64,000 nucleotides of DNA from Bacteroidota bacterium. Lineage in GTDB: Bacteria; Bacteroidota; Bacteroidia; Bacteroidales; Prolixibacteraceae. The stretch is from positions 1-64,000 of the forward strand of contig JAJUGZ010000009.1 of NCBI GenBank assembly GCA_029265715.1. The letters run 5' to 3'. The notes below the pieces were generated by a model. It saw only the letters and a list, made by a program, of their open reading frames with translations. It ran no database searches and was not told the DNA's origin. Positions 1-64,000 of this stretch are shown one piece after another; positions within the stretch are counted from its first letter, which is position 1, and each line of letters opens with the position of its first letter. Both the position numbers and the translations under genes were made by a program.

Positions 1-30
1 AAATAGGCCTAGCATATTGATATTCTTCAT
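1..30 (-). CDS. 5' end of a gene leaving the window (putative, 10 codons)
   Basis: On the minus strand an ATG at position 30 opens a frame reading MKNINMLGLF to the window edge. The lysine/asparagine start followed by hydrophobic residues would fit the beginning of a signal peptide. Only ten codons are visible, so no function can be assigned. The upstream AT-rich stretch contains CAAATATA (103-110), which on the minus strand is TATATTTG, a match to the Bacteroidota -7 box TAnnTTTG, which makes a real start here plausible but unproven. Confidence 0.35.
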   Translation of the reverse strand, partial: MKNINMLGLF

Positions 31-395
31 TGTTGCTCTTTTTTGTACTGTAAAATAGGCAATCTAACCATATATCCCATGCTTAAAATATTAACAATTA
101 AACAAATATATTAACATTGGGTTTTTAGAGATGCCCTTTAGCATATAAACACAAACCGAATCGATTTGTTCCCTGTTCTCCGGAATTTGTTAACCAAGAG
201 TTTGTTCTCTTTTGAGTAAGAAGATTTTCCATAAAACCGGCAGGGGGATTAGACGAATATCTTTCGCGGATTAAGTGTTTGAATGATTATTTATCCTATT
301 GATTATTTGATGAATTACTCTCAATTATGATATTCGTTTATGTCTGGAAACAGTTTTTTTAATCTAATTTTGGCCTGAATTAAAACCATGACTCT
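31..395. other. Intergenic region, divergent promoters likely
   Basis: 365 bases without a supportable gene, AT-rich, between a putative leftward gene and the rightward kdsD-type gene. It carries candidate -7 elements for both directions (103-110 minus, 365-372 plus) and TATCTTTC near 261. I see no repeat, tRNA or riboswitch-like structure. Confidence 0.5.
365..372 (+). promoter_or_regulatory. Candidate -7 box upstream of the SIS isomerase gene
   Basis: TAATTTTG matches the Bacteroidota sigma-AB -7 consensus TAnnTTTG and sits 23 nt before the ATG at 396. I do not see a clear TTG -33 element at the usual 18-21 nt spacing, so confidence is limited. Confidence 0.35.
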
Positions 396-1007
396 ATGCT
401 TGAAGAAATTCGATCTGTATTACGAAAAGAAGCTGATGCAATCAACAATATCCCGGTAACTGATGCCTATGAGAAGGCTGTTCGGATTATTGAAGAACGG
501 GTTCATGTAAAAAAAGGAAAGCTGGTTGCCTCCGGAATGGGGAAAGCTGGTCAGATAGCCTTAAACATTGCAACTACGTTTAGTTCGACTGGAACGCCTG
601 CAGTATTTCTGCACCCGAGCGATGCCCAGCATGGCGACTTGGGAGTTATTCAACCCAACGATGTGTTGTTGCTGATTTCCAATTCCGGGAAAACACGCGA
701 AATTCTGGAACTTGTCGAGCTGGCCGACCATTTGTATCCTCGGTTGCCCCTTATTGTCATTACCAGCAACGGCCAGTCGGAACTGGCAAAAATTGCCGAT
801 GTTTGCATCGAAACCGGAAATCCGGCTGAAGTTTGTCCCCTGGGATTGACCCCAAGCACTTCAACAACTGTTATGACGGTAATTGGCGACGTATTGGTTG
901 TTATGATGATGAAGCAGATCAATTTTTCAAACGAAGAATATGCTAAGCGCCATCATGGCGGTTACCTCGGAGAACAATCGCGTCGGCAGGCACGGTTAGA
1001 GAAATAG
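396..1007 (+). CDS. kdsD: Arabinose-5-phosphate isomerase, SIS-domain only (KpsF/GutQ/KdsD family)
   Basis: Predicted to interconvert ribulose 5-phosphate and arabinose 5-phosphate, the first step towards Kdo for the lipopolysaccharide core, in the cytoplasm. The 203-residue protein is a single sugar isomerase (SIS) domain: the glycine motif SGMGKAG is at residues 46-52, SNSGKT at 95-100, and the His79-Asp81 region (QHGDLG) is typical of KpsF/KdsD enzymes. E. coli KdsD is about 328 residues with two CBS domains after the SIS domain; these are absent here and a stop codon follows a basic tail. SIS-only isomerases of this type are known in Bacteroides fragilis, so this is a lineage-typical form rather than a truncation. 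The next gene starts 28 nt downstream and could be co-transcribed. Confidence 0.85.
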   Translation: MLEEIRSVLRKEADAINNIPVTDAYEKAVRIIEERVHVKKGKLVASGMGKAGQIALNIATTFSSTGTPAVFLHPSDAQHGDLGVIQPNDVLLLISNSGKTREILELVELADHLYPRLPLIVITSNGQSELAKIADVCIETGNPAEVCPLGLTPSTSTTVMTVIGDVLVVMMMKQINFSNEEYAKRHHGGYLGEQSRRQARLEK

Positions 1008-1035
1008 AATGTAGAACTATAAAAAAAAAAAGAGA

Positions 1036-1578
1036 ATGCGCATTACAACGGAAAACACGGTTGGCTTGGTAATTGATTTGCAGGAACGGTTGGTGCCAGC
1101 CATGGAGGACAATGAACTATTGGTTAAAAACTGTGGCATACTGATACAGGGTTTGCAGGAATTTAACCTTCCTTTAATTGTTACGCAGCAATATACCAAA
1201 GGATTAGGGGAAACCATCGAAGAAATAAAATCGCTTATTCCCACCGTTGGATATTTTGAGAAAAAAGATTTTAGCTGTTTTGATGTGCCCGAAGTGGTAT
1301 CTGTTCTTCAGGAAAAAGCGGCTAAAAATGTAATTATTTGCGGCATCGAATCGCATGTTTGCGTACTTCAAACTGCTGTCGATCTGAAAGCTGCCGGTTA
1401 TAACCCGGTTGTGGTAATGGACTGCGTTTCGTCGCGTTCGTTCGACAATGTAGATTTAGCAGCCGAACGGTTCCGTTTCGAAGGGATCATGATGACTTCA
1501 TACGAGTCAATCTTGTTTGAGCTGACCCGCTCGGCAGGCACTCCGGAATTCAAGGCCATTTCGAAACTTGTAAAATAA
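1036..1578 (+). CDS. Isochorismatase-family cysteine hydrolase (YcaC-like)
   Basis: A 180-residue cytosolic hydrolase of the isochorismatase superfamily. The catalytic triad is visible: Asp14 in VIDLQERL, a Lys at 76-77 in YFEKKDF, and the nucleophile Cys109 in GIESHVCV, which also carries the family cis-peptide region. The length fits the compact YcaC/nicotinamidase-like group. The substrate is not deducible: the metal ligands of true nicotinamidases are not evident, so an amidase or uncharacterised hydrolase role is more likely. It lies 28 nt after the SIS isomerase gene and is followed by a hairpin (1584-1622) that separates it from the convergent map gene. Confidence 0.8.
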   Translation: MRITTENTVGLVIDLQERLVPAMEDNELLVKNCGILIQGLQEFNLPLIVTQQYTKGLGETIEEIKSLIPTVGYFEKKDFSCFDVPEVVSVLQEKAAKNVIICGIESHVCVLQTAVDLKAAGYNPVVVMDCVSSRSFDNVDLAAERFRFEGIMMTSYESILFELTRSAGTPEFKAISKLVK

Positions 1579-1583
1579 TAAAG

Positions 1584-1622
1584 ACAGAAGCGGCCATTTC
1601 GTGATGTGATTGCCGCTTCTGT
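1584..1622. terminator. Bidirectional terminator between hydrolase and map
   Basis: Perfect 11-bp inverted repeat ACAGAAGCGGC (1584-1594) and GCCGCTTCTGT (1612-1622) with a 17-nt loop, placed between two convergent genes. Read on the minus strand it is followed by a T-rich stretch (CTTTATTATTTT), so it best serves map; on the plus strand the T-tract is weak. Confidence 0.6.
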
Positions 1623-1639
1623 TATCCTGATTTCTTCGT

Positions 1640-2419
1640 TTAGCAGATTTTATATTCGCCGCTTACATCGGTCAATACTTCATAGCCGGTTTCGGTAACC
1701 AGAACGGTGTGCTCAAACTGAGCCGACAGTTTCTTGTCAACGGTCCGTGCAGTCCATCCATCGTGTTTATCGGTAACAGTTCCCGGTCGTCCCTGGTTGA
1801 TCATGGGTTCGATGGTAAAGGTCATGCCAGGCCTTAACAGCGGTCCCGTATTTCTGCGGGCCGAATGGTCGATTTGTGGCGCTTCGTGAAAATCGATGCC
1901 GACACCATGCCCGCAGTATTCATAAACAACACTGTAGCCTTTGGCCCTGGCATAGCGGCTGATAGCGAAGCCAATATTTCCGACCCGGTTGCCCGGTCTT
2001 ACTTGTTCGATTCCCAAGTTTAAACAATGTTTGGTAACGTTAATCAGTTTTTGCGCTTCGTCTGAAATTTCGCCCACGGTGTACATGGCGCTGGTATCGC
2101 CGTAATACCCGTTTAAAATGGTCGTAACATCGATATTCAGGATATCTCCGTTTTTTAGGATGGTTGTTGGAGATGGAATTCCATGGCAAACAACTTCATT
2201 TAACGAAATACAGCATGATTTGGGATATCCGTTATATCCTAAAGTGGCGGGAATTGCACCATGCTGACGAATAAATTCTTCGATCTTTTTGTCCAGAAAC
2301 TCGGTTGAAACACCTTCTTTTACAAAGTCTTTAATATAAACGAGAGCCTGACCGGCCAACTGACTGCTTTTACGTATACCTTCAATTTGTTCCGGCGTTT
2401 TAATAATAATGTCTTCCAT
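1640..2419 (-). CDS. map: Methionine aminopeptidase, type I
   Basis: Removes the initiator methionine from nascent proteins. The pita-bread fold metal ligands are all visible in order: Asp in LNIDVTT, Asp in GYYGDTSAM, His in GHGVGIDFHEAP, Glu in FTIEPM and Glu in QFEHTVLVTETG. Length (259 residues from the chosen start) is normal for type Ia enzymes without an N-terminal zinc finger. An in-frame ATG seven codons upstream (2440) exists, but the ATG at 2419 begins the conserved MEDIIIKTPEQIEGIR region and is preferred. It is transcribed convergently with the isochorismatase-like gene and is divergent from the thioesterase gene. In many bacteria map sits in the ribosomal spc operon; here it is a single gene. 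Confidence 0.95.
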   Translation of the reverse strand: MEDIIIKTPEQIEGIRKSSQLAGQALVYIKDFVKEGVSTEFLDKKIEEFIRQHGAIPATLGYNGYPKSCCISLNEVVCHGIPSPTTILKNGDILNIDVTTILNGYYGDTSAMYTVGEISDEAQKLINVTKHCLNLGIEQVRPGNRVGNIGFAISRYARAKGYSVVYEYCGHGVGIDFHEAPQIDHSARRNTGPLLRPGMTFTIEPMINQGRPGTVTDKHDGWTARTVDKKLSAQFEHTVLVTETGYEVLTDVSGEYKIC

Positions 2420-2513
2420 GAAATTGTTAAATTTTCGCAAAAATCGCTATTCGGTTCGTATTTTCAAAAACTGAACAATAATTTTGCGCAAAGGTTCAAA
2501 AAACCTGTCGAAT

Positions 2514-3257
2514 ATGGAAAAATACACGCAACAACTTACCGTTAAATCTTACGATACCAATCAATATGGAAAAGCCTCTCTGGTTTCTCTCTATAATTTT
2601 ATGCTTGAAGCGGCTTGGGCTCATGCCCAGACTTTGGACTGGGGCTACGATACTCTGAAAAACAACAATTTGTTTTGGGTACTTTCTCGCATGTACATCG
2701 AAGTTGAGAAATATCCGGCGTGGCAAGACGAAATTACACTCAATACCTGGTCGGCCGGGACCGACGGGATGTATGCCTACCGTGAGTTTATCCTGACCGA
2801 TAAATCGGGAGGCCTCATATTACGGGCCAGTTCTGCTTGGTTGATCTTAGACATGGAAAACAAGCGGGTATTCCGGCTAATGGACTACCGGGATACATTT
2901 CCAAGGCGGGTCGATCTGAATGCCTGCCGAAATCCGCAGCGGATAAAGCCTCAGAAACATTCGCAAGAACTTGTTTTTACGCCTGTCCGCTTCGGTGAAC
3001 TCGATATCAACCGCCACTTTAACAGTGTGAAGTATGTTGAGCGGGTACTGGATAATTTTGGTATCGACTTCCTGAACGATCATGAGCCTTTTCAGGTTGA
3101 AATTAATTACCTGAAAGAAGGATTGGCTGGCGACAGGTTGGCTGTAGCTTGTGACCGGATTACGGATTCGAGCCATCAGATAACGATTGTTCGCGAATCG
3201 GATGGCGCTGACTTATGTACTATGACGATGGCCTGGCGCCCCAGGAACAAAAGCTGA
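2514..3257 (+). CDS. Acyl-ACP thioesterase (FatA/FatB-like double hot-dog)
   Basis: Likely hydrolyses acyl-acyl carrier protein to release free fatty acids in the cytoplasm. The 247-residue protein has the two hot-dog halves of the FatA/FatB family: the first begins with KYTQQLTVKSYDTNQYGK, the second contains the signature DINRHFNSVKYVER with the Asp-x-Asn-x-His catalytic arrangement, followed by the motif WRPR near the C-terminus. An in-frame ATG ten codons earlier (2484) is possible; I chose 2514 because family alignment begins there. Bacterial homologues are common in Bacteroidota and Firmicutes. It overlaps neither neighbour; miaA ends 3 nt downstream on the opposite strand, so the two genes converge almost end to end. 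Confidence 0.85.
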   Translation: MEKYTQQLTVKSYDTNQYGKASLVSLYNFMLEAAWAHAQTLDWGYDTLKNNNLFWVLSRMYIEVEKYPAWQDEITLNTWSAGTDGMYAYREFILTDKSGGLILRASSAWLILDMENKRVFRLMDYRDTFPRRVDLNACRNPQRIKPQKHSQELVFTPVRFGELDINRHFNSVKYVERVLDNFGIDFLNDHEPFQVEINYLKEGLAGDRLAVACDRITDSSHQITIVRESDGADLCTMTMAWRPRNKS

Positions 3258-3260
3258 GAC

Positions 3261-4187
3261 TTATTCCTTCAGCCATTCCAATATTTTCGCGGTTTTTTCG
3301 TCGGCCGGCATGTAGCCGTCGAGCCAGCGGATTTGCGTGCCCTGTTTTTCCATTCGCCGGAACCAGGTCATTTGTCGTTTGGCAAACTGGTGGATGGCCA
3401 CGTTGAGTTGCTCAACCATCTCCGGATAGGAGAGTTGTCCGGTCAGGTGCAGGGTCATAAACTTATATTCCAGCCCGTAATAAGTCAGTTTCTCCGGTGC
3501 GATGCCGCTGTCGAGCAGGCGTTGTACCTCGGCAAGCATGCCCTCATCGAGCCGTTGTTTCAGTCGGTCGGTAATCCGTTTTCGGCGCGACAATCGATCG
3601 TATTTCACACCTACAATCAAGCTCCGGATATCAGGCATGCCGGTATTGACATCCGGATGTGAAAGGTAATATTCTTCAATTTCGATGGCCCGTAAAGCCC
3701 GTTTCTCATTCTCGATATCGGTCTGGTTGTGTAAGTAATTTTTATAGGTTTTCAGGATTTCGGTTAATTCCTGAAGGTTTTTGCCGGCCAGTTTTTGGCG
3801 TAATTCATCGTTGATCGGGACCTGAATAAGCTTGTAGTTTTTCAGCACGGCTTCCAGATACATCCCGCTTCCGCCGCATAGAATCGGAAACTTTTGGCGT
3901 GACTGGATGTCGTTCCATGCTTTCAGAAAATCTTTCTGGTATTCAAATACATTGTATTCGTACCCTGCATCCACAATGTCAATCAAATGATAGGGGATTT
4001 GTTTGCCGTCGACAATGTAATCAGCGTAATCTTTGCCGGTTCCCAAATCCATACCACGGTAAACCTGGCGCGAGTCGGCCGAAATAATTTCCCCGTCAAT
4101 TTCGGCGGCGACACGGGCAGCAACGCCAGTCTTCCCGGAAGCCGTGGGCCCCAGGATTGTTAATAGATTGTATTTTGATTGTTCCAT
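3261..4187 (-). CDS. miaA: tRNA dimethylallyltransferase
   Basis: Transfers a dimethylallyl group to A37 of tRNAs reading UNN codons. The 308-residue sequence opens with the P-loop GPTASGKT (residues 13-20), followed by SADSRQVYRGMDLGTGK and DIVDAGYEYNVFEYQ, the substrate-binding signatures of MiaA, and by the RRMEKQGTQIRW region at the C-terminus. Length is typical. The stop codon lies 3 nt from the end of the convergent thioesterase gene. The ATG start at 4187 is followed upstream by an AT-rich region shared with the divergent smpB gene. Confidence 0.95.
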   Translation of the reverse strand: MEQSKYNLLTILGPTASGKTGVAARVAAEIDGEIISADSRQVYRGMDLGTGKDYADYIVDGKQIPYHLIDIVDAGYEYNVFEYQKDFLKAWNDIQSRQKFPILCGGSGMYLEAVLKNYKLIQVPINDELRQKLAGKNLQELTEILKTYKNYLHNQTDIENEKRALRAIEIEEYYLSHPDVNTGMPDIRSLIVGVKYDRLSRRKRITDRLKQRLDEGMLAEVQRLLDSGIAPEKLTYYGLEYKFMTLHLTGQLSYPEMVEQLNVAIHQFAKRQMTWFRRMEKQGTQIRWLDGYMPADEKTAKILEWLKE

Positions 4188-4344
4188 GAATACATTTGAT
4201 TTCCGGATGCAAAATAAACCATTTTTAGGTGTTTTGGTCTGAAAAAAATGATCGTGTTGTTATCTTCAACAGATGGGCATTCGATTGTTTATCGGGGTGG
4301 TTTTGTTATCTTCGCAATCCTGATTTGAACGTTAAATAGTTGAA

Positions 4345-4806
4345 ATGTCGCACAAGGCACAAAATAATATCAGTATAAAAAACAAGAGGGCGTTTTTCGA
4401 GTACGATATTCTCGAAACGTTTATTGCCGGTATTCAGCTGGTTGGAACCGAAATCAAATCGCTCCGCAGCGGGAAAGCCGGACTGGCCGATTCGTACTGC
4501 GTATTCTTTTCCAACGAGCTTTATGTGAAAAATATGCATATTGCCGAATACGAATTGGGAACCTGCAATAATCACATCGCCCGTCGCGACCGGAAGTTGC
4601 TGTTGAGCCGCAAGGAACTTTCAAAACTTCAAAAGAAATTGAAAGAAAGCGGATACACCATTGTCCCGCTGAAACTTTTCATCAACGAACGCGGGCTTGC
4701 CAAGCTTGAAATTGCCCTGGCCAAAGGGAAAAAGGTTTACGACAAGCGCGAATCGCTCAAAGAAAAAGACTCGAAACGCGACATGGACAGGGCCATGAAA
4801 TTTTAA
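4345..4806 (+). CDS. smpB: SsrA-binding protein
   Basis: Binds tmRNA and delivers it to stalled ribosomes for trans-translation. The 153-residue protein contains the conserved [19 protein letters not shown] start, the [20 protein letters not shown] core, and the basic C-terminal tail ([20 protein letters not shown]) that folds into the decoding centre. Length is normal. A TATCTTCG element at 4307-4314, one mismatch from the TAnnTTTG -7 box, lies 30 nt before the start. The gene appears monocistronic; no ssrA (tmRNA) gene is visible in this window. Confidence 0.95.
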
Positions 4807-4887
4807 CCCAAAGACTCAAGAGCCCTTTTCAGGAGAGAAATGAGAACATAGCGGTGCCTTCCTATCTTTTCGTGTGCCTGTGCTTGC

Positions 4888-5391
4888 TTACAAGCCCCAC
4901 GGATAAATGGTCCGTTTAACACAGGAACTGCCTTGTTTTTCAGATCGTAAATTGAGATCCAGTATAAGTGGTTCCTGATTGCCGAGGTAAGGCTCATTCA
5001 GCTTTAAGTGATACGTTCCGGGCACAAGGCCTTCGATTACCAAATCCAGATCGTACAGGCAATTGCATTTGCAGCCCACGTGTTTCTCAAATTCCTGAAC
5101 AATGATTGAGTCGTTTCGGTAAACTACTGTGCACCATAAACTATCCGGACAGCAGTTGAAGCCGGCATTCAGGTGTTTCAGGCTTAGTTTGCCGGTTTCC
5201 TGATCGAATAGATATTCCAAACAGCTTTGCGAGGCTGACGGTTCAACGATGGTATTACCCGACTTTAGTCCGTTGCATTGCGGATTTCCGAGAAGTTGGA
5301 TGGTTAAATCCATTGCATCCGGATTTTCAGGTTCGGAAGTACAGGCAGAGAATAGGCCCACTAAAAACAGAAGAAGAAAAAGGTATTTCAT
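4888..5391 (-). CDS. Cysteine-rich lipoprotein of unknown function
   Basis: A hydrophobic signal peptide ending in LFSAC gives a clear type II lipobox, so the protein should be lipid-anchored in the envelope. The mature part (about 150 residues) contains roughly ten cysteines in clusters, including NCCPDSLWC and CKCNC, followed by a short beta-rich segment with YHLKLNEPYLGN. I do not recognise a named family. Two start codons two codons apart are possible (ATG at 5397 or 5391); 5391 gives the more usual MKYLFLL signal start. It converges on smpB on one side and is tandem to the carAB operon upstream, with the carB terminator between them, so it is probably transcribed independently. Confidence 0.6.
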   Translation of the reverse strand: MKYLFLLLFLVGLFSACTSEPENPDAMDLTIQLLGNPQCNGLKSGNTIVEPSASQSCLEYLFDQETGKLSLKHLNAGFNCCPDSLWCTVVYRNDSIIVQEFEKHVGCKCNCLYDLDLVIEGLVPGTYHLKLNEPYLGNQEPLILDLNLRSEKQGSSCVKRTIYPWGL

Positions 5392-5483
5392 AACCATCTG
5401 TTTGAATGTGCAATAGCATTACGGCAGACCGGGGCGGAGTGTTTCATTAAACGGTACAAACCCGAACACTGGGGCTGGACAAC

Positions 5484-5525
5484 AAAAAAGGCCATCCTGG
5501 TTTGATCTCAGGATGGCCTTTATAT
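5484..5525 (-). terminator. Intrinsic terminator of carAB
   Basis: A perfect 12-bp stem, AAGGCCATCCTG (5488-5499) with CAGGATGGCCTT (5509-5520), and a 9-nt loop. On the minus strand the hairpin is followed by TTTTTTG, so it terminates the carAB transcript 20 nt after the carB stop. Confidence 0.85.
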
Positions 5526-5540
5526 GCGGTACAGTCGGAA

Positions 5541-8500
5541 CTAATCTTTATATTCTTCCCAACTCTTGATTGTCATATCCTCAAGTCCGTATTTGCAGAA
5601 TGCGTGGATAAATGCGCTGGCCACACGGGCATTGGTAATCAGCGGAATGCTATAGTCGATGGCGCTCCGGCGGATGGTATATCCGTTGCTGATTTCCCGG
5701 CTGGTGTGGTCTTTGGGGATATTAATCACCAAATCAATTTTCTTTTCTTTGATGTATTCCAATGTGTTTGGATGCTTATCGGTTTCATCAGGCCAGTACA
5801 GGCGGGTTGACTCAACTCCGTTTTCAGCCAGAAATTTCTGGGTTCCTCCGGTAGCATACAAACTGAAGCCACGTTCCTGAAGCAATTTGGCGCTGTTTAG
5901 CAATTCGATTTTCGAACGGGCCGGGCCTGATGAAATCAGGATGTTTTTCTTCGGAATAGAATAACCTACAGAAAGCATTGATTTCAGGATGGCCTCGTAG
6001 AAGTTTTCGCCGATGCAGCCTACTTCGCCGGTTGATGACATGTCGACTCCCAAGACCGGGTCGGCATTCAGCAACCGGGCAAACGAGAACTGGGCCGCTT
6101 TTACGCCCACATAGTCGAGTTCAAAGATTGATTTGTCCGGTTTCTGGAACGGAACGTCCAGCATAGCCTGAGTCGCGATTTCGATCAGGTTGTATTTCAT
6201 TACTTTCGATACGAACGGGAAGCTTCGCGAAGCGCGCAGGTTACATTCAATTACTTTAATGTCGTTGTCTTTGGCCAGCAACTGCATGTTGAACGGCCCG
6301 GTAATTTCGAGCGCTTTGGCAATCTGCCGGGCGATCTTCTTAATTCTCCGGATTGTTTCGATGTACAATTTCTGAGGAGGGAACACGATGGTAGCATCTC
6401 CTGAGTGTACACCGGCAAATTCAACGTGTTCGGAAATTGCGTAGGCAATTACTTCTCCGTTTTTGGCTACGGCATCAATTTCAACTTCTTTGGCCTGCTC
6501 GATGAATTCGGAAACCACAACCGGATGTTCTTTCGAAACGTTGGCGGCCAGCGTTAGGAAGTGCCCCAACTGATCTTTGTTCGAAACCACATTCATGGCT
6601 GCTCCGGAAAGTACGTACGACGGACGGATTAGCACCGGGAAGCCAACTTCGTCGACAAACTTATAAATGTCGTCAATGCTGGTTAGTTCTGACCAGCGTG
6701 GCTGATCGATTTTTAGTTCGTCGAGCAACGAGCTGAATTTTTTGCGGTCTTCGGCATTATCGATCTTTACCGGTGAGGTTCCCAGTACCGGGACTTGCTG
6801 GTGGTAAAGTTTCATGGCCAGGTTATTCGGAATCTGTCCACCCATTGAAAGGATTACACCTTTGGGGGCTTCCAGGTCGATAATGTCCATTACGCGCTCG
6901 AACGAAAGCTCGTCGAAGTATAACCGGTCGCAGGTATCGTAGTCGGTACTTACCGTTTCCGGATTGTAGTTGATCATGATCGACCGGTATTTTTCTTTTT
7001 TGATGGTGTTGATCGCGTTCACGCTACACCAGTCAAACTCAACCGAACTGCCAATACGGTAGGCCCCGGAGCCCAATACGATGACCGACTTGTTGTCGCG
7101 CGGGAAATCGATGTCGTTCTCTGTTCCGTTGTAAGTCATATACAGGTAGTTCGTCTGGGCCGGGTATTCACCAGCCAGTGTGTCGATCTGTTTTACAACC
7201 GGAAGGATATTCTTTGACTTACGTAGTTCGCGTACTTTTAGCAGGTCGCTGTGTATTTCTTTATTGGCTGATTTCAATACCAAGCGGGCAATTTGGAAAT
7301 CGGAGAACCCGGCCCTTTTAGCCTGAAGCAGCAATTCGTCGTTCAGCGCTGAAAGCTCGTGTACATTTTCAAGCTTATTCTTGATTTCGTGGATATTCTG
7401 TAGTTTTTGCAGGAACCAACGGTCGATTTTTGTTTTCTGGTAAATATCTTCGATGGTGTACCCCTTATTAAAGGCTTCAGCGATGGCGAAAATACGGCGG
7501 TCGGTTGGGTTGACCAGTTCTTCGTCAATCTGTTCGATGCTAATTTCACCTTTGTTGCCGACAAACCCGTGCATGCCAAGGCCTACCATGCGGATACCTT
7601 TCTGGATCACTTCTTCGAATGAGCGGCCAATAGCCATGATTTCGCCCACACTCTTCATCGACGATCCCAGGTTTTTCGATACGCCTGAGAATTTGTTCAG
7701 GTCCCAGCGGGGGATTTTGCAAACGATGTAATCGAGCGCTGGTTCGAAAGCTGCTGTGGTTACTTTGGTGACCGCATTTTTTAGTTGGTGTAGCCCGTAG
7801 CCAAGACCCAGTTTGGCCGCTACGAATGCCAGCGGATAACCGGTGGCTTTCGAAGCAAGGGCCGAAGAACGCGACAAACGGGCATTTACCTCGATTACGC
7901 GATAATCTTCAGAGAATGGGTCGAGGGCAAACTGAACGTTACATTCGCCCACAATCCCGATGTGGCGGATGATTTTGATTGACAAGGCGCGCAGCTTGTG
8001 GTATTCGGAGTTCGACAGTGTTTGCGATGGGGCCACCACGATACTTTCGCCGGTGTGAATACCCAGCGGGTCGAAGTTTTCCATGTTACAAACCGTGATA
8101 CAATTGTCGAAACGGTCGCGAACTACTTCGTATTCCACTTCTTTCCATCCTTTGATTGATTCTTCAACCAGAATTTGTGGCGAGTATGTGAACGCTTTTG
8201 ATGCAAGTGTCCGTAATTCATCGTCGTTGGCGCAGAAACCGCTGCCTAACCCACCTAAGGTGTATGCTGCACGGATGATAATAGGGTACCCAATGGTTTT
8301 AACGGCCTCGAATGCTTCTTCCATGTTTTCGCAGGCAATACTCCGCGGTGTTTTTACATCGATTTCGGCTAACTTTCCGGCGAAAATTTCACGGTCTTCG
8401 GTGTCAATGATAGCCTGAACCGGAGTCCCCACTACTTTTACGTTGTATTTTTCAAGGATACCTTGTTTGAACAGGGCTACACCACAGTTCAGTGCTGTTT

Positions 8501-8774
8501 GTCCGCCAAAAGCCAGCAAGATTCCCTGAGGTCTTTCTTTTTTGATGACCTGTTCGACAAAGAACGGGGTTACTGGCAGGAAGTAGATTTTGTCGGCGAT
8601 GTTTTCCGACGTTTGGATGGTGGCAATGTTCGGGTTGATCAGAATGGTTTCAACGCCTTCTTCTTTCAGGGCTTTCAGCGCCTGCGACCCGGAGTAGTCG
8701 AATTCACCGGCTTCACCGATTTTTAACGCTCCGGAACCAAGAACAATCGCTTTTTTTATTTCTGTATTTATCAT
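5541..8774 (-). CDS. carB: Carbamoyl-phosphate synthase large subunit
   Basis: Makes carbamoyl phosphate from bicarbonate, ATP and ammonia channelled from CarA, feeding pyrimidine and arginine synthesis. The 1077-residue protein has the full duplicated architecture: a first ATP-grasp half (from LGSGALKIGEAGEFDYSG), an oligomerisation region around 400-550, a second half starting with VLGSGAYRIGSSVEFDW, and a C-terminal MGS-like allosteric domain (from about residue 930, with YATGGTQKFLAENG). Length is normal. It follows carA by 50 nt on the same strand and ends in a strong terminator. Its proximity to the divergent argR/arg cluster fits joint control of carbamoyl phosphate and citrulline synthesis. 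Confidence 0.97.
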   Translation of the reverse strand: MINTEIKKAIVLGSGALKIGEAGEFDYSGSQALKALKEEGVETILINPNIATIQTSENIADKIYFLPVTPFFVEQVIKKERPQGILLAFGGQTALNCGVALFKQGILEKYNVKVVGTPVQAIIDTEDREIFAGKLAEIDVKTPRSIACENMEEAFEAVKTIGYPIIIRAAYTLGGLGSGFCANDDELRTLASKAFTYSPQILVEESIKGWKEVEYEVVRDRFDNCITVCNMENFDPLGIHTGESIVVAPSQTLSNSEYHKLRALSIKIIRHIGIVGECNVQFALDPFSEDYRVIEVNARLSRSSALASKATGYPLAFVAAKLGLGYGLHQLKNAVTKVTTAAFEPALDYIVCKIPRWDLNKFSGVSKNLGSSMKSVGEIMAIGRSFEEVIQKGIRMVGLGMHGFVGNKGEISIEQIDEELVNPTDRRIFAIAEAFNKGYTIEDIYQKTKIDRWFLQKLQNIHEIKNKLENVHELSALNDELLLQAKRAGFSDFQIARLVLKSANKEIHSDLLKVRELRKSKNILPVVKQIDTLAGEYPAQTNYLYMTYNGTENDIDFPRDNKSVIVLGSGAYRIGSSVEFDWCSVNAINTIKKEKYRSIMINYNPETVSTDYDTCDRLYFDELSFERVMDIIDLEAPKGVILSMGGQIPNNLAMKLYHQQVPVLGTSPVKIDNAEDRKKFSSLLDELKIDQPRWSELTSIDDIYKFVDEVGFPVLIRPSYVLSGAAMNVVSNKDQLGHFLTLAANVSKEHPVVVSEFIEQAKEVEIDAVAKNGEVIAYAISEHVEFAGVHSGDATIVFPPQKLYIETIRRIKKIARQIAKALEITGPFNMQLLAKDNDIKVIECNLRASRSFPFVSKVMKYNLIEIATQAMLDVPFQKPDKSIFELDYVGVKAAQFSFARLLNADPVLGVDMSSTGEVGCIGENFYEAILKSMLSVGYSIPKKNILISSGPARSKIELLNSAKLLQERGFSLYATGGTQKFLAENGVESTRLYWPDETDKHPNTLEYIKEKKIDLVINIPKDHTSREISNGYTIRRSAIDYSIPLITNARVASAFIHAFCKYGLEDMTIKSWEEYKD

Positions 8775-8824
8775 GATTTTTTTTGTTTTCTCTCAGATGA
8801 AAGTCAGTCGATAATTCGTAATCG

Positions 8825-9916
8825 TTATTTCCTGTTCTTTTTATACTCAATGATATTTTGAATGAAATCGTCAAACAAAAATTCAGTATCAACCGGGCCG
8901 CTGGATGCTTCCGGGTGAAACTGTGTTGAGAAGAACGGCTTGGTTTTATGACGGATTCCTTCGTTGGTGTTGTCGTTCACATTTACAAACAAAGCTTCCC
9001 AATCGGATGGCAGCGACTTGGGATCGACTGCATAGCCATGATTTTGCGAGGTGATGAAACACCGATCGGTTCCTGTCAGCAGAACGGGTTGGTTGTGGCT
9101 CCGGTGACCGTATTTCAGCTTATAGGTTTCAGCTCCGGCAGCACGGGCAAGTAACTGGTTCCCGAGACAAATACCCATAATTGGTTTTTCTGCGTTCATT
9201 GTTTTACGAATGTTGGCAACTGTTGCGTCGCACATGGCCGGGTCGCCCGGACCATTTGAAAGAAAGATACCGTCAAAATCTTCGTTGCTGAAATCGTAAT
9301 TCCACGGGACGCGGATGACCGTCGTGTTGCGTTTCAGCAGGCAGCGGATGATGTTATATTTTACTCCACAGTCGACCAAAACAACCCGGTGTTCACCGTT
9401 CCCATAAACTTCAACCTTGTCGGTACTGGCAATTGAAACCAGGTTTTCATGGTTCGGATCAAAGAATTCAACCGGTTCATCTTCGAATTCAATTTTGCCG
9501 AGCATCGAACCTTTTTCCCGAAGTATTTTGGTCAGCGCACGCGTGTCGATTCCGAACAACCCCGGAACTTTGTGTTCTTTAAGCCAATCGCCCAGACTTT
9601 TAATGGCATTCCAGTGGCTGTATTCGAACGAGTAGTCTGAGATAATCAATCCTGTAATATGAATCTTGTTCGATTCGTAAAATTGATAAAGGTTTTCTTC
9701 GGTGGTGTCGGCCGGAACACCGTAATTTCCGATCAGTGGATAGGTTGAAACAAGGATTTGCCCCGTATATGAAGGATCTGTTAAACTTTCCGGGTAACCC
9801 GTCATGGCCGTGTAAAAAACCACTTCTCCGGCAACTGATTTTTCATACCCGAACGACTTGCCTTCAAAAACATCCCCGTCTTCAAGAATCAATCTGACTT
9901 TTCTTAACTGTGTCAT
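8825..9916 (-). CDS. carA: Carbamoyl-phosphate synthase small subunit (glutaminase)
   Basis: Hydrolyses glutamine and passes ammonia to CarB. The N-terminal CarA-specific domain (residues 5-150) is followed by a class I glutamine amidotransferase domain whose nucleophile Cys lies in MGICLGNQLLARAAG, with the His/Glu pair in TQFHPEASSGP. Length of 363 residues is typical. The start at 9916 is preceded by only 18 nt after a strong hairpin plus T-tract (9936-9976) in the transcribed leader, which suggests control by transcription attenuation. First gene of the carAB operon and divergent from argR. Confidence 0.96.
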   Translation of the reverse strand: MTQLRKVRLILEDGDVFEGKSFGYEKSVAGEVVFYTAMTGYPESLTDPSYTGQILVSTYPLIGNYGVPADTTEENLYQFYESNKIHITGLIISDYSFEYSHWNAIKSLGDWLKEHKVPGLFGIDTRALTKILREKGSMLGKIEFEDEPVEFFDPNHENLVSIASTDKVEVYGNGEHRVVLVDCGVKYNIIRCLLKRNTTVIRVPWNYDFSNEDFDGIFLSNGPGDPAMCDATVANIRKTMNAEKPIMGICLGNQLLARAAGAETYKLKYGHRSHNQPVLLTGTDRCFITSQNHGYAVDPKSLPSDWEALFVNVNDNTNEGIRHKTKPFFSTQFHPEASSGPVDTEFLFDDFIQNIIEYKKNRK

Positions 9917-9935
9917 TTTTTTGGTCGCTTTATTT

Positions 9936-9976
9936 TAAAAAAAATGCGTTTGGCTACGGTTGTAGGGCAAACGCAT
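9936..9976 (-). terminator. Leader terminator/attenuator upstream of carA, overlapping a 13-codon ORF
   Basis: On the minus strand ATGCGTTTG (9976-9968) pairs perfectly with CAAACGCAT (9952-9944); inside the loop CTAC and GTAG can pair further, and the stem is followed by a run of seven to eight T. This is a textbook intrinsic terminator, but it lies between the likely promoter and the carA start, so it should act as an attenuator. The stem's first ATG also opens a short ORF, MRLPYNRSQTHFF and stop, ending at 9935, with arginine codons at positions 2 and 7. Whether that ORF is translated is unknown. Confidence 0.7.
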
Positions 9977-10081
9977 GGTTGTTATTCGTAAAACAATTCT
10001 TCTTCTTTCGTATCGTATCCTTTAATCTCAATTTTCTCGATTTTCAGGTTTCAATCTTATCGCAAAATTTCATTTGCGCCA

Positions 10082-10089
10082 CAAAAATA
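10082..10089 (-). promoter_or_regulatory. Candidate carAB -7 promoter box
   Basis: On the minus strand this reads TATTTTTG, matching TAnnTTTG, about 166 nt upstream of the carA start and upstream of the leader hairpin. No clear TTG -33 box is visible (the region is a poly-T stretch), so the assignment rests on the -7 match and its position. Confidence 0.4.
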
Positions 10090-10110
10090 TAAATAATTCT
10101 GAAAAAAAAT

Positions 10111-10139
10111 TTGGTGAATGTAAAAAATGAATATTTTTG
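10111..10139 (+). promoter_or_regulatory. argR promoter
   Basis: TTG at 10111-10113 (within TTTGG) and TATTTTTG at 10132-10139 are spaced 18 nt and match the Bacteroidota -33/-7 elements. Transcription would start near 10146, just before the ARG box and about 20 nt before the argR ATG. Confidence 0.6.
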
Positions 10140-10146
10140 CATCAAA

Positions 10147-10164
10147 AATGTATAATTATTCAGA
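10147..10164 (+). promoter_or_regulatory. ARG box (ArgR operator) at the argR start
   Basis: The palindrome aaTGTATAATTATTCAga matches the classical ARG box (TGAAT-4 A/T-ATTCA) with one mismatch in the left arm. It lies between the predicted transcription start and the argR ATG at 10165, the right place for ArgR to repress its own gene. Similar quality boxes were not found before argG, argF' or carA. Confidence 0.65.
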
Positions 10165-10647
10165 ATGAAAAATCGCACACAACGGTTGCTGGCAATTCGG
10201 CGGATTATTTCTGAGAAGCGTATTGGCAATCAGGAAGACTTGCTAAAGATGCTTAAAAATCAGGGGTATGATTTTACCCAGGCTACCTTGTCCCGCGATA
10301 TGAAAATTTTGAAAGTTGCCAAAGTGGCCGATCCGGAGCTGGGCTACATTTATGTGCTTCCTGAAGGCGCCAAGGTCGAGCCGCAAATTGAAAATCCCCG
10401 GGTAAACTTTTTGGCCGATGGGTTTCGGGATCTTCAGTTTTCCGGAAATCTCGCTGTTATGCGGACCATGCCCGGATATGCAAACAGTATCGCTGTTGTG
10501 ATTGACGCAGCCAATCCGTTTGAAATTGTAGGGACCATTGCCGGCGATGATACGATTTTACTGATAATGCGGGAAGGGGTTTCCCGGAACGATTTAATAC
10601 AGAGTTTGATAATGATCATGCCCAGGCTTGTTGAAAAGCTTGGTTAA
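10165..10647 (+). CDS. argR: Arginine repressor
   Basis: Transcription factor that binds arginine as a hexamer and represses arginine biosynthesis. The N-terminal winged helix-turn-helix runs from about residue 1 to 70 ([18 protein letters not shown], then [18 protein letters not shown], the recognition helix region). The C-terminal oligomerisation and arginine-binding domain carries the diagnostic [12 protein letters not shown]. At 160 residues it is of normal length. An ARG box directly overlaps its 5' untranslated region, indicating autoregulation. It is divergent from carAB and is the first gene of the arginine cluster, separated from the acyltransferase by tandem copies of an interspersed repeat. 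Confidence 0.95.
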
Positions 10648-10700
10648 GATTTTAGAAGGCAGCAGAATGAAACAGCCTAAGAATCTTGGATTTAACTCCA

Positions 10701-10810
10701 AAATATACAAATGGCTATTCTCCGGCAATTGTCGGATTGATTATTTTGTTGAAAATAAGTAGATACAGAAATTAAAAGGAACAATTTTGAAATTTATACA
10801 AATGAAATAG
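10701..10810 (+). repeat. Interspersed ~100-bp repeat, copy A
   Basis: Begins with AAATATACAAATGGCTATTC and ends with AATTTATACAAATGAAATAG. It is homologous to copy B immediately downstream and to copy C at about 41451-41568; A is the most diverged. Its end (ATGAAATAGCC) is roughly the reverse complement of its beginning (GGCTATTC), suggesting imperfect terminal inverted repeats. The ATG in this copy is followed at once by a stop codon. Confidence 0.65.
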
Positions 10811-10837
10811 CCATAAGAGCCATCGCTCATACAAACC

Positions 10838-10943
10838 GAAAATGTACAAATGGCTATTCCATCTCGTTGAGAAACTAGTTTGAAAAACAGAAATAGATAC
10901 GAAAATTGCAAGAAACAACTTTGAAAATTTATACAGATGAAAG
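10838..10943 (+). repeat. Interspersed ~100-bp repeat, copy B, supplying the GNAT start codon
   Basis: Runs from GAAAATGTACAAATGGCTATTC to TTTGAAAATTTATACAGATG. It shares with copy C long identical blocks, including AATGTACAAATGGCTATTC near the start, GATACGAAAATTGCA in the middle and the last ~20 bases. The repeat ends inside the first codons of the downstream acyltransferase gene (ATG at 10937). Confidence 0.7.
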
Positions 10944-11638
10944 AGATGGGTAATGTGACGGTCGATATTGCAAATGTAATGCATTTGAAATATGTTGACC
11001 AGGTGAATGATGCCATTGACCAAGCCTCGAAAGAAAGAGGAACAGGTATTGCTCGTCGTACCTATGAGTATATCGCCAATAAAATGCTTGAAGGGAAAGC
11101 AATCATTGCGCTCGATGGCGATAAACTGGCCGGTTTTTGTTACATCGAAAGCTGGGGGCACAATAAATTCGTGGCCAATTCGGGGTTGATTGTGCTAAAA
11201 GAGTATCGGGCTATTGGGCTGGCCCGCGAAATCAAGAAAAAAGCTTTTGCGTTGTCGCGACAGAAGTTCCCGGATGCCAAAATATTTGGGTTGACAACCG
11301 GCTTGGCCGTAATGAAAATTAACCACGAACTGGGTTATCGCCCGGTAACTTTTTCTGAACTCACCGACGACGAAGAGTTCTGGAAAGGTTGCATGAGCTG
11401 CGTAAACTACGATATTCTGATGCGTACCAATAAAAGTAAATGTTTGTGTACCGGGATGTTGTACGATCCAGCCTGGTATAAAGACAAAAACGATCAGGAA
11501 AAGAAAGCGGATGCACCCAAAAGCGTGATAAAAGGTTCGTTGCTTGACATTATAAATAAGTTGAAACCCAATAAAGGTGGAACTCAGGAGTCAGGCGGAA
11601 ATTTTAACATGTTCCGGAAGAAAGCAAAAATTGAATAA
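10937..11638 (+). CDS. GNAT acyltransferase, probable N-succinylglutamate synthase
   Basis: Likely catalyses the first step of arginine synthesis by acylating glutamate. The 233-residue protein has a GNAT core: the acyl-CoA pyrophosphate loop region reads EYRAIGLAREIKKKAF (about residues 92-107), followed by TTGLAVMKINHELGYRPV, a common GNAT beta5-alpha4 segment. It is not a classical ArgA or ArgJ. Its place between argR and argG matches the order in Bacteroides, where the corresponding gene was identified genetically as N-succinylglutamate synthase, and the downstream ArgF' has the succinyl-type Pro90. The start at 10937 lies in the tail of a repeat; ATG at 10946 is an alternative. The C-terminal tail past about 190 is basic and probably flexible. 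Confidence 0.75.
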   Translation: MKEMGNVTVDIANVMHLKYVDQVNDAIDQASKERGTGIARRTYEYIANKMLEGKAIIALDGDKLAGFCYIESWGHNKFVANSGLIVLKEYRAIGLAREIKKKAFALSRQKFPDAKIFGLTTGLAVMKINHELGYRPVTFSELTDDEEFWKGCMSCVNYDILMRTNKSKCLCTGMLYDPAWYKDKNDQEKKADAPKSVIKGSLLDIINKLKPNKGGTQESGGNFNMFRKKAKIE

Positions 11639-11843
11639 ATTATAAGCGGTGGCACAGGTTAGCATCATTTCAGGATTAAATTTCATCAAGACCCGTTGGT
11701 AGTGCTTCGGGATGAGGTCGGTGAAAATGTACTGTGTTCATTCGTCATGGACTTCAAATATTTAAAGGTTAGTAAAGTTGTAAGTTTTCAGTAAGCCTAA
11801 TTTTGTGTCATCGCTTTTTTAAAATATTAAAATCAAAATCAAC
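11639..11843. other. Intergenic region before argG
   Basis: 205 bases without a gene. Apart from the candidate argG promoter (11778-11805) I see no convincing hairpin, ARG box or repeat. Confidence 0.4.
11778..11805 (+). promoter_or_regulatory. argG promoter
   Basis: TTG (11778-11780) and TAATTTTG (11798-11805), 17 nt apart, match the Bacteroidota -33 and -7 elements; the ATG follows 38 nt later. This suggests argG starts a transcript separate from argR and the acyltransferase gene. Confidence 0.5.
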
Positions 11844-13037
11844 ATGAAAGAAAAGGTAGTTTTAGCGTTTAGCGGTGGTCTGGATACTTCATACTGCGCC
11901 ATGTATCTTGCCGTTGAGAAAAACCTGGAAGTGTACACGGCTATTGCAAACACCGGAGGTTTTAGCGCTGAAGAATTGGAAGCAATTGAGAAAAAAGCAT
12001 ATAAACTGGGGGCAGTCAAGCATGTAACCCTCGACGTAACTGACACTTACTACGAAAAGAGTATCAAGTACATGGTTTATGGCAATGTGCTCCGGAACAA
12101 TACCTACCCGATTTCGGTTAGTTCTGAACGTGTTTTCCAGGCGATTGCCATCATTGAGTATGCCAAGAAAATTGGTGCAAAATATGTTGCCCATGGCAGT
12201 ACTGGCGCCGGAAACGACCAAGTTCGTTTCGACCTGACATTCAATGTCCTGGCTCCAGGTATTGAAGTGCTGACCCCGACCCGCGACCTTGAACTGAGCC
12301 GCCAGGAAGAAATTGATTACCTGAAAAAACATGGTGTTGAAGCCGACTGGACCAAGATGGACTATTCAATCAACAAAGGGCTTTGGGGAACCAGTATTGG
12401 CGGAAAAGAAACATTGAAATCGAACAAAACCCTTCCCGAATCGGCCTATCCGTCGCAGATGACAGCAACTGAAGAAAAAGAAATTACGCTCGAGTTCGTG
12501 AAAGGTGAGTTGAAAGGGGTTGACGGTAAAAAATATTACAACCCGGTTGATGCCATTCGTGCGTTGGAAGCGCTGGCTTCTCCGTATGCCATTGGACGCG
12601 ATATGCACATTGGCGACACGATCATTGGCATTAAAGGTCGCGTCGGGTTCGAAGCTGCCGCGCCAATCCTGATCATCAAGGCACACCAGATGCTCGAAAA
12701 GCACACGTTGACCAAATGGCAACAGTATTGGAAAGAACAACTGGGGACTTGGTACGGCATGTTCCTGCACGAAGCGATGTACTTCGAACCGGTTATGCGC
12801 AACATCGAAGAATTCCTCGAAAGTTCTCAGGAGTCGGTATCCGGGAAAGTAATAGTCCAGTTAAAACCGTATCGTTTTGTATTGGTTGGAGTTGAATCAG
12901 ATTACGACCTGATGAAATCAGAATTCGGAGAATATGGTGAAAAGAACTCAGCCTGGACTGCCGACGATGTGAAAGGGTTCACCAAAGTGTTGAGCAATTC
13001 ACTCAAAATCTACAATTCAGTTAATAAAAAATATTAA
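11844..13037 (+). CDS. argG: Argininosuccinate synthase
   Basis: Joins citrulline and aspartate with ATP to give argininosuccinate, the penultimate step of arginine synthesis. The N-terminal ATP-pyrophosphatase motif AFSGGLDTSYCAMYL is at residues 8-22, and the second signature HGSTGAGNDQVRFDL binds aspartate and citrulline. Length is 397 residues, normal for the family. It is preceded by its own promoter-like sequence and followed by 162 bases containing a small hairpin repeat before argC. Note that no argH (argininosuccinate lyase) is found in this window, so it must lie elsewhere. Confidence 0.95.
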   Translation: MKEKVVLAFSGGLDTSYCAMYLAVEKNLEVYTAIANTGGFSAEELEAIEKKAYKLGAVKHVTLDVTDTYYEKSIKYMVYGNVLRNNTYPISVSSERVFQAIAIIEYAKKIGAKYVAHGSTGAGNDQVRFDLTFNVLAPGIEVLTPTRDLELSRQEEIDYLKKHGVEADWTKMDYSINKGLWGTSIGGKETLKSNKTLPESAYPSQMTATEEKEITLEFVKGELKGVDGKKYYNPVDAIRALEALASPYAIGRDMHIGDTIIGIKGRVGFEAAAPILIIKAHQMLEKHTLTKWQQYWKEQLGTWYGMFLHEAMYFEPVMRNIEEFLESSQESVSGKVIVQLKPYRFVLVGVESDYDLMKSEFGEYGEKNSAWTADDVKGFTKVLSNSLKIYNSVNKKY

Positions 13038-13087
13038 GCCGGAAGGCATTCTGATCGCGGACAAAAAGATACATTCGTTGATTTTGC

Positions 13088-13152
13088 GTCATTCTAGACT
13101 TGTTTTAGAATCCTTTACTTAAAGGGAACCCTCTAGGTCTGTGCAGAATGAT
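13088..13152. repeat. Small palindromic repeat of the GTCATTCT type
   Basis: Starts with GTCATTCTAGACTTGTTTTA, in which ATTCTA and TAGAAT can form a hairpin, and ends with GCAGAATGAT, nearly the reverse complement of its start. Elements of this kind (GTCATTCTGAACTTG-like) are, from memory, scattered between genes in many Bacteroidota. It lies between argG and argC and may form an extended hairpin in the mRNA. Confidence 0.5.
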
Positions 13153-13199
13153 CTGTTTTCAAGTTTATGTGTCTTTTCGTTTGTAAAATTGAAACAACC

Positions 13200-14168
13200 A
13201 TGATTAAAGTTGGAATTATCGGAGGCGCCGGATACACGGCCGGAGAGCTGATCCGTATATTACTGAACCATCCGCAGGCAGAGTTGACATTTGTTCAAAG
13301 TACCAGTAATGCCGATAACTATCTGTATGATGTGCACACGGATTTGCTGGGCGACACAAACCTGAAATTTGCAGCGGAACCGGATTTTTCGGCAGTTGAT
13401 GTGATTTTCCTGTGCATGGGGCACGGAAAATCGAAAGAATTTCTGAGTGCAAACAATGTTCCGGAGCGGGTGAAGATTATCGATTTAAGTGCCGATTATC
13501 GTTTAAAGGCTGAAGGAAACGATTTTATATACGGGTTGCCCGAGCTGAACAGGGAGGCTATCCGACGATGTGGCAGGATTGCCAATCCGGGTTGTTTCGC
13601 AACAGGTATTCAGTTGGCGTTGCTGCCTCTGGCGGCTGCCGGACTGTTGCAGGATGAAGTACATGTGAATGCCATTACCGGGTCGACCGGGGCAGGGCAG
13701 GCTCCGTCGAAAACGTCGCACTTCAGTTGGCGAAACAATAACCTTTCGGTTTACAAAGCTTTTGAACACCAGCACTTGGGCGAAATTTGTCAGAGTTTGC
13801 GGCAATTACAGCCTTCGTTCACCTACGATTTGAACTTTATTCCGGTCAGGGGAAACCATACCCGCGGAATTTTTGTATCGGCATATACCAAATTTGACGG
13901 AACCTTGGATGAAGCCGTCAAATTGTATGAAGACTATTATGCGCCACATCCGTTTGTGTTTGTCAGCAAAGCCAATCCTGATCTGAAACAGGTGGTGAAC
14001 ACCAATAAAGGCTTGGTTTATTTGGAAAAACACGGTAATAAACTGATGATTTTAACAGTAACCGACAACCTGTTGAAAGGCGCTTCCGGACAAGCTGTCC
14101 AAAACATGAATTTGATTTTTGGGTTGGAAGAAACAGCCGGGTTGAACCTGAAGCCTGTTTCGTTTTAA
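13200..14168 (+). CDS. argC: N-acyl-gamma-glutamyl-phosphate reductase
   Basis: NADPH-dependent reduction of N-acyl-glutamyl phosphate to the semialdehyde, third step of arginine synthesis; here probably the N-succinyl derivative. The Rossmann motif GIIGGAGYTAGELIRIL is at residues 4-20 and the catalytic cysteine lies in NPGCFATGIQLALLP. Length is 322 residues from the chosen ATG; an in-frame ATG 11 codons upstream (13167) would add a non-conserved MCLFVCKIETT, so 13200 is preferred. argD starts 11 nt after its stop, so they are co-transcribed. Confidence 0.94.
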   Translation: MIKVGIIGGAGYTAGELIRILLNHPQAELTFVQSTSNADNYLYDVHTDLLGDTNLKFAAEPDFSAVDVIFLCMGHGKSKEFLSANNVPERVKIIDLSADYRLKAEGNDFIYGLPELNREAIRRCGRIANPGCFATGIQLALLPLAAAGLLQDEVHVNAITGSTGAGQAPSKTSHFSWRNNNLSVYKAFEHQHLGEICQSLRQLQPSFTYDLNFIPVRGNHTRGIFVSAYTKFDGTLDEAVKLYEDYYAPHPFVFVSKANPDLKQVVNTNKGLVYLEKHGNKLMILTVTDNLLKGASGQAVQNMNLIFGLEETAGLNLKPVSF

Positions 14169-14179
14169 ATGATTTAAAA

Positions 14180-15319
14180 ATGAAACTATTTGATGTATAT
14201 CCGCTTTTCGATATCACTCCGGTTAAGGCCGAAGGATGTTATGTGTGGGACAGCGAAGGGAAAAAATACCTCGACCTGTACGGTGGCCACGCAGTTATCT
14301 CAGTTGGTCACTCGCATCCGCACTATATCGGGCGGATCACCAGTCAGCTGAACCAGATCGGGTTTTATTCAAACTCGGTACAAATTCCACAGCAAAAGGA
14401 ACTGGCCGAAAAGCTGGGAAAAATTTCCGGATACAACGATTACCAGTTGTTTTTGTGCAATTCTGGCGCCGAGGCGAACGAAAATGCGATCAAGTTGGCT
14501 TCGTTCATTACGCAACGGAAAAAGATCGTAAGCTTTAAAAAAGGTTTTCACGGACGTACATCGGCTGCTGTTGCCGTGACCGATAATCCGAAAATTGTTG
14601 CGCCGGTCAATGCTTCGCCCAATGCCGTTATTCTGCCATTTGATGATGTTCAGGCATTGGAAGAAAGTCTGAAAACAGGTGAGATTGCGGCTGTGATCAT
14701 TGAGGGTATTCAAGGAATTGGGGGCATCCATGTGCCTTCGGAAGCTTTCATGACACAAATTGAAAGGCTATGTAAACAGCACGGAGCTTTGTTTATTATC
14801 GACGAAATTCAGTCTGGATACGGGCGGAGCGGAAGGTTCTTTGCGCATCAATATACATCGGTGAAACCCGACATTATTACAGTCGCAAAAGGAATGGCCA
14901 ACGGTTTTCCGGTGGGAGGTGTTTTAATTGCTCCGGAAATTCAGCCCTGGCATGGCATGTTGGGAACAACGTTTGGAGGAAACTATCTGGCTTGTGCCGC
15001 CAGTTTGGCTGTACTTGAAATTATGGAGTCGGAGAAACTGGTTGACAATGCCGCCAAGGTCGGAAACTATCTGATTGAAAAGTTAAAAGGTTTTTCACAA
15101 ATCAAGGAAGTACGAGGGCTTGGTTTGATGATTGGTCTTGAGTTCGAGTTCCCGATCAAGGACCTGCGAAATGAATTATTGAAAAAACATGGTATCTTTA
15201 CCGGAGTCTCCGGAACTCACATTGTGCGTTTATTGCCACCACTTAGCTTAAGCATGGAACAGGCCGATATATTCCTGAGTGCATTTGAAAAAGCGTTGGC
15301 TACTGTAGCTGTAACATAA
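14180..15319 (+). CDS. argD: N-acylornithine aminotransferase (class III, PLP)
   Basis: Transfers an amino group from glutamate to the N-acyl-glutamate semialdehyde, giving N-acylornithine; N-succinylornithine is the likely product given the ArgF' type. Class III aminotransferase features: GGHAVISVGHSHPHY near the start, the PLP phosphate-binding NSGAEANENAIKLA, Asp-Glu in FIIDEIQSGYGRSG, and the Schiff-base lysine in ITVAKGMANGFPVGG. Length (379 residues) is standard. Starts 11 nt after argC and is followed by a terminator-like hairpin before proC. Confidence 0.94.
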   Translation: MKLFDVYPLFDITPVKAEGCYVWDSEGKKYLDLYGGHAVISVGHSHPHYIGRITSQLNQIGFYSNSVQIPQQKELAEKLGKISGYNDYQLFLCNSGAEANENAIKLASFITQRKKIVSFKKGFHGRTSAAVAVTDNPKIVAPVNASPNAVILPFDDVQALEESLKTGEIAAVIIEGIQGIGGIHVPSEAFMTQIERLCKQHGALFIIDEIQSGYGRSGRFFAHQYTSVKPDIITVAKGMANGFPVGGVLIAPEIQPWHGMLGTTFGGNYLACAASLAVLEIMESEKLVDNAAKVGNYLIEKLKGFSQIKEVRGLGLMIGLEFEFPIKDLRNELLKKHGIFTGVSGTHIVRLLPPLSLSMEQADIFLSAFEKALATVAVT

Positions 15320-15328
15320 GAATATATG

Positions 15329-15361
15329 AGGCAAAGGTTAACCCTGCGCCTTTGCCTTTAT
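15329..15361 (+). terminator. Terminator-like hairpin between argD and proC
   Basis: AGGCAAAGG (15329-15337) pairs with CCTTTGCCT (15349-15357), 9 bp with an 11-nt loop, followed by TTATTTAAA. The T-tract is short, so read-through into proC is likely. Confidence 0.55.
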
Positions 15362-15399
15362 TTAAAGGCTGACGAAATTAACACCCTAAAATAAACGAT

Positions 15400-16197
15400 A
15401 TGATTGACCAGAAGATTACCATTATTGGCGGAGGAAATTTAGGAGGAGCCATCGCTTCCGGATTGATTAAATCAAAACAGATAGAGCCATCGGCAATTAC
15501 CGTAACCCGCCGCCGCCTGAACCTGCTTGAAGGGCTTAAGGAACAGGGCGTATATATCACTTCAGACAACCTGGAGGCAGCCAGGCGTTCCGAAATAATC
15601 ATATTGGCAGTAAAGCCGTATCAAATATTCCCGATTATTGAAGAAATTAAGCCGGCCCTGGTTGAAGGGAAAATCATTATCTCGCTGGTCGCCGGGATCG
15701 GCCTGCAAAAGGTTGAAGAAGCTTCCGGGAAAAATGTGATGGTTTTCAGGGCTATGCCGAATACTGCTATTGCCATTCAGGAGTCGATGACTTTGATCTC
15801 GACCAACGTTGCGGCACAGGACAAGCGCGATTTAATTGTGCACTTATTCGACCAGTTGGGAAAAACAGCCGTTATTACTGAAGATCTGATGGCAGCTGCC
15901 ACCGTTTTGGCTTCGTGCGGTACGGCTTTCGCGCTGCGTTATGTGCGTGCGGCCATGCAAGGTGGCGTCGAAATGGGCTTTGGCGCCGAAATGGCCCAGT
16001 TCATAACAGCTCAAACGGTAAAAGGCGCTGTTCAGCTGGTGCTGAATACAGGCACCCATCCGGAGCGTGAAATTGATAAGGTTACCACACCGCGCGGAAT
16101 TACCATTACCGGTTTGAACGAAATGGAACATAAAGGCTTCAGCTCGTCGGTTATTCAGGGATTGGTTGCGTCGTTCAATAAAATCGAAAAAGGTTAA
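15400..16197 (+). CDS. proC: Pyrroline-5-carboxylate reductase
   Basis: Last step of proline synthesis, NAD(P)H reduction of pyrroline-5-carboxylate. The dinucleotide-binding GGGNLGGAIASGL lies at residues 10-22; the C-terminal signature TPRGITITGLNEMEHKGF and the central VMVFRAMPNTAIAIQ are typical of ProC. Length of 265 residues is normal. It sits between argD and proB, 23 nt upstream of proB, so proC-proB form a transcription unit inside the arginine cluster. Confidence 0.94.
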   Translation: MIDQKITIIGGGNLGGAIASGLIKSKQIEPSAITVTRRRLNLLEGLKEQGVYITSDNLEAARRSEIIILAVKPYQIFPIIEEIKPALVEGKIIISLVAGIGLQKVEEASGKNVMVFRAMPNTAIAIQESMTLISTNVAAQDKRDLIVHLFDQLGKTAVITEDLMAAATVLASCGTAFALRYVRAAMQGGVEMGFGAEMAQFITAQTVKGAVQLVLNTGTHPEREIDKVTTPRGITITGLNEMEHKGFSSSVIQGLVASFNKIEKG

Positions 16198-16220
16198 TAA
16201 TTGCCGAATATCACCAACAC

Positions 16221-17306
16221 ATGAAACTTAGATATAAAAGAATTACTGTCAAAGTTGGCAGTAATGTTCTTACAAAGCCCGACGGAATGTTGAACGAAGA
16301 AAACATTTCGCAGTTGGTCGACCAGATTGCATACTTGCACAAGCATGGCGTCGAAGTTGTATTGGTGTCGTCGGGCGCAGTTGCGGCCGGAAGGGGAGAA
16401 GTGGAACCCCGGCGCAAGCTCGATACCGTCTCGGCCCGTCAGTTGTGGTCGGCTGTTGGGCAGGTGAAACTGATAAACCGCTATGCCGAATATTTCAGGA
16501 AGTATAACATGTCGTGCGCACAGGTTTTAACAACCAAAGAGAATTTTAGCGATCGTGTGCATTACCTGAACATGAAGAATTGCATTGCCACGCTGATCGA
16601 AAATAAAGTAGTTCCGATCATCAACGAAAACGACACCATTTCGGTTACCGAGCTGATGTTTACCGATAATGACGAATTATCCGGATTGATTGCTTCGATG
16701 GAAGGCTCGGAGGCGCTGATCATTCTGAGCAACATCAATGGAATATACGATAAGGCGCCCGACCAGCCCGGGGCAAAAGTCATTCGTCAGATTACAACCA
16801 AATCGAAGGCCCTTTCAGAAGAAATCTCGACGACCAAATCGAATTTTGGACGTGGTGGCATGCTGACCAAGTACCACATTGCCCGGAAGGTGGCAAAAGG
16901 CGGAATTACGGTGCACATTGCAAATGGGATGAAACCCCACATGTTGCTTGACATTATGGACACAGGAAAAGACGTGGAACATACGATGTTTGTTCCCGAA
17001 GACAAACGCTCGTCTGACTATAAAAAGTGGATGTCGTATTCCGAAAGTTTTGCCAAAGGTGAAGTAGTCGTAAATGCCGGGGCCCGCGATGCCTTACTTT
17101 CGAATAAAGCAACCAGTTTGTTACCAGTCGGGATTCTGGCAATTGTTGGTGTTTTCGAAAAAGGCGATATTGTTAAAATTGTTGCCGAAGACGGAACTCT
17201 GTTAGGTGTAGGCAAATCAGAATATAATTCGGAAAAAGCATTAAGGTTTTTAGGGAATAAAAACAAAAAACCACTTGTTCATTACGATTATTTATATTTG
17301 TATTGA
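16221..17306 (+). CDS. proB: Glutamate 5-kinase with PUA domain
   Basis: ATP-dependent phosphorylation of glutamate, the first and feedback-regulated step of proline synthesis. The amino acid kinase domain opens with TVKVGSNVLTKPDGML and contains VLVSSGAVAAGRGEV, PIINENDTISV and the GRGGMLTKYHIARKVAKGG region. The C-terminal PUA domain spans about residues 275-350 (from KGEVVVNAGARDALL). Length 361 residues is typical of the PUA-containing form. Starts 23 nt after proC. proA follows 287 nt later behind a separate promoter-like sequence. Confidence 0.94.
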   Translation: MKLRYKRITVKVGSNVLTKPDGMLNEENISQLVDQIAYLHKHGVEVVLVSSGAVAAGRGEVEPRRKLDTVSARQLWSAVGQVKLINRYAEYFRKYNMSCAQVLTTKENFSDRVHYLNMKNCIATLIENKVVPIINENDTISVTELMFTDNDELSGLIASMEGSEALIILSNINGIYDKAPDQPGAKVIRQITTKSKALSEEISTTKSNFGRGGMLTKYHIARKVAKGGITVHIANGMKPHMLLDIMDTGKDVEHTMFVPEDKRSSDYKKWMSYSESFAKGEVVVNAGARDALLSNKATSLLPVGILAIVGVFEKGDIVKIVAEDGTLLGVGKSEYNSEKALRFLGNKNKKPLVHYDYLYLY

Positions 17307-17346
17307 AAAAAATTACAAAATGTAACATGTTTGTGATTTTACCTGA

Positions 17347-17375
17347 TTGAAATATCATTGAATCGTATATCTTTG
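17347..17375 (+). promoter_or_regulatory. Promoter between proB and proA
   Basis: TTG (17347-17349) and TATCTTTG (17368-17375) with an 18-nt spacer are a close match to Bacteroidota -33/-7 elements. The predicted start leaves a 5' leader of about 210 nt before proA. A 15-codon ORF starting at 17388 (MTRIWGPVQKRTITF) lies in the leader; I have no evidence that it is translated. Confidence 0.55.
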
Positions 17376-17546
17376 TGGTGCGCAAAATGACCCGGATTTG
17401 GGGACCTGTGCAAAAGAGAACAATAACGTTTTAAGTATTAAAAATAAATGCTAACTCAGAGTTTGTAGTACTGATACATACCCTTTTCATAGACCCCTTT
17501 TTTTGACGCCTACTGATGGCATACTAAACAGATTTCTGAGTTATTC

Positions 17547-17578
17547 CCCCTTCCTCCCCCTTTTGGAAGGGGGCTTTT
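17547..17578. repeat. C/T-rich hairpin just upstream of proA
   Basis: CCCCCTTCC and GGAAGGGGG flank about ten bases (TCCCCCTTTT), forming a strong 9-bp hairpin that ends some 20 nt before the proA ATG. Similar pyrimidine-rich palindromes recur between genes in many Bacteroidota genomes, to my knowledge, so it may be a mobile small repeat; it could also influence proA translation. Confidence 0.5.
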
Positions 17579-17593
17579 AATTTGAAGAATGTG

Positions 17594-18841
17594 ATGAAAA
17601 CAAAAGAACAGCTCGGACTTGTATTAAAAGCCAGCCGCCGGTTAAATCTGATCCCGGTGGAAAAAATCAATGAAGTATTGTTCGAAGTAGCCCAGGCAGC
17701 TATTGACAATACCGACTTTATCCTTCGTGAAAATGCCCTTGACCTGTTCCGGATGAACCCCGAAGACCCCAAATATGACCGGTTGAAACTGACGGCAGCC
17801 CGGATTGCCGATATCGCTTCCGACATCCGGAATGTGGCATCCTTACCTTCCCCGTTAGGACGGGTACTTTCTGAAACGACCCGCCCCAACGGAATGCACA
17901 TTCAGCGGGTTTCTGTGCCTTTTGGAGTGATCGGGATTATTTACGAAGCCCGTCCAAATGTCACGTTCGATGTGTTTTCTCTGTGTTTCAAGTCTGGAAA
18001 TGCCTGTGTGCTGAAGGGGGGGAGCGACGCGCACTGCTCTAACACAGCCATCGTTAACGTAATTACGGAAGTTCTCGAAAAACATGGGATTGATAAGAAT
18101 GTGTTAGCCTTATTACCAGCCGACCGTGAAGCAACTGCCGAATTGTTAACCGCCCATGGCTATGTCGATTTGATTATTCCGCGCGGATCACAAAGTCTGA
18201 TCAATTTTGTGCGCGAAAACGCTACGATACCGGTCATCGAAACCGGAGCCGGAATTTGCCATACTTATATCGATGGAACAGGCGATAAAACCAAAGGCCG
18301 AGACATTGTGTTCAATGCAAAGACCCGCCGTCCCAGTGTGTGCAATTCGCTCGATTGTTTGATCATTGACGAGTCGCGCCTGACAGACTTACCCTATATT
18401 TGCAGCACCCTGCCTTCGTGCAATGTGGTCATTTATGCCGATCCGAAAGCATACGAGGCCCTTTCCGGAGAATATCCGGCAAATTTGCTGGAGCATGCAA
18501 CCGACGAGTCGTTTGGAACCGAGTTCCTCTCGTACAAAATGGCCATAAAAACCGTTTCCGGAATTGATGAAGCGCTGGAACATATCGCTCAGTATAGTTC
18601 AAAGCATTCCGAGTCTATTGTTTCTGAAGATGAAAACCATCTGGCTACATTCCGCAAGATGGTTGACGCCGCTGCCGTTTATTGCAATGTGTCGACGGCT
18701 TTTACCGATGGGGCCCAGTTTGGACTGGGGGCCGAAATTGGCATTTCGACCCAAAAACTCCATGCCCGCGGTCCCATGGCCCTGGAGGAACTTACCAGCT
18801 ACAAATGGATTGTGACCGGGAATGGTCAAATTCGCTCCTGA
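17594..18841 (+). CDS. proA: Glutamate-5-semialdehyde dehydrogenase
   Basis: NADPH-dependent reduction of glutamyl 5-phosphate to the semialdehyde, second step of proline synthesis. Aldehyde dehydrogenase superfamily features of Pro[36 protein letters not shown], and the catalytic cysteine in [15 protein letters not shown]. The C-terminal [20 protein letters not shown] is also diagnostic. Length is 415 residues from the ATG at 17594; a TTG four codons upstream opens the same frame but is less likely. Separated from proB by a promoter and a hairpin, so it may be expressed independently, possibly together with argF' 122 nt downstream. Confidence 0.94.
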
Positions 18842-18963
18842 TAAGATCTACAGACCGCACATTGTTTGATAAATTTCAGGGGAAGGTGTGCCTGTGTTCA
18901 ATCAGATTGTTGTATTTTTCGGAAAAATAAAACCAAGGGCTTAACCTGCAAAATTGCTTAGAA

Positions 18964-19914
18964 ATGAGACACTTCACATCTGTAAATGATCTTCAGGATT
19001 TGGACGGAGCATTGAAGCTCGCTTTTGAACTGAAGAAAGATCCATATAAGTACCAGAATCTGGGTAAAAACAAAACTTTGTTACTGGTTTTCTTTAATTC
19101 GAGTCTGCGTACCCGGTTGAGTACCCAAAAGGCCGGATTGAACCTGGGCATGAATGTGATTGTATTTGATATCAACGAAGGAGGCTGGAAACTGGAAACC
19201 GAACTGGGAGTGATTATGGACGGCGACAAACCGGAACATATCCGAGAAGCAGTTCCGGTTATTGGTCAGTATTGCGACATCATCGGCGTTCGCTCGTTTG
19301 CCCGTTTCGAGAACAAGGAAGACGACTATCAGGAAAAAATTCTGAACCAGTTTATCGACTATTCCGGCGTACCGGTGGTGAGCCTCGAGGCTGCTACGCG
19401 TCATCCGTTGCAGTCGTTTGCCGACCACATGACCATCGAAGAATATAAAACTAAGCCGCGCCCGAAAGTTGTTCTTTCGTGGGCCCCGCATCCACGGGCT
19501 TTGCCCCAGGCTGTGCCGAACTCGTTTGTTGAATGGATGCGCGCTGCCGATTATGAACTGGTGGTTACTCATCCGGAGGGATATGAACTGGCGCCTGAAT
19601 TTATGGGCGATCTGAAACCGGAATACGACCAGATGAAAGCGTTTGAAGGCGCCGATTTTATATATGCCAAAAACTGGGCTGCAGTAGGCGATTATGGCAA
19701 AATCTTGTCGAAAGATCGTTCGTGGACTGTGTCAGAACGCCAGATGGCCGTTACAAACAATGCCAAATTTATGCACTGTTTGCCGGTTCGTCGTAATATG
19801 ATCGTTGCCGACGAGGTAATCGATGGGCCGAATTCAATTGTTATTCCTGAAGCCGGGAACCGTTTATATTCGGCACAGGCTGTTTTGAAAATGATCCTTG
19901 ATGAACTTAAATAA
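18964..19914 (+). CDS. argF': N-succinylornithine carbamoyltransferase (ArgF')
   Basis: Carbamoylates an N-acylated ornithine to the N-acyl-citrulline. The carbamoyl phosphate loop reads FFNSSLRTRLSTQKAGLNLG rather than the STRTR form of ordinary ornithine carbamoyltransferases, as in the acetyl/succinylornithine subgroup. Residue 90 in VIMDGDKPEHIREA is proline; in the studied family, Pro at this position marks the Bacteroides fragilis succinylornithine enzyme, whereas Glu marks the Xanthomonas acetylornithine enzyme. Other matches to the B. fragilis protein as I remember it include HPLQSFADHMTIEEYK and FMHCLPVRRNM. Length 316 residues is normal. argB follows after 11 nt. Confidence 0.93.
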   Translation: MRHFTSVNDLQDLDGALKLAFELKKDPYKYQNLGKNKTLLLVFFNSSLRTRLSTQKAGLNLGMNVIVFDINEGGWKLETELGVIMDGDKPEHIREAVPVIGQYCDIIGVRSFARFENKEDDYQEKILNQFIDYSGVPVVSLEAATRHPLQSFADHMTIEEYKTKPRPKVVLSWAPHPRALPQAVPNSFVEWMRAADYELVVTHPEGYELAPEFMGDLKPEYDQMKAFEGADFIYAKNWAAVGDYGKILSKDRSWTVSERQMAVTNNAKFMHCLPVRRNMIVADEVIDGPNSIVIPEAGNRLYSAQAVLKMILDELK

Positions 19915-19925
19915 GGCAATCGTGC

Positions 19926-20711
19926 ATGGAAAGATTGACAATCGTAAAAGTAGGTGGTAAAGTAGTTGAAGAAAAAGAGTCGCTGGAGCAATTGTTGAAA
20001 AGCTTCTCGAGCATTCGCGGTAAGAAAATTCTGGTACATGGAGGTGGTCGTGCAGCTACAGCCCTGGCAACCCGTTTGGGCGTCGAGACCAAGATGGTGG
20101 AAGGACGGCGGATAACTGATGCTGAAACATTGGAAATTGCGGTCATGGTTTATGCCGGATTGGTTAACAAGTCGATTGTTGCCGGTTTGCAAGCCAAAGG
20201 CTGCAATGCAATCGGACTGACCGGCGCCGATTTGAGCGTGATCCATTCGGTAAAGCGTCCGGTGAAAGATATCGATTATGGCTTTGTCGGCGATGTGATG
20301 GGAGTAAACACTTCGGAACTCCGGTTGTTGCTCAACGAGGAAGTGGTGCCAGTCATGGCCCCGATTACGCACGACATGAAAGGACAGTTGCTGAACACGA
20401 ACGCCGATACGATTGCTGCCGAGCTGGCGATTGCTTTTTCTGATATTTACACCGTAAACTTGTTTTATTGTTTCGAGAAAAAAGGTGTTCTGCTCGATCC
20501 CAACGATGAAAACTCGGTAATTCCGGAGTTAACTTACAAACGGTTTAAAGCATTGCAGACCGAAGGAATTATTAATGAGGGAATGATCCCGAAACTCGAT
20601 AATTCATTCAATGCCATGAGAAACGGGGTGAACCAGATTTTAATTACCAATCCGGAGCAAATTGCCAATGCCCGCGGTACCCGCCTGAGCCTGAAGGATG
20701 ATGATGAATAA
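19926..20711 (+). CDS. argB: N-acylglutamate kinase
   Basis: Phosphorylates N-acetyl- or, given the neighbouring ArgF', probably N-succinylglutamate, the second step of arginine synthesis. Amino acid kinase fold: IVKVGGKVVEE at residues 6-16, the substrate loop LVHGGGRAATALATRLG (about 37-53), NTNADTIAAELAIA binding the nucleotide, and the C-terminal EGIINEGMIPKL. Length of 261 residues is typical. It lies 11 nt after argF' and ends the arginine cluster at a strong terminator. The usual NAGK loop residues binding the acetyl group would be the place to test acyl specificity. Confidence 0.92.
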   Translation: MERLTIVKVGGKVVEEKESLEQLLKSFSSIRGKKILVHGGGRAATALATRLGVETKMVEGRRITDAETLEIAVMVYAGLVNKSIVAGLQAKGCNAIGLTGADLSVIHSVKRPVKDIDYGFVGDVMGVNTSELRLLLNEEVVPVMAPITHDMKGQLLNTNADTIAAELAIAFSDIYTVNLFYCFEKKGVLLDPNDENSVIPELTYKRFKALQTEGIINEGMIPKLDNSFNAMRNGVNQILITNPEQIANARGTRLSLKDDDE

Positions 20712-20730
20712 CGAGCTGTATGCTATCATG

Positions 20731-20770
20731 AAAAAGGGTTTGCCGTTTTAGTCGACAAACCCTTTTTTTT
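20731..20770. terminator. Bidirectional terminator between argB and the LptA-like gene
   Basis: AAAAAGGGTTTG (20731-20742) pairs with CAAACCCTTTTT (20756-20767); on the plus strand a run of nine T follows, on the minus strand five T follow. It lies between two convergent genes and should serve both. Confidence 0.85.
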
Positions 20771-20790
20771 TGCGGTTAAGAATTTCGTAT

Positions 20791-22338
20791 TTAGTGCCGG
20801 AAAATGTCATCTTTGTTTTTGGGTCTTATATCATATTGCCAATTGAAGCCTTGCAATGTTTTCTCGGTTTCGTCGATCTGTTCGAGCGGACTAAGTTGCC
20901 CGTCGGTGGAATCGATAAACGAAATTTTCTGAACTTTCCCTTCTTTCAGGAATATCCGGATATAGCTGCTTTCAGCCTTGTTAAGGCCAATAACGCCGTC
21001 TTTGTCGCGGGCGTAATAAACCGATTCGCCGTTGCCGTCAACATCAACCTTATACAGTTCGTTATTGCGGATATAGCCGGTCATGTTCTTTCCTTTTATT
21101 TGGTTGTATCCAAGGCTGTCTTCTTCCATGGCAATAATGAACGCGTTGTTTTTCATGTGGATGATTCCCGACTTTTCTTTCTTCGAAATCATCTCGATAT
21201 AATCTCCGGATATCTGGTTGTTTTCCGACCAGATGACCGGCTGGTTAAACATCTGGAGCGTTGAATCTTTCGAAAAATACGCCAGCGAGTCACATTTCCC
21301 CTGTATATCGGCCCGGAAGAACCGGACGTTATAATAAGCCCTGACTAACTTGGCATCTTTAAGCGTTGTGTCCGGGACCATTTTTAGGGTATCGGAGTGC
21401 AGGTACAGAGAATCTTTATCGGAGTAGGTAATGAATACAGCCGAATCGACGGCTAAAGCGATTTCTGTTTTTTCGTTGTACTCAACCCGGTTTCCCCTCA
21501 CAATCGATTTGTTTTTCAGGTCTTCCAGGTGGGCATGCCCCAATGCAAGCCCGTTCCCGCTTATTTTGTCATAGAAGATCGAGTCGGCCTTCATCCATTG
21601 GTTTTTGTTTGAAATTCGAGGTCTTTTAATCAGCCGGGCATATTCTTTTTGCGTGTCGTACATGCCAGCTTCGGCGTAGAGTGTGTCTTTTTCGTTCAGG
21701 ATACGCGAAGGACCGGCCAGAAAAGCTTGTCGTGTCCGGGTATTATAAATCAGGGTGTCTGATAAGATTGTATAATCTTTGGTGGTTACTTTAACCGAAT
21801 CTTTAAAATACGCTTTTTCTGTATTGACGAAATACTGGCCGATTTGCGATACCAGCACATTGGCCGTGTCTTTTATCGTTCCATGATATTTGTAGTATCC
21901 AACGTTGATGTTCATGTCGTAGTCGAGCGAGTCGGTTGTCAGAATTACATCGCGGTTTATCATCCGGACGTTTCGGCGGGCTTTCGATTGTTTGGTATCG
22001 CCGTTGTAGGCTACAAAGTCGGCATACAAATGCAGCGTGTCGCCTTTTAAAATGTGTACATGTCCAAAACCGTCGACTGCGTTTTTGTCGGTATAGGAAT
22101 ATGCGCTGTCGCACCACATTTGTATGTCGTTGTGTGTGATGTATACATCGCCAATTAACCGTTGGGCATTTTGAATGATTTTGTTGCTGTAAACCAGGTC
22201 GTTGGCCCGTTCGATATTGATTTGTTTCCGTTTGGGTTGGCCCCAGACAACAGACCAGAGACTGATCAGGATAAACGAAAAAAGCCAAATCTTGGGCGAT
22301 TGGCTTCTTCGGTTACAGTTCACGAAGATCTTGCTCAT
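20791..22338 (-). CDS. OstA/LptA-like periplasmic protein
   Basis: Probable lipopolysaccharide-transport component. After a hydrophobic signal segment (about residues 17-33, WLFSFILISLWSVVWG) the protein consists of repeated short beta strands typical of OstA/LptA domains, such as DVYITHNDIQMWCDSAYSY, VDGFGHVHILKGDTLHLYAD and NVRMINRDVILTTDSLDYD, spread over nearly 500 residues. This is much longer than E. coli LptA (about 185 residues), as is usual for the OstA-like proteins of Bacteroidota. It is the last gene of the envelope operon, starting 2 nt after the MoxR gene, and ends at a bidirectional terminator. Direct LPS binding is inferred from the family only. Confidence 0.8.
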   Translation of the reverse strand: MSKIFVNCNRRSQSPKIWLFSFILISLWSVVWGQPKRKQINIERANDLVYSNKIIQNAQRLIGDVYITHNDIQMWCDSAYSYTDKNAVDGFGHVHILKGDTLHLYADFVAYNGDTKQSKARRNVRMINRDVILTTDSLDYDMNINVGYYKYHGTIKDTANVLVSQIGQYFVNTEKAYFKDSVKVTTKDYTILSDTLIYNTRTRQAFLAGPSRILNEKDTLYAEAGMYDTQKEYARLIKRPRISNKNQWMKADSIFYDKISGNGLALGHAHLEDLKNKSIVRGNRVEYNEKTEIALAVDSAVFITYSDKDSLYLHSDTLKMVPDTTLKDAKLVRAYYNVRFFRADIQGKCDSLAYFSKDSTLQMFNQPVIWSENNQISGDYIEMISKKEKSGIIHMKNNAFIIAMEEDSLGYNQIKGKNMTGYIRNNELYKVDVDGNGESVYYARDKDGVIGLNKAESSYIRIFLKEGKVQKISFIDSTDGQLSPLEQIDETEKTLQGFNWQYDIRPKNKDDIFRH

Positions 22339-22340
22339 AG

Positions 22341-23306
22341 CTACTTCATTAGTTCCGATATAATTTGCTCTACCGAAATGTTTTCGGCTTCGGCTTTATA
22401 GTTTTTTATAATACGGTGGCGCAAAATACTGACGGCTACCTTCCGGACATCTTCAATATCCGGAGAGTATTTTCCCTGAAGGGCAGCATGTGTTTTGGCG
22501 CCCAGTACCAGATATTGCGAGGCTCGCGGACCAGCTCCCCATTTCAGGTATTTATTGGTAATCGGGTCGGCGTGTTCGGTATTGGGACGTGTTTTGGCTG
22601 CCAGTTTTACAGCGTATCGCATCACATTGTCGTTGATGGGCACTCGAAGTATCAGGTTCTGGAAATAACGGATTTCTTCGCCTGAGATGACTTCGTTTAA
22701 TTGGCTCGTGTAACTCGATGTGGTATTTTGCACAATGGTCAGTTCGTCTTCAAACTTGGGATAATCGAGCCAGATCGAGAACATGAAGCGGTCGAGCTGG
22801 GCCTCCGGGAGAGGATAGGTTCCTTCTTGTTCAATCGGGTTTTGTGTGGCCAAAACAAAGAATGGCTTGTCTAACTCGAACCGCTGTCCGGCAGCTGTCA
22901 CGGCGCGTTCTTGCATGGCTTCGAGTAGGGCTGCCTGTGTTTTGGGCGGTGTACGGTTGATCTCGTCGGCCAGGATGATGTTGGCAAAGATAGGCCCTTG
23001 TACAAACTTAAATTGGCGGTCTTTATCCAGTATTTCGGTCCCGATGATGTCTGACGGCATCAGGTCGGGGGTAAATTGGATTCGTTTGTATTTGAGGCCT
23101 AATACTTCGGCGATGGTGTTTACCAGCAGTGTCTTGGCTAGGCCGGGAACGCCAATCAGGAGACAGTGCCCGCGGCTAAACAGCGACACCAGCACCTGGT
23201 CGATGATTTCATCTTGTCCGTAAATGCGCTTTTTAATTTCGTTTCGCAGGTGATCGAATTTAGCTTTCAGTCCATTGACCGCTTCAACTTCGTTTTTAAA
23301 ATTCAT
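22341..23306 (-). CDS. MoxR-family AAA+ ATPase
   Basis: AAA+ ATPase of the MoxR type, thought to act in assembly or activation of other proteins. Walker A is GVPGLAKT at residues 52-59; the Walker B region IILADEINRTPPKTQAALLEAMQE, the sensor-1 ATQNPIEQEGTYPLPEAQLDRF and the C-terminal lid (WGAGPRASQYL) are all intact. The 321-residue length is normal. MoxR genes are usually followed by a DUF58 and von Willebrand factor genes; here it is instead inserted in tight linkage (2 nt and 11 nt gaps) between OstA/LptA-like and SurA-like genes, suggesting a role in outer-membrane biogenesis. Confidence 0.92.
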   Translation of the reverse strand: MNFKNEVEAVNGLKAKFDHLRNEIKKRIYGQDEIIDQVLVSLFSRGHCLLIGVPGLAKTLLVNTIAEVLGLKYKRIQFTPDLMPSDIIGTEILDKDRQFKFVQGPIFANIILADEINRTPPKTQAALLEAMQERAVTAAGQRFELDKPFFVLATQNPIEQEGTYPLPEAQLDRFMFSIWLDYPKFEDELTIVQNTTSSYTSQLNEVISGEEIRYFQNLILRVPINDNVMRYAVKLAAKTRPNTEHADPITNKYLKWGAGPRASQYLVLGAKTHAALQGKYSPDIEDVRKVAVSILRHRIIKNYKAEAENISVEQIISELMK

Positions 23307-23317
23307 TCTGAATGCGT

Positions 23318-24667
23318 TTATTTAATCCAACCTTTGTATTTGAAGTTACAATTCAAATAGGTATCGTCGATGTGGACGTACGTAATCCGTTGCTTTTCCC
23401 GGATCCAGTTCTGGAATTTTTCTTCTTTCTTTTCGGCCAGGTACTGATCGGCCAGCTCGATGTAATCATCGCGCAGGTTTGCCCGGTGGGCCGGAGTCCG
23501 GTTTTTCAAACGTATGATTTTATAAACCAAACGCTGTTTGTCGTCGATGGTTTGAAAGGGGGCCGATATTTCGTTTATTTTCAGTTTGTCGATGACTTTA
23601 CTGACATCCGGATCGAGTTCTTCCATACGCCATTTTGACGACATGGTGTTGGGGTTGATGACCAGTCCGCCGTTGTTGCGTGAATTGATATCGTACGAGT
23701 AGCGCATGGCTGCATCTTCAAAACTGAAAGTTCCTTTCCGGATATAATTGGCAATACTGTCAATTTGGTTTTTTGCTTTTTCCTTGTCCTTGTCTGACAC
23801 TTTCGGTATCATGATGATATGACGGGTTTTAATCTGATCGCCACGGCGGTCCATGACCTGAAGGATGTGATACCCGAAATCACTTTTTACCACGTTCGAA
23901 ATTTTGTCGCCTTTCAGGTTAAAAGCTGCTGCTGCATAAGCCGGATCGAGCTGGGCGCGCCCCATGTAGTCGAGTTCTCCACCCCGGATGGCGGTTCCGT
24001 CTTCCGAATAAACAACTGCCAGAGCCGAGAAACTTTCGCCATCTTCAATGCGTTTTTTCAGTTCACGCAGGGTCGATTTGATCCGGTTTTCTTCTTCCGG
24101 ACTGATTGGAGGCATTACGGTGATTTGTTCGTATTCAACTTGCTGGTCGATCATCGGGAGCTTATCTTCGCTCATGTTCCGGAAATGGTAACGAACTTCG
24201 GATGGTGTCACCGCAACATTTTTGATAATTTTCTCCTGCATTTGCTGTGTCTTGTTCTGGTTCCGGATAACATCTTCCATGTCGGCTTTCAGTTGTACGA
24301 TTGGCTTTTTGAAATACTCTTCAACGGCTTTTTCTGAGCCAAGGTGTGCAACGAAATACTGAATTCGCTGATCGAGGCTCTGGTTAACCTGGTTGTCGCT
24401 CACTTCGATGGTTGTATCCAGTTCGGCTTCGGCTAAAAGGAGTTTTTCAACCAGCAAATCTTCCAGAATCTCACATTTCATGTCGCCGTCGCTTGTTATT
24501 CCCTGGGCCTGTTGTTCAATATACCGGGATTCAATGTCCGATTTCAGGATGGTATTTCCGCCAACAACTGCAATAATCTGGTCAATTACTTTATCCTGGC
24601 CTTTCGAAACGGTGGCTGCCAGACAAATAGCTGCACTGAGCGCCAAACCTGTTAATCTTTTGATCAT
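23318..24667 (-). CDS. surA: SurA-like periplasmic peptidylprolyl isomerase
   Basis: Periplasmic chaperone and prolyl isomerase assisting outer-membrane proteins. A signal peptide (MIKRLTGLALSAAICLAATVSKG) is followed by a SurA N-terminal helical domain (about 25-170) and two parvulin-like domains, the first near 175-275 with GGELDYMGR and FGYHILQV, the second near 285-390, which is more degenerate (NNGGLVINPNTM). The C-terminal helix around 400-430 completes the SurA core. Length 449 residues is close to SurA. It is flanked by a SurA-like lipoprotein (3 nt upstream) and the MoxR ATPase, part of a dedicated envelope operon. Confidence 0.9.
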   Translation of the reverse strand: MIKRLTGLALSAAICLAATVSKGQDKVIDQIIAVVGGNTILKSDIESRYIEQQAQGITSDGDMKCEILEDLLVEKLLLAEAELDTTIEVSDNQVNQSLDQRIQYFVAHLGSEKAVEEYFKKPIVQLKADMEDVIRNQNKTQQMQEKIIKNVAVTPSEVRYHFRNMSEDKLPMIDQQVEYEQITVMPPISPEEENRIKSTLRELKKRIEDGESFSALAVVYSEDGTAIRGGELDYMGRAQLDPAYAAAAFNLKGDKISNVVKSDFGYHILQVMDRRGDQIKTRHIIMIPKVSDKDKEKAKNQIDSIANYIRKGTFSFEDAAMRYSYDINSRNNGGLVINPNTMSSKWRMEELDPDVSKVIDKLKINEISAPFQTIDDKQRLVYKIIRLKNRTPAHRANLRDDYIELADQYLAEKKEEKFQNWIREKQRITYVHIDDTYLNCNFKYKGWIK

Positions 24668-24670
24668 AAA

Positions 24671-25564
24671 TTATGACTTTTTTATAGTAAAAAACTTAAT
24701 TCGGTTATTATCCAGACCTTCTTTGTAGAGGTCGTTCTCCATATTTTTTAAAAACTGTATTTTCCGCTTATTTAAAAGTAAACTCCGGATGTCGTTCCTG
24801 ACATAGTCAATCGGGGCAACCTCTCCGGCAAAACGGTAATCCCGGATGCAGACAATGTAGTAATAATCCGGGGCAGTTGATTCAATAAATTTATTTCTCC
24901 GGATAAAACTTTCGCTGTTGCTGGTTTCTTCGGGAATGTTCCGCAGAACAAGCTCTGCGCTAACCCATTCATCGTTAAACCGGTCGTACGACTTGGCATA
25001 GCTCAGGCAATATTCGTTCAATTGCGAGCGAAACTGTGGCTCGTCGTTGGCACAGAGATTCTTAATGGTCTCGGGGCTGGCAACTTCAACCGGAACTTTT
25101 ATGAAAATTGCCTTTACGATGTTTTGGCTCAGAATAAAATTGTCGTGATTGGCATCGTAGTATTTCTGAATCTCGGCATCCGAAATAATGGTGTCCATTT
25201 TTTGCTGCATCAGTTCTTTCTTGTAGCGGTAAGTGATGAGCGAGTTGCGGTATTCTTCCAGCTCTTTGCTGACGTCTTTTTGTTCCGAGCTCAGGTTCTC
25301 TTCGGCTTTCAGAATTAACAATTGGTGTTTGACCCATTTCTTGATGTAATCATCGGCCCAAAGGGTGCTGTCGGCTTCTTCCAGATAGTTGGGAATGCTG
25401 GCTTCCAGTTCGTCGAGGTACAAAATATGTTCGCCTACCTGTGCAACGGGCGGATTATCTTTCCCGCTCTGGTTGCATGATAAAAGGCCGACTGCTCCAA
25501 TGGCAGCCCCTAAGATGATACCGGCTTTTTGAATGTGTCTATTTTGAAAATTCTGGATCATCAT
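24671..25564 (-). CDS. SurA/PpiC-like lipoprotein without an evident parvulin active site
   Basis: A 297-residue lipoprotein: the hydrophobic segment IILGAAIGAVGLLSC ends in a lipobox, so it is anchored in the membrane. The mature part resembles the chaperone region of SurA-type foldases (VAQVGEHILYLDELEASIP, then a charged helical region), and a segment near 130-260 occupies the place of the parvulin domain but lacks the family's FGYHII-type motif. I infer a chaperone role without isomerase activity. It starts 4 nt after the upstream PpiD-like gene and ends 3 nt before surA, so the three are translated from one message. Confidence 0.7.
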   Translation of the reverse strand: MMIQNFQNRHIQKAGIILGAAIGAVGLLSCNQSGKDNPPVAQVGEHILYLDELEASIPNYLEEADSTLWADDYIKKWVKHQLLILKAEENLSSEQKDVSKELEEYRNSLITYRYKKELMQQKMDTIISDAEIQKYYDANHDNFILSQNIVKAIFIKVPVEVASPETIKNLCANDEPQFRSQLNEYCLSYAKSYDRFNDEWVSAELVLRNIPEETSNSESFIRRNKFIESTAPDYYYIVCIRDYRFAGEVAPIDYVRNDIRSLLLNKRKIQFLKNMENDLYKEGLDNNRIKFFTIKKS

Positions 25565-25568
25565 TGTT

Positions 25569-27518
25569 TTAAATGGATGGAATTGTTTTCAACGCTTTCT
25601 TGTTCACTTTTATTTTCCAGTTTTTCCGGAGCGATTTTACCCATTCTTTCTCCAGATAATCCTGATAGTCGGCCGAATATAACCCCCAGGCTTCGGTCAG
25701 ACTTTTCATTTCCGGTCCAATTTTGTTTCCGCGCACAAAATTAAGCGTTTCATCCAAACCTGAAGGTTTCGGGCCGTTCCAAACGAAATAATCTACAACC
25801 GGATCGTCGCCTTTTTCAAACGAACCTTCTTTTGCGTCGATGGCGTGCTGCCCGTTGGTGTTGATCAGATCGCTTAATTCTTGGGCCGAAACGTCACCTG
25901 CCGCCAAAATTTCGTCCACTTTGTCGCGTGTTGCCTGGTCGGCTACCTGGATGACCATTCCTTTAAACCGTTCTTGCCAGTAATACTTTTTTGTCGATTT
26001 ATTGTTGAAATATCTTTGCAGCCCGGCTGTATCTTTCCCGGCTACATTCCAGATTTTGTCGTTCGAAATATTGAAAAGCAAAATGCCATCGTGGTACTCG
26101 CGCATCATATTGGCAAAATCCGGATATTTTTGTTCAAGTTGACTGTCCTCGAATGCCAGAATTTGCAGTTTAATGAATTCTTTCAGCCTGTCATTTAAAA
26201 GTTCTTCCGAGAGCCCTGGATTAGTCGGTAATTTTTGTGTTTCAAGGTATTCAACGAATTGTCCGCAGGTTAACTTTTTATTGCTAAATGTTGCCAGTGT
26301 TTCAGCTTTCAGGTTTTCCGATATGGCGTTCAATGTCCCCTTTTTATCAGAAGTCATAGCATTTTTCAAAAACTGCTGAAATACATCCTGATTGATCTGA
26401 AGCTGGTAATCGTTCTTTAGTTTTTCGACGAAATTATCCTGGCTGTGTTTGGAAATATCCGGGTTGCTTTTGATTTTAGTTATGAGCAGGTCGCGTATTT
26501 CTTCGAACTTCGGAACTGGTTTGTACTGAAGCCGTTTGATAATGTGATAACCATAGGGCGTTTCAATAACTTCGGAGATATCGCCATTGTTTGGCAGGTT
26601 AAAAGCTGCCGCGCTAAACTCCGGGACCATCGTTGTACGGGTAAACCAGGGCATTTCGCCTCCGTTGATCGCAGAACGTTTATCTTCCGAGAGATTTTTT
26701 GCCAGTTCAGCAAAGTCATCGCCCCGTTTAGCCAACTGGTAAATGCTGTCGATTTGTGCTTTTTGTTGTTGGCGAAATTTCAGGTCGGCATTTTTGGGCA
26801 CCATTTTCATGATGTGGGCCACTTTCATTTCTCCGGAAGCGGGGCGCTCGTCCTGGACGTAAATCAGGTGATACCCAAAGCGCGTGCGAACCGGTTGGGA
26901 TACCTGTCCGATTGGGGTTTTGTAGGCTGCGTCTTCAAATGGAAATACCATCTGGAAGGCTGCAAAATATCCTAAGTCGCCGCGGTTGGTTTGGGCTGAC
27001 GGGTCTTCGGAATATTGAACGGCCAGCTCGTTGAAATTTTTCCCATTCAGGAACTGGGTGCGGATGTTCATGATTTTATCCCATGCCGCCAATGTGTCGG
27101 AGGCCGACGCATCCGGGCTTACCCGGATCAGGATGTGGCTGGCCCGCCGTTCGTGAGTGGTTCGGTAATAGGCATTGTCCAGCAATTTTTCGTCGAAGCT
27201 GATGCTGGTCAGGTAGGGTTGGGACAGTTCTTTCCGGTACCCGGACAATTCGTCGCGGAACGACTTCAGGGTGTCGTATCCTTCTTTTTCTGCTTCCAGA
27301 ACCTTTAGTTTGAAATTAATGAATAAATCGAGGTATTCCCCGGGCGTTTTTTTATCTGCCGGATCCTGCAGGTTCTGATTGTTTTTGCGATAGTTTGCGA
27401 TAAACTCGTCGGCGCCGACAGATGTATTTCCAATGGTCACCAGTGTTTGCCGGCTCTGGGCCTGCGAGATGAACGATAAAGCGCCGAAAGCAAGTGTGGC
27501 CAGTATTTTTAGTTGCAT
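25569..27518 (-). CDS. Periplasmic peptidylprolyl isomerase with two parvulin domains
   Basis: 649-residue exported foldase. A signal peptide (MQLKILATLAFGALSFISQAQ) is followed by a helical region and two parvulin domains: the first around residues 125-225 with RASHILIRV, RGDLGYFAAFQMV and FGYHLIYV, the second around 232-335 with VAHIMKMV, GGEMPWFTR and YGYHIIKR. The remaining 300 residues are helical and lack recognisable motifs; they resemble the C-terminal part of other Bacteroidota SurA/PpiD-like proteins. No membrane anchor is seen, unlike PpiD. First foldase of the operon, 60 nt downstream of guaB. Confidence 0.88.
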   Translation of the reverse strand: MQLKILATLAFGALSFISQAQSRQTLVTIGNTSVGADEFIANYRKNNQNLQDPADKKTPGEYLDLFINFKLKVLEAEKEGYDTLKSFRDELSGYRKELSQPYLTSISFDEKLLDNAYYRTTHERRASHILIRVSPDASASDTLAAWDKIMNIRTQFLNGKNFNELAVQYSEDPSAQTNRGDLGYFAAFQMVFPFEDAAYKTPIGQVSQPVRTRFGYHLIYVQDERPASGEMKVAHIMKMVPKNADLKFRQQQKAQIDSIYQLAKRGDDFAELAKNLSEDKRSAINGGEMPWFTRTTMVPEFSAAAFNLPNNGDISEVIETPYGYHIIKRLQYKPVPKFEEIRDLLITKIKSNPDISKHSQDNFVEKLKNDYQLQINQDVFQQFLKNAMTSDKKGTLNAISENLKAETLATFSNKKLTCGQFVEYLETQKLPTNPGLSEELLNDRLKEFIKLQILAFEDSQLEQKYPDFANMMREYHDGILLFNISNDKIWNVAGKDTAGLQRYFNNKSTKKYYWQERFKGMVIQVADQATRDKVDEILAAGDVSAQELSDLINTNGQHAIDAKEGSFEKGDDPVVDYFVWNGPKPSGLDETLNFVRGNKIGPEMKSLTEAWGLYSADYQDYLEKEWVKSLRKNWKIKVNKKALKTIPSI

Positions 27519-27577
27519 ATGTTTCCTGTTTCTTTTCCGAAGTACAAATTTGATGTCCTTCAGTTTTGATTTCGTTT

Positions 27578-29050
27578 TTATCGTGAGCTGTAATTGGGCG
27601 CTTCGCGAACAATTGTTACATCATGCGGATGGCTTTCGTTGATACCGGAGTTTGTGATCCGGATAAACTTCGCGTGCTGCAGTTCTCTGATGTTGCGGGC
27701 ACCACAGTAACCCATTCCCGATCGTAGCCCGCCAATGAGCTGATACATGACTTCGTATAACGTTCCTTTGTATGGCACCTGACCGACAATTCCTTCCGGG
27801 ACCAGTTTCTTGGCTTCTTCTTCCATCTCCTGAAAATAGCGGTCTTTCGATCCGGCCTGCATAGCCTCAACCGAGCCCATTCCCCGGTACGACTTGAATT
27901 TTCGGCCTTGGAACAGGATGGTTTCGCCGGGCGATTCTTCAACTCCGGCAAATAAGGAACCAGCCATAATCGAGTCGGCCCCGGCGGCGATAGCTTTTAC
28001 AATATCGCCCGAATAACGGATACCTCCATCGGCAATTACCGGGACATCGCTGTTGCGCAAAGCTTTGGCGACGGTATATATTGCTGAAAGTTGAGGGATT
28101 CCGACTCCTGCCACGATACGTGTTGTACAGATTGAACCCGGTCCGATTCCCACTTTTACCGCGTCGGCGCCGGCCAAAACTAAGTCGGTGGCAGCTTCTG
28201 CAGTTGCAATGTTTCCGGCTACAAAATCAATATCCGGAAATTTATTTTTAGCACGGCGCAGCGTGTCGAGTACATATTTCGAATGGCCGTGTGCCGTATC
28301 GATAACAATGGCATCGACCTGGGCTTTGACCAGTTCGCTGATCCGTTCAAGGGTGTTGGCGCTGATCCCGACAGCTGCGGCAACCCGGAGGCGTCCTTTT
28401 TCATCTTTGCTGGCCAGCGGTTTATCCTTTGCCTTGGTGATGTCTTTGTAGGTAACCAGCCCGATCAGTTTATTGTTTTTGTCGACGACGGGAAGCTTCT
28501 CGATCTTATAGTTTTGAAGTATGGCCGAAGCTTTTTCCAAATCGGTTGATTCGGTGGTTGTAACCAGGTTTTCGCTGGTCATCACTTCCGAAATGGGTTT
28601 CCGCAGATTTGTTTCGAAACGAAGGTCGCGGTTGGTTACGATACCCACCAGCGTTCCCTCCTGGTCAATGACCGGGATGCCCCCGATTTTATAGCTTTTC
28701 ATGATTTCCAGCGCATCGCTCACCAGTTTTTCGCGCGAAATGGTAATCGGGTTGTAAATCATGCCGTTTTCGGCGCGCTTGACAGTCATTACCTGCCGTG
28801 CCTGTTCTTCGATCGACATGTTTTTGTGAATCACACCGATGCCACCCTCGCGGGCAATGGCAATAGCCATTTGTGCGTCGGTTACCGTGTCCATGGCGGC
28901 AGTAACGATCGGCGTGTTTAAACGGATGTTCCGGGTAAAATTTGAGCGTAAATCTACATCGCGCGGTAAAACTTCGGAGTAGGAAGGAACCAGTAAAACA
29001 TCGTCAAAAGTTAAACCTTCGGATACAACTTTATCGGTAAAAAACGACAT
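27578..29050 (-). CDS. guaB: Inosine-5'-monophosphate dehydrogenase
   Basis: NAD-dependent oxidation of IMP to XMP, the committed step of guanine nucleotide synthesis. The TIM barrel ([19 protein letters not shown] at the start) is interrupted by a pair of CBS domains (about residues 95-205, with [11 protein letters not shown] and [11 protein letters not shown]). The catalytic loop cysteine is Cys308 in [17 protein letters not shown], and the flap region [14 protein letters not shown] is intact. Length 490 residues is normal. It is the first gene in a minus-strand series continuing with the foldase operon; a -7-like box is found upstream at 29082-29089. Confidence 0.97.
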
Positions 29051-29081
29051 TTGTGCGATTTTTTATATATTTATTTATGGG

Positions 29082-29089
29082 CAAAACTA
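29082..29089 (-). promoter_or_regulatory. Candidate guaB -7 box
   Basis: Reads TAGTTTTG on the minus strand, matching TAnnTTTG, 32 nt before the guaB start. No convincing -33 element is visible. Confidence 0.35.
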
Positions 29090-29190
29090 CGAAAAAATCA
29101 CGGATATACTGCCCGGAGCAGGCTTGCAATGGCCTGTATAAAAATTAATTTTCATTAAAATTTGTTAAGCGAAACAGCGTTGTATTCAAA

Positions 29191-29198
29191 AGGGGAGG
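29191..29198 (+). promoter_or_regulatory. Strong Shine-Dalgarno sequence selecting a TTG start for recQ
   Basis: AGGGGAGG lies 7 nt before TTG at 29206. An in-frame TAA at 29200-29202 excludes any upstream start, and the first downstream ATG would remove the helicase N-terminus up to the Walker A motif. Good Shine-Dalgarno sequences are rare in this organism, so the site supports TTG initiation. Confidence 0.65.
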
Positions 29199-29205
29199 CT
29201 AAGAT

Positions 29206-31125
29206 TTGAACGATTTTCAACAAATATTGGTTCGTTATTGGGGGTATTCCAGGTTCAGGCCGCTTCAGGAAGACATTATCCGATCGGTAGCCGAGGGGAA
29301 AGACACGCTTGGGTTGATGCCAACCGGTGGTGGCAAGTCGGTGACTTTTCAGGTTTATTCTTTGTCGCGCCCGGGCCTTTGTTTGGTGATTACGCCCCTG
29401 ATTGCGCTGATGAAAGACCAGGTGGAGAATTTGAACCAACGAGGAATAAAAGCGTTGGCTATTTATTCCGGGATGAGCGCTCAGGAAATAAAGATGACGC
29501 TTGACAGCGCAGCCTGGGGCGATTACAAATTTCTTTACATTTCGCCTGAACGCATTGCCACGGAGCGTTTTCAGGAACGTTTGCCTCAAATGACCATTAA
29601 CCTGATTGCGGTTGATGAGGCGCATTGTATCTCGCAATGGGGGTACGATTTCCGACCATCGTACCTGAAAATTGCCCGGTTGCGGGAATTATTGCCCGGG
29701 ATTCCGGTGCTGGCGCTGACGGCAACGGCGACCCCGCGTGTTATCGACGATATTCAGGAACAACTGAAGTTCAAAGTAAAAAATGTTCTGAGGAAAAGCT
29801 ACTTTCGCGACAATCTGATCTATATCGTCCGATATAAGGAGGACAAAATGCGCTATTTGCTTGAAACGGTACAAAAAGCCAAAGGGACCGGGATTGTATA
29901 TGTCAGGAGCCGCAAGCAAACCCGTGAAATAAGTGATTTGCTTCGGAAAAATAAGGTCTCGGCCGATTATTATCATGCCGGGTTGAGCCCGGAGGTGCGT
30001 CACCGGAAACAGGAAGAGTGGAAAAACGGGAAGACGCGGGTGATTGTTTCGACCAATGCGTTTGGTATGGGAATCGATAAGCCTGATGTGCGGTTTGTTG
30101 TCCACATGGAAGCTCCCGAGTCGCTGGAGGCTTATTTCCAGGAGGCAGGCCGTGGTGGTCGCGATGGGAAAAAAGCCGTGGCAGTTTTGCTGTATTCCAA
30201 CTCCGACAAGCAGAAGCTCGAAAGATCGGTAGAGAAAGCTTTTCCCGAACCGGAAACCATCCGAAGGGTTTATCAGGCGTTGGGCAATTATTTGCAGTTG
30301 GCTGTTGGGTTTGGAAAAGACCAGGTTTTTGATTTTAACATGGCCACATTTGCAGAGAAATATGCATTCCAGGTCACGACTGTTTTTAATAGCCTGAAAA
30401 TTCTTCAGCGCGAAGGCTATCTGGAACTTACCGATGAAATTGATAATCCGTCTCGCGTGCATTTTCTGGTCGATCGTGATGATTTGTATAAATTTCAGGT
30501 AGCCAATGCCGATTTTGATGGGTTCACCAAATTGTTGCTGCGCTCATATACCGGCGTTTTTACCAATTATGTCCCGATTGAGGAAGAGCTGATAGCTAAA
30601 CGTGCCAACATTGGGGTCGATCTGGTTTTTCGTTTCCTGAACCGGTTGGATGCGCTGAAAATCATTCATTACATTCCCCGAAAAAAGACGCCATTTATCA
30701 TTTTTACCAAAGAGCGCCTCGATCCTGCGCGGTTACGCATTAGTAAGGAAAATTACATGGATCGCAAACACGACTTTCAGGAACGCATCGATGCCGTGAT
30801 TCATTATGCCTCGTCGACTCACAAATGCCGGAGCCAGATGTTGCTTGGCTATTTTGGCGAAACCGAGTCGGTGCGCTGCGGTAAATGCGATGTGTGCCAG
30901 GAGCGGAATGAGTTGAATTTGAGCAAATACGAATTCGACTTGATTAATGACCAGGTTAAAAAGCTTTTGGCAGCACCTTGCTTTTATGATGAGTTGCTGA
31001 GCCAGATAAAAGGAGACGACGAGGCTGTTTTAAAAACGTTGCGCTGGTTGCTCGATAATGAAAAAATACGCTATCGGGTTGATAACCGGCTGGAGTGGCA
31101 CAGGGCCGAAGAACTGAATGATTGA
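29206..31125 (+). CDS. recQ: ATP-dependent DNA helicase RecQ, short form
   Basis: 3'-5' DNA helicase in recombination and repair. The helicase core carries motif 0 (FRPLQEDII), Walker A MPTGGGKS (residues 38-45), the DEAH box in VDEAHCISQWGYDFRPSY, and motif VI QEAGRGGRDG. A zinc-binding RQC region is visible near the C-terminus (CRSQMLLGYFGE, then CGKCDVC), followed by a short winged-helix-like tail. There is no recognisable HRDC domain; at 639 residues it is longer than E. coli RecQ through the region between the helicase core and the zinc ligands. Starts with TTG, with a clear ribosome binding site. Divergent from guaB. Confidence 0.92.
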   Translation: MNDFQQILVRYWGYSRFRPLQEDIIRSVAEGKDTLGLMPTGGGKSVTFQVYSLSRPGLCLVITPLIALMKDQVENLNQRGIKALAIYSGMSAQEIKMTLDSAAWGDYKFLYISPERIATERFQERLPQMTINLIAVDEAHCISQWGYDFRPSYLKIARLRELLPGIPVLALTATATPRVIDDIQEQLKFKVKNVLRKSYFRDNLIYIVRYKEDKMRYLLETVQKAKGTGIVYVRSRKQTREISDLLRKNKVSADYYHAGLSPEVRHRKQEEWKNGKTRVIVSTNAFGMGIDKPDVRFVVHMEAPESLEAYFQEAGRGGRDGKKAVAVLLYSNSDKQKLERSVEKAFPEPETIRRVYQALGNYLQLAVGFGKDQVFDFNMATFAEKYAFQVTTVFNSLKILQREGYLELTDEIDNPSRVHFLVDRDDLYKFQVANADFDGFTKLLLRSYTGVFTNYVPIEEELIAKRANIGVDLVFRFLNRLDALKIIHYIPRKKTPFIIFTKERLDPARLRISKENYMDRKHDFQERIDAVIHYASSTHKCRSQMLLGYFGETESVRCGKCDVCQERNELNLSKYEFDLINDQVKKLLAAPCFYDELLSQIKGDDEAVLKTLRWLLDNEKIRYRVDNRLEWHRAEELND

Positions 31126-31260
31126 AAGGGAAACTGGCGCCGATGACCATTAATTGTTGCCAAAAATTAATATACGCCTGTCTGTTAAATTATCAAACAG
31201 TCGAAGCGGTTACGAATCGTATATTCTCAGGAAATTTCATAGCACACCAAAAATCTTTTT

Positions 31261-31268
31261 TACTTTTG
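31261..31268 (+). promoter_or_regulatory. Candidate -7 box for the DUF5063 gene
   Basis: TACTTTTG matches TAnnTTTG and lies 23 nt before the ATG at 31292; no clear -33 TTG is seen. Confidence 0.4.
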
Positions 31269-31291
31269 CAGATATTTCATTGTGAGCACGA

Positions 31292-31918
31292 ATGAGCGAA
31301 GAAGGATTTAATAGCCCGGTATATTCGAAGAATGTAATCGAGTTTGTGACTGTCGCAAACGAGTATTGCAAGTTTATGGAGAATACCGGTAAATATACGG
31401 CTCCCGAATTCTTAGGCCGTATCCAGAAGTTACTTCCCTTGCTGTATTTAAAAGCAGCCTTGCTTCCCGAAATTACGGAAGAACCGGAGGATATGCTCGA
31501 AAAATTCGTTTCGGAGATGGAATACAACCAGGTTCAGCAACAGGTAATCAGGCTGTTGGGAGGCAAAGACGATTACCAGGAAGTGTATAAGCCAGGCATG
31601 CAATTCAGCGAAGGAGCTTTGACTGCCAGTATCTCGGAAGACCTTGCCGACATTTACCAGGACCTTAAGGATTTTATATTGCTATTCCGGGTGGGGAACG
31701 AAGAAGTTATGGAGAGTGGTTTGTGGGAATGCCGAAACAATTTTACCCAGTTTTGGGGACAAAAATTAGTAAATTGTTTGCGGGCCGTGCATAACCTGAT
31801 TTATAGCGAAGCAGACTGGGATGACCTTGATGATAAAATAGATGAAGGACCGGAAAGAAACAGGCAACAACCTGATTGGCTGAATGACCGGTTTGCTTTC
31901 CAAGATGATGATGAATAA
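31292..31918 (+). CDS. DUF5063 family protein
   Basis: A 208-residue, acidic, mostly helical cytosolic protein without signal peptide or membrane segment. It matches what I know of DUF5063: the N-terminal NVIEFVTVANEYCKFMEN helix, the LLPLLYLKAALLPEI segment and the FWGQKLVNCLRAVH helix near the C-terminus, ending in the acidic DRFAFQDDDE. No catalytic motif is visible and no function is known to me. Its stop codon overlaps the start of the exonuclease gene by one base (TAATG), so the two are translationally coupled, and RlmI-like methyltransferase follows 6 nt later. The neighbours suggest a link to RNA metabolism. Confidence 0.75.
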   Translation: MSEEGFNSPVYSKNVIEFVTVANEYCKFMENTGKYTAPEFLGRIQKLLPLLYLKAALLPEITEEPEDMLEKFVSEMEYNQVQQQVIRLLGGKDDYQEVYKPGMQFSEGALTASISEDLADIYQDLKDFILLFRVGNEEVMESGLWECRNNFTQFWGQKLVNCLRAVHNLIYSEADWDDLDDKIDEGPERNRQQPDWLNDRFAFQDDDE

Positions 31919-32487
31919 TGTATAAAGAAAGTATCAATAAAGACGAGTTGGATGATCTGCCCCTGGTGCAATTTGAGGGAGAGATTGTGCTCGTTGACGG
32001 GCAAGCTGATTATTTTGAATCGATTAATTATTTGAAGCAGCAGCCGGTTTTAGGCTTTGATACCGAAACCAAGCCGGCCTTTAAAAAAGGGGTCGTTAAT
32101 GAGGTGGCTTTATTGCAGTTAGCTACAGCCGACCGTGCTTTTTTGTTCCGGCTCAACAAAATGGGCTTGCCATTGGAAGTGCGGCAGATACTTGAAGCAC
32201 CATCTATCCTGAAAATTGGGGTTGCTATCCGGGACGATATCAAGGGGCTGCAACGAATCAGGCCATTTCGTCCATCCGGGTTTCTTGAACTTCAAAAACA
32301 TGTTAAAGGATTTGGCATTCAGGATTTTAGTCTGAAAAAGCTTTCGGCCATCGTGTTAGGGTTTCGCATCTCAAAAGCCCAGCGGATTACCAACTGGGAA
32401 GCACCAGAATTAACAGAAGCCCAGCAGGTTTATGCGGCTACCGATGCCTGGGTTGCCCATCAAATTTACTATTCGTTAAATCAATAA
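31918..32487 (+). CDS. 3'-5' exonuclease, RNase D-like (DEDD)
   Basis: A 189-residue protein consisting of a single DEDD-type exonuclease domain. The metal ligands are visible: Asp48 and Glu50 in VLGFDTETKPAF, Asp106 or Asp107 in IGVAIRDDIKGL and Asp176 in YAATDAWVAHQIYY, with the Tyr at 172 as the DEDDy general base. It lacks the HRDC domains of RNase D, so the natural substrate (RNA or DNA) cannot be fixed. It overlaps the DUF5063 gene by one base and ends 6 nt before the methyltransferase gene. Confidence 0.88.
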   Translation: MYKESINKDELDDLPLVQFEGEIVLVDGQADYFESINYLKQQPVLGFDTETKPAFKKGVVNEVALLQLATADRAFLFRLNKMGLPLEVRQILEAPSILKIGVAIRDDIKGLQRIRPFRPSGFLELQKHVKGFGIQDFSLKKLSAIVLGFRISKAQRITNWEAPELTEAQQVYAATDAWVAHQIYYSLNQ

Positions 32488-32493
32488 CTTTTT

Positions 32494-33684
32494 ATGAGCC
32501 AAGTGTATAGCCGGGTTATTCTGAGATCCGGGAAAGAACAGTCGTTGCTACGGTTTCACCCCTGGGTGTTTTCCGGGGCCATTAAAGAAATTCGCGGTTC
32601 GGTAGCCGAGGGCGATGTTGTTGAAGTTTATTCGAACCGGAACGAATTTTTGGGAATGGGGCATTATCAAATTGGTTCGATCGCTGTTCGCATTTTTTCG
32701 TTTCAACCGGTTACCCCCGATGCCGAATTCTGGAAAGATAAACTGCAAAAGGCATTCGACGTGCGTGTTCAGCTTGGCTTGATCGATAACCCGGAAACCA
32801 ATGTTTTTCGTTTGGTTCATGGCGAGGGCGATGGCATGCCGGGACTGATTGTCGATTTTTATAATGGTACAGCCGTAATGCAAAGTCATTCGGTTGGCAT
32901 GTATTTAATCAGGGGAACCTTGTCGGCAGCCTTGCAGCAGATTATGGGCAGTCGCCTCAAGGCTGTGTACAATAAAAGTGAAAAGACCATGCCATTCAAG
33001 GCCGATGTAAAACCGGTTGATGGCTATTTGTTTGGAAAGTCCGAATCGTTTGAAGTGAGCGAATATAATAACCGCTTTAAGGTTGATTGGGTTGAAGGGC
33101 AGAAGACCGGCTTTTTTGTTGACCAGCGCGAAAACCGTCGCTTGGTGAGAGAATATTCCAAAGGGCGCAGGGTCTTGAACATGTTTTGTTACTCAGGTGG
33201 GTTCTCATTTTATGCCATGCAGGGTGGGGCCGAATTGGTCCATTCGGTCGATGCTTCGGAAAAAGCTATTGAACTGACGCGTGCAAATGTGGAATTAAAT
33301 TTCCCGAACGATGCCCGTCATGAAGCATTTGCCGTGGATGCCTTCGATTTTATGAAAGACATTAAAGATAAATATGATCTGATTATTTTAGACCCGCCTG
33401 CTTTTGCCAAGCACCGTAACGCCCTGGACCAGGCACTGAAAGGATACAAACGGCTCAATGCCCGTGCGTTTGACCAGATAGCGCCGGGAGGAATCCTGTT
33501 TACATTCAGTTGCTCACAGGTGGTTACCAAAGACAAGTTCAGGGAAGCCGTTTTCTCGGGCGCGGCCATTTCGGGCCGAAAAGTTCGGATACTTCACCAG
33601 TTGGTGCAGCCAGCCGACCATCCGATTGATATGTACCATCCGGAAGGGGAATACTTGAAAGGATTGGTGTTGTATGTTGAGTAA
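32494..33684 (+). CDS. Class I rRNA (cytosine-C5) methyltransferase, RlmI-like
   Basis: S-adenosylmethionine-dependent methyltransferase of the RlmI/YccW family, which methylates 23S rRNA C1962 in E. coli. An N-terminal PUA domain (residues 1-75, HPWVFSGAIKEIRG) is followed by the linker fold and the Rossmann domain with FFVDQRENRRL and the AdoMet loop VLNMFCYSGGFSFYAM. The motif IV DPPAFAKHRN and the cysteine in FTFSCSQVV, typical of the family, are present. Length 396 residues matches RlmI. Part of the DUF5063-exonuclease-methyltransferase operon. Confidence 0.9.
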   Translation: MSQVYSRVILRSGKEQSLLRFHPWVFSGAIKEIRGSVAEGDVVEVYSNRNEFLGMGHYQIGSIAVRIFSFQPVTPDAEFWKDKLQKAFDVRVQLGLIDNPETNVFRLVHGEGDGMPGLIVDFYNGTAVMQSHSVGMYLIRGTLSAALQQIMGSRLKAVYNKSEKTMPFKADVKPVDGYLFGKSESFEVSEYNNRFKVDWVEGQKTGFFVDQRENRRLVREYSKGRRVLNMFCYSGGFSFYAMQGGAELVHSVDASEKAIELTRANVELNFPNDARHEAFAVDAFDFMKDIKDKYDLIILDPPAFAKHRNALDQALKGYKRLNARAFDQIAPGGILFTFSCSQVVTKDKFREAVFSGAAISGRKVRILHQLVQPADHPIDMYHPEGEYLKGLVLYVE

Positions 33685-33985
33685 TTATTTATTTTACAGC
33701 TATTTTTGGTATTATTTGATTAAAAAATGTTATTGTGCTAACAACTATAGAAACATTTTCTATCTTTACCCAAAAATTAACAGATTGGTTCTTAATTCAA
33801 GTCAGAAATTAGCTGTAACAGTTTCTTTTTACTCGCATTTTTGAATCATTTCTTTTGAATTTACAGACAGCTTTTTCTGGTTCTTTTTTGTACTTCTCTT
33901 ATAGAATATCTCCGGAAAGTGTAAAAGGTAACGGTAATTCTGTCTTTGAATATTTAATTATTTCTATTTTTTTAATTTTTCTATT
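33685..33985. other. Long AT-rich leader region of the RRM gene
   Basis: 301 bases without a gene. Contains TTG (33677-33679) with TATTTTTG (33701-33708), 21 nt apart, and a TATCTTTA at 33761-33768, either of which could start the RRM transcript and leave a 5' leader of 210-280 nt. No clear riboswitch or hairpin was found; the region just before the ATG is a T-rich tract. Confidence 0.45.
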
Positions 33986-34303
33986 ATGAACATTTACGTA
34001 GGTAATTTAGACTACAACCTGAGAGAAGACGAATTACAGGAAATCTTTGGCGAATACGGTGAAGTTGTTTCTGTAAAAATTGTAAAAGATCGTGAAACCG
34101 GCCGTGCAAAAGGATTTGGCTTTGTTGAAATGGCAAACGAACGCGAAGGTGCTGTTGCTGTTGAGGAACTCGACGGAGCTGAAGTTAATGGACGTGGCAT
34201 TAAAGTAAACGTGGCCCGTCCGCGCGAAGAACGTCCTGAGCGTGGTGAGCGTTCCGGATTTGGCGGTGGTCGCCCACAACAACGTCAGCAAAGAAGATAT
34301 TAA
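33986..34303 (+). CDS. RRM-type RNA-binding protein
   Basis: A 105-residue protein with one RNA recognition motif: RNP2 is IYVGNL (residues 3-8) and RNP1 is KGFGFVEM (around 43-50), with the usual beta-alpha-beta-beta-alpha-beta spacing. The last 30 residues form an Arg/Gly/Gln-rich tail (RPEERPERGERSGFGGG pattern, then RPQQRQQRRY). Small RRM proteins are abundant in Bacteroidota; one in Bacteroides thetaiotaomicron (RbpB) affects polysaccharide-utilisation gene expression, so a post-transcriptional regulatory role is plausible. It has a long 5' leader and its own terminator, and lies just upstream of the sigma/SusCD locus. Confidence 0.92.
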   Translation: MNIYVGNLDYNLREDELQEIFGEYGEVVSVKIVKDRETGRAKGFGFVEMANEREGAVAVEELDGAEVNGRGIKVNVARPREERPERGERSGFGGGRPQQRQQRRY

Positions 34304-34330
34304 TACATATAGCGCTGAATTGATCGAAGA

Positions 34331-34357
34331 GCCCGGTGATAACCCACCGGGCTTTTT
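34331..34357 (+). terminator. Terminator of the RRM gene
   Basis: GCCCGGTG (34331-34338) pairs with CACCGGGC (34345-34352), 8 bp with a 6-nt loop, followed by TTTTTATTTT, 28 nt after the stop codon. Confidence 0.85.
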
Positions 34358-34459
34358 ATTTTGTATTTATTACAAAAAGCATTTGCAGATAATGTTTGAT
34401 TATTTATTTTTAATGCACAGATCCAATTAGTCGCCAGGCGTACATAATTGAAGGTTACA

Positions 34460-35038
34460 ATGTTCAGTGATAGAGAAATATGGCAGAATATACAGCTGGG
34501 AGATGCAACAGCGTTGAGGCTTTTGCACGATCGTTATTTCTATCCCATGTGCTTTTATTCTCGGAAAATACTGAATGATCAAGCCCTTGTTGAAGAAATT
34601 GTGTCAGACTGTTTTATCAAATTGTGGGTAAACCGAGAGTCGATTGTCATACACCAATCCGTAAGAAATTACCTGTATTTGATGCTTCGAAATGCGATAA
34701 TCGACTTTTCCCGGAAAAAGAAAACATTGCCCGTGTTGCACCCAGAAACCTTCCCTGATTTTCCGGATGAACAATTTTTTGAGGAGCAGGAGTTTTATGC
34801 CAAGCTTTATCAGGTTATTGAAAGGCTCCCCGAGCAGCGGCGCCGGATACTGGAGCTGGCAGCTTTCGAGTCGCTTACCTACAAAGAAATTGCCGAGCGG
34901 TTGGAAATATCAGTAAATACCGTTAAAACGCAAATGGGAAGGGCATATCAGTATATAAAAGAGCAGTTTTCTGCTAAAAATGTCGTGTTGCTTGGCCTGT
35001 TTTTGCAAGCGATAGAAAAAAATCAAAAAAAAATCTGA
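34460..35038 (+). CDS. ECF sigma factor (FecI-like)
   Basis: RNA polymerase sigma factor of the extracytoplasmic function type, 192 residues. Region 2 runs from about 15 to 85 (LHDRYFYPMCFYSRKIL, then EEIVSDCFIKLWVN) and region 4 from about 125 to 175 (LPEQRRRILELAAFESLTY, KEIAERLEISVNTVKTQM as the DNA-binding helices). The ATG at 34460 is preferred over a TTG four codons earlier. It is followed 58 nt later by a FecR-like anti-sigma gene and a SusC with an STN domain: the complete chain for trans-envelope regulation of the SusCD locus. Confidence 0.93.
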   Translation: MFSDREIWQNIQLGDATALRLLHDRYFYPMCFYSRKILNDQALVEEIVSDCFIKLWVNRESIVIHQSVRNYLYLMLRNAIIDFSRKKKTLPVLHPETFPDFPDEQFFEEQEFYAKLYQVIERLPEQRRRILELAAFESLTYKEIAERLEISVNTVKTQMGRAYQYIKEQFSAKNVVLLGLFLQAIEKNQKKI

Positions 35039-35096
35039 TTAGGCTGTCACCCTTTCTATCCTCATTTTTCGTCCTTGTAATAAATAACCTGATCTT

Positions 35097-36083
35097 ATGA
35101 ATGCACCTGACGAAAAATGGAATAATTTCATTGCTAACCTTTACAATTCAGAGAAGGATACTCCTGAACCGGATTCGTCTGATGCAGAAATCGGTGAATT
35201 TGATAAAAAGCAAATAAAAAAGATTTTTGACGCGCTGCCTTTTGCTTTTGTCCTCGGCAAAGCCAACAAGAGTAAATCATGGGCTTACATTCATCTGCAA
35301 ATTTCAAAAAATACCAATAAGTATGTTTTATCTTTTCTGAAATATGCGGCAATAGTGGTTGTTGCTATACTGGTTGGCGGAATTGGAAGTACATTGCTTT
35401 TTACCGAAGATGAAAACATGGTGTATGCCGAAGTATCGGTTCCGTATGGACAAATGTCGCAGGTGACCCTTTTTGACGGGACAAAAGTATGGTTAAACTC
35501 CGGATCGGTAATCCGGTATCCCAACCAATTCAACAAAAATCAGCGAAACGTATATTTAGATGGCGAGGCGTTTTTCGAGGTTACGAAAAATCCACATCAG
35601 CCCTTTAAAGTACATGCAAAAAACATGGAAGTTGAAGTGCTGGGAACTTCGTTTAATGTGTCGGCTTATAAAAACGAAAGCGAAACAACGGTTACCCTGG
35701 TTGAAGGGAGCGTGTACATAAATAATGAATCAGGGGAAAAAATCGGAGAACTTGTTCCCGGACAAATGGCATTAATGAAAGAGGGGGCGGATCATATTGC
35801 GTATCACCATGTTGATACGGATTTTTATGCCGGTTGGATTGAAGGAAAGATTGTTTTTAATGATGTTCGTTTAGATGAACTGGCGCCACGGCTTGAACGG
35901 TGGTATAATGTAGAGATCAGCTTTGAAAAGGAAAATTTAAAATCGATGAAATTTTCAGGCACTCTTTTGAAGAATAAGCCGATCGATCAGATATTGGCGG
36001 CGTTGGAATTATTGGCGCCCATCAAATTTCAACATACTGTTATTGTCAATCAACGAGATAAAATACAGGTTAAATCAAAATAA
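35097..36083 (+). CDS. FecR-family anti-sigma factor
   Basis: Inner-membrane regulator that binds the ECF sigma factor and responds to the SusC-like receptor. The first 80 residues are cytoplasmic, a single membrane segment lies around 82-103 (YAAIVVVAILVGGIGSTLLF), and the periplasmic FecR domain follows (VPYGQMSQVTLFDGTKVWLN, then VLGTSFNVSAY). The C-terminal DUF4974 domain, resembling an STN fold, spans about 250-328 (GKIVFNDVRLDELAPRLERW). Length 328 residues is normal. 58 nt after the sigma gene, 122 nt before SusC. Confidence 0.93.
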   Translation: MNAPDEKWNNFIANLYNSEKDTPEPDSSDAEIGEFDKKQIKKIFDALPFAFVLGKANKSKSWAYIHLQISKNTNKYVLSFLKYAAIVVVAILVGGIGSTLLFTEDENMVYAEVSVPYGQMSQVTLFDGTKVWLNSGSVIRYPNQFNKNQRNVYLDGEAFFEVTKNPHQPFKVHAKNMEVEVLGTSFNVSAYKNESETTVTLVEGSVYINNESGEKIGELVPGQMALMKEGADHIAYHHVDTDFYAGWIEGKIVFNDVRLDELAPRLERWYNVEISFEKENLKSMKFSGTLLKNKPIDQILAALELLAPIKFQHTVIVNQRDKIQVKSK

Positions 36084-36205
36084 AAACAGTTCTGCCTATG
36101 GTATATTATTCTTATGAATAAAAAATGGCAGTGAAATGTTGCGACCATTCACACTGCCAGATACTTAAACAAACAAAGAGTGTTTATTTAAAAACAACCA
36201 AACTT

Positions 36206-39200
36206 ATGAAAAAACAATGGATTTTTCATGACCAGCCTTGGTCGTGGACGAAATTATTTCGAATTATGAAACTAACGACGCTGCTAATCATTGGATGTTT
36301 TATTTCGGTGAGTGCTGCAACATACTCACAAAACACCAAATTAAATTTGTCAGTCAAGAATTCGACTTTAGTTGATGTATTTAAAGAAATTGAAAACCAA
36401 AGCGAATTTTACTTTTATTACAAAAACGAAGATGTTGCTCAGAAAAATTCTGTTTCTGTAAATTTAAAAAATGCCAGAATTGATGAAATTATGTCTGACA
36501 TTCTGCAAAATACAGGACTGGAATACAAGATTCTGGACCGGTATATTGTAGTAAAGAAGGCAAATGCTTCATTTTCTGAAATTTTTTCACAACAAGCCAA
36601 AAGCATCAGGGGTAAAGTTACCGGAAGTCAGGGCGAGGCTCTGCCCGGAGTGACCGTTTTTGTAAAAGGCACCTCCAATGGTACAATTACCAATGCCGAC
36701 GGAACCTATGCGTTAAGCAATGTTCCGGCTGATGCGACAATCGTATTTTCTTTTGTCGGTATGGAAACAAAAGAAGTGCAGGTTGACGGCAAAGAGGTTA
36801 TTAATGTCGAACTGAGGGAAGAAACCATCGGGATTGAAGAAGTTGTAGCTATTGGGTATGGTGTCCAGAAGAAAAAACTTACCACTGGCGCAACTATTCA
36901 GGTAAATGGCGAAGATCTGCAAAAATTGAGTACGGTAAGTCCGTTAAGCGCTTTGCAAAGCCAGACCCCCGGAGTGAACATTACACAAAGTTCTGGTATG
37001 CCTGGCGAAGGATTTAAGGTGACTGTGCGTGGGTTGGGAACCGTTGGTTCTTCATCGCCGCTGTATGTTATCGACGGCGTTGCCGGAGGGGACATCAATG
37101 CGCTTAACCCTTCTGATATCGAGTCGGTCGATGTGTTGAAAGACGCTGCTTCGGCTGCAATTTATGGCGCCCGCGCTGCCAATGGTGTTATCCTTGTAAC
37201 AACCAAGCAAGGTAAATCAGGGAAAATGCAAGTTACTTACGATGGGTACTATGGTATTCAGAATCCGTATAAAGTTCCGCCGCTCCTGAATGCAAAAGAA
37301 TACATGACGATTTTGGATGAAATCAATTTCAACGAAGGCTTGGACCCATACGATTGGGCAACGATGATCCCCGGGCTTTATTCCAAAGTACAAAATGGAT
37401 GGAAGGGCACAAACTGGCTGGATGAAATCAGAAATAAAAATGCAGCTACACAAAACCATGCAATCAATATGTTGGGCGGTAGCGATGCATCTAAGTTTTC
37501 AATCGGTTTTTCTTATGCCGATCAGGAAGGTATTTATGGGAGTCCGGTCGAACCAAATTATAAGCGTTATACTGCCCGTATAAATTCAGACCATGTCATT
37601 CTTAAAAACAACGGGCTCGACATTATTAAATTAGGTGAAAACCTGAATTTTAACTACAGCGAGAAAAAAGGGATCGGGATTGGCAATATTTACTGGAACG
37701 ATATCCACAACATGCTGGTTGGTTGTCCGTTAATGCCGGTCTATAACGAATCGGGCGAATATTGGGACAAAAATGACAATACCTCATCCGGATTGAGCCA
37801 GTTAAGCCCGAGCATGGCCAACCCGATTGCCAGCATGGTTTACAGCCGTGGACAGAATTTATCCAAGAACTATGCGTTGAACTCGAATGTTTATCTGGAA
37901 ATACAACCAGTCAAGGGATTGATCATGAAAAGCAGTTTCGGCTATCGGATGAGTGCCAGCAGCTATCGTTCTTATACCCCGACCTACGAACTTTCTGAAT
38001 CAACGATTAATACCATTGATAAGGTCAATCAATCATTGAGCTCCGGCCATAACTGGACCTGGGAAAATACCATTGCTTACTCGTTCAACAAAGGCCAGCA
38101 TTCGTTCAATGCATTGATCGGGCAGTCGTTGGAAAAATGGGGAATGGGCGAGAGCCTGAATGTTACAAACGGATATTCGCTGTTTGACGATTTTGCCCAT
38201 GCCTGGATTGACAATACCCAAAACCTGACATCAGGCGTGACAACATTGTATGGCAGCCCCTGGGGCGAAGGCGGAATTGCTTCATTCTTCAGCCGTGTCA
38301 ATTACGATTATAAAGAAACTTACATGTTGTCGGCAGTTATGCGTGCCGATGGTTCTTCGAACTTTGCCCGTGGCCATCGTTGGGGATATTTTCCGTCGAT
38401 ATCGGCCGGGTGGGTTATTTCAAACGAATCGTTCATGCAAAGCTCTCGCAATTGGATCAACTTCTTGAAGATCAGGGGGAGCTGGGGACAAAATGGGAAT
38501 GCTTCTATTTCAAACTTCCAATATTTGGCTACCGTGTCGTTCGATGAAACAGCTGCTTATTCGTTTGGCAACGTGAAAGATTCTCAATCGACAGGGGCCT
38601 ATGCCGATATTCTTCCCAATAAAGATATTACCTGGGAAACATCCGAACAGCTTGACCTGGGGTTCGATTCGCGCTTCCTGGATTCCCGTCTGGGCTTATC
38701 ATTCGACTGGTATAAAAAGACGACTAAAGATTGGTTGGTCGTAGCTCCGACATTGGCTTCGTACGGAACAGATGCCCCGTATATTAACGGTGGTGATGTG
38801 GAGAATAAAGGTTTTGAAATCGCGTTGAACTGGAACGATAAAGTAGGCGAGTTTACCTATGGAGCAACCCTGAACCTGGCCGCCAATAAAAACAAAGTAA
38901 CCCGGATTGCCAACGGCGAAGGGATCATTCATGGACAAACAAATGTATTAAGCCAGGGTACAACCGAAATGTACCGCGCCGAAGTTGGAAAACCCATTGG
39001 TTACTTCTGGGGCTATAAAACAGCCGGTGTGTTCCAGAATGCCGAACAAATCCAGTCTACAGAAGCCATTTTGCAATCAAATCCGCAGCCTGGCGATTTA
39101 ATTTTTGTTGACACCAGCGGTGACGGGCGGATTACAGAAGATGATAAATGCGAGATCGGGAACCCGCATCCGGATATGACCATGGGCTTAAGTTTCAATT

Positions 39201-39661
39201 TGGGCTATAAAGGGTTCGATTTCAGTGTGACTACCACTGGCGCTTTTGGCCAGCAGATCGCTAAATCATATCGTTCGTTTGCCGACACGAAAGTTCAAAA
39301 CTATACGACAGATATTTTCGGACGCTGGCACGGCGAAGGAACTTCGAACAAATTGCCCCGCCTGACGTCAGGGAGTAACACCAACTGGCAGGAAATCTCG
39401 GATATCTATATTGAAGATGGCGACTATGTAAAAATTCAGAACGTCACATTGGGATACGACTTTAAGAAGTTATTCTCAAAAATACCGTTTGGCCAGGCCC
39501 GTTTGTACCTGACTGCCCAAAACTTATACACCTTTACCGGTTATTCGGGGATGGACCCTGAAATTGGCTATGGCTACGGCGAAAGCTGGGTTTCGGGCAT
39601 TGACTTAGGTTTTTATCCAAGTCCAAGAACTTATCTGATTGGTATTAATCTCAAATTTTAA
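36206..39661 (+). CDS. SusC/RagA-type TonB-dependent transporter with STN signalling domain
   Basis: Outer-membrane TonB-dependent importer, 1151 residues from the ATG at 36206 (an ATG 27 codons upstream adds a non-conserved segment). After the signal region (around MKLTTLLIIGCFISVSA) an STN domain (about 50-120) can signal to FecR. A carboxypeptidase-like domain follows (GKVTGSQGEALPGVTVFVKG), then a TonB-box-like EEVVAIGYGVQKKK, the plug (TVRGLGTVGSSSPLYVIDGV) and a large barrel ending in the hydrophobic LIGINLKF. Typical SusC features. With SusD 6 nt downstream it should form a pedal-bin complex. The substrate is unknown; no glycoside hydrolase is nearby. Confidence 0.96.
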   Translation: MKKQWIFHDQPWSWTKLFRIMKLTTLLIIGCFISVSAATYSQNTKLNLSVKNSTLVDVFKEIENQSEFYFYYKNEDVAQKNSVSVNLKNARIDEIMSDILQNTGLEYKILDRYIVVKKANASFSEIFSQQAKSIRGKVTGSQGEALPGVTVFVKGTSNGTITNADGTYALSNVPADATIVFSFVGMETKEVQVDGKEVINVELREETIGIEEVVAIGYGVQKKKLTTGATIQVNGEDLQKLSTVSPLSALQSQTPGVNITQSSGMPGEGFKVTVRGLGTVGSSSPLYVIDGVAGGDINALNPSDIESVDVLKDAASAAIYGARAANGVILVTTKQGKSGKMQVTYDGYYGIQNPYKVPPLLNAKEYMTILDEINFNEGLDPYDWATMIPGLYSKVQNGWKGTNWLDEIRNKNAATQNHAINMLGGSDASKFSIGFSYADQEGIYGSPVEPNYKRYTARINSDHVILKNNGLDIIKLGENLNFNYSEKKGIGIGNIYWNDIHNMLVGCPLMPVYNESGEYWDKNDNTSSGLSQLSPSMANPIASMVYSRGQNLSKNYALNSNVYLEIQPVKGLIMKSSFGYRMSASSYRSYTPTYELSESTINTIDKVNQSLSSGHNWTWENTIAYSFNKGQHSFNALIGQSLEKWGMGESLNVTNGYSLFDDFAHAWIDNTQNLTSGVTTLYGSPWGEGGIASFFSRVNYDYKETYMLSAVMRADGSSNFARGHRWGYFPSISAGWVISNESFMQSSRNWINFLKIRGSWGQNGNASISNFQYLATVSFDETAAYSFGNVKDSQSTGAYADILPNKDITWETSEQLDLGFDSRFLDSRLGLSFDWYKKTTKDWLVVAPTLASYGTDAPYINGGDVENKGFEIALNWNDKVGEFTYGATLNLAANKNKVTRIANGEGIIHGQTNVLSQGTTEMYRAEVGKPIGYFWGYKTAGVFQNAEQIQSTEAILQSNPQPGDLIFVDTSGDGRITEDDKCEIGNPHPDMTMGLSFNLGYKGFDFSVTTTGAFGQQIAKSYRSFADTKVQNYTTDIFGRWHGEGTSNKLPRLTSGSNTNWQEISDIYIEDGDYVKIQNVTLGYDFKKLFSKIPFGQARLYLTAQNLYTFTGYSGMDPEIGYGYGESWVSGIDLGFYPSPRTYLIGINLKF

Positions 39662-39667
39662 TTCAGT

Positions 39668-41377
39668 ATGAAGAAGATAATATATATATATGTTGCCGCA
39701 GCATCGCTGTTGTTAATGAGCTGTGAGGATTTCCTCGATACGAGCAACTACACGAAAAAGGACACTTCAAACTTTCCGGAAACGGTTGAAGATGCAGAAC
39801 AAATGCTGACTGGTATTTATTCAAACCTGAATTACAGTACGGCAAGCCCTCAAACCTCGTATTTCTATGCGGCCGAACTTGCTTCTGACGATCGCTTTGG
39901 CGGAGGTGGCGAAAATGATAAACTGATGCAGGCGCTGGATTTGCTGATGAACTACCAATCAAACATGCTGGAAGAATTCTGGAAGGTCCGCTATAAAGGT
40001 ATCTTTCGTGCTAACATGGCTCTCGAAACGCTCGATAACTGTTCTGGATATGAAAGTGATGAGCAGAAAAACCAGATGAAAGGGGAAGCCTATTTTATGC
40101 GTGCTTTCTTCTATTTTGAAATGGCATCGTTTTATGGCCAGGTTCCGCTTGTGGTAACGACTGATCCGGTTAACCTCCCGAAAGCAGAACCGGACGAATT
40201 ATACGGGCAAATTGCTTCCGACTTGAAAAATGCCATCTCATTGATGGCGTCAAAACCCTATACCTATGTTGAGTCCGGACATGCAACCAAATGGGCAGCA
40301 GAAGCGTTGATGGCCCGCGTGTTCTTGTTCTACACCGGGTTCTATTCAAAATCGGAACTTCCGTTAGCCGAAGGCGGTTCGGTTTCCAAAACAGAAGTTG
40401 TGGCCTGGCTCGAAGACTGTATTAAAAACAGCGGGCACGAACTGGTTGCCGATTTCCGTAATCTTTGGGCATACACCAACAAGTATACTGTAGAGGACTA
40501 TGCTTACACAAAAGGAAAAGGGTTGAAATGGGTTGAAGACGATGGCGGGGTGAACCCGGAAACATTGTTCTCAATTAAGTATTCTAATTTCCCAAGCTGG
40601 AGCACCACAATTGGTTATTCAAACCAGTACGTGCTTCATTTTGGGTTGCGAGGTGGTCAGGCTTATGCTAATACCTTCCCCTTTGGTCAGGGCTGGGGAG
40701 CTGGTCCAGTTAACCCCACACTCTGGACCGACTGGAAAGCTGCCGAACCAAACGATATGCGCCGTCAGGCTTCCATTATCGATTTGCCAAACGATTTGCC
40801 CGGATATGCCAAAGGCGGCTGGGTCGACTTTGTTCAGGAAACTGACTTCTGGCAGAAAAAATACAGCCCGGTTACCTCTAAAAATGCCGATGGTACTTAC
40901 AATTCGTCATATAGTGTAGCGATGTATGGAACTGCTGAAAACTTCCAGCTCGACAATACACAGGATTTGGTCTTGATCCGCCTGGCCGATGTTTACCTGA
41001 TGCATTCGGAATTGACCGAAACAAACACTTATCTGAATAAAGTTCGTAAAAGAGCCGGATTGCCCGATGAAGCTTATTCGCTGGAAAATATCCAGAAAGA
41101 ACGCCGCTGGGAGCTTGCCTTTGAAGGTGTGCGTTGGAATGATATCCGTCGCTGGGGCATTGCAGGCGATGTGCTTGAAAAACAAATTGGACAACCTTGT
41201 TATTTTAAAGGGGTTGCCGGGGTAACCAAGTCGTTTGGCGGAGGTTATAAAGCCCGCTACAATGCAACGAAGGGGTTCTTCCCAATTCCGGAGAACCAGA
41301 TATCTCTCTCGGAAGGCGTTTTAAAACAAAACGCGGGATGGGGCACCAACGATGCTGAATATTCCGGCTGGAAATAG
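39668..41377 (+). CDS. SusD/RagB-family surface lipoprotein
   Basis: Substrate-binding lid of the SusCD importer, 569 residues. The signal peptide ends in LLLMSC (Cys19) and is followed by an acidic residue run typical of surface-exposed lipoproteins in this phylum (EDFLDT). The TPR-rich SusD fold is indicated by RANMALETLDNC, AYFMRAFFYFEMASFYG and, near the C-terminus, the family motif ENIQKERRWELAFEGVRWND and RRWG, with FFPIPENQI at the end. Starts 6 nt after susC. No ligand can be deduced. Confidence 0.95.
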   Translation: MKKIIYIYVAAASLLLMSCEDFLDTSNYTKKDTSNFPETVEDAEQMLTGIYSNLNYSTASPQTSYFYAAELASDDRFGGGGENDKLMQALDLLMNYQSNMLEEFWKVRYKGIFRANMALETLDNCSGYESDEQKNQMKGEAYFMRAFFYFEMASFYGQVPLVVTTDPVNLPKAEPDELYGQIASDLKNAISLMASKPYTYVESGHATKWAAEALMARVFLFYTGFYSKSELPLAEGGSVSKTEVVAWLEDCIKNSGHELVADFRNLWAYTNKYTVEDYAYTKGKGLKWVEDDGGVNPETLFSIKYSNFPSWSTTIGYSNQYVLHFGLRGGQAYANTFPFGQGWGAGPVNPTLWTDWKAAEPNDMRRQASIIDLPNDLPGYAKGGWVDFVQETDFWQKKYSPVTSKNADGTYNSSYSVAMYGTAENFQLDNTQDLVLIRLADVYLMHSELTETNTYLNKVRKRAGLPDEAYSLENIQKERRWELAFEGVRWNDIRRWGIAGDVLEKQIGQPCYFKGVAGVTKSFGGGYKARYNATKGFFPIPENQISLSEGVLKQNAGWGTNDAEYSGWK

Positions 41378-41450
41378 CTTATTAACGGGTAGGCTAACTA
41401 AAAGAAAGAAGTTATGTGGAGTAGTCACGAGAGACAATGCCCATACAACC

Positions 41451-41568
41451 CGGAAATGTACAAATGGCTATTCTTCGACAATTGCCGGATTGAGAAACGA
41501 TTTCTGAAAAACAGAATTTGATACGAAAATTGCACAAAACAACTTTGAAAATTTATACAGATGAAAAA
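41451..41568 (+). repeat. Interspersed ~100-bp repeat, copy C, supplying a start codon
   Basis: Runs from CGGAAATGTACAAATGGCTA to TTATACAGATGAAAAAAACG and is homologous to copies A and B near 10.7-10.9 kb, 30 kb away. The upstream flank (GCCCATACAACCCG) is also similar to that of copy B (GCTCATACAAACCG). The ATG of the lipoprotein gene at 41561 is inside the repeat's conserved end. Confidence 0.7.
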
Positions 41569-42415
41569 AACGATTATATATGCGTTATTCATATTAGCAG
41601 TAAGCATTGTTGCCTGCGATCCGATTGAAGAAAGAGATTCTATTGGAGGGGCAATCGCTGCTGATCAGCTGGATATTGCTGCAACCCCAATCAAGGTGAA
41701 CGGAAAGAACGGGAATATGATTATTCTCGAGAACCACAGTCCGGTTATGTCTGCCTGGGTTTGTGGTTCGGCAACATCAAACAGTGCTTACGACACGGTG
41801 ATGGTGGTTTCTACCGGCTCTGTCCCGGTAACATTTACCGGACTAAATCCGAATGGTACAAAGATCACCAAAACACTCAGCATCACGGTCGATACTTTGT
41901 CTACCTTGCCAGAGCAATACAAGTATTTGTTCGGAGACCCAACGCAGGGCGTTACCTCCAAAAAATATGTTTGGGACGAAACGGCCGGAGCTGTTTGGGG
42001 AAATGGCGGTTATTTGGGCAATACTTCGCCCGGATGGTGGACCAACGATAAAGCTTCAATGAACTCGAATGATCCGGACTATGGATCGGACGGATACATG
42101 ATTTTTGACTTGAACGGATTGAAACTGACAAAATCGTCGGCTGATGGTTCGAAAACCGTGACCGGCAAAGTTGCGCTGGATTTATCGTATAAAAAACTGG
42201 ACGGGAACGGAGCCGTTTGGTCGAGCGCTAAACTGAAAACCACCAATGTTACCGTACTTTGCGGACGGCAGCCCAACAACGGTAACGCCCCGGTTTATGA
42301 TTATCATATCCTGAAGTTGAACGATTCAAAACTGGTATTGGCTTTCCCCGAAGGCGGAGACGATGCCGGAGCATGGAGCACTGCCTGGTTCTGGATGTTT
42401 CGAAAGGCAAATTAA
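41561..42415 (+). CDS. SusCD-associated lipoprotein of unknown fold
   Basis: A 284-residue lipoprotein with lipobox SIVAC (Cys19) followed by an acidic stretch, the third gene of the SusCD locus, in the position of SusE/SusF-type surface glycan-binding proteins. The first 100 residues look like an immunoglobulin-type beta domain (VPVTFTGLNPNGTKITKT); the second part has many aromatics (KYVWDETAGAVWGNGG, GAWSTAWFWMFRKAN), as is common in ligand-binding modules. I do not recognise a named family. Its start codon lies at the end of an interspersed repeat, 183 nt after susD, and it ends at a strong terminator. Confidence 0.7.
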   Translation: MKKTIIYALFILAVSIVACDPIEERDSIGGAIAADQLDIAATPIKVNGKNGNMIILENHSPVMSAWVCGSATSNSAYDTVMVVSTGSVPVTFTGLNPNGTKITKTLSITVDTLSTLPEQYKYLFGDPTQGVTSKKYVWDETAGAVWGNGGYLGNTSPGWWTNDKASMNSNDPDYGSDGYMIFDLNGLKLTKSSADGSKTVTGKVALDLSYKKLDGNGAVWSSAKLKTTNVTVLCGRQPNNGNAPVYDYHILKLNDSKLVLAFPEGGDDAGAWSTAWFWMFRKAN

Positions 42416-42436
42416 TTAGCAGTTAAGTCTCGGTTG

Positions 42437-42470
42437 AGAGGGCGGATGTTGCTTGATCCGCCCTCTTGTT
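42437..42470 (+). terminator. Terminator of the SusCD operon
   Basis: AGAGGGCGGAT (42437-42447) pairs perfectly with ATCCGCCCTCT (42456-42466), an 11-bp stem with an 8-nt loop, followed by TGTTTC. It separates the SusCD operon from the DUF4369/three-module block. Confidence 0.75.
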
Positions 42471-42568
42471 TCATATATGGCAGAACAAAATCAATCAGAG
42501 ATTTTAACGTTGGGGAATGGCTGATTTTTTGGGGGAGGATTAAATAAAATTTTTGATAAATTTTGGGA

Positions 42569-43168
42569 ATGAAGAAGCTTATATTTTTTCTGTTAGTTGT
42601 GTTGGCCGGGGCATGTCGGAACACTGACAACCGGTTTGTTGTTAACGGGTTTCTTTCGGATAAATCGTTCGATGGGGAAATGATTTACCTGGTGCCTTTG
42701 ATTAATTCAAGTAAAGACCGCGTTGATTCAACGGTAATCGCCGATGGACAATTTAAGTTCGATGTGGCAGTCGATTCGACCGAGATCTGTATTATCCGAG
42801 CCAAACCCGTCTTGCGTTTTTTCTTGCAGGAATTGCTGGTTGTAAAGGAACCGGGCGCAATAACGGTGAAGATTGGGCCGAACAGCGTGGCCAAAGGAAC
42901 CGCACAGAACGATTCGCTTCAGCATTGGAAAGAAAATAAGATCTTGTTTGACAGTCTTCTTTATACCCGTAGAAAACAATACCTTGAAGCCGACGGACAA
43001 TCGAAATTGTTGTTAAAACATCAGGTCGATTCATTAGCCCGGCTTTTTACCGAAATGAATTTTCAGACAGCATTAAACAACAAAAACAATGTGGTGGGGA
43101 AGCTGGTCGGGCAAATGATGTCGCCTTTGTTTTCTGAAGAGCAAAAGAAAAAATTGAATAATAAGTAG
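42569..43168 (+). CDS. DUF4369-like lipoprotein
   Basis: A 199-residue lipoprotein; the signal MKKLIFFLLVVLAGAC ends in Cys16. The mature N-terminus (FVVNGFLSDKSFDGEMIYLV, then VIADGQFKFDVAV) has the beta pattern of DUF4369, a domain often attached to thioredoxin-like proteins in Bacteroidota. The thioredoxin domain itself is missing; the rest is a charged helix (to about residue 199). Start at ATG 42569 rather than TTG two codons earlier. First gene of the block leading into the three membrane-protein/propeller modules, 19 nt before the first of them. Confidence 0.7.
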   Translation: MKKLIFFLLVVLAGACRNTDNRFVVNGFLSDKSFDGEMIYLVPLINSSKDRVDSTVIADGQFKFDVAVDSTEICIIRAKPVLRFFLQELLVVKEPGAITVKIGPNSVAKGTAQNDSLQHWKENKILFDSLLYTRRKQYLEADGQSKLLLKHQVDSLARLFTEMNFQTALNNKNNVVGKLVGQMMSPLFSEEQKKKLNNK

Positions 43169-43187
43169 TACTTTTTAACGCGAAAGG

Positions 43188-44924
43188 ATGCCTGCATACA
43201 AGAACAGATGGATCGCGGTTACGGGGATTGGGCTGGCTTTGTCAAGTTTTCTTTTTTTCTTTCTGGCCTATCCATACCATCTTTTTTTTAAAGAACAGGT
43301 GCAATTGTTCCTTTATACCTCCGGATATTTTCTTTCATATTTTAGTAAACCGGGCTGGCTTGCTGCGTATATAGGCGATTTCCTTACTCAATTTTTCTAT
43401 TTGAAAGGTGGAGGCCCGCTTGTTCTATCCTTTTTATTGACACTCGAATGGATTTCGGTTGCTGTTATTTTCAAGAAAATATTGAAGTTGTCGTCGGCCT
43501 GGGTTTGGGCATTGTTTCCGGTTGGCACCGATTGGGTCCTGCACCTGAGCTTGCTTCATGACCTGTCGGTTTCGGCAGGACTACTTCTTGTTCTGGGCCT
43601 TGGCGTCGGATCGATTTCTGTAAAGAACCGCATTCTTTCATTTGTTTTCGCGACTCTGATTAGTTTTACCTGTTATTGGCTGGTGGGAAGCGCCGCTTTC
43701 GTTTTTCCGGCGTTGGTCATCATTAACGATATCTCAGATAAAAAATATTCGTTCATCAAATGGGGTTTAATTGCGTCGTTGGTTTTTGCTGCCCCCATTG
43801 TGCTCCGGAAGTATTATTTGCTGTCGACCGGGCAAGCATTCATCTATCCGGCTGTCGAACCGCAAAGTATATTGCTCCCGGCCGTTTGGGTTGTTACATT
43901 ACTGGCGGCATTAATTTTAAAACCGTTTTTCAATAAGTTCCCTAAGTTGTCAGGTTGGTTTTTGCCGACAGCGTTTATATTTTTTATGGGTCTAGGTATA
44001 CGGTTAAATGCCGGGTTCGATCAGGAAAAAATACTGGCGTTGGACAGTGAAACCTATTTTGGAAATCCCGATAAGGTGCTGGACCTTGCTCAAAGATACA
44101 ATCTCAAGAACCGCTTTGCCTCGTATTTTACCAATATTGCGTTGGCCCGACAAGGTTTGTTGCCCGAGAAGCTTTTAGACTTTTACCAGCCCGGATTATA
44201 TGGTTTAATGTTGCCAGTTTCTCCGGAAGAGAGCTGGGAATCGATCCTTTTTAGCAACGAAGTGTATTTTCTGGTTGGAGATATGAACCTGGCACAACAT
44301 TCGGCTATGCTTGGAAATACATTCTCGCCCCATAATCGCAGTTCCCGGATGATCAGAAGGTTGGCCGAAATCAATTTAGTCAATGCTGATTCTGCTGCCG
44401 CCCGAAAATACCTGCGGATGCTGGATAAAACCTTGTTTCATAAAAAATGGGCTGAAAAATACCTCCGGATAAACCCACTTGATTCGTCGGTGGTCTGGCT
44501 GAATATGAAACGCGAACAGATTCCGGTGGGTGATACGATCTATTTCCCGAACGATTTTGAAACCTCGCTTCGCATCTTGGTCGGGCAAAACCCACGCAAC
44601 CGGGTTGCACTGGATTACTTATTGTGCTTTTACCTGTTAAATAAAGATCTCGATTCGTTTAAAAATTCGTTTGACCGGTACGGCGGGATTTACCGGCAGC
44701 ATGTGCCTAAAGTTTATGCCGAAGCTATGCTGGTAACGTTGTTTTCTCAAAATGCCGGTCCGGAAACAATCCGGTCTTATGGTATTCCGACAAATATTCA
44801 GGATGATTTTGCCAGCTATACAGAATTGGTTGCCCGGAAACCGGAAAATTTTTCGGCTCTGCCCGAACGGTTTGGAAAAACGTACTGGTTTTATTTTCAT
44901 TTTGCTAAAATCAGGGGAAAATGA
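43188..44924 (+). CDS. DUF6057-like polytopic membrane protein, module 1
   Basis: A 578-residue inner-membrane protein. About nine hydrophobic segments fill residues 5-275; the rest is a soluble, helical, TPR-like region. The N-terminal part carries YPYHLFFKEQVQLFL and YIGDFLTQFFY, and the C-terminus FGKTYWFYFHF; all three motifs recur in the paralogues at 46416 and 49645. From memory this matches the uncharacterised family DUF6057. No catalytic motif is visible. It overlaps the following propeller lipoprotein by four bases (ATGA), so the pair is translationally coupled. A scaffold or export role for its partner is only a guess. Confidence 0.8.
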   Translation: MPAYKNRWIAVTGIGLALSSFLFFFLAYPYHLFFKEQVQLFLYTSGYFLSYFSKPGWLAAYIGDFLTQFFYLKGGGPLVLSFLLTLEWISVAVIFKKILKLSSAWVWALFPVGTDWVLHLSLLHDLSVSAGLLLVLGLGVGSISVKNRILSFVFATLISFTCYWLVGSAAFVFPALVIINDISDKKYSFIKWGLIASLVFAAPIVLRKYYLLSTGQAFIYPAVEPQSILLPAVWVVTLLAALILKPFFNKFPKLSGWFLPTAFIFFMGLGIRLNAGFDQEKILALDSETYFGNPDKVLDLAQRYNLKNRFASYFTNIALARQGLLPEKLLDFYQPGLYGLMLPVSPEESWESILFSNEVYFLVGDMNLAQHSAMLGNTFSPHNRSSRMIRRLAEINLVNADSAAARKYLRMLDKTLFHKKWAEKYLRINPLDSSVVWLNMKREQIPVGDTIYFPNDFETSLRILVGQNPRNRVALDYLLCFYLLNKDLDSFKNSFDRYGGIYRQHVPKVYAEAMLVTLFSQNAGPETIRSYGIPTNIQDDFASYTELVARKPENFSALPERFGKTYWFYFHFAKIRGK

Positions 44925-46372
44925 ACGGAATCAAAATTCATATCGTGGCGGTGGTTTTCCTGTTTCTGGCGGCCTGCAGAGAGTCGGGGCAGGTACGGGT
45001 ACGGGATGGATACCCTTCAATTTATCCCGATTATCTGGATGTAACCATTCCGATGAATATTGCCCCGCTTAATTTCATGGTGCGCGATTCGGTAGAGCAG
45101 TTACGGGTCTGTATTAAAGGGGCGGACGATTCGATTGTGGTTGTTGGCGATTATAAAATTCAGATCCCGGAGAAACATTGGAAAGCGCTGTTGCATGCTG
45201 TTTCAGGCGGCGACCTGACGGTTGTTGTAACAGCTAAAATGTGTGGCGAATGGGTTCAATACAAGCCGTTTAACTGGCATGTGACGAACGATAAGATTGA
45301 TCCTTTCCTGAGTTATCGGTTGATTGAGCCGGGCTATGAAGTCTGGAACAAACTGCAGATTGTTGAACGAAACATCGAAACGTTTGCCGAACGCACATTG
45401 GCCGATAATAACCTCACAGATGGTTGTTGTATGAATTGTCATATTCATGGCAACCAGGATGGCGCTTTGTCGATGTTCCACCTGCGGGGAGGGAAGGGAG
45501 GAACCATCTTGAACCGGAACGGCAGGTTGCGCAAGATCAATACGAAAATTGACGGAATGATTTCGAACGCGGTTTATGGGAATTTCCATCCATCGGGTCG
45601 GTTTGGCGTTTTTTCGACCAATATCATCATTCCGGAATTACATGCTTATCGCAACAAACGGCTTGAGGTGTACGACACGGCTTCGGATTTGGTGGTGCTC
45701 GATTTTGACGAAAACCGGGCTATTTTGCAGCCATTGTTGTGTGATTCGACGACGCTGGAAACATTTCCTGTTTTTTCGGCTGACGGGAAGTGGATTTACT
45801 TCTGTTCAGCTCCGGCTGTTCCATTGCCTGACAGCATTAAGTCGTTGAAATATCATATTTGCCGGGTTGCCTTCGATGCGGATAAGAAAGAAATAGGAAC
45901 GACAGTCGATACGATTTGGAATGCCCTGGAAATGAACGGTTCGGCGTGTCATCTGAAAACATCTCCGGACGGAAAATTTTTACTGTACACGGTTGCTGAT
46001 TATGGAACTTTTCCAATCTGGCACCAGGAGGCCGATCTGCGACTGATGAACCTGGAAACCAGAACGATTGATAACCTCCCGATTGTCAACGGGCCCAACT
46101 CTGATTCGTATCATAGCTGGTCGTCAAATAGTCGCTGGTTTGTGTTTGCAAGTAAGCGGGATGACGGGATCTATGGCAAACCCTATTTTTGTTACATCGA
46201 CTCTTCGGGAAAGGCACATAAGCCTTTTGTGTTGCCGCAGCGCGATCCGGAGATGTATGATTTTATGCTGAAGTCGTTTAATATTCCCGAACTTTCGTCG
46301 GGGCCGGCGCCATTTGATGCCAGCGATGTTGAACGGATTTACAAGCAAAAAGAAGCCGAACCTTTTCGGTAA
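44921..46372 (+). CDS. CXXCH-containing PD40/TolB-like propeller lipoprotein, module 1
   Basis: A 483-residue lipoprotein (lipobox FLAAC, Cys19). An N-terminal domain with IPMNIAPLNFMV is followed by a haem-attachment type motif CMNCH (Cys170, Cys173, His174; DNA 45428-45442) and then a PD40/WD40-like beta propeller to the C-terminus (SADGKWIYFCSA, SPDGKFLLYTVADYG, SYHSWSSNSRWFVFASKR). His187, 13 residues after the haem-type His, is conserved in all three paralogues and could be the second haem ligand. If haem is bound, this would be an anchored monohaem cytochrome with a propeller; that needs proof. Partner gene overlaps by 4 bases. Confidence 0.82.
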   Translation: MNGIKIHIVAVVFLFLAACRESGQVRVRDGYPSIYPDYLDVTIPMNIAPLNFMVRDSVEQLRVCIKGADDSIVVVGDYKIQIPEKHWKALLHAVSGGDLTVVVTAKMCGEWVQYKPFNWHVTNDKIDPFLSYRLIEPGYEVWNKLQIVERNIETFAERTLADNNLTDGCCMNCHIHGNQDGALSMFHLRGGKGGTILNRNGRLRKINTKIDGMISNAVYGNFHPSGRFGVFSTNIIIPELHAYRNKRLEVYDTASDLVVLDFDENRAILQPLLCDSTTLETFPVFSADGKWIYFCSAPAVPLPDSIKSLKYHICRVAFDADKKEIGTTVDTIWNALEMNGSACHLKTSPDGKFLLYTVADYGTFPIWHQEADLRLMNLETRTIDNLPIVNGPNSDSYHSWSSNSRWFVFASKRDDGIYGKPYFCYIDSSGKAHKPFVLPQRDPEMYDFMLKSFNIPELSSGPAPFDASDVERIYKQKEAEPFR

Positions 46373-46415
46373 GAACGAACTTTAGTTGACCGAAATTTTT
46401 GAAAAACCTGTTCTT

Positions 46416-48179
46416 ATGAAGATATTTTCGATAGATAAAATGATGGCGGCGGTATTCGGGCTGATGGTTTTTGCCTTTTTTGCCTTTTTATACCCCTTTC
46501 ACTTAAATTATCAGGAACAATACCAGTTGTTTCTTTTTTCTGCCGATTACGTTTCCTCGTATTTCGTGAAGCCTGGAGGCCTCAGCGATTACCTGGGTAA
46601 TTTTCTGACCCAGTTTTATTTCTATTCGTGGGTTGGCGCTTTGTTGATTGCCGTCCTGCTTACCCTCTTGCAGGTTATGGTCTGGCAGGTTTCGCGCAAG
46701 CTGGGGGCCAAACCCGTTTTTTTGCCATTCACGTTTGTTCCGTCGGTTCTTTTCTGGAGCTTGTTATGCGACGAAAACTATCTGCTGGGCGGTGTTATTG
46801 CTATGCTGATCCTGGGCGTATTTATTTTGCTTTGCATACAGTTCAGAACGGGGTGGGAAAGAATGGTTTTTCTCCTGATCAGTTTGCCCGTTCTGTATTG
46901 GTTGATTGGTGGCGCTTTTGTATTGCTCGCACTTTTTGTAATTGGTTATGAATTAATTTTTCGACAACTGAAAACAGGTCAGTTGTTGACGCTGGGAGTT
47001 GCCGCACTTTTATTGGTGGTTGTTCTGCCCCTGCTGGCCAAACGGATCATTCAGCAATATCCGTTGTCTCGGTTGTGTATCGGTGTCAATTATTATCGGT
47101 TTCCTGTGAATGTACCGGTTGCAATCGGGATTATCGGGCTGTTGATTGCCAGTCTTCCCTATTTGCTTCGTTGGTTGTCGGCAAAATTACGATCGGGCAA
47201 AGCTGTATTCCTCATTGTTTTTCAACTGGCTGTTGTTGCTGGTGGTGGGCTGATGCTAATTAGAAACTCGGCAGATATGGCAAAAGAAGAGGTGATGGCC
47301 TACGATTTCAACGTCAGGATGCGCAAATGGGACCGGGTGATTGCGATGGCTGAAAAAAAGAAGCCATCTACTCCGCTTTCGGTTACCTGTTTAAACCTCG
47401 CACTGGCTAAAATGGATTTGCTGGGCGAGCGGATGTTTGCCTATTATCAGAACGGCGTAGGTGGTCTGATTCCCGATTTTGTACGCGATTATACCATCCC
47501 GATGATTGCCGGCGAAGTGTATTATCACCTGGGATTTGTCAATACGGCACAACGACTGGCTTTCGAGGCAATGGAAGCCTTGCCTGATTATCAGAAAAGC
47601 GCCCGTTCGGTGATGCGGTTGGCCGAGACGAATATTATTAACGGCGATTACGCTGTGGCAACTAAATATCTGCACCTGCTTCAACAAACTTTTTATTACC
47701 GGGAGTGGGCAACCAAAGCACTGCAAACAATCAACGATGAAAAGCTGATCGATCAGCATCCCGAGTGGGGCTGGCTTCGTAAGTGCCGGACCCGTGAAGA
47801 TTTCCTTTTCAGTGAGAAAGAAAAAGATATGATGCTGGGAATTCTTTTTCGCCAAAATCCGGAGAACCGGATGGCATTTGAATATCTCATGGCATATTGC
47901 CTGCTTTCGAAGGATTTACAACATTTTGTCGAGTATTTCCCTTTGGGAAAATCGCTCAATTACAAGGCTATCCCCAAAAGTTACCAGGAGGCTTTAATTT
48001 ATGTTTGGGGACTGACACATCCCGATCCAATCCAGACTATCCCTTATGCGATTGGCAATGGAGTGAAAAACCGTGTCCGGCAATATCAGCGAATCTATAC
48101 CGGTCAAATGAATGCCGAACCGGCCCTGCGCGATCAGTTTGCTGATACGTATTGGTATTATTTACATTTTAGAAATTGA
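46416..48179 (+). CDS. DUF6057-like polytopic membrane protein, module 2
   Basis: Paralogue of the protein at 43188, 587 residues from the ATG at 46416 (the reading frame also has a TTG ten codons earlier, less likely). It has the same plan: about nine to ten membrane segments in residues 1-290, then a soluble helical region. Shared motifs are YPFHLNYQEQYQLFLF, KPGGLSDYLGNFLTQFYF and the C-terminal FADTYWYYLHF. The middle of the soluble part has paired-helix repeats (AETNIINGDYAVATKYLHLL) like TPRs. Starts 44 nt after module 1 and 5 nt before its propeller partner. Confidence 0.8.
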   Translation: MKIFSIDKMMAAVFGLMVFAFFAFLYPFHLNYQEQYQLFLFSADYVSSYFVKPGGLSDYLGNFLTQFYFYSWVGALLIAVLLTLLQVMVWQVSRKLGAKPVFLPFTFVPSVLFWSLLCDENYLLGGVIAMLILGVFILLCIQFRTGWERMVFLLISLPVLYWLIGGAFVLLALFVIGYELIFRQLKTGQLLTLGVAALLLVVVLPLLAKRIIQQYPLSRLCIGVNYYRFPVNVPVAIGIIGLLIASLPYLLRWLSAKLRSGKAVFLIVFQLAVVAGGGLMLIRNSADMAKEEVMAYDFNVRMRKWDRVIAMAEKKKPSTPLSVTCLNLALAKMDLLGERMFAYYQNGVGGLIPDFVRDYTIPMIAGEVYYHLGFVNTAQRLAFEAMEALPDYQKSARSVMRLAETNIINGDYAVATKYLHLLQQTFYYREWATKALQTINDEKLIDQHPEWGWLRKCRTREDFLFSEKEKDMMLGILFRQNPENRMAFEYLMAYCLLSKDLQHFVEYFPLGKSLNYKAIPKSYQEALIYVWGLTHPDPIQTIPYAIGNGVKNRVRQYQRIYTGQMNAEPALRDQFADTYWYYLHFRN

Positions 48180-48184
48180 AAACG

Positions 48185-49648
48185 ATGAGGAAAGCAGTTT
48201 TATATCTTTTGTCGATTGCACTTCTTTCAATGGTAGCATGCAATGAAACGGTCGTTCCCAAAACGGTTAGAAAAGAAAAACCCGTTCTGTTTCCTGATTA
48301 TGTTGGCGTTACTGTTCCGGCAACCATTGCCCCTCTAAATTTTAAAGTTCAGGGAGAATATCAGGCCATAGATGCGCTGCTTGAAGGGAAAAACAATCAG
48401 ATTATACATGTTCAGGATAAGGATTTTGTACACATTGATCCGGTGAAATGGGCCCGGCTGCTCAATGAGTCGAAAGGAGACAGTCTCCGGATTACGGTGT
48501 CGGTTAAACAGGCAGACGGGTGGGTTCAGTTTGCTCCGTTTGCTGTTCATGTCAGCGATGTTCCGATTGATTACGGACTTGTTTATCGTCTGATTGCGCC
48601 CGGGTACGAAGTGTACAGCAAGATGGGGATTTACCAGCGGGACATGTCGTCGTTTACACAAACGCCCATACTCGAGAATACGCTGATCCCCGGGAGTTGC
48701 ATAAACTGCCATTCGTTTCGGCTGGCCAATCCGGACGATATGAGCCTGCACATTCGCGGGCAAAAGGGCGGAACAATCCTAAAAACGAGCGGAACCGTAA
48801 AACTGCTGAATACAAAAACCAAGCAGACCATTTCAAATTTTGTATATCCGTTCTGGCATCCCTCCGGGAAATATATGGCCTACTCGGTTAATAATACCCA
48901 TCAGGTTTTTCATGAAGCCAAAGGCGAACGGGTTGAAGTGGGTGATGCTGCTTCGGATGTGATTGTTTATGATATTGCGAAAAATGAAGCTATTGGGAGC
49001 CCCGTTTTGATGCAGGACAGCGTGTTTGAAACGTTACCGACTTTTTCGCCAGATGGTCGGTCGCTCTACTTTTGTGCCGCAAAAGCAAAAAAAATGCCGG
49101 TAGAGTACAAAGAGGTAAAGTACAATCTTTGTCGTGTTTTGTTTGATCCGGAAACCGGAACAATTGGCAACACAATCGATACCTTGTTTAATGCCACGGC
49201 TATCGGGAAAAGCGTGGCTTTCCCACGCCCATCGCCCGATGGAAAATATATCATGTTCACCCTGATCGATTATGGGAATTTTTCCATCTGGCATAAAGAG
49301 GCCGATTTGTATTTGCTCGATGTCCGGACTGGCGAATGCCGGCCGGTTTCAGAAGCGAACAGTGATCAGACCGAGAGCTATCATTCGTGGTCGTCGAATT
49401 CGCGTTGGTTTGTTTTTAGCAGCCGCCGTATCGATGGGTTATATACGCGTCCGTTTATTGCTTTTCTGGATGAAAACGGAAAAGCGGGGAAGCCATTCTT
49501 GCTGCCGCAAGCTGATCCTGATTATTATGAACGGTTGCTGTTTTCGTTCAATGTCCCCGAATTTGTCTCTGCTCCGGTCGATTTGAACACGTCGACTATC
49601 GAGCGCCTGATGGCCACCCCGGGCGAAAATGTCGGATTCAGAAAATGA
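48185..49648 (+). CDS. CXXCH-containing PD40/TolB-like propeller lipoprotein, module 2
   Basis: Paralogue of the protein at 44921, 487 residues from ATG 48185 (a TTG three codons earlier is unlikely). Lipobox SMVAC with Cys19. N-terminal motif VPATIAPLNFKV; haem-type motif CINCH at Cys172-His176 (DNA 48698-48712); conserved His189. The propeller blades include SPDGRSLYFCAA, SPDGKYIMFTLIDYG and SYHSWSSNSRWFVFSSRR, and WHKEADLYLLD between them. The start lies 5 nt after the stop of the partner membrane protein and the last bases overlap the start of module 3 (ATGA), so modules 2 and 3 are directly coupled. Confidence 0.82.
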   Translation: MRKAVLYLLSIALLSMVACNETVVPKTVRKEKPVLFPDYVGVTVPATIAPLNFKVQGEYQAIDALLEGKNNQIIHVQDKDFVHIDPVKWARLLNESKGDSLRITVSVKQADGWVQFAPFAVHVSDVPIDYGLVYRLIAPGYEVYSKMGIYQRDMSSFTQTPILENTLIPGSCINCHSFRLANPDDMSLHIRGQKGGTILKTSGTVKLLNTKTKQTISNFVYPFWHPSGKYMAYSVNNTHQVFHEAKGERVEVGDAASDVIVYDIAKNEAIGSPVLMQDSVFETLPTFSPDGRSLYFCAAKAKKMPVEYKEVKYNLCRVLFDPETGTIGNTIDTLFNATAIGKSVAFPRPSPDGKYIMFTLIDYGNFSIWHKEADLYLLDVRTGECRPVSEANSDQTESYHSWSSNSRWFVFSSRRIDGLYTRPFIAFLDENGKAGKPFLLPQADPDYYERLLFSFNVPEFVSAPVDLNTSTIERLMATPGENVGFRK

Positions 49649-51450
49649 GCTGGTCTATGGCTAAAACCCGGTCAAAAATACTGATTACGCTGACAGGCGT
49701 GTTGTTCTTTGTTATTTGCCTGTTGTTCTGGGGCGTATTTTACCCTGATCATTTGGTTCAGAAAGAACAGATGCAGATGTTTCTTTGGGGATTGGATTAT
49801 CTTCAGGAACACTTGGCGTTTCAGGGAGGATTTTCAATGTACCTGGGCGAGTTTTTAATCCAGTTTTTCTGTTTTCCATGGGTTGGGGCACTGGTAGTCG
49901 GCAGCATTTTATTCCTGCTTTATTTTTTGATGCAGTTTATACTGTCTAAACTTTTTCCCAATCGTTTTTATGTATTGTCGTTTTTGCCGGCAATTGGCTA
50001 TTGTTTTCTGTTATTTAACGATTACTACACGATTTCCGGAGCTTTGTCGGTGGCGCTTTCGTTGGCTGGCGTTGTTTGGTATATCCGGATTGAAAACACG
50101 AAAGCCCGGATCCTGGCCGGGTTTATCATGCTCATGGTTTTTTATTGGCTACTGGGCGGGGCATACCTGTTGTTTGTTTCTTCAGCGGCAGCCTCTGAAT
50201 TTGTCCGGGTTTTCCGTACCCCGGGGAAACGCACTTCGCAAGCGTATTGGGTAGTTTCCGGGTACTTGTTTTTCGGGGGGCTTATCCCGTTAATTGTTCA
50301 TCGTTTCCTGGTGGTCGACACGTTTTTGCAATGTTACTTTTCTCCGGCGTATTATCAGTTTCGGCTGGTATTCCCGGGATTCCTGGTTCTGATGTTTGTC
50401 GCTCCTGCAATGCTGATTTTTTTACAGTGGATAATAGATGGTTTATTATCAGAAAAGTCTGGCTGGACGCTCCAAGTGGGGCTGAGTATTTTGTTAATCG
50501 GGTTTTGCGGTTATGGTTTTTATTTTTTCCCGGACTGGCATGAAGAAACCGAGATGAAATACGACAACCTGGTTTATCGGAAAGACTGGAATGAAATTAT
50601 CAGGCAAGCCCGTCAAAATCAGCCTTCGGGACAAAAAAGCCGGGTTGCGCTCATGCTCGCGTTGGGTCAGACCGGGCAGTTGAGTTCGCAACTTTTTTTA
50701 TTCGACCCGAAGCCGTCTGATTTCTTTATTCCCTACGAGGTTCGGGGCATGGCGCCGATCATTGCGAACGAACCGTATTATTGGTTAGGGCTCATTAATT
50801 TTTCGCAGATGCTGGCAATGGAGTCAATCGAGTCGACGCCGGATGGAAGGATGCCGGTGCGCGCCGTAAAGCGGTATGCCGAAACCTGCATGATAACCGG
50901 GCAGTATCAGGTTGCCTCCAGGTTTTTGCGCCTTTTGCAAAAGACCCTTTTTTACCGGCACTGGGCAAATGCCGCGATGGAGTATTTAAATCAGGATGAC
51001 AAGGTGGATGCGCATCCGGAGTGGGGTGTTTTGAGAAGGCGACAGGTTAAAGACGATTTTTATTTTAAGTTCGACCAACGTGATCTGGCGCTGACCTGCC
51101 TGCTCCGGAGTGATCCGGCAAACCGTCTGGCTTTTGAGTACCGGGTGTCGTCGTCTTTGCTAAAAAAAGATCTGGACGAATTTCTGGAATTTTTGCCATT
51201 GGTCCGAAACATGGATTATCCTCAGTTTCCGTTGGTTTTTCAGGAAGCGCTGGCCTACATCGAAACGTTGCTGCCACAAATGCCTGCCGATCTGTTGCAG
51301 TATCCGGTCGACGATCAGGTTCATCAGCGTTTAACACGGTATGCCGGGCTTTTCAATCAGGGTGGAAACAAAGACGCCGGTTTGATGAAACCGGATTTTG
51401 GCAATACCTATTGGTATTACGTACATTTTTCGGGAAACGATGAGAAATAG
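49645..51450 (+). CDS. DUF6057-like polytopic membrane protein, module 3
   Basis: Third paralogue, 601 residues. About nine to ten membrane segments in the first 300 residues, then the helical region with RYAETCMITGQYQVASRFL resembling the module 2 repeat. Family motifs: YPDHLVQKEQMQMFLW, MYLGEFLIQFFCF and the C-terminal FGNTYWYYVHF. The N-terminus differs slightly (MSWSMAKTRSKILIT), with a second possible ATG at 49657. It overlaps the preceding lipoprotein gene by four bases and the following one by eleven bases, so translation is coupled on both sides. Confidence 0.8.
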   Translation: MSWSMAKTRSKILITLTGVLFFVICLLFWGVFYPDHLVQKEQMQMFLWGLDYLQEHLAFQGGFSMYLGEFLIQFFCFPWVGALVVGSILFLLYFLMQFILSKLFPNRFYVLSFLPAIGYCFLLFNDYYTISGALSVALSLAGVVWYIRIENTKARILAGFIMLMVFYWLLGGAYLLFVSSAAASEFVRVFRTPGKRTSQAYWVVSGYLFFGGLIPLIVHRFLVVDTFLQCYFSPAYYQFRLVFPGFLVLMFVAPAMLIFLQWIIDGLLSEKSGWTLQVGLSILLIGFCGYGFYFFPDWHEETEMKYDNLVYRKDWNEIIRQARQNQPSGQKSRVALMLALGQTGQLSSQLFLFDPKPSDFFIPYEVRGMAPIIANEPYYWLGLINFSQMLAMESIESTPDGRMPVRAVKRYAETCMITGQYQVASRFLRLLQKTLFYRHWANAAMEYLNQDDKVDAHPEWGVLRRRQVKDDFYFKFDQRDLALTCLLRSDPANRLAFEYRVSSSLLKKDLDEFLEFLPLVRNMDYPQFPLVFQEALAYIETLLPQMPADLLQYPVDDQVHQRLTRYAGLFNQGGNKDAGLMKPDFGNTYWYYVHFSGNDEK

Positions 51451-52918
51451 AATTTTTTTTGTGACAACTTTATTGGCATTGACGTTGGGTGGTTGTTTGC
51501 CAGAAAGGCCGCAGAATGCAGAAGAAACCGGTGTTTATCCGAAGGTTTTCCCGTCTGATTTTGGGGCCGCAGTTCCGGTTAACATCGCTCCTCTCAATTT
51601 TCGGGTCGATGAGGAATGCGACCGGGTTTTTCTTTCGGTACGTGGGAAAAATGAAAACCTTTTAGAATACAGTTTCGATGGGAACAGTGTGAAAATTCCG
51701 GTTGCAGATTGGTCGAAATTTCTGGACGAGAACAAAGGCGACAGCATTACACTGACAGTCTTTTTAAATCAGGATAAGCGATGGCTGAAGTATAAGGCGT
51801 TTAGCTATTTTGTGGCTCCGGATCCGATCGATCCTTTCTTGGTTTACCGGTTAATTTTTCCCGGATATCAAACCTGGAACATGATGGGAATTTATCAGCG
51901 TTGTTTGTCTGACTTTTCGGTTGATGTTGTTCTCGATAGCCGCCTGATGCCCTATACCTGTATGAATTGTCACGCGATGGCTGCCAACAATCCGGATAAC
52001 ATGTTGTTGCACTTGCGCGAGAATAATTCAGGAACGATCATTATCCAGGGAAAGAAAATTGAAAAGCTGAATACAAAAACACAAAATACCTTTTCGGCGG
52101 TAGGGTTTCCGTATTGGCATCCGTCGGCCAAATACATTGCATTCTCGATTGATAAGGTCAGACAATTGTTCCCGGCCTCGGGGCACGAGCGGGCACACGC
52201 TCTGGATATGGAGTCGGATATGGTTATTTATGATGTTGCAAAGAACGAGTTTATAACATCGCCCCTGATATTTTCGCCTGATGCGTTTGAAGCATTTCCC
52301 TGTTTTTCGCCCGATGGAACGACCTTGTACTTTGTAACTGCCAAAGCAACAGCAATGCCGAAGGAGCATCGGGATGTTCGCTACAGTTTGTGTGCTGTTG
52401 CGTTTGACGGTCGGACCGGGCAATTGGGGCAAACGGTCGATACGTTGATCTCGTCTGCGCGTTTTGGAAAGAGTGTGACAATGCCGCGGGTTTCTCCGGA
52501 TGGGAGGCATATTATGGTAACGGCAACCGATCATGGTAATTTTCCTGCCTATTACAAAGATGCCGACCTGTATCAGTACGATACCGAAGATTCTTCGCTG
52601 ATCCGGGTTGATATGCTTAACAGCGGCGATGTTGAGAGTTATCATTCGTGGTCGTCGAACGGCAGGTGGGTTGGGTTTGGCAGCCGTCGGATGGATGGGT
52701 TGTATATGAATGTTTATCTGGCTTATTGCGACAGGGATGGCGTGTTTCATAAGCCCTTCTTGTTGCCGCAGGAGGACCCCGATTTTTACCGGTCCTCGCT
52801 GTATTCGTTCAATATTCCGGAGTTTTCGGTTAAGCCGGTACAGGTGGGCCCGTACGACATTGAACGGGTTGCAAAAACATCAAAAGGTTCGCAGGTCCGG
52901 TTTGATACCACCCATTGA
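51440..52918 (+). CDS. CXXCH-containing PD40/TolB-like propeller lipoprotein, module 3
   Basis: Third propeller paralogue, 492 residues from ATG 51440; an in-frame ATG 14 codons upstream lies inside the previous gene and is rejected because it precedes the clear signal sequence MRNRIFFVTTLLALTLGGC (Cys19). N-terminal motif VPVNIAPLNFRV; haem-type motif CMNCH at Cys174-His178 (DNA 51959-51973); conserved His191. Propeller blades include SPDGTTLYFVTA, SPDGRHIMVTATDHG and SYHSWSSNGRWVGFGSRR. Overlaps the partner membrane gene by 11 bases. Last gene of the block; a bidirectional terminator follows. Confidence 0.82.
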   Translation: MRNRIFFVTTLLALTLGGCLPERPQNAEETGVYPKVFPSDFGAAVPVNIAPLNFRVDEECDRVFLSVRGKNENLLEYSFDGNSVKIPVADWSKFLDENKGDSITLTVFLNQDKRWLKYKAFSYFVAPDPIDPFLVYRLIFPGYQTWNMMGIYQRCLSDFSVDVVLDSRLMPYTCMNCHAMAANNPDNMLLHLRENNSGTIIIQGKKIEKLNTKTQNTFSAVGFPYWHPSAKYIAFSIDKVRQLFPASGHERAHALDMESDMVIYDVAKNEFITSPLIFSPDAFEAFPCFSPDGTTLYFVTAKATAMPKEHRDVRYSLCAVAFDGRTGQLGQTVDTLISSARFGKSVTMPRVSPDGRHIMVTATDHGNFPAYYKDADLYQYDTEDSSLIRVDMLNSGDVESYHSWSSNGRWVGFGSRRMDGLYMNVYLAYCDRDGVFHKPFLLPQEDPDFYRSSLYSFNIPEFSVKPVQVGPYDIERVAKTSKGSQVRFDTTH

Positions 52919-52939
52919 TTTATTCCGGTTCGAAAACAA

Positions 52940-52965
52940 AAAACCCGACTCGCAGGCCGGGTTTT
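52940..52965. terminator. Bidirectional terminator after module 3
   Basis: AAAACCCG (52940-52947) pairs with CGGGTTTT (52958-52965). The T-run on each strand is part of the stem, with TTTTTTGTTTT following on the minus strand, so it serves the convergent aminotransferase gene as well. Confidence 0.75.
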
Positions 52966-52987
52966 CAGTTTATATTTTTCAGGATGA

Positions 52988-54181
52988 TTATTTCAGAGTT
53001 GCCAACGCATTTTTAATGCGGTCGAGCGATTTGATCAGGTCGGCCTCCGAAGCGGCATACGAGATGCGGATACATTCCGGGGCGCCAAATGCTTCGCCCG
53101 AAACAACGCCGGTATAAGCATTCGACAGGATAAACAAACCCATGTCATCTGCATTATTGATGGTTACTGTGCCGTCCGATTTTCCGAAGAAAGAAGAAAT
53201 ATCCGGGAAAACGTAGAACGCACCATCCGGTTTGCTGACTTTTACACCCGGGATCTCGGCCAACTTGGCCAAAACCAGGTCGCGGCGTTTGTGGAACTGT
53301 TCAACCATGGCGTGAACCGTGTCAAGCGGGGCATTTAAGGCTGCAACCGAGGCAATCTGCGAAATGGAACAGGGGCCTGATGTGTACTGCCCTTGCAGTT
53401 TGTTGCAGGCTTTAGCCAGCCAGAGCGGGGCTGCAATGTAACCAATGCGGTACCCGGTCATGGCAAATGCTTTCGAAACCCCGTTTACCACCACCACACG
53501 GTCTTTAATTTCCGGGAATTGGGCTATGCTTTCGTGTTTGCGGCCATAGATAATATGTTCGTAAATTTCGTCAGAAATCACGATGATATTGGGGTATTTA
53601 ACCAATACATCGGCAAATGCTTTTAGTTCTTCTTTGGTATAAACGCTTCCGGTTGGGTTGCTTGGGCTGCTGAACAGAAAAGCGCGTGTTTTGGGTGTGA
53701 TTGCCGCTTCAAGCTGGGCCGGGGTGATTTTGAAATTACTGTCAACGGTTGTCGGAATGATGACATTTTTGCCTTCGTTCAGTTTTACCAACTCGATGTA
53801 AGTAACCCAGTAAGGGGCCGGGATGATAACTTCATCATCTTTGTTTATTAATGCCTGCAGGACATTGGCAATCGAGTGTTTGGCCCCGTTTGATACAATA
53901 ATCTGGTTGGTATTGTATTCCAGTCCGTTGTCGCGTTTAAGCTTGTCAACAATTGCTTTCAGTAACTGAGGATATCCCGGCACCGGAGAATATGTTGAGT
54001 AGTTATCGTCGATCGCTTTTTTTGCAGCTTCTTTGATGAAGTCGGGGGTGTTGAAATCAGGTTCGCCAACGCCTAAACTGATCACATCGATCCCTTTTTC
54101 TTTTAATTCGCGGCTTTTTTGCGCGACAGCCAGGGTGGCTGATTCGGATAAACATGCTACTCTGTCTGAAACTCTTTCCAT
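52988..54181 (-). CDS. PLP-dependent aminotransferase, aspartate aminotransferase class I
   Basis: A 397-residue fold-type I aminotransferase. Motifs are ISLGVGEPDFNTPDFIKEAA near the N-terminus, NGAKHSIANVLQA, the SNPTGSVYTKEEL region, and the Schiff-base lysine in VVNGVSKAFAMTGYRIGY, with a C-terminal Arg in ECIRISYAAS that binds the substrate carboxylate. These agree with the AspC/AspB subgroup Ib, which uses aspartate and sometimes aromatic amino acids; prephenate aminotransferase is a possible additional role. Single gene, ending at a bidirectional terminator, 122 nt upstream of the hydrolase gene end. Confidence 0.9.
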   Translation of the reverse strand: MERVSDRVACLSESATLAVAQKSRELKEKGIDVISLGVGEPDFNTPDFIKEAAKKAIDDNYSTYSPVPGYPQLLKAIVDKLKRDNGLEYNTNQIIVSNGAKHSIANVLQALINKDDEVIIPAPYWVTYIELVKLNEGKNVIIPTTVDSNFKITPAQLEAAITPKTRAFLFSSPSNPTGSVYTKEELKAFADVLVKYPNIIVISDEIYEHIIYGRKHESIAQFPEIKDRVVVVNGVSKAFAMTGYRIGYIAAPLWLAKACNKLQGQYTSGPCSISQIASVAALNAPLDTVHAMVEQFHKRRDLVLAKLAEIPGVKVSKPDGAFYVFPDISSFFGKSDGTVTINNADDMGLFILSNAYTGVVSGEAFGAPECIRISYAASEADLIKSLDRIKNALATLK

Positions 54182-54303
54182 AACTAACTTGGTTCTATTT
54201 TATTAATGTCTGATTTTTCGGGTGCAAGATATGAAAAATATTTGGTTGAAGTATTTTGCGCTTACAATTTTAAAATAAAATAGTGTTGTTTTTTTATAAA
54301 TTG

Positions 54304-55101
54304 TTATTTTGTGCAAAATTTTTCAAAGAATTTCTGAAAAATTGATTTTCGGCATAGTACGTCAGTATAATTTTTCAGGATGTGCAATTCCGAGTTTTTT
54401 ATTAATCGGTGAAGTTCTTCGGCCATGGCAACCGGATGGTTCGGATCGTCGGCCACACCAAGAATAAATGTGGGCACGTTCAGTTTTTTCAGGATTTCCC
54501 GGTCGGGCATGTCAGATAAGGCTGCATCGCGATAAATGCTGCGCATGTATTCAACCGGGAAATTAAGCCTTCGTCTGATCATCTCTTCCTGAATACCAGG
54601 CAGTACTTCTTCAACAAACGCCGGCGGGTCCGGGTTGATCCGCATGATCTTTCCCAACAGTGACTGATAATTTTCGGCAGTTAACTTATTTGCAATGCGC
54701 ATGTACTGCACTTTTTGGTCGCTACGCATTTCCCAGGCGGGGGGAGGTGTGACCAAAACCAGCGCTTTTACCCGTTCCGGATGATTTACCGCAGTAATCA
54801 GTGCTGTGCCTGATCCCATGGAGGTCCCTCCGGCAATGAATGTTTCAATTTGTAATTCATCGGCCAGTTCAATCAGTTCTTCTGAAAGTGATGGCCAGGT
54901 ATAGTTTCCTTCCGGATTTTGTCCGGCCGATTCAAATCGGATTAACCGGGTGTTAGCTGCTGCCGTGTTGAAATCGAAAAACGAAAAGTATGCGTCGGTT
55001 TCGATGGACGACAACATACCGTGCATCCAAAAAAATGGCTCACCCGAACCTTGTATCTGAAGGCTGGGGCGTACGAGGACCTGGGCGTTTAGTTTTTCCA
55101 T
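54304..55101 (-). CDS. Alpha/beta hydrolase
   Basis: A 265-residue cytosolic hydrolase. The nucleophile elbow AGGTSMGSG gives the catalytic serine at about residue 93 and the acid is probably in LGVADDPNHPVAMAEEL. The usual C-terminal catalytic histidine in a GH motif is not obvious in the last 30 residues (SELHILKNYTDVLCRKS); His in SELHIL is a weaker candidate. Substrate unknown. It starts 3 nt after the stop of the GroES-like gene, so the two are one transcription unit. Confidence 0.75.
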   Translation of the reverse strand: MEKLNAQVLVRPSLQIQGSGEPFFWMHGMLSSIETDAYFSFFDFNTAAANTRLIRFESAGQNPEGNYTWPSLSEELIELADELQIETFIAGGTSMGSGTALITAVNHPERVKALVLVTPPPAWEMRSDQKVQYMRIANKLTAENYQSLLGKIMRINPDPPAFVEEVLPGIQEEMIRRRLNFPVEYMRSIYRDAALSDMPDREILKKLNVPTFILGVADDPNHPVAMAEELHRLIKNSELHILKNYTDVLCRKSIFQKFFEKFCTK

Positions 55102-55104
55102 GGT

Positions 55105-55488
55105 TTATTCAAAAAGGCCTTCGTCGCGAATGATCATCAGGATTGAACTGTGAGGAAGAATGACGTATTTTTCCTTGTTGAATTCAATCTCCCAGCCGCT
55201 TTTGTGCAGGTACACAGCTAAGTCGCCTACCTTGGCCTGAAGCGGAACATACTTGACTTCGTCTTTTTGTTCTTTCCAAGGTTCGTCCACATCGGTCATG
55301 GCCGGAATCGGGTACCCCGGGCCTACTTTAACAATGTATCCACTGTGTATTTTCTCGTTTTCCTGGACCGACGGGGGTAAATATAAACCGGTCTGGGTTT
55401 GGCTTAGCGGGTTTTTAGGCTTGATCAGCACCCGGTCGCCAACCATGATAAATTTTTCGAGGTCTTTTTCTTCTATTTGTAACGACAT
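55105..55488 (-). CDS. GroES-like co-chaperonin family protein
   Basis: A 127-residue protein with the GroES beta-barrel: FIMVGDRVLIKPKNPLSQTQ at the start, GYIVKVGPGYPIPAM, then VGDLAVYLHKSGWEIEF and KYVILPHSSILMII at the end. It is about 30 residues longer than GroES, through an insertion around residues 75-90 (DEPWKEQKDEVKYVPL), and the mobile-loop consensus is only partly preserved. No groEL is nearby. Such an extra GroES-like gene is common in Bacteroidota; whether it works with GroEL is unknown. It is followed 3 nt later by the hydrolase gene, with which it is co-transcribed. Confidence 0.82.
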   Translation of the reverse strand: MSLQIEEKDLEKFIMVGDRVLIKPKNPLSQTQTGLYLPPSVQENEKIHSGYIVKVGPGYPIPAMTDVDEPWKEQKDEVKYVPLQAKVGDLAVYLHKSGWEIEFNKEKYVILPHSSILMIIRDEGLFE

Positions 55489-55637
55489 CCGGATTGTATT
55501 TTATTCGGCGCACAAATATACTATTTTCGCAACAAAAGATTGTGAAATAAGCCTCCGGTGTTGGGTATTGAATTTGTTTGCTAACACTGATTTTACCTGG
55601 CGCCGGAAAATAGAGAAACCTGAAAAACAAATTGATT

Positions 55638-55976
55638 ATGTCGGTTGTAAAATTAAATGAAACACCTGGTCACATTGTACGGCCTGGATTGAAAAGAACC
55701 TTGATCCATACGTCGAACCTGATGACCGTTGTTGTTGATTTTTCTGATGGTCCGTGGAGCGAGCCCGAACCACCTCATTCGCATCCACACGAACAAACTT
55801 CGTATGTAGCTGAAGGCGAAGTTATTTTCTTTTGCGAAGGGGAGCCGGAGCATCACCTGAAACCCGGCGATATGTTTGCCGTGCCATCGGGTAAGAAGCA
55901 TACCGTTCAGGTGCTGACCCCGACTGCCCGACTGATTGACAGTTTCAATCCGGTCCGGGAAGACTTTCTGAAATAG
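55638..55976 (+). CDS. Small cupin-domain protein
   Basis: A 112-residue single-domain cupin. The first cupin motif is HSHPHEQTSYVAEGEVIF with histidines and glutamate as likely metal ligands, and the second is FAVPSGKKHTVQVL with the last histidine ligand. The sequence between them has PEHHLKPGDM. Start at ATG 55638; a TTG two codons earlier also opens the frame. Function cannot be told from a bare cupin. Divergent from the GroES-like gene; followed 109 nt later by a TonB-dependent receptor. Confidence 0.85.
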   Translation: MSVVKLNETPGHIVRPGLKRTLIHTSNLMTVVVDFSDGPWSEPEPPHSHPHEQTSYVAEGEVIFFCEGEPEHHLKPGDMFAVPSGKKHTVQVLTPTARLIDSFNPVREDFLK

Positions 55977-56085
55977 GGGCAAAAAATGTTTGTTGGCATT
56001 ATATGCTGCAACTAAACGTTAAAAGCTGTTCCGGACTTCCGAACTCTGTTTAATAAAGCTATTTTAGCAGGATAATCGCAGGACT

Positions 56086-58407
56086 ATGGGGGCCGGAAGG
56101 TTTTTAACGATATTTTTTCTGGTTGCTGTTTCTTTTTTTGCCCGTGCGCAGCAATTGCTCACAGTAAGCGGGAATGTAACCGATTCGTCGAGTGGCGAGA
56201 GCCTGGCGGGGGCGGTTATTTCCATCGAAGGGATCAGTATGCCTGTCATGACCAATGCCTACGGTTTTTATTCCTTTTCTCTTCCAGCCGGCATCTATCA
56301 ACTAACGGTCAGGTTTATTGGGTACGAAATAAAAAATCTGACCTTGCAGTTACATGATAACCAGGTGTTTGATATCTCACTTTCAGAAACAGGGTATAAT
56401 CTCGAACGTATTGATGTCAGAGGTGACCGGAGCGACCACAATGTGTCGTCGACCGATATGGGTGTTGTGAAAATCAGTCCGAAACAGATTGAGAATATTC
56501 CGGTATTTTTTGGCGAGCACGACTTGATTAAGACAATCCAGATGATGCCCGGGATAAAATCGGCAGGCGATGGAAATACGGGTTTTTACGTGCGTGGTGG
56601 TGGTATCGACCAAAATCTGGTCATTCTGGACGAAGCCACGGTTTATAACACGTCGCATTTACTGGGTTTCTTTTCGGTTTTTAATTCCGAAGCCATTCGC
56701 GATGCCGAGCTGATGAAGGGTGTGATTCCGGCCGAATATGGCGGACGGGCCTCGTCGGTACTCGATATCCGGATGAAAGACGGAAACATGAACGATACCC
56801 ACGTGACCGGCAATGTGGGATTAATTTCGTCGAATATAACAGCTGAAGGGCCAATAAAAAAAGAAAAAAGTTCATTTATGTTCAGCGCGCGTCGCACCTA
56901 TGCCGACTTGTTTTTGAATTTTTCGGGAGACGAGGACTTGCGCACCACCAACTTGTATTTTTATGACCTGAACCTGAAAACGAATTTTCGGATAAATGCC
57001 CATAACCGCTTGTATCTATCGGGGTACCTGGGGCGCGACGATTTTTTGCTGCCTGGTCGTTTTGGGTTCGACTGGGGTAGTAAAACGGCAACGGTCCGCT
57101 GGAACCATACGTTTGGGGAGAAGCTTTTTTCCAATACGTCGATGATTTACTCCAATTACAGCTATCAGATCAATATCATGGAGGACACCAATGTGAAGAT
57201 CCGTTCGATTATCCGGGATTTTAACCTGAAACAGGATTTTGCATTATACCAGGCGACCAATAAAACATTGAAATTCGGGTTAAACCTGATCTTTCACAAC
57301 ATTGTTCCGGGCGAAATAAAAGCAAACCCCAATAGTGTTTACAACAGTTTGGAGTTAAAAGACCGCAAAGCGATTGAGTCGTCGTTGTATATTTCGCAAA
57401 GCCTGCCTTTGTGCGACCGGCTGAAAATGTACTATGGGCTCCGGTTGTCGTTGTTTGCGAATGTGGGGCCCGGCGATTTTTATCAGTTCGACGAAAATGG
57501 AGAGCTGCTTACCACGACTACCTACGATTCGTTTCATTGGGTAAAAACACAGGGCGGTCCGGAACCGCGGCTTTCGTTCAATTATCTGTTAGGAAAGGAA
57601 AGCTCGCTGAAAGCTTCGTATAACCGGGTTTACCAGTTTTTGCACCTGTTGTCGAATTCGATCTCGTCTACACCAACCGATTTGTGGCTGCCTAGCAGCA
57701 ACAATGTCAAGCCGCAACTTTGCGACCAATTGTCGGCCGGATACTTTCGGAACATGAAAGAGAACCGGTACGAAATGTCGGCCGAGGTTTATTACAAATG
57801 GCTTCAAAACCAGATCGATTATAAAAATGGAGCCGATCTGGTTTATAATTCGACGGTTGAGGCTGAGTTGGTTTTTGGGCGTGGCTGGGCGTATGGAGCC
57901 GAGTTTTTCTTCCGGAAAAATTACGGGCGTTTGACAGGCTGGACTGGCTATACCTGGTCAAAAACCATGCGTCAGTTCGACGATATCGACGAAGGGCGGC
58001 CATTCCCCGCGCGTCAGGACCGGCGTCATGATTTTTCCCTCGTTGGTATGTATGCCTTAAGCCCAAAGGTCGATATTTCGGCAACTTGGGTTTATAGCTC
58101 CGGAAATGCCGTCACACTGCCAAGCGGGAAGTATCAGATCGACGGGCAGTCGGTCGCGTATTACACCGAACGAAACGGGGGCCGGATGCCCGATTACCAC
58201 CGGTTAGACTTGGGGTTGACCTGGAACGTGAAGAAAACCGATCGCTTTGAATCGAGCTGGAATTTTTCGGTTTATAATGCCTATGCCCGAGAGAATGCGT
58301 ATTATATCTCGTTCAGGCAAAAAGAAGGTAATCCTGGCGAAACCGAGGCCGTACAGGTTTCGTTGTTTAAAATTATTCCGTCGGTAAGTTATAAATTTAA
58401 ATTTTGA
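56086..58407 (+). CDS. TonB-dependent outer-membrane receptor with carboxypeptidase-like domain
   Basis: A 773-residue outer-membrane receptor. Signal peptide FLTIFFLVAVSFFARAQ; a carboxypeptidase-regulatory-like domain (residues 26-115, GNVTDSSSGESLAGAVISIE); the plug, with YVRGGGIDQNLVILDEATVY; and a 22-strand type barrel ending in the classical VSYKFKF. There is no STN domain and no SusD, so it is a smaller class of receptor than SusC. The following gene encodes a DUF4249 lipoprotein, a common partner of such receptors in Bacteroidota. Substrate unknown. Confidence 0.93.
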   Translation: MGAGRFLTIFFLVAVSFFARAQQLLTVSGNVTDSSSGESLAGAVISIEGISMPVMTNAYGFYSFSLPAGIYQLTVRFIGYEIKNLTLQLHDNQVFDISLSETGYNLERIDVRGDRSDHNVSSTDMGVVKISPKQIENIPVFFGEHDLIKTIQMMPGIKSAGDGNTGFYVRGGGIDQNLVILDEATVYNTSHLLGFFSVFNSEAIRDAELMKGVIPAEYGGRASSVLDIRMKDGNMNDTHVTGNVGLISSNITAEGPIKKEKSSFMFSARRTYADLFLNFSGDEDLRTTNLYFYDLNLKTNFRINAHNRLYLSGYLGRDDFLLPGRFGFDWGSKTATVRWNHTFGEKLFSNTSMIYSNYSYQINIMEDTNVKIRSIIRDFNLKQDFALYQATNKTLKFGLNLIFHNIVPGEIKANPNSVYNSLELKDRKAIESSLYISQSLPLCDRLKMYYGLRLSLFANVGPGDFYQFDENGELLTTTTYDSFHWVKTQGGPEPRLSFNYLLGKESSLKASYNRVYQFLHLLSNSISSTPTDLWLPSSNNVKPQLCDQLSAGYFRNMKENRYEMSAEVYYKWLQNQIDYKNGADLVYNSTVEAELVFGRGWAYGAEFFFRKNYGRLTGWTGYTWSKTMRQFDDIDEGRPFPARQDRRHDFSLVGMYALSPKVDISATWVYSSGNAVTLPSGKYQIDGQSVAYYTERNGGRMPDYHRLDLGLTWNVKKTDRFESSWNFSVYNAYARENAYYISFRQKEGNPGETEAVQVSLFKIIPSVSYKFKF

Positions 58408-58410
58408 TTG

Positions 58411-59220
58411 ATGATGGTCCGGAACTTTTTATATATCCTGATTTTTGCGGCATGGGTACTGTTTCTTACCTCGTGCGAAAAAGTACTGGACCTTGAGCTT
58501 GAATCGGTTGATCAGGTTTTGGTCATTGAAGGAACTGTTGAGGAAAACGGTCAGGGAGCAATTGTCCGCATTTCGAAAACTACCGATTATTACAGCGACG
58601 GAACAACAAACCCAGTTTCAGGAGCCAGTGTAAGAATTATCAACGGCAAAGGGTTTTCGGCTCAGCTGGATGAAAATTCGCCCGGCGTGTACACCAGTCC
58701 GAATATAAAAGGTCGTAGCGGACAAACGTATTCGCTGGTGGTTGAGTACGATGGGAAAACTTACCAGGCCTCGTCGTATATGGGTAGCAGGCCTGAGATT
58801 CTCGACCTGCAAATGGCTTATCTCGACGGGATGGGGATTATCGACAGTGGTTACTCCATTGCCACGTATCTACACGACCCGGATGGCGAGGAGAACTTTT
58901 ATCGCATACGCTATTTAAAAAACGGGAAGGTAGTTACCGGTGCATATTCTATTGTGACTTTCTCCGATAAGTTGTTTAATGGCAAGGATATCGGGCTGGA
59001 TTCAGGCTATCTGGTTTTTCAGAAAAACGATACGGTCATGGTCGAGCTGATGGCAATTGATGAGGCGGTTTACAAATATTTTTCGACGCTCGATAACATT
59101 TTGGAAGGAATTGCGCCGCAATCGGCTGCTCCGGCCAACCCCGTTTCAAACATCAGTGGTGGGGCTTTGGGCTATTTTTCGGCTTATGCGGTCGATCGCA
59201 AGCAAATCATCATCCGTTAA
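58411..59220 (+). CDS. DUF4249 lipoprotein
   Basis: A 269-residue lipoprotein; the signal ends in LFLTSC (Cys at about residue 21), followed by KVLDLELESVDQVLVIEG, characteristic of DUF4249. The rest is a beta-rich domain with GASVRIINGKGFSAQL and YSLVVEYDGKTYQAS typical of the family. DUF4249 proteins are found next to TonB-dependent receptors and probably act as surface partners. The ATG at 58411 is chosen over the TTG at 58408 that abuts the receptor stop; ATG at 58414 is also possible. Only 3 nt separate it from the receptor gene. Confidence 0.87.
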   Translation: MMVRNFLYILIFAAWVLFLTSCEKVLDLELESVDQVLVIEGTVEENGQGAIVRISKTTDYYSDGTTNPVSGASVRIINGKGFSAQLDENSPGVYTSPNIKGRSGQTYSLVVEYDGKTYQASSYMGSRPEILDLQMAYLDGMGIIDSGYSIATYLHDPDGEENFYRIRYLKNGKVVTGAYSIVTFSDKLFNGKDIGLDSGYLVFQKNDTVMVELMAIDEAVYKYFSTLDNILEGIAPQSAAPANPVSNISGGALGYFSAYAVDRKQIIIR

Positions 59221-59517
59221 TCTTGACTTTTGAATGGCGAGAGTACAGAGCCTTTTTGCATATTCTGTATTTTATTCGCTATCTAATGTTCTGTAGAATA
59301 AGGTTTAGTTTTTTTTGAGGTTTAATCACGGTCGGGGGTTAAAACTACTGCCCGTTTTTCGACTGCCCGTCGGGGGTTAACAGGCGGCTTAACGAAACGA
59401 CATTAATTCCGTATCAGATATCTTTCTTACAGTTTTCGGATATCGTTTCGCTGTATTGTCTGAAAATAACTTATTCCGGCACAAGCGAATCTTTATAACT
59501 TTGGAATCAAAAGAAAA
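59221..59517. other. Intergenic region with short direct repeats
   Basis: 297 bases without a gene. It contains two identical 12-mers GTCGGGGGTTAA (59331-59342 and 59369-59380, 38 bases apart) and two copies of ACTGCCCGT nearby, together with a T-rich tract at about 59308. A candidate -7 box for the dehydrogenase gene is at 59496-59503. I see no hairpin terminator for the DUF4249 gene. Confidence 0.45.
59496..59503 (+). promoter_or_regulatory. Candidate -7 box for the D-2-hydroxyacid dehydrogenase gene
   Basis: TAACTTTG matches TAnnTTTG, 14 nt before the ATG at 59518. The -33 region (TTATTC) is a weak match. Confidence 0.4.
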
Positions 59518-60480
59518 ATGCAGATGAAGATAGTCGTACTTGACGGGTACACTCTGAATCCCGGCGATTTGTCGTGGAAAGACATGAGCCGGTTAGGCGA
59601 ATGCACGGTTTACGATCGTACGCCTGCCGAAGAAACGTTGTCGCGCATGGCCGATGCCGATATTATCCTGACCAACAAAGTTATTATCAGTCGAAGCGTC
59701 ATGGAGCAGTCGCCCAAACTGAAGTACATTGGCGTGTTGGCTACCGGTTACAATGTGGTTGATTTGGATGCCGCGCGCGAACGCCAGATCGTGGTGACCA
59801 ATATTCCGGCGTACAGCACCGATTCGGTGGCGCAGCTCACGTTTGCCCACCTGCTGAATGTTTGCCACCAGGTGAACCGGCATGCCCAATCGGTCCGTAA
59901 CGGCGACTGGGCCAACAGTCTTGATTTTTCTTACTTCGTATCACCACAAATGGAACTGGCCGGCAAAACAATGGGAATTATTGGTTTTGGGAAGATTGGC
60001 CGCAAAGTGGCTGCTATCGCCCGGGTTTTTGGGATGAACGTGATTTTCCATAACCGCTCGGTCGTATCTGGTACACCAGAAGGTATGGTGCAGAAATCGC
60101 TCGAAGAAGTGATGGCCGAAGCCGATGTGCTGAGTATCAATTGCCCGCTGACCGACGCCAACCGGGAATTTGTGAACCGGGATTTGCTGGCACGTATGAA
60201 ACCAACGGCAATCCTGATCAACACCGGACGCGGGGCACTGATCCGGGAGCACGACCTGGCCGATGCGTTGAACGAAGGACGGCTGGCAGCTGCTTGTCTG
60301 GATGTGTTGTCGACCGAACCGCCGCATCCCGGCAATCCGTTGCTGACAGCTCAAAATTGCTACATTACACCCCATGTTGCCTGGGCAACCCGTGAGGCCC
60401 GCCAGCGACTGATGAATATTGCAGTTGAAAATATCAAAGCATTTCAGGCCGGGACCCCGGTGAATCGGGTGGGAGTGTAG
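59518..60480 (+). CDS. D-2-hydroxyacid dehydrogenase (glycerate/hydroxypyruvate reductase type)
   Basis: NAD(P)-dependent oxidoreductase of 320 residues. The Rossmann motif GIIGFGKIGRKVAAIARVFG is at about residues 153-172. The catalytic residues fit the family: an Arg in LINTGRGALI, a Glu in LDVLSTEPPHPGNPL and the His in NCYITPHVAWATREAR. The closest familiar enzymes are HprA-type glycerate dehydrogenases, but lactate or other 2-oxoacids are possible. A second ATG lies two codons in (59524). It stands alone, convergent with the isoaspartyl methyltransferase gene. Confidence 0.9.
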   Translation: MQMKIVVLDGYTLNPGDLSWKDMSRLGECTVYDRTPAEETLSRMADADIILTNKVIISRSVMEQSPKLKYIGVLATGYNVVDLDAARERQIVVTNIPAYSTDSVAQLTFAHLLNVCHQVNRHAQSVRNGDWANSLDFSYFVSPQMELAGKTMGIIGFGKIGRKVAAIARVFGMNVIFHNRSVVSGTPEGMVQKSLEEVMAEADVLSINCPLTDANREFVNRDLLARMKPTAILINTGRGALIREHDLADALNEGRLAAACLDVLSTEPPHPGNPLLTAQNCYITPHVAWATREARQRLMNIAVENIKAFQAGTPVNRVGV

Positions 60481-60532
60481 CATTAAAAAAACTTCTGCCT
60501 TCTGTCTGTTTCCTGCTTGACCTGATATTTTG

Positions 60533-61336
60533 TTATTTGGGTTTCACCATGGGCACAAAGCGGACCGGGAGTATGGTTTCCAAATCAATTCCCTGTTCGT
60601 TTTTTGTTATCCGGACCAATTGCTGGTAATATCTGCCAACCGGGAGCACCATGATGCCGCCGATTTTTAGCTGGTCGACCAGCTCCTGTGGAATTTCTTC
60701 CGGGGCGGCAGTCACAATAATGCAATCGAATGGCGCATGTTCAGGCCATCCGTTGTACCCATCGCCGCATTTCCCTTTCACGTTATGGTAGCCGAGCCTG
60801 TGTAACCGGGCATGGGCTTCGTCGGCCAGCGATTCGATGAGTTCGATGGTGTAACAGGTGTCGACCAGTTGTGAGAGTATGGCAGCCTGGTAACCCGATC
60901 CGGTGCCAATTTCCAGTACTTTTTCATGTCCTTTCAGTTCCAGTAGTTCAGTCATCAGGGCAACAATGTATGGTTGCGAAATGGTTTGTCCTTCGCCAAT
61001 TCCGAGCGGACCATCTTCGTAAGCATAGTCGATAAATTTTTCCGGAACAAAAAGATGCCGGGGCGTGTTGCCCATGACTCTCAATACCCGTGCATCCTGA
61101 ATACCTCGTGGAATGAGCTGGTGGTTTGCCATTTGAAAAGCTTCTTTCTTCCATTGCAGGCTATCGTCGTTTTGTGCTGTTTTCATAATCACATCGATGT
61201 TTTTGTTTTCGGTAACAGAATCCTGCCGTGTTGAGGTACAGGATAAACACGCAATCAGGATTAGTGATTGGATTGTTTCTGATAAGTAGCGTATTATCAG
61301 GTATGTGTTCCACCTGTTGCAGCGAAAGAGGGCCAT
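60533..61336 (-). CDS. pcm: Protein-L-isoaspartate O-methyltransferase with an N-terminal lipoprotein-like signal
   Basis: Repairs isoaspartyl residues by S-adenosylmethionine-dependent methylation. The catalytic domain is complete: GEGQTISQPYIVALMTELL, the AdoMet motif VLEIGTGSGYQAAIL, CGDGYNGWPEHAPFDCIIV and the C-terminal LPVGRYYQQL. It is preceded by about 50 extra residues containing a hydrophobic segment ending in LIAC (Cys30), a lipobox. If this start is used, the enzyme would be exported although its cofactor is cytosolic; starting instead at Met51 (61186) would give a normal cytosolic enzyme of about 217 residues. The upstream start is not excluded because similar exported-looking forms occur in Bacteroidota. 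Confidence 0.88.
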   Translation of the reverse strand: MALFRCNRWNTYLIIRYLSETIQSLILIACLSCTSTRQDSVTENKNIDVIMKTAQNDDSLQWKKEAFQMANHQLIPRGIQDARVLRVMGNTPRHLFVPEKFIDYAYEDGPLGIGEGQTISQPYIVALMTELLELKGHEKVLEIGTGSGYQAAILSQLVDTCYTIELIESLADEAHARLHRLGYHNVKGKCGDGYNGWPEHAPFDCIIVTAAPEEIPQELVDQLKIGGIMVLPVGRYYQQLVRITKNEQGIDLETILPVRFVPMVKPK

Positions 61337-61428
61337 CGTTTTGCCTTACAAAACCGTATTGGTTTATACGATTTTCAGGAGGAAAGGTGATTGGAGACAA
61401 TCGGGAGAAACTATCGGCTGGAGTTTGT

Positions 61429-62319
61429 TTACCTTTTTAAAAGGATAATTACCACCGAGCCAATAATCATGATGGCCGAACCAATTAGTTTTTTACGAAT
61501 GTCCTGCTCGTTGAAAATATGGTGCCCCAGCAGGACGCTCACAATGATCGAGAGCTGGAAGAGCGACAGGGCGTATCCAACCGGAATGTGGTCGAAAACG
61601 TAGTTTGTGGTGTATTGCATGGTTCCGATGCATGCAATGAGCAACGCATATTTATCGGCCGAGCGTAAACTGATTTTACGGAGCTCCTTTTTCAGATCGA
61701 GGCGGTAAATGAAGGGCAGAAAAAACGAAAAAAATGCGCCGAACCAGCACCAGCTGTAGAAAGCCATGGTCGCCGACGAAGCCAGGATTATTTTCTTGAT
61801 GAAGACGGCTTCGATGGCCGTCAGGATCATGGCCCAGATGCGGAACTGGATTTCGCTGCGCTTTAAAAGTGCCCAGCTAAAACGGCTTTCGGTCGTGTCG
61901 AGTACAAAATAGCTTCCGTAAATAATCAGGACGATGCCAAGAATCCCCCAAATGTTGGGAATTTCGTGAAGCAAAAAGATACCTACGATAATACCAATGA
62001 CCGATTTGTACGAATTGACAGGTCCCAGTACCGAGAGGTCTCCTTTTTGAAGGGCTTTGACCAGGAAGCCGTTCCCCAAAGCGCCGGCCATTCCACTCAA
62101 AACCGAGTAGGACCAAAATTGCGGGGACAGGCTTTGCAATGTTGGGCCGGTAAACAAAAAGCTTGCAGAGCAGAGCAGGGCCAGGATGAGGTAGGTCAGA
62201 AAATTTACCAGCAATGGGTGGTTGTGTTGCAGGGTCAGCTTTTTCTGGAACACATTTCCCAGCGGGTTTGACAAGATGCGCAACAGCACAGCCAGGGCTA
62301 CCAACATGTTTTCGATCAT
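61429..62319 (-). CDS. DMT-superfamily (EamA-like) transporter
   Basis: A 296-residue integral membrane protein with about ten hydrophobic segments arranged as two halves, as in EamA/RhaT-type drug/metabolite transporters; the first half contains LVNFLTYLILALLCSASF and FWSYSVLSGMAGALGNGF, the second FIKKIILASSATMAFYS and YALSLFQLSIIVSVLLGHH. A charged C-terminus is lacking. The substrate cannot be deduced. The gene is alone on the minus strand, 92 nt from pcm. Confidence 0.82.
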   Translation of the reverse strand: MIENMLVALAVLLRILSNPLGNVFQKKLTLQHNHPLLVNFLTYLILALLCSASFLFTGPTLQSLSPQFWSYSVLSGMAGALGNGFLVKALQKGDLSVLGPVNSYKSVIGIIVGIFLLHEIPNIWGILGIVLIIYGSYFVLDTTESRFSWALLKRSEIQFRIWAMILTAIEAVFIKKIILASSATMAFYSWCWFGAFFSFFLPFIYRLDLKKELRKISLRSADKYALLIACIGTMQYTTNYVFDHIPVGYALSLFQLSIIVSVLLGHHIFNEQDIRKKLIGSAIMIIGSVVIILLKR

Positions 62320-62431
62320 GGGCGGTAATTTGTTTGCGGCTCAAAAGTAAGCTAAACCGGCTGGCCTCGGGCATCTTCGGGTTTTAAGTTATCGTTAAAA
62401 CCCTGCTGTGCTGATTGTTTAATCTAAAAAG

Positions 62432-62454
62432 AAAAGGGCCCTGGCGGCCCTTTT
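62432..62454 (-). terminator. Terminator of the T9SS-sorted protein gene
   Basis: AAAAGGGCC (62432-62440) pairs with GGCCCTTTT (62446-62454), 9 bp with a 5-nt loop, followed on the minus strand by CTTTTTAG. It lies 16 nt after the stop codon at 62471. Confidence 0.8.
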
Positions 62455-62470
62455 GTAATTTTGCTGAAGA

Positions 62471-64000
62471 TTATTGGTAAATCTGCACTAATTTTCCGGA
62501 AAGCTGTTTGCCTCCTATCTGGAACAGATAAATCAGGGTTGCCGATTTTTGTTCTGGTACGTTTACTTCATAGTTGCTGGTGCCGGCATTCATATAACCT
62601 AAGTAAATGGTTTTTACTTTTTGTCCTTTCATGTTGAACAATTCCAGTCTTCCGTTTCCGGCTTCGGGAATGGTTACTTCAAATTTTACCTGTTGACTGA
62701 ACGGATTGGGATAGGCTTTAACCGAAATTTCAGATTTTACAGTTTCTTCATTTATTGTTGCTGATTTCAAAATTTCATCGCTTTTTGCAAGTGGTGCCTG
62801 ATAATCACAATCAGAATCATCGCAATCAGCAGCGCCTGATGTACATCCGGTATTAATGTTTTTTACCAATATGCCTGAAACAGAACCAGCGGCTAATTCA
62901 TCGAATAATGTTTCTGATTGCCAGTTAATGCCATTGTCTATACTATAAACATATTCTGCACCCAGGGGAGCAAGAATTGTGATACTTCCGCTGCTTGGCC
63001 CGCATAACGACGGCTGTACGACACAAATAACAGGCGCATCCGGAATGTTGTTGCTTACAGTAACAATTATTTCGTCGGTACCGAACAGCCCGTGGCAATG
63101 TTCGTTTTGGTAACCGTATAGGTTGTTGTAACTTCCGGATTTGCGGTTGGATTGCTGATATTGGCAGCGCTCAACCCGGCAGCTGGCGACCAGGAATATG
63201 TATAGCCTTCCTCTGGTGCTGTGCCAATTGTTTTGCCGTTTGGATTTAACGTGCAGGTCTTTGTAAAATCCGCACCTGCATTGGCTGTTACCGCAGCATT
63301 GTTTACCGTGACAACCACTTCGTCGGTAGCGTAACAGCCCGTTGTTGTAGATGTTTTGGTAACCGTGTAAGTGGTCGTCTCATTCGGGTTTGCGATTGGG
63401 TTGCTGATATTGGCAGCGCTCAAACCGGCAGCTGGCGACCAGGAATATGTATAGCCTTCCTCGGGTGCTGTACCAATTGCTTTGCCGTTTGGATTTAACG
63501 TGCAGGTCTTTGTAAAATCCGCACCTGCATTGGCTGTTACCGCAGCATTGTTTACCGTGACAACCACTTCGTCGGTAGCGTAACAGCCCGTTGCTGTAGC
63601 CGTCTTGGTAACCGTGTAAGTGGTCGTTTCGTTCGGATTTGCGGTTGGGTTGCTGATATTGGCAGCGCTCAACCCGGTACTTGGCGACCAGGAATATGTA
63701 TAGCCTTCCTCGGGTGCTGTACCAATCGCTTTGCCGTTTGGATTTAACGTGCAGGTCTTTGTGAAATCTGCTCCTGCATTGGCTGTGACTTCTGCTGGAT
63801 TATCAATCGTCCTGGTATTCGTATCGGAGCAATTTCTACTGTCAGTTATTGTAATAACATAAACTCCAGCTGGCAAATTAAATGTTGTTGTTTCACCAGC
63901 AGAAACATTTCGGGATTCATTGCCAATTTTTACCGTATACGGACCAATGCCACCATATGGTGAGACTTTAATAGAACCATTGGCTATACAAGTGGCATTT
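62471..64000 (-). pseudogene. T9SS-sorted repeat protein, 5'-partial, interrupted by a one-base frameshift
   Basis: The 3' part of a secreted repeat protein running off the window edge. In transcription order: a SprB-type repeat (with SIKVSPYGGIGPYTVKIG and NLPAGVYVITITDSRNC), three 83-residue PKD-like repeats starting VTANAGADFTKTCTLNP, a Ser/Gly-rich domain (CVVQPSLCGPSSGSITIL), a short acidic linker and a type A T9SS sorting domain (AYPNPFSQQVKFEVTIPEAG to the end). The third repeat breaks at about 63079: GTACCGACG instead of GTAACCGACG stops translation at 63067, but inserting one A restores the reading frame to the C-terminal domain at 62471. Either a sequencing error or a real lesion; the protein is otherwise intact. 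No mobile DNA near the break. Confidence 0.8.
63044..63789 (-). repeat. Three tandem 249-bp repeats (PKD-like domains)
   Basis: Units begin at about 63789, 63540 and 63291 on the minus strand, each 249 bp (83 codons) and nearly identical; the last has lost one base at about 63079. The marker GGATTTAAC recurs at 63242, 63491 and 63740, exactly 249 bp apart. Such near-identity points to recent duplication or gene conversion and is prone to assembly collapse. Confidence 0.9.

Follow-up and report, generated by a model that had tools for sequence, protein, structure and literature searches.

Several described protein families resemble one member or the other of the gene pairs analyzed here. Membrane enzymes with a GT-C fold include the PMT_2/ArnT-type glycosyltransferases (PF13231), of which ArnT-type enzymes act on lipid A, the fungal PMTs (Pmt1-Pmt2 and Pmt4), and TMTC1-4 and TMEM260, which combine a GT-C part with a lumenal TPR domain. 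The topology and the DD loop motif of the TMTC proteins are described in PMC7801869, TMTC/TMEM260 targets on Ig-like folds in PMC11292533, and the MIR domain carried by PMTs in PMC7759382. On the propeller side, the comparable systems are the TolB/PD40 propellers and the alpha subunit of hydrazine synthase (5c2v_A), whose haems are described as lying in its middle and C-terminal domains (PMC12758564, PMC12607021). The name DUF6057, that of the membrane family treated below, occurred in none of 5.39 million open papers searched in full text.

The window (the whole stretch of DNA analyzed, 64,000 nucleotides) comes from a Bacteroidota bacterium (Prolixibacteraceae; GCA_029265715.1, contig JAJUGZ010000009.1, positions 1-64,000, forward strand). 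Family searches around the modules covered the genes between 34448 and 52918, and neighbor clusters were counted over 138 loci, those present in at least 12 loci being annotated. The region contains the following features:

34448..35038, + strand: ECF sigma factor heading the SusCD unit upstream of the modules (Sigma70_r4_2 E 3e-17, Sigma70_r2 E 1e-9; cluster in 12/138 loci)
35097..36083, + strand: FecR-type anti-sigma factor (FecR E 3e-19, FecR_C E 2e-19; cluster in 16/138 loci)
36125..39661, + strand: SusC/RagA TonB-dependent outer-membrane transporter with STN domain (TIGR04056 909 bits, cut-off 368; cluster in 68/138 loci, either strand)
39668..41377, + strand: SusD-family lipoprotein (SusD-like_3 E 1e-30, SusD_RagB E 1e-26; cluster in 65/138 loci, either strand)
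41561..42415, + strand: lipoprotein of an unnamed family, here DPIE, known from the neighbor-cluster count (nothing above the Pfam cut-off, and no sequence match in NCBIfam or the PDB)
42435..42468, + strand: terminator-like hairpin of 13 pairs (pattern scan only)
42569..43168, + strand: DUF4369 lipoprotein (Pfam E 4e-13; 23 members in 23/138 loci, 17 upstream on the same strand)
43188..44924, + strand: DUF6057 membrane protein, copy 1 (PF19529 E 5e-148)
44921..46372, + strand: propeller lipoprotein, copy 1 (PD40, PF07676, E 1e-10)
46416..48179, + strand: DUF6057 membrane protein, copy 2 (PF19529 E 2e-190; structure model pLDDT 95.7)
48185..49648, + strand: propeller lipoprotein, copy 2 (PD40 E 3e-16; structure model pLDDT 94.8)
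49645..51450, + strand: DUF6057 membrane protein, copy 3 (PF19529 E 3e-139)
51440..52918, + strand: propeller lipoprotein, copy 3 (PD40 E 3e-7)

The open reading frames at 43188-52918 agree with the first-pass annotation of this DNA, which had described three membrane protein-lipoprotein pairs of constant order directly behind the DUF4369 lipoprotein: there are 4-nt ATGA overlaps at 44921 (within the copy 1 pair) and 49645 (between lipoprotein 2 and DUF6057 copy 3), a 5-nt gap in the copy 2 pair (48179/48185), and an 11-nt overlap at 51440 in the copy 3 pair. The motifs it had listed were found in 3/3 membrane proteins (YPxHLxxxEQxQ(L/M)FL and F(G/A)xTYW(F/Y)YxHF) and in 3/3 lipoproteins (APLNF, CxNCH and YHSWSSN.RW, together with a lipobox Cys), and both of its family assignments stand, the membrane copies scoring 466-635 bits against a PF19529 gathering cut-off of 29.8 and PF07676 matching all three lipoproteins. 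A fourth such pair lies elsewhere in the same genome. Identity to copy 1 is 28% (copy 2) and 26% (copy 3) for the membrane proteins, and 41% and 34%, respectively, for the lipoproteins. The copies are ancient paralogues that have diverged deeply, and the local triplication proposed earlier is not supported: the nearest relative stands in another locus for 27/27 first and 27/27 second tandem copies.

Such pairs are widespread among Bacteroidales and frequently joined to a nutrient-uptake locus. The 80 loci retrieved with the lipoprotein sequence as query contain 119 lipoproteins, of which 109 have a same-strand DUF6057 gene no more than 500 nt away, at a distance of 30 nt or less in 106 of these, confirming the conserved adjacency of a two-family module; in the set fetched by DUF6057, a lipoprotein-first order is genuine in 11 loci. 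Partners standing alone, named beforehand as evidence against a module, do occur, as a minority: 7/119 lipoproteins are unpaired and a further lone one was found in locus L283 (7725-9257), so the lipoprotein can exist without a nearby DUF6057 enzyme. The trees of the two families match with r 0.796 over 147 modules, while a full shuffle of partner assignment reached at most 0.10, and partner swaps within a locus gave a mean r of 0.37 and a maximum of 0.67 (0/999 reached 0.796). The predicted co-diversification is thereby borne out, and so is the idea of variants with their own partners, insofar as within-locus swaps weaken the tree match. One membrane/envelope complex per module, as first proposed, is likely, given adjacency and co-diversification, with an extra hint from distant relatives, in 4/5 of which (of those examined) a CxNCH propeller is fused to TPR repeats.

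Where the first-pass annotation could name no function, the membrane part of DUF6057 now appears to be a remote relative of the GT-C glycosyltransferases, a new link that rests on a controlled profile comparison. Based on an alignment of 73 DUF6057 members (A4; mean column identity 28%), hhalign against 29 PMT_2 proteins gave a global probability of 91.8 over 278 columns, start to start, and a local one of 74.5, compared with at most 4.4 for Wzy, at most 0.3 for MFS and 2.5 for a reversed profile; six half-sample repeats gave 37-74 globally and 6-24 locally (MFS at most 0.5). The profile-profile match thus points to a PMT/ArnT-like membrane domain at a level that is remote and not overwhelming. 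Model residues 1-290 match the fold of fungal PMT structures with Z 10.9-11.6 over 261-270 residues, below the value of about 13 advised by the aligner, under which a match between helical proteins can be mere common arrangement. Foldseek alone returned no PDB match with E <= 0.001 for the DUF6057 model, PMT chains had no sequence match to DUF6057 at E <= 1, and GT-C models were absent among the 25 of 41 Pfam families listed for the 73 members. Direct membership of PMT_2 was rejected, since it is absent from that same list and the protein P0003 matches DUF6057 only (E <= 1), as was TMEM260-like homology (PF11028; hhalign 2.1 global and 0.3 local, nil as a profile match, and not among the listed Pfam matches).

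The candidate catalytic-loop acid lies in a motif of the first periplasmic loop:

43293..43310, + strand: EQVQLF, copy 1
46515..46532, + strand: EQYQLF (E34-F39), copy 2
49765..49782, + strand: EQMQMF, copy 3

An acid occupies position 34 or 35 in 72/73 members, EQ being replaced by (H/Q/Y)D in 11/73 and by GQ in one, and such retention at so low a mean column identity suggests selection on the acid; F39 (73/73), Q66 (71/73) and G165 (72/73) are also kept. As in PMT_2, the first loop ends in KP(P/G), and the 18 residues from acid to KP(G) equal the distance between the DE acid and the PP motif in 11/29 PMT_2 proteins (5 counted by pattern, 6 by eye). However, DUF6057 has EQ for DE, and the register is unsettled, as hhalign puts the DE on F28-H29, six columns upstream of E34, and opens gaps from that point to KP(P/G).

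Also unlike PMT_2, DUF6057 adds a near-constant lipoprotein neighbor and a C-terminus that is TPR-like in the model, where the segment from about residue 290 to residue 445 resembles TPR proteins in structure (Z about 10-12); Pfam TPR models matched at most 2/73 members, weakly. In the fungal PMTs the added domain is instead described as MIR (PMC7759382). A GT-C-like N-terminus with a TPR-like C-terminus recalls TMTC1-4 and TMEM260, a likeness that for TMTC rests on descriptions, but in the present family a separate gene neighbor accompanies each enzyme, and any transfer of mannose is hypothetical. Modelled helix 146-182 is continuous, which with simple alternation would leave the TPR domain cytoplasmic; loop charges fit a periplasmic TPR domain provided that this helix crosses twice.

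The lipoprotein is modelled as a small N-terminal beta domain followed by a six-bladed propeller. It resembles TolB in structure (Z 26.8 over 277 residues), yet it is not TolB itself, having a lipobox and CxNCH and scoring 19-33 bits against an NCBIfam TolB cut-off of 343. The propeller of hydrazine synthase alpha is also matched (Z 23.6 over 287 residues), over its N-terminal residues 54-431; the haems of that protein lie outside this range, so the match says nothing about haem in the present lipoproteins. The CxNCH motifs are:

45428..45442, + strand: CMNCH, copy 1
48698..48712, + strand: CINCH, copy 2
51959..51973, + strand: CMNCH, copy 3

The SusC-type transporter and SusD lipoprotein upstream constitute a SusCD locus, and the clusters found in at least 12 loci are SusC, SusD, DPIE, chorismatase-like, DUF4369, FecR and sigma. 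All 39 DPIE members (39/138 loci) lie upstream of a module on the same strand, and DPIE precedes 16/19 tandem blocks versus 6/66 single blocks and 0/4 lone lipoproteins. The hairpin reported between SusCD and the modules is present, but it need not mark an unrelated unit, because the order SusCD, DPIE lipoprotein (41561) and module is repeated in other genera; the earlier setting aside of SusCD is not supported. As tandem arrays go with an upstream susC-susD-DPIE unit, SusCD is probably part of the module system despite the terminator-like hairpin. Most single modules lack both genes among the five upstream (DPIE is present in 6/66, SusD in 7/66), so that in those places the pair has to function in their absence.

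We tentatively propose, at not quite an even chance, that each pair is a dedicated GT-C glycosyltransferase/lipoprotein envelope system, the lipoprotein being its putative acceptor or essential partner. DUF6057 would be an inner-membrane glycosyltransferase of the GT-C fold, with the acid near the start of its first periplasmic loop serving the active site and a lipid-phosphate-linked sugar as donor; a periplasmic C-terminal TPR domain would hold the adjacent propeller lipoprotein, which would be glycosylated en route to the outer membrane or else be an essential partner, and different pairs would be anciently diverged and partner-specific. Since many tandem arrays, including the present one, follow a SusCD locus, the pairs probably serve to make surface lipoproteins, or to tune them, for work with that transporter. 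A fuller version, in which a periplasm-facing DUF6057 TPR domain selects its cognate lipoprotein in co-diverging enzyme-acceptor pairs, as a bacterial counterpart of the domain-specific TMTC/TMEM260 pathways, and glycosylated, possibly haem-bearing lipoproteins serve the SusCD transporter, is somewhat unlikely. DUF6057 might also be a GT-C relative that is inactive or has been repurposed and whose sole role is to dock the lipoprotein, for example as an inner-membrane tether or an export or sorting factor for a SusCD-associated surface lipoprotein; the TPR-like C-terminus, the propeller-TPR fusions and the departure of EQ from DE/DD in an unsettled register would suit such a role, but the near-invariant acid at 34/35 and the retention of F39, Q66 and G165 speak against it, and we consider it rather improbable.

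The CxNCH motif, which has the CXXCH pattern of c-type cytochromes, perhaps carries a c-type haem, and this bears on a further alternative, a redox pair: DUF6057 would serve as membrane anchor or as electron/cofactor partner to a lipoprotein that is itself a metalloenzyme or a c-type cytochrome with one haem, and its likeness to GT-C enzymes would reflect ancestry only. Cys, Asn, Cys and His of the motif and R191 are invariant in 98/98 aligned lipoproteins, distant relatives retain C(G/A)NCH, and both this genome and 12/12 carrier genomes examined encode the haem c assembly factor ResB. However, ResB is also present in 54/61 relatives with or without the module and therefore does not discriminate; the motif sits in a beta strand of the model, which is not the usual haem c turn; no checked His outside it is invariant (H189 in 89, H225 in 94, H370 in 92 and H400 in 89 of 98); and no redox family is among the neighbor clusters annotated (those in 12 or more loci). 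We consider this reading improbable. Of similarly low probability is an enzyme acting on another acceptor (a lipid, a glycan, SusCD or the DPIE lipoprotein), with the propeller lipoprotein as an accessory such as a glycan sensor or carrier: the lipid A activity of ArnT-type relatives and the association of tandem arrays with SusCD-DPIE speak for it, whereas most single modules have neither DPIE nor SusD upstream.

If the glycosyltransferase reading is true, the gene-pair layout points to the likely acceptor. With at least 518 stretches encoding a relative of the lipoprotein, and most of the 119 sampled lipoproteins partnered, an activity that can be tested would then probably be assigned to hundreds of genes in Bacteroidales. 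The enzyme class might also bear on protein O-glycosylation in Bacteroidota, whose transferase and ligase are described in a 2025 review as still undiscovered (PMC12871550). The patchy occurrence of DUF6057 argues against its being the general O-glycosylation transferase; as a GT-C family that is lineage-specific and comes with partners of its own, it would nonetheless be a useful entry point.

The first-pass annotation had described three tandem pairs of a polytopic membrane protein gene and a propeller lipoprotein gene at 43188-52918, and checking of their open reading frames and motifs showed them to be present as first described. The three membrane genes belong to DUF6057 (PF19529; 466-635 bits) and the three lipoproteins are PD40 propellers by Pfam; all of these genes are intact, and partners overlap or lie 5 nt apart. 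We number the modules as copies 1 to 3 (43188/44921, 46416/48185 and 49645/51440). The window lies on contig C53 of a 4.2 Mb genome in 200 contigs; a fourth pair, on contig C40, adjoins a gene that by eye resembles rsmA/ksgA, and a genome of the same genus, G018, also carries the module (locus L069), as does a strain of the commensal Parabacteroides distasonis (L150).

DUF6057 occurs in 25 of the 61 genomes of the relatives set, the present one included (24 above the family cut-off), and phylum-wide in 32 of 395 genomes at E <= 0.001, 6 of these above the cut-off. Weak matches of 17-22 bits, below the cut-off (loci L089-L095, L097, L100-L102, L104 and L106-L109), point to a family of membrane proteins, its open frames about 400-520 aa long, in one Bacteroidota family. 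A set of 58 loci gathered with DUF6057 as the query, the window among them, holds 63 DUF6057 reading frames. Of these, 58 are paired, 2 sit at the end of a contig and 3 stand without a partner: half of a broken gene, a shortened gene, and one whose lipoprotein lies 5.6 kb off on the opposite strand. A fairer test of pairing is given by loci fetched with the lipoprotein, of which 80 were kept from at least 518 matches: conserved adjacency, earlier proposed as a check on the module, was found for 109 of 119 lipoproteins, each with a DUF6057 gene in the same orientation no more than 500 nt away; of the rest, 3 lie at contig ends and 7 are unpaired (one of the 7 has a partner at 542 nt). A further lone lipoprotein (L283, 7725-9257, CINCH motif) closes a run of genes, one of which encodes a glycoside hydrolase family 30 protein; by eye, others of the run resemble sugar catabolism. 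The lipoprotein gene comes first in 11 of the DUF6057-gathered loci, and this persistence of the pair in the other order argues against mere hitch-hiking. A separate count of 13 apparent lipoprotein-first pairs in loci of named genomes was discarded in favour of the 11-locus count, since it consisted largely of array lipoproteins matched with the DUF6057 gene of the next module.

The two families also diversify together, the other check proposed earlier: patristic distances in one tree correlate with those in the other (147 non-redundant modules, r 0.796), and shuffling all partners yields at most 0.10. Shared ancestry of the host genomes adds to r, and the control for it, a swap of partners confined to the 27 multi-module loci, gave a mean r of 0.37 and a maximum of 0.67, with 0 of 999 swaps reaching the observed value, so that a protein's divergence follows that of its own partner more closely than that of the modules beside it. 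The alignments comprised 73 DUF6057 proteins (70 of 71 non-redundant full-length proteins from loci of named genomes, L137:5151-7055 being omitted, plus the 3 of the window) and 98 lipoproteins (95 plus 3), with length limits of 540-660 and 470-560 aa, respectively, and fragments excluded. A Prevotella-type DUF6057 subfamily (11 of 73) carries (H/Q/Y)D(R/H)SEF, and by our comparison the 9 aligned lipoproteins without H400 (copy 2 numbering) come from nine loci with this type; that loss of H400 coincides with an altered DUF6057 loop is a sign, read from the alignments, of paired change. The Prevotella-type first modules of L132, L136, L138, L143, L148, L158, L160, L161 and L188 have (H/Q)D for EQ and proline for H400; in L143 another reading frame lies between DUF6057 and lipoprotein. 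The "triplication" of the first-pass annotation, taken as a local event, did not survive: the DUF6057 copies of the window stand 2.4-3.6 substitutions per site from one another, other genomes contain close relatives of copies 1 and 2 at 0.5-1.3, and the closest to copy 3 are the leading modules of L171 (1.4) and L140 (1.7). In 27 of 27 multi-module loci the closest relative of the first copy, like that of the second, belongs to a different locus, and the array is thus an old set.

Gene clustering of 138 loci, a set that contains duplicates (the 147-module and block analyses were freed of them), recovered SusC in 68 loci and SusD in 65, on either strand, DUF4369 in 23, and in 39 the lipoprotein family that we label DPIE, every time upstream of the module and on its strand. 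The DPIE gene of the window (41561-42415) has no match in NCBIfam or PDB and none in Pfam above the cut-off. With at least 5 kb of upstream sequence required, DPIE precedes 16 of the 19 tandem blocks, 6 of the 66 with a single module and none of the 4 lone lipoproteins (tandem against single, Fisher p 7e-10, relatedness ignored). The three tandem blocks counted without it were all kept as misses: L039 is really one DUF6057 gene broken into two frames, and at L121 and L132 an opposite-strand reading frame halts the upstream walk short of DPIE or susCD. A terminator had been described as separating the module from SusCD; a terminator-like hairpin does lie at 42435-42468, but because DPIE precedes most tandem blocks a border role is disfavoured, and we prefer to read the hairpin as internal regulation. 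A relative of FkbO/Hyg5-like chorismatases is found in 26 of 138 loci, 17 times downstream on the same strand, and in 23 of 61 genomes, 18 of which by our tally also have DUF6057; it scores 151 bits against an NCBIfam cut-off of 325 and matches the FkbO structure 4bps at E 1e-21. In the present genome it lies on another contig than the module and so is not required by it here.

Chorismatase-like genes (examples from among the loci)
L069, 14066-15289: neighbour of the module
L076, 6032-7198: neighbour of the module
L146, 11453-12619: neighbour of the module
L292, 6855-7976: present genome, other contig than the module

A structure model of the copy 2 DUF6057 protein (pLDDT 95.7) was compared with solved structures by VIA-align. 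Residues 1-290 align with the fungal protein O-mannosyltransferase Pmt4 (Z 11.6, 267 residues, 5.3 A), Pmt1-Pmt2 (Z 11.1, 261 residues, 5.7 A) and another Pmt4 (Z 10.9, 270 residues, 5.6 A), Z values that fall short of the threshold recommended for helical folds, and residues from about 290 to 445 resemble TPR proteins, although Pfam TPR models match at most 2 of 73 members. Since Foldseek found no match for the model at E <= 0.001 and the Z values were sub-threshold, independent evidence was sought by profile-profile alignment. With hhalign, the membrane part reached a probability of 91.8 globally (E 9e-8, 278 columns) and 74.5 locally against ArnT-type PMT_2 (PF13231) proteins of related genomes (29 of 30 within the length limit; 3 of the 30 loci under the Pfam cut-off). 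Controls gave 0.0 and 4.4 for Wzy, 0.3 and 0.3 for MFS, and 0.1 and 2.5 for the reversed DUF6057 profile (2.8 against TMEM260-like); the positive control, PMT_2 against TMEM260-like, gave 97.5 and 94.0. Six half-sample repeats scored 36.7-74.1 globally and 5.8-23.8 locally against PMT_2, and at most 0.5 against MFS. DUF6057 did not match the TMEM260-like profile (2.1 and 0.3), so that the profile link runs to PMT_2 only. Single-sequence hhalign did not discriminate, PMT_2 sequences scoring in the same low range as membrane proteins unrelated to them (at most 1.5), and profile-level comparisons alone were therefore used; GT87, with 3 proteins in 41 genomes, was too small for a profile. Against solved structures the DUF6057 profile returned six unrelated-looking chains (E 0.03-0.5), no PMT among them, which does not exclude PMTs.

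The first periplasmic loop of DUF6057 reads EQxQLF...KPGG, and 72 of 73 sequences have an acid at residue 34 or 35. In the enzymes for which this is described an acid pair is critical (D55/E56 in the ArnT structure 5ezm, D77/E78 in Pmt1; PMC7801869). Hhalign aligns KP(G) with KP(P), but the PMT_2 DE falls opposite F28-H29, offset from E34-Q35 by six columns in the upstream direction and with gaps in the intervening stretch; a direct placement of E34 on the catalytic acid was accordingly dropped. PMT_2 loop length varies. Of the 29 PMT_2 proteins, 11 (6 of them by visual count) have 18 residues from the first acid to the position just ahead of PP; E34 and K52 are equally far apart, a spacing that 72 of 73 DUF6057 sequences keep. 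Register of E34 with the PMT_2 acid is thus plausible but not secure, and our claim is limited to loop, conservation and spacing. These same data bear on the view that DUF6057 is a GT-C relative that only docks its partner, which the offset acid pair would allow and the conserved acid speaks against, and which we consider improbable. K and R are frequent in loops 92-101, 140-147, 179-189 and 253-264 (0.19-0.25 per residue) but sparse in 26-70, 117-125 and 211-235 (0.02-0.07). These charges agree with a periplasmic TPR domain, provided that 146-182, a single helix in the model, crosses twice; on that condition DUF6057 would resemble the TMTCs, whose TPR domain is lumenal.

The copy 2 lipoprotein model (pLDDT 94.8) has a small, mostly beta N-terminal domain and a propeller (TolB Z 26.8), counted as six-bladed from the model strands; its profile matches mainly propellers such as TolB among solved structures (best E 1.5e-4). 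All 98 lipoproteins share C19 (lipobox), C172, N174, C175, H176 and R191, and H189, H225 and H400 are kept in 89, 94 and 89. The CxxCH motif is suggestive of haem c, and all 12 carrier genomes tested have ResB; but the invariant asparagine and the placing of the motif on a beta-strand are unusual, a metal site is just as conceivable, and we regard a redox pair in place of a glycosyltransferase pair as rather unlikely, slightly more so than a docking role. Hydrazine synthase gave a strong structural match but was rejected as a haem link, since the matched range, going by two papers, is the propeller at its N-terminus and the haems belong to other domains. In related genomes C(G/A)NCH is retained by five distant relatives, 4 of the 5 with a C-terminal TPR in the same chain.

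C(G/A)NCH PD40 propellers fused to a C-terminal TPR (753-904 aa)
L284, 4383-7094, minus strand; by eye, adjoins SusC- and SusD-like genes
L285, 3213-5507
L286, 4498-6756
L291, 5215-7896

TPR and propeller thus share one chain in these relatives and are divided between two proteins in the module, a fusion-type hint, by analogy, that the two may touch in the DUF6057 pair. That the enzyme acts on an acceptor other than its propeller lipoprotein is about as unlikely as a redox pair. The general Bacteroidota O-glycosylation motif is D(S/T)(A,I,L,M,V,T); the lipoproteins carry 2.78 per protein against 1.56 in shuffles, an excess set aside as evidence because it lies mostly at one position, present in 79 of 98.

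DUF6057 is named in no paper of the literature searched, which likewise held none on a CXXCH propeller lipoprotein in Bacteroides or on a c-type cytochrome with SusD. Neither GT-C enzymes nor propeller lipoproteins are new as such; for their pairing, co-diversification and SusCD linkage no description was found in that literature. A precedent lies in the eukaryotic TMTC1-4 and TMEM260, described as modifying defined Ig-like folds of chosen proteins (PMC11292533), the TMTCs joining GT-C and TPR (PMC7801869). We propose, at a little short of an even chance, that the module is a dedicated pair of a putative GT-C glycosyltransferase and its lipoprotein.
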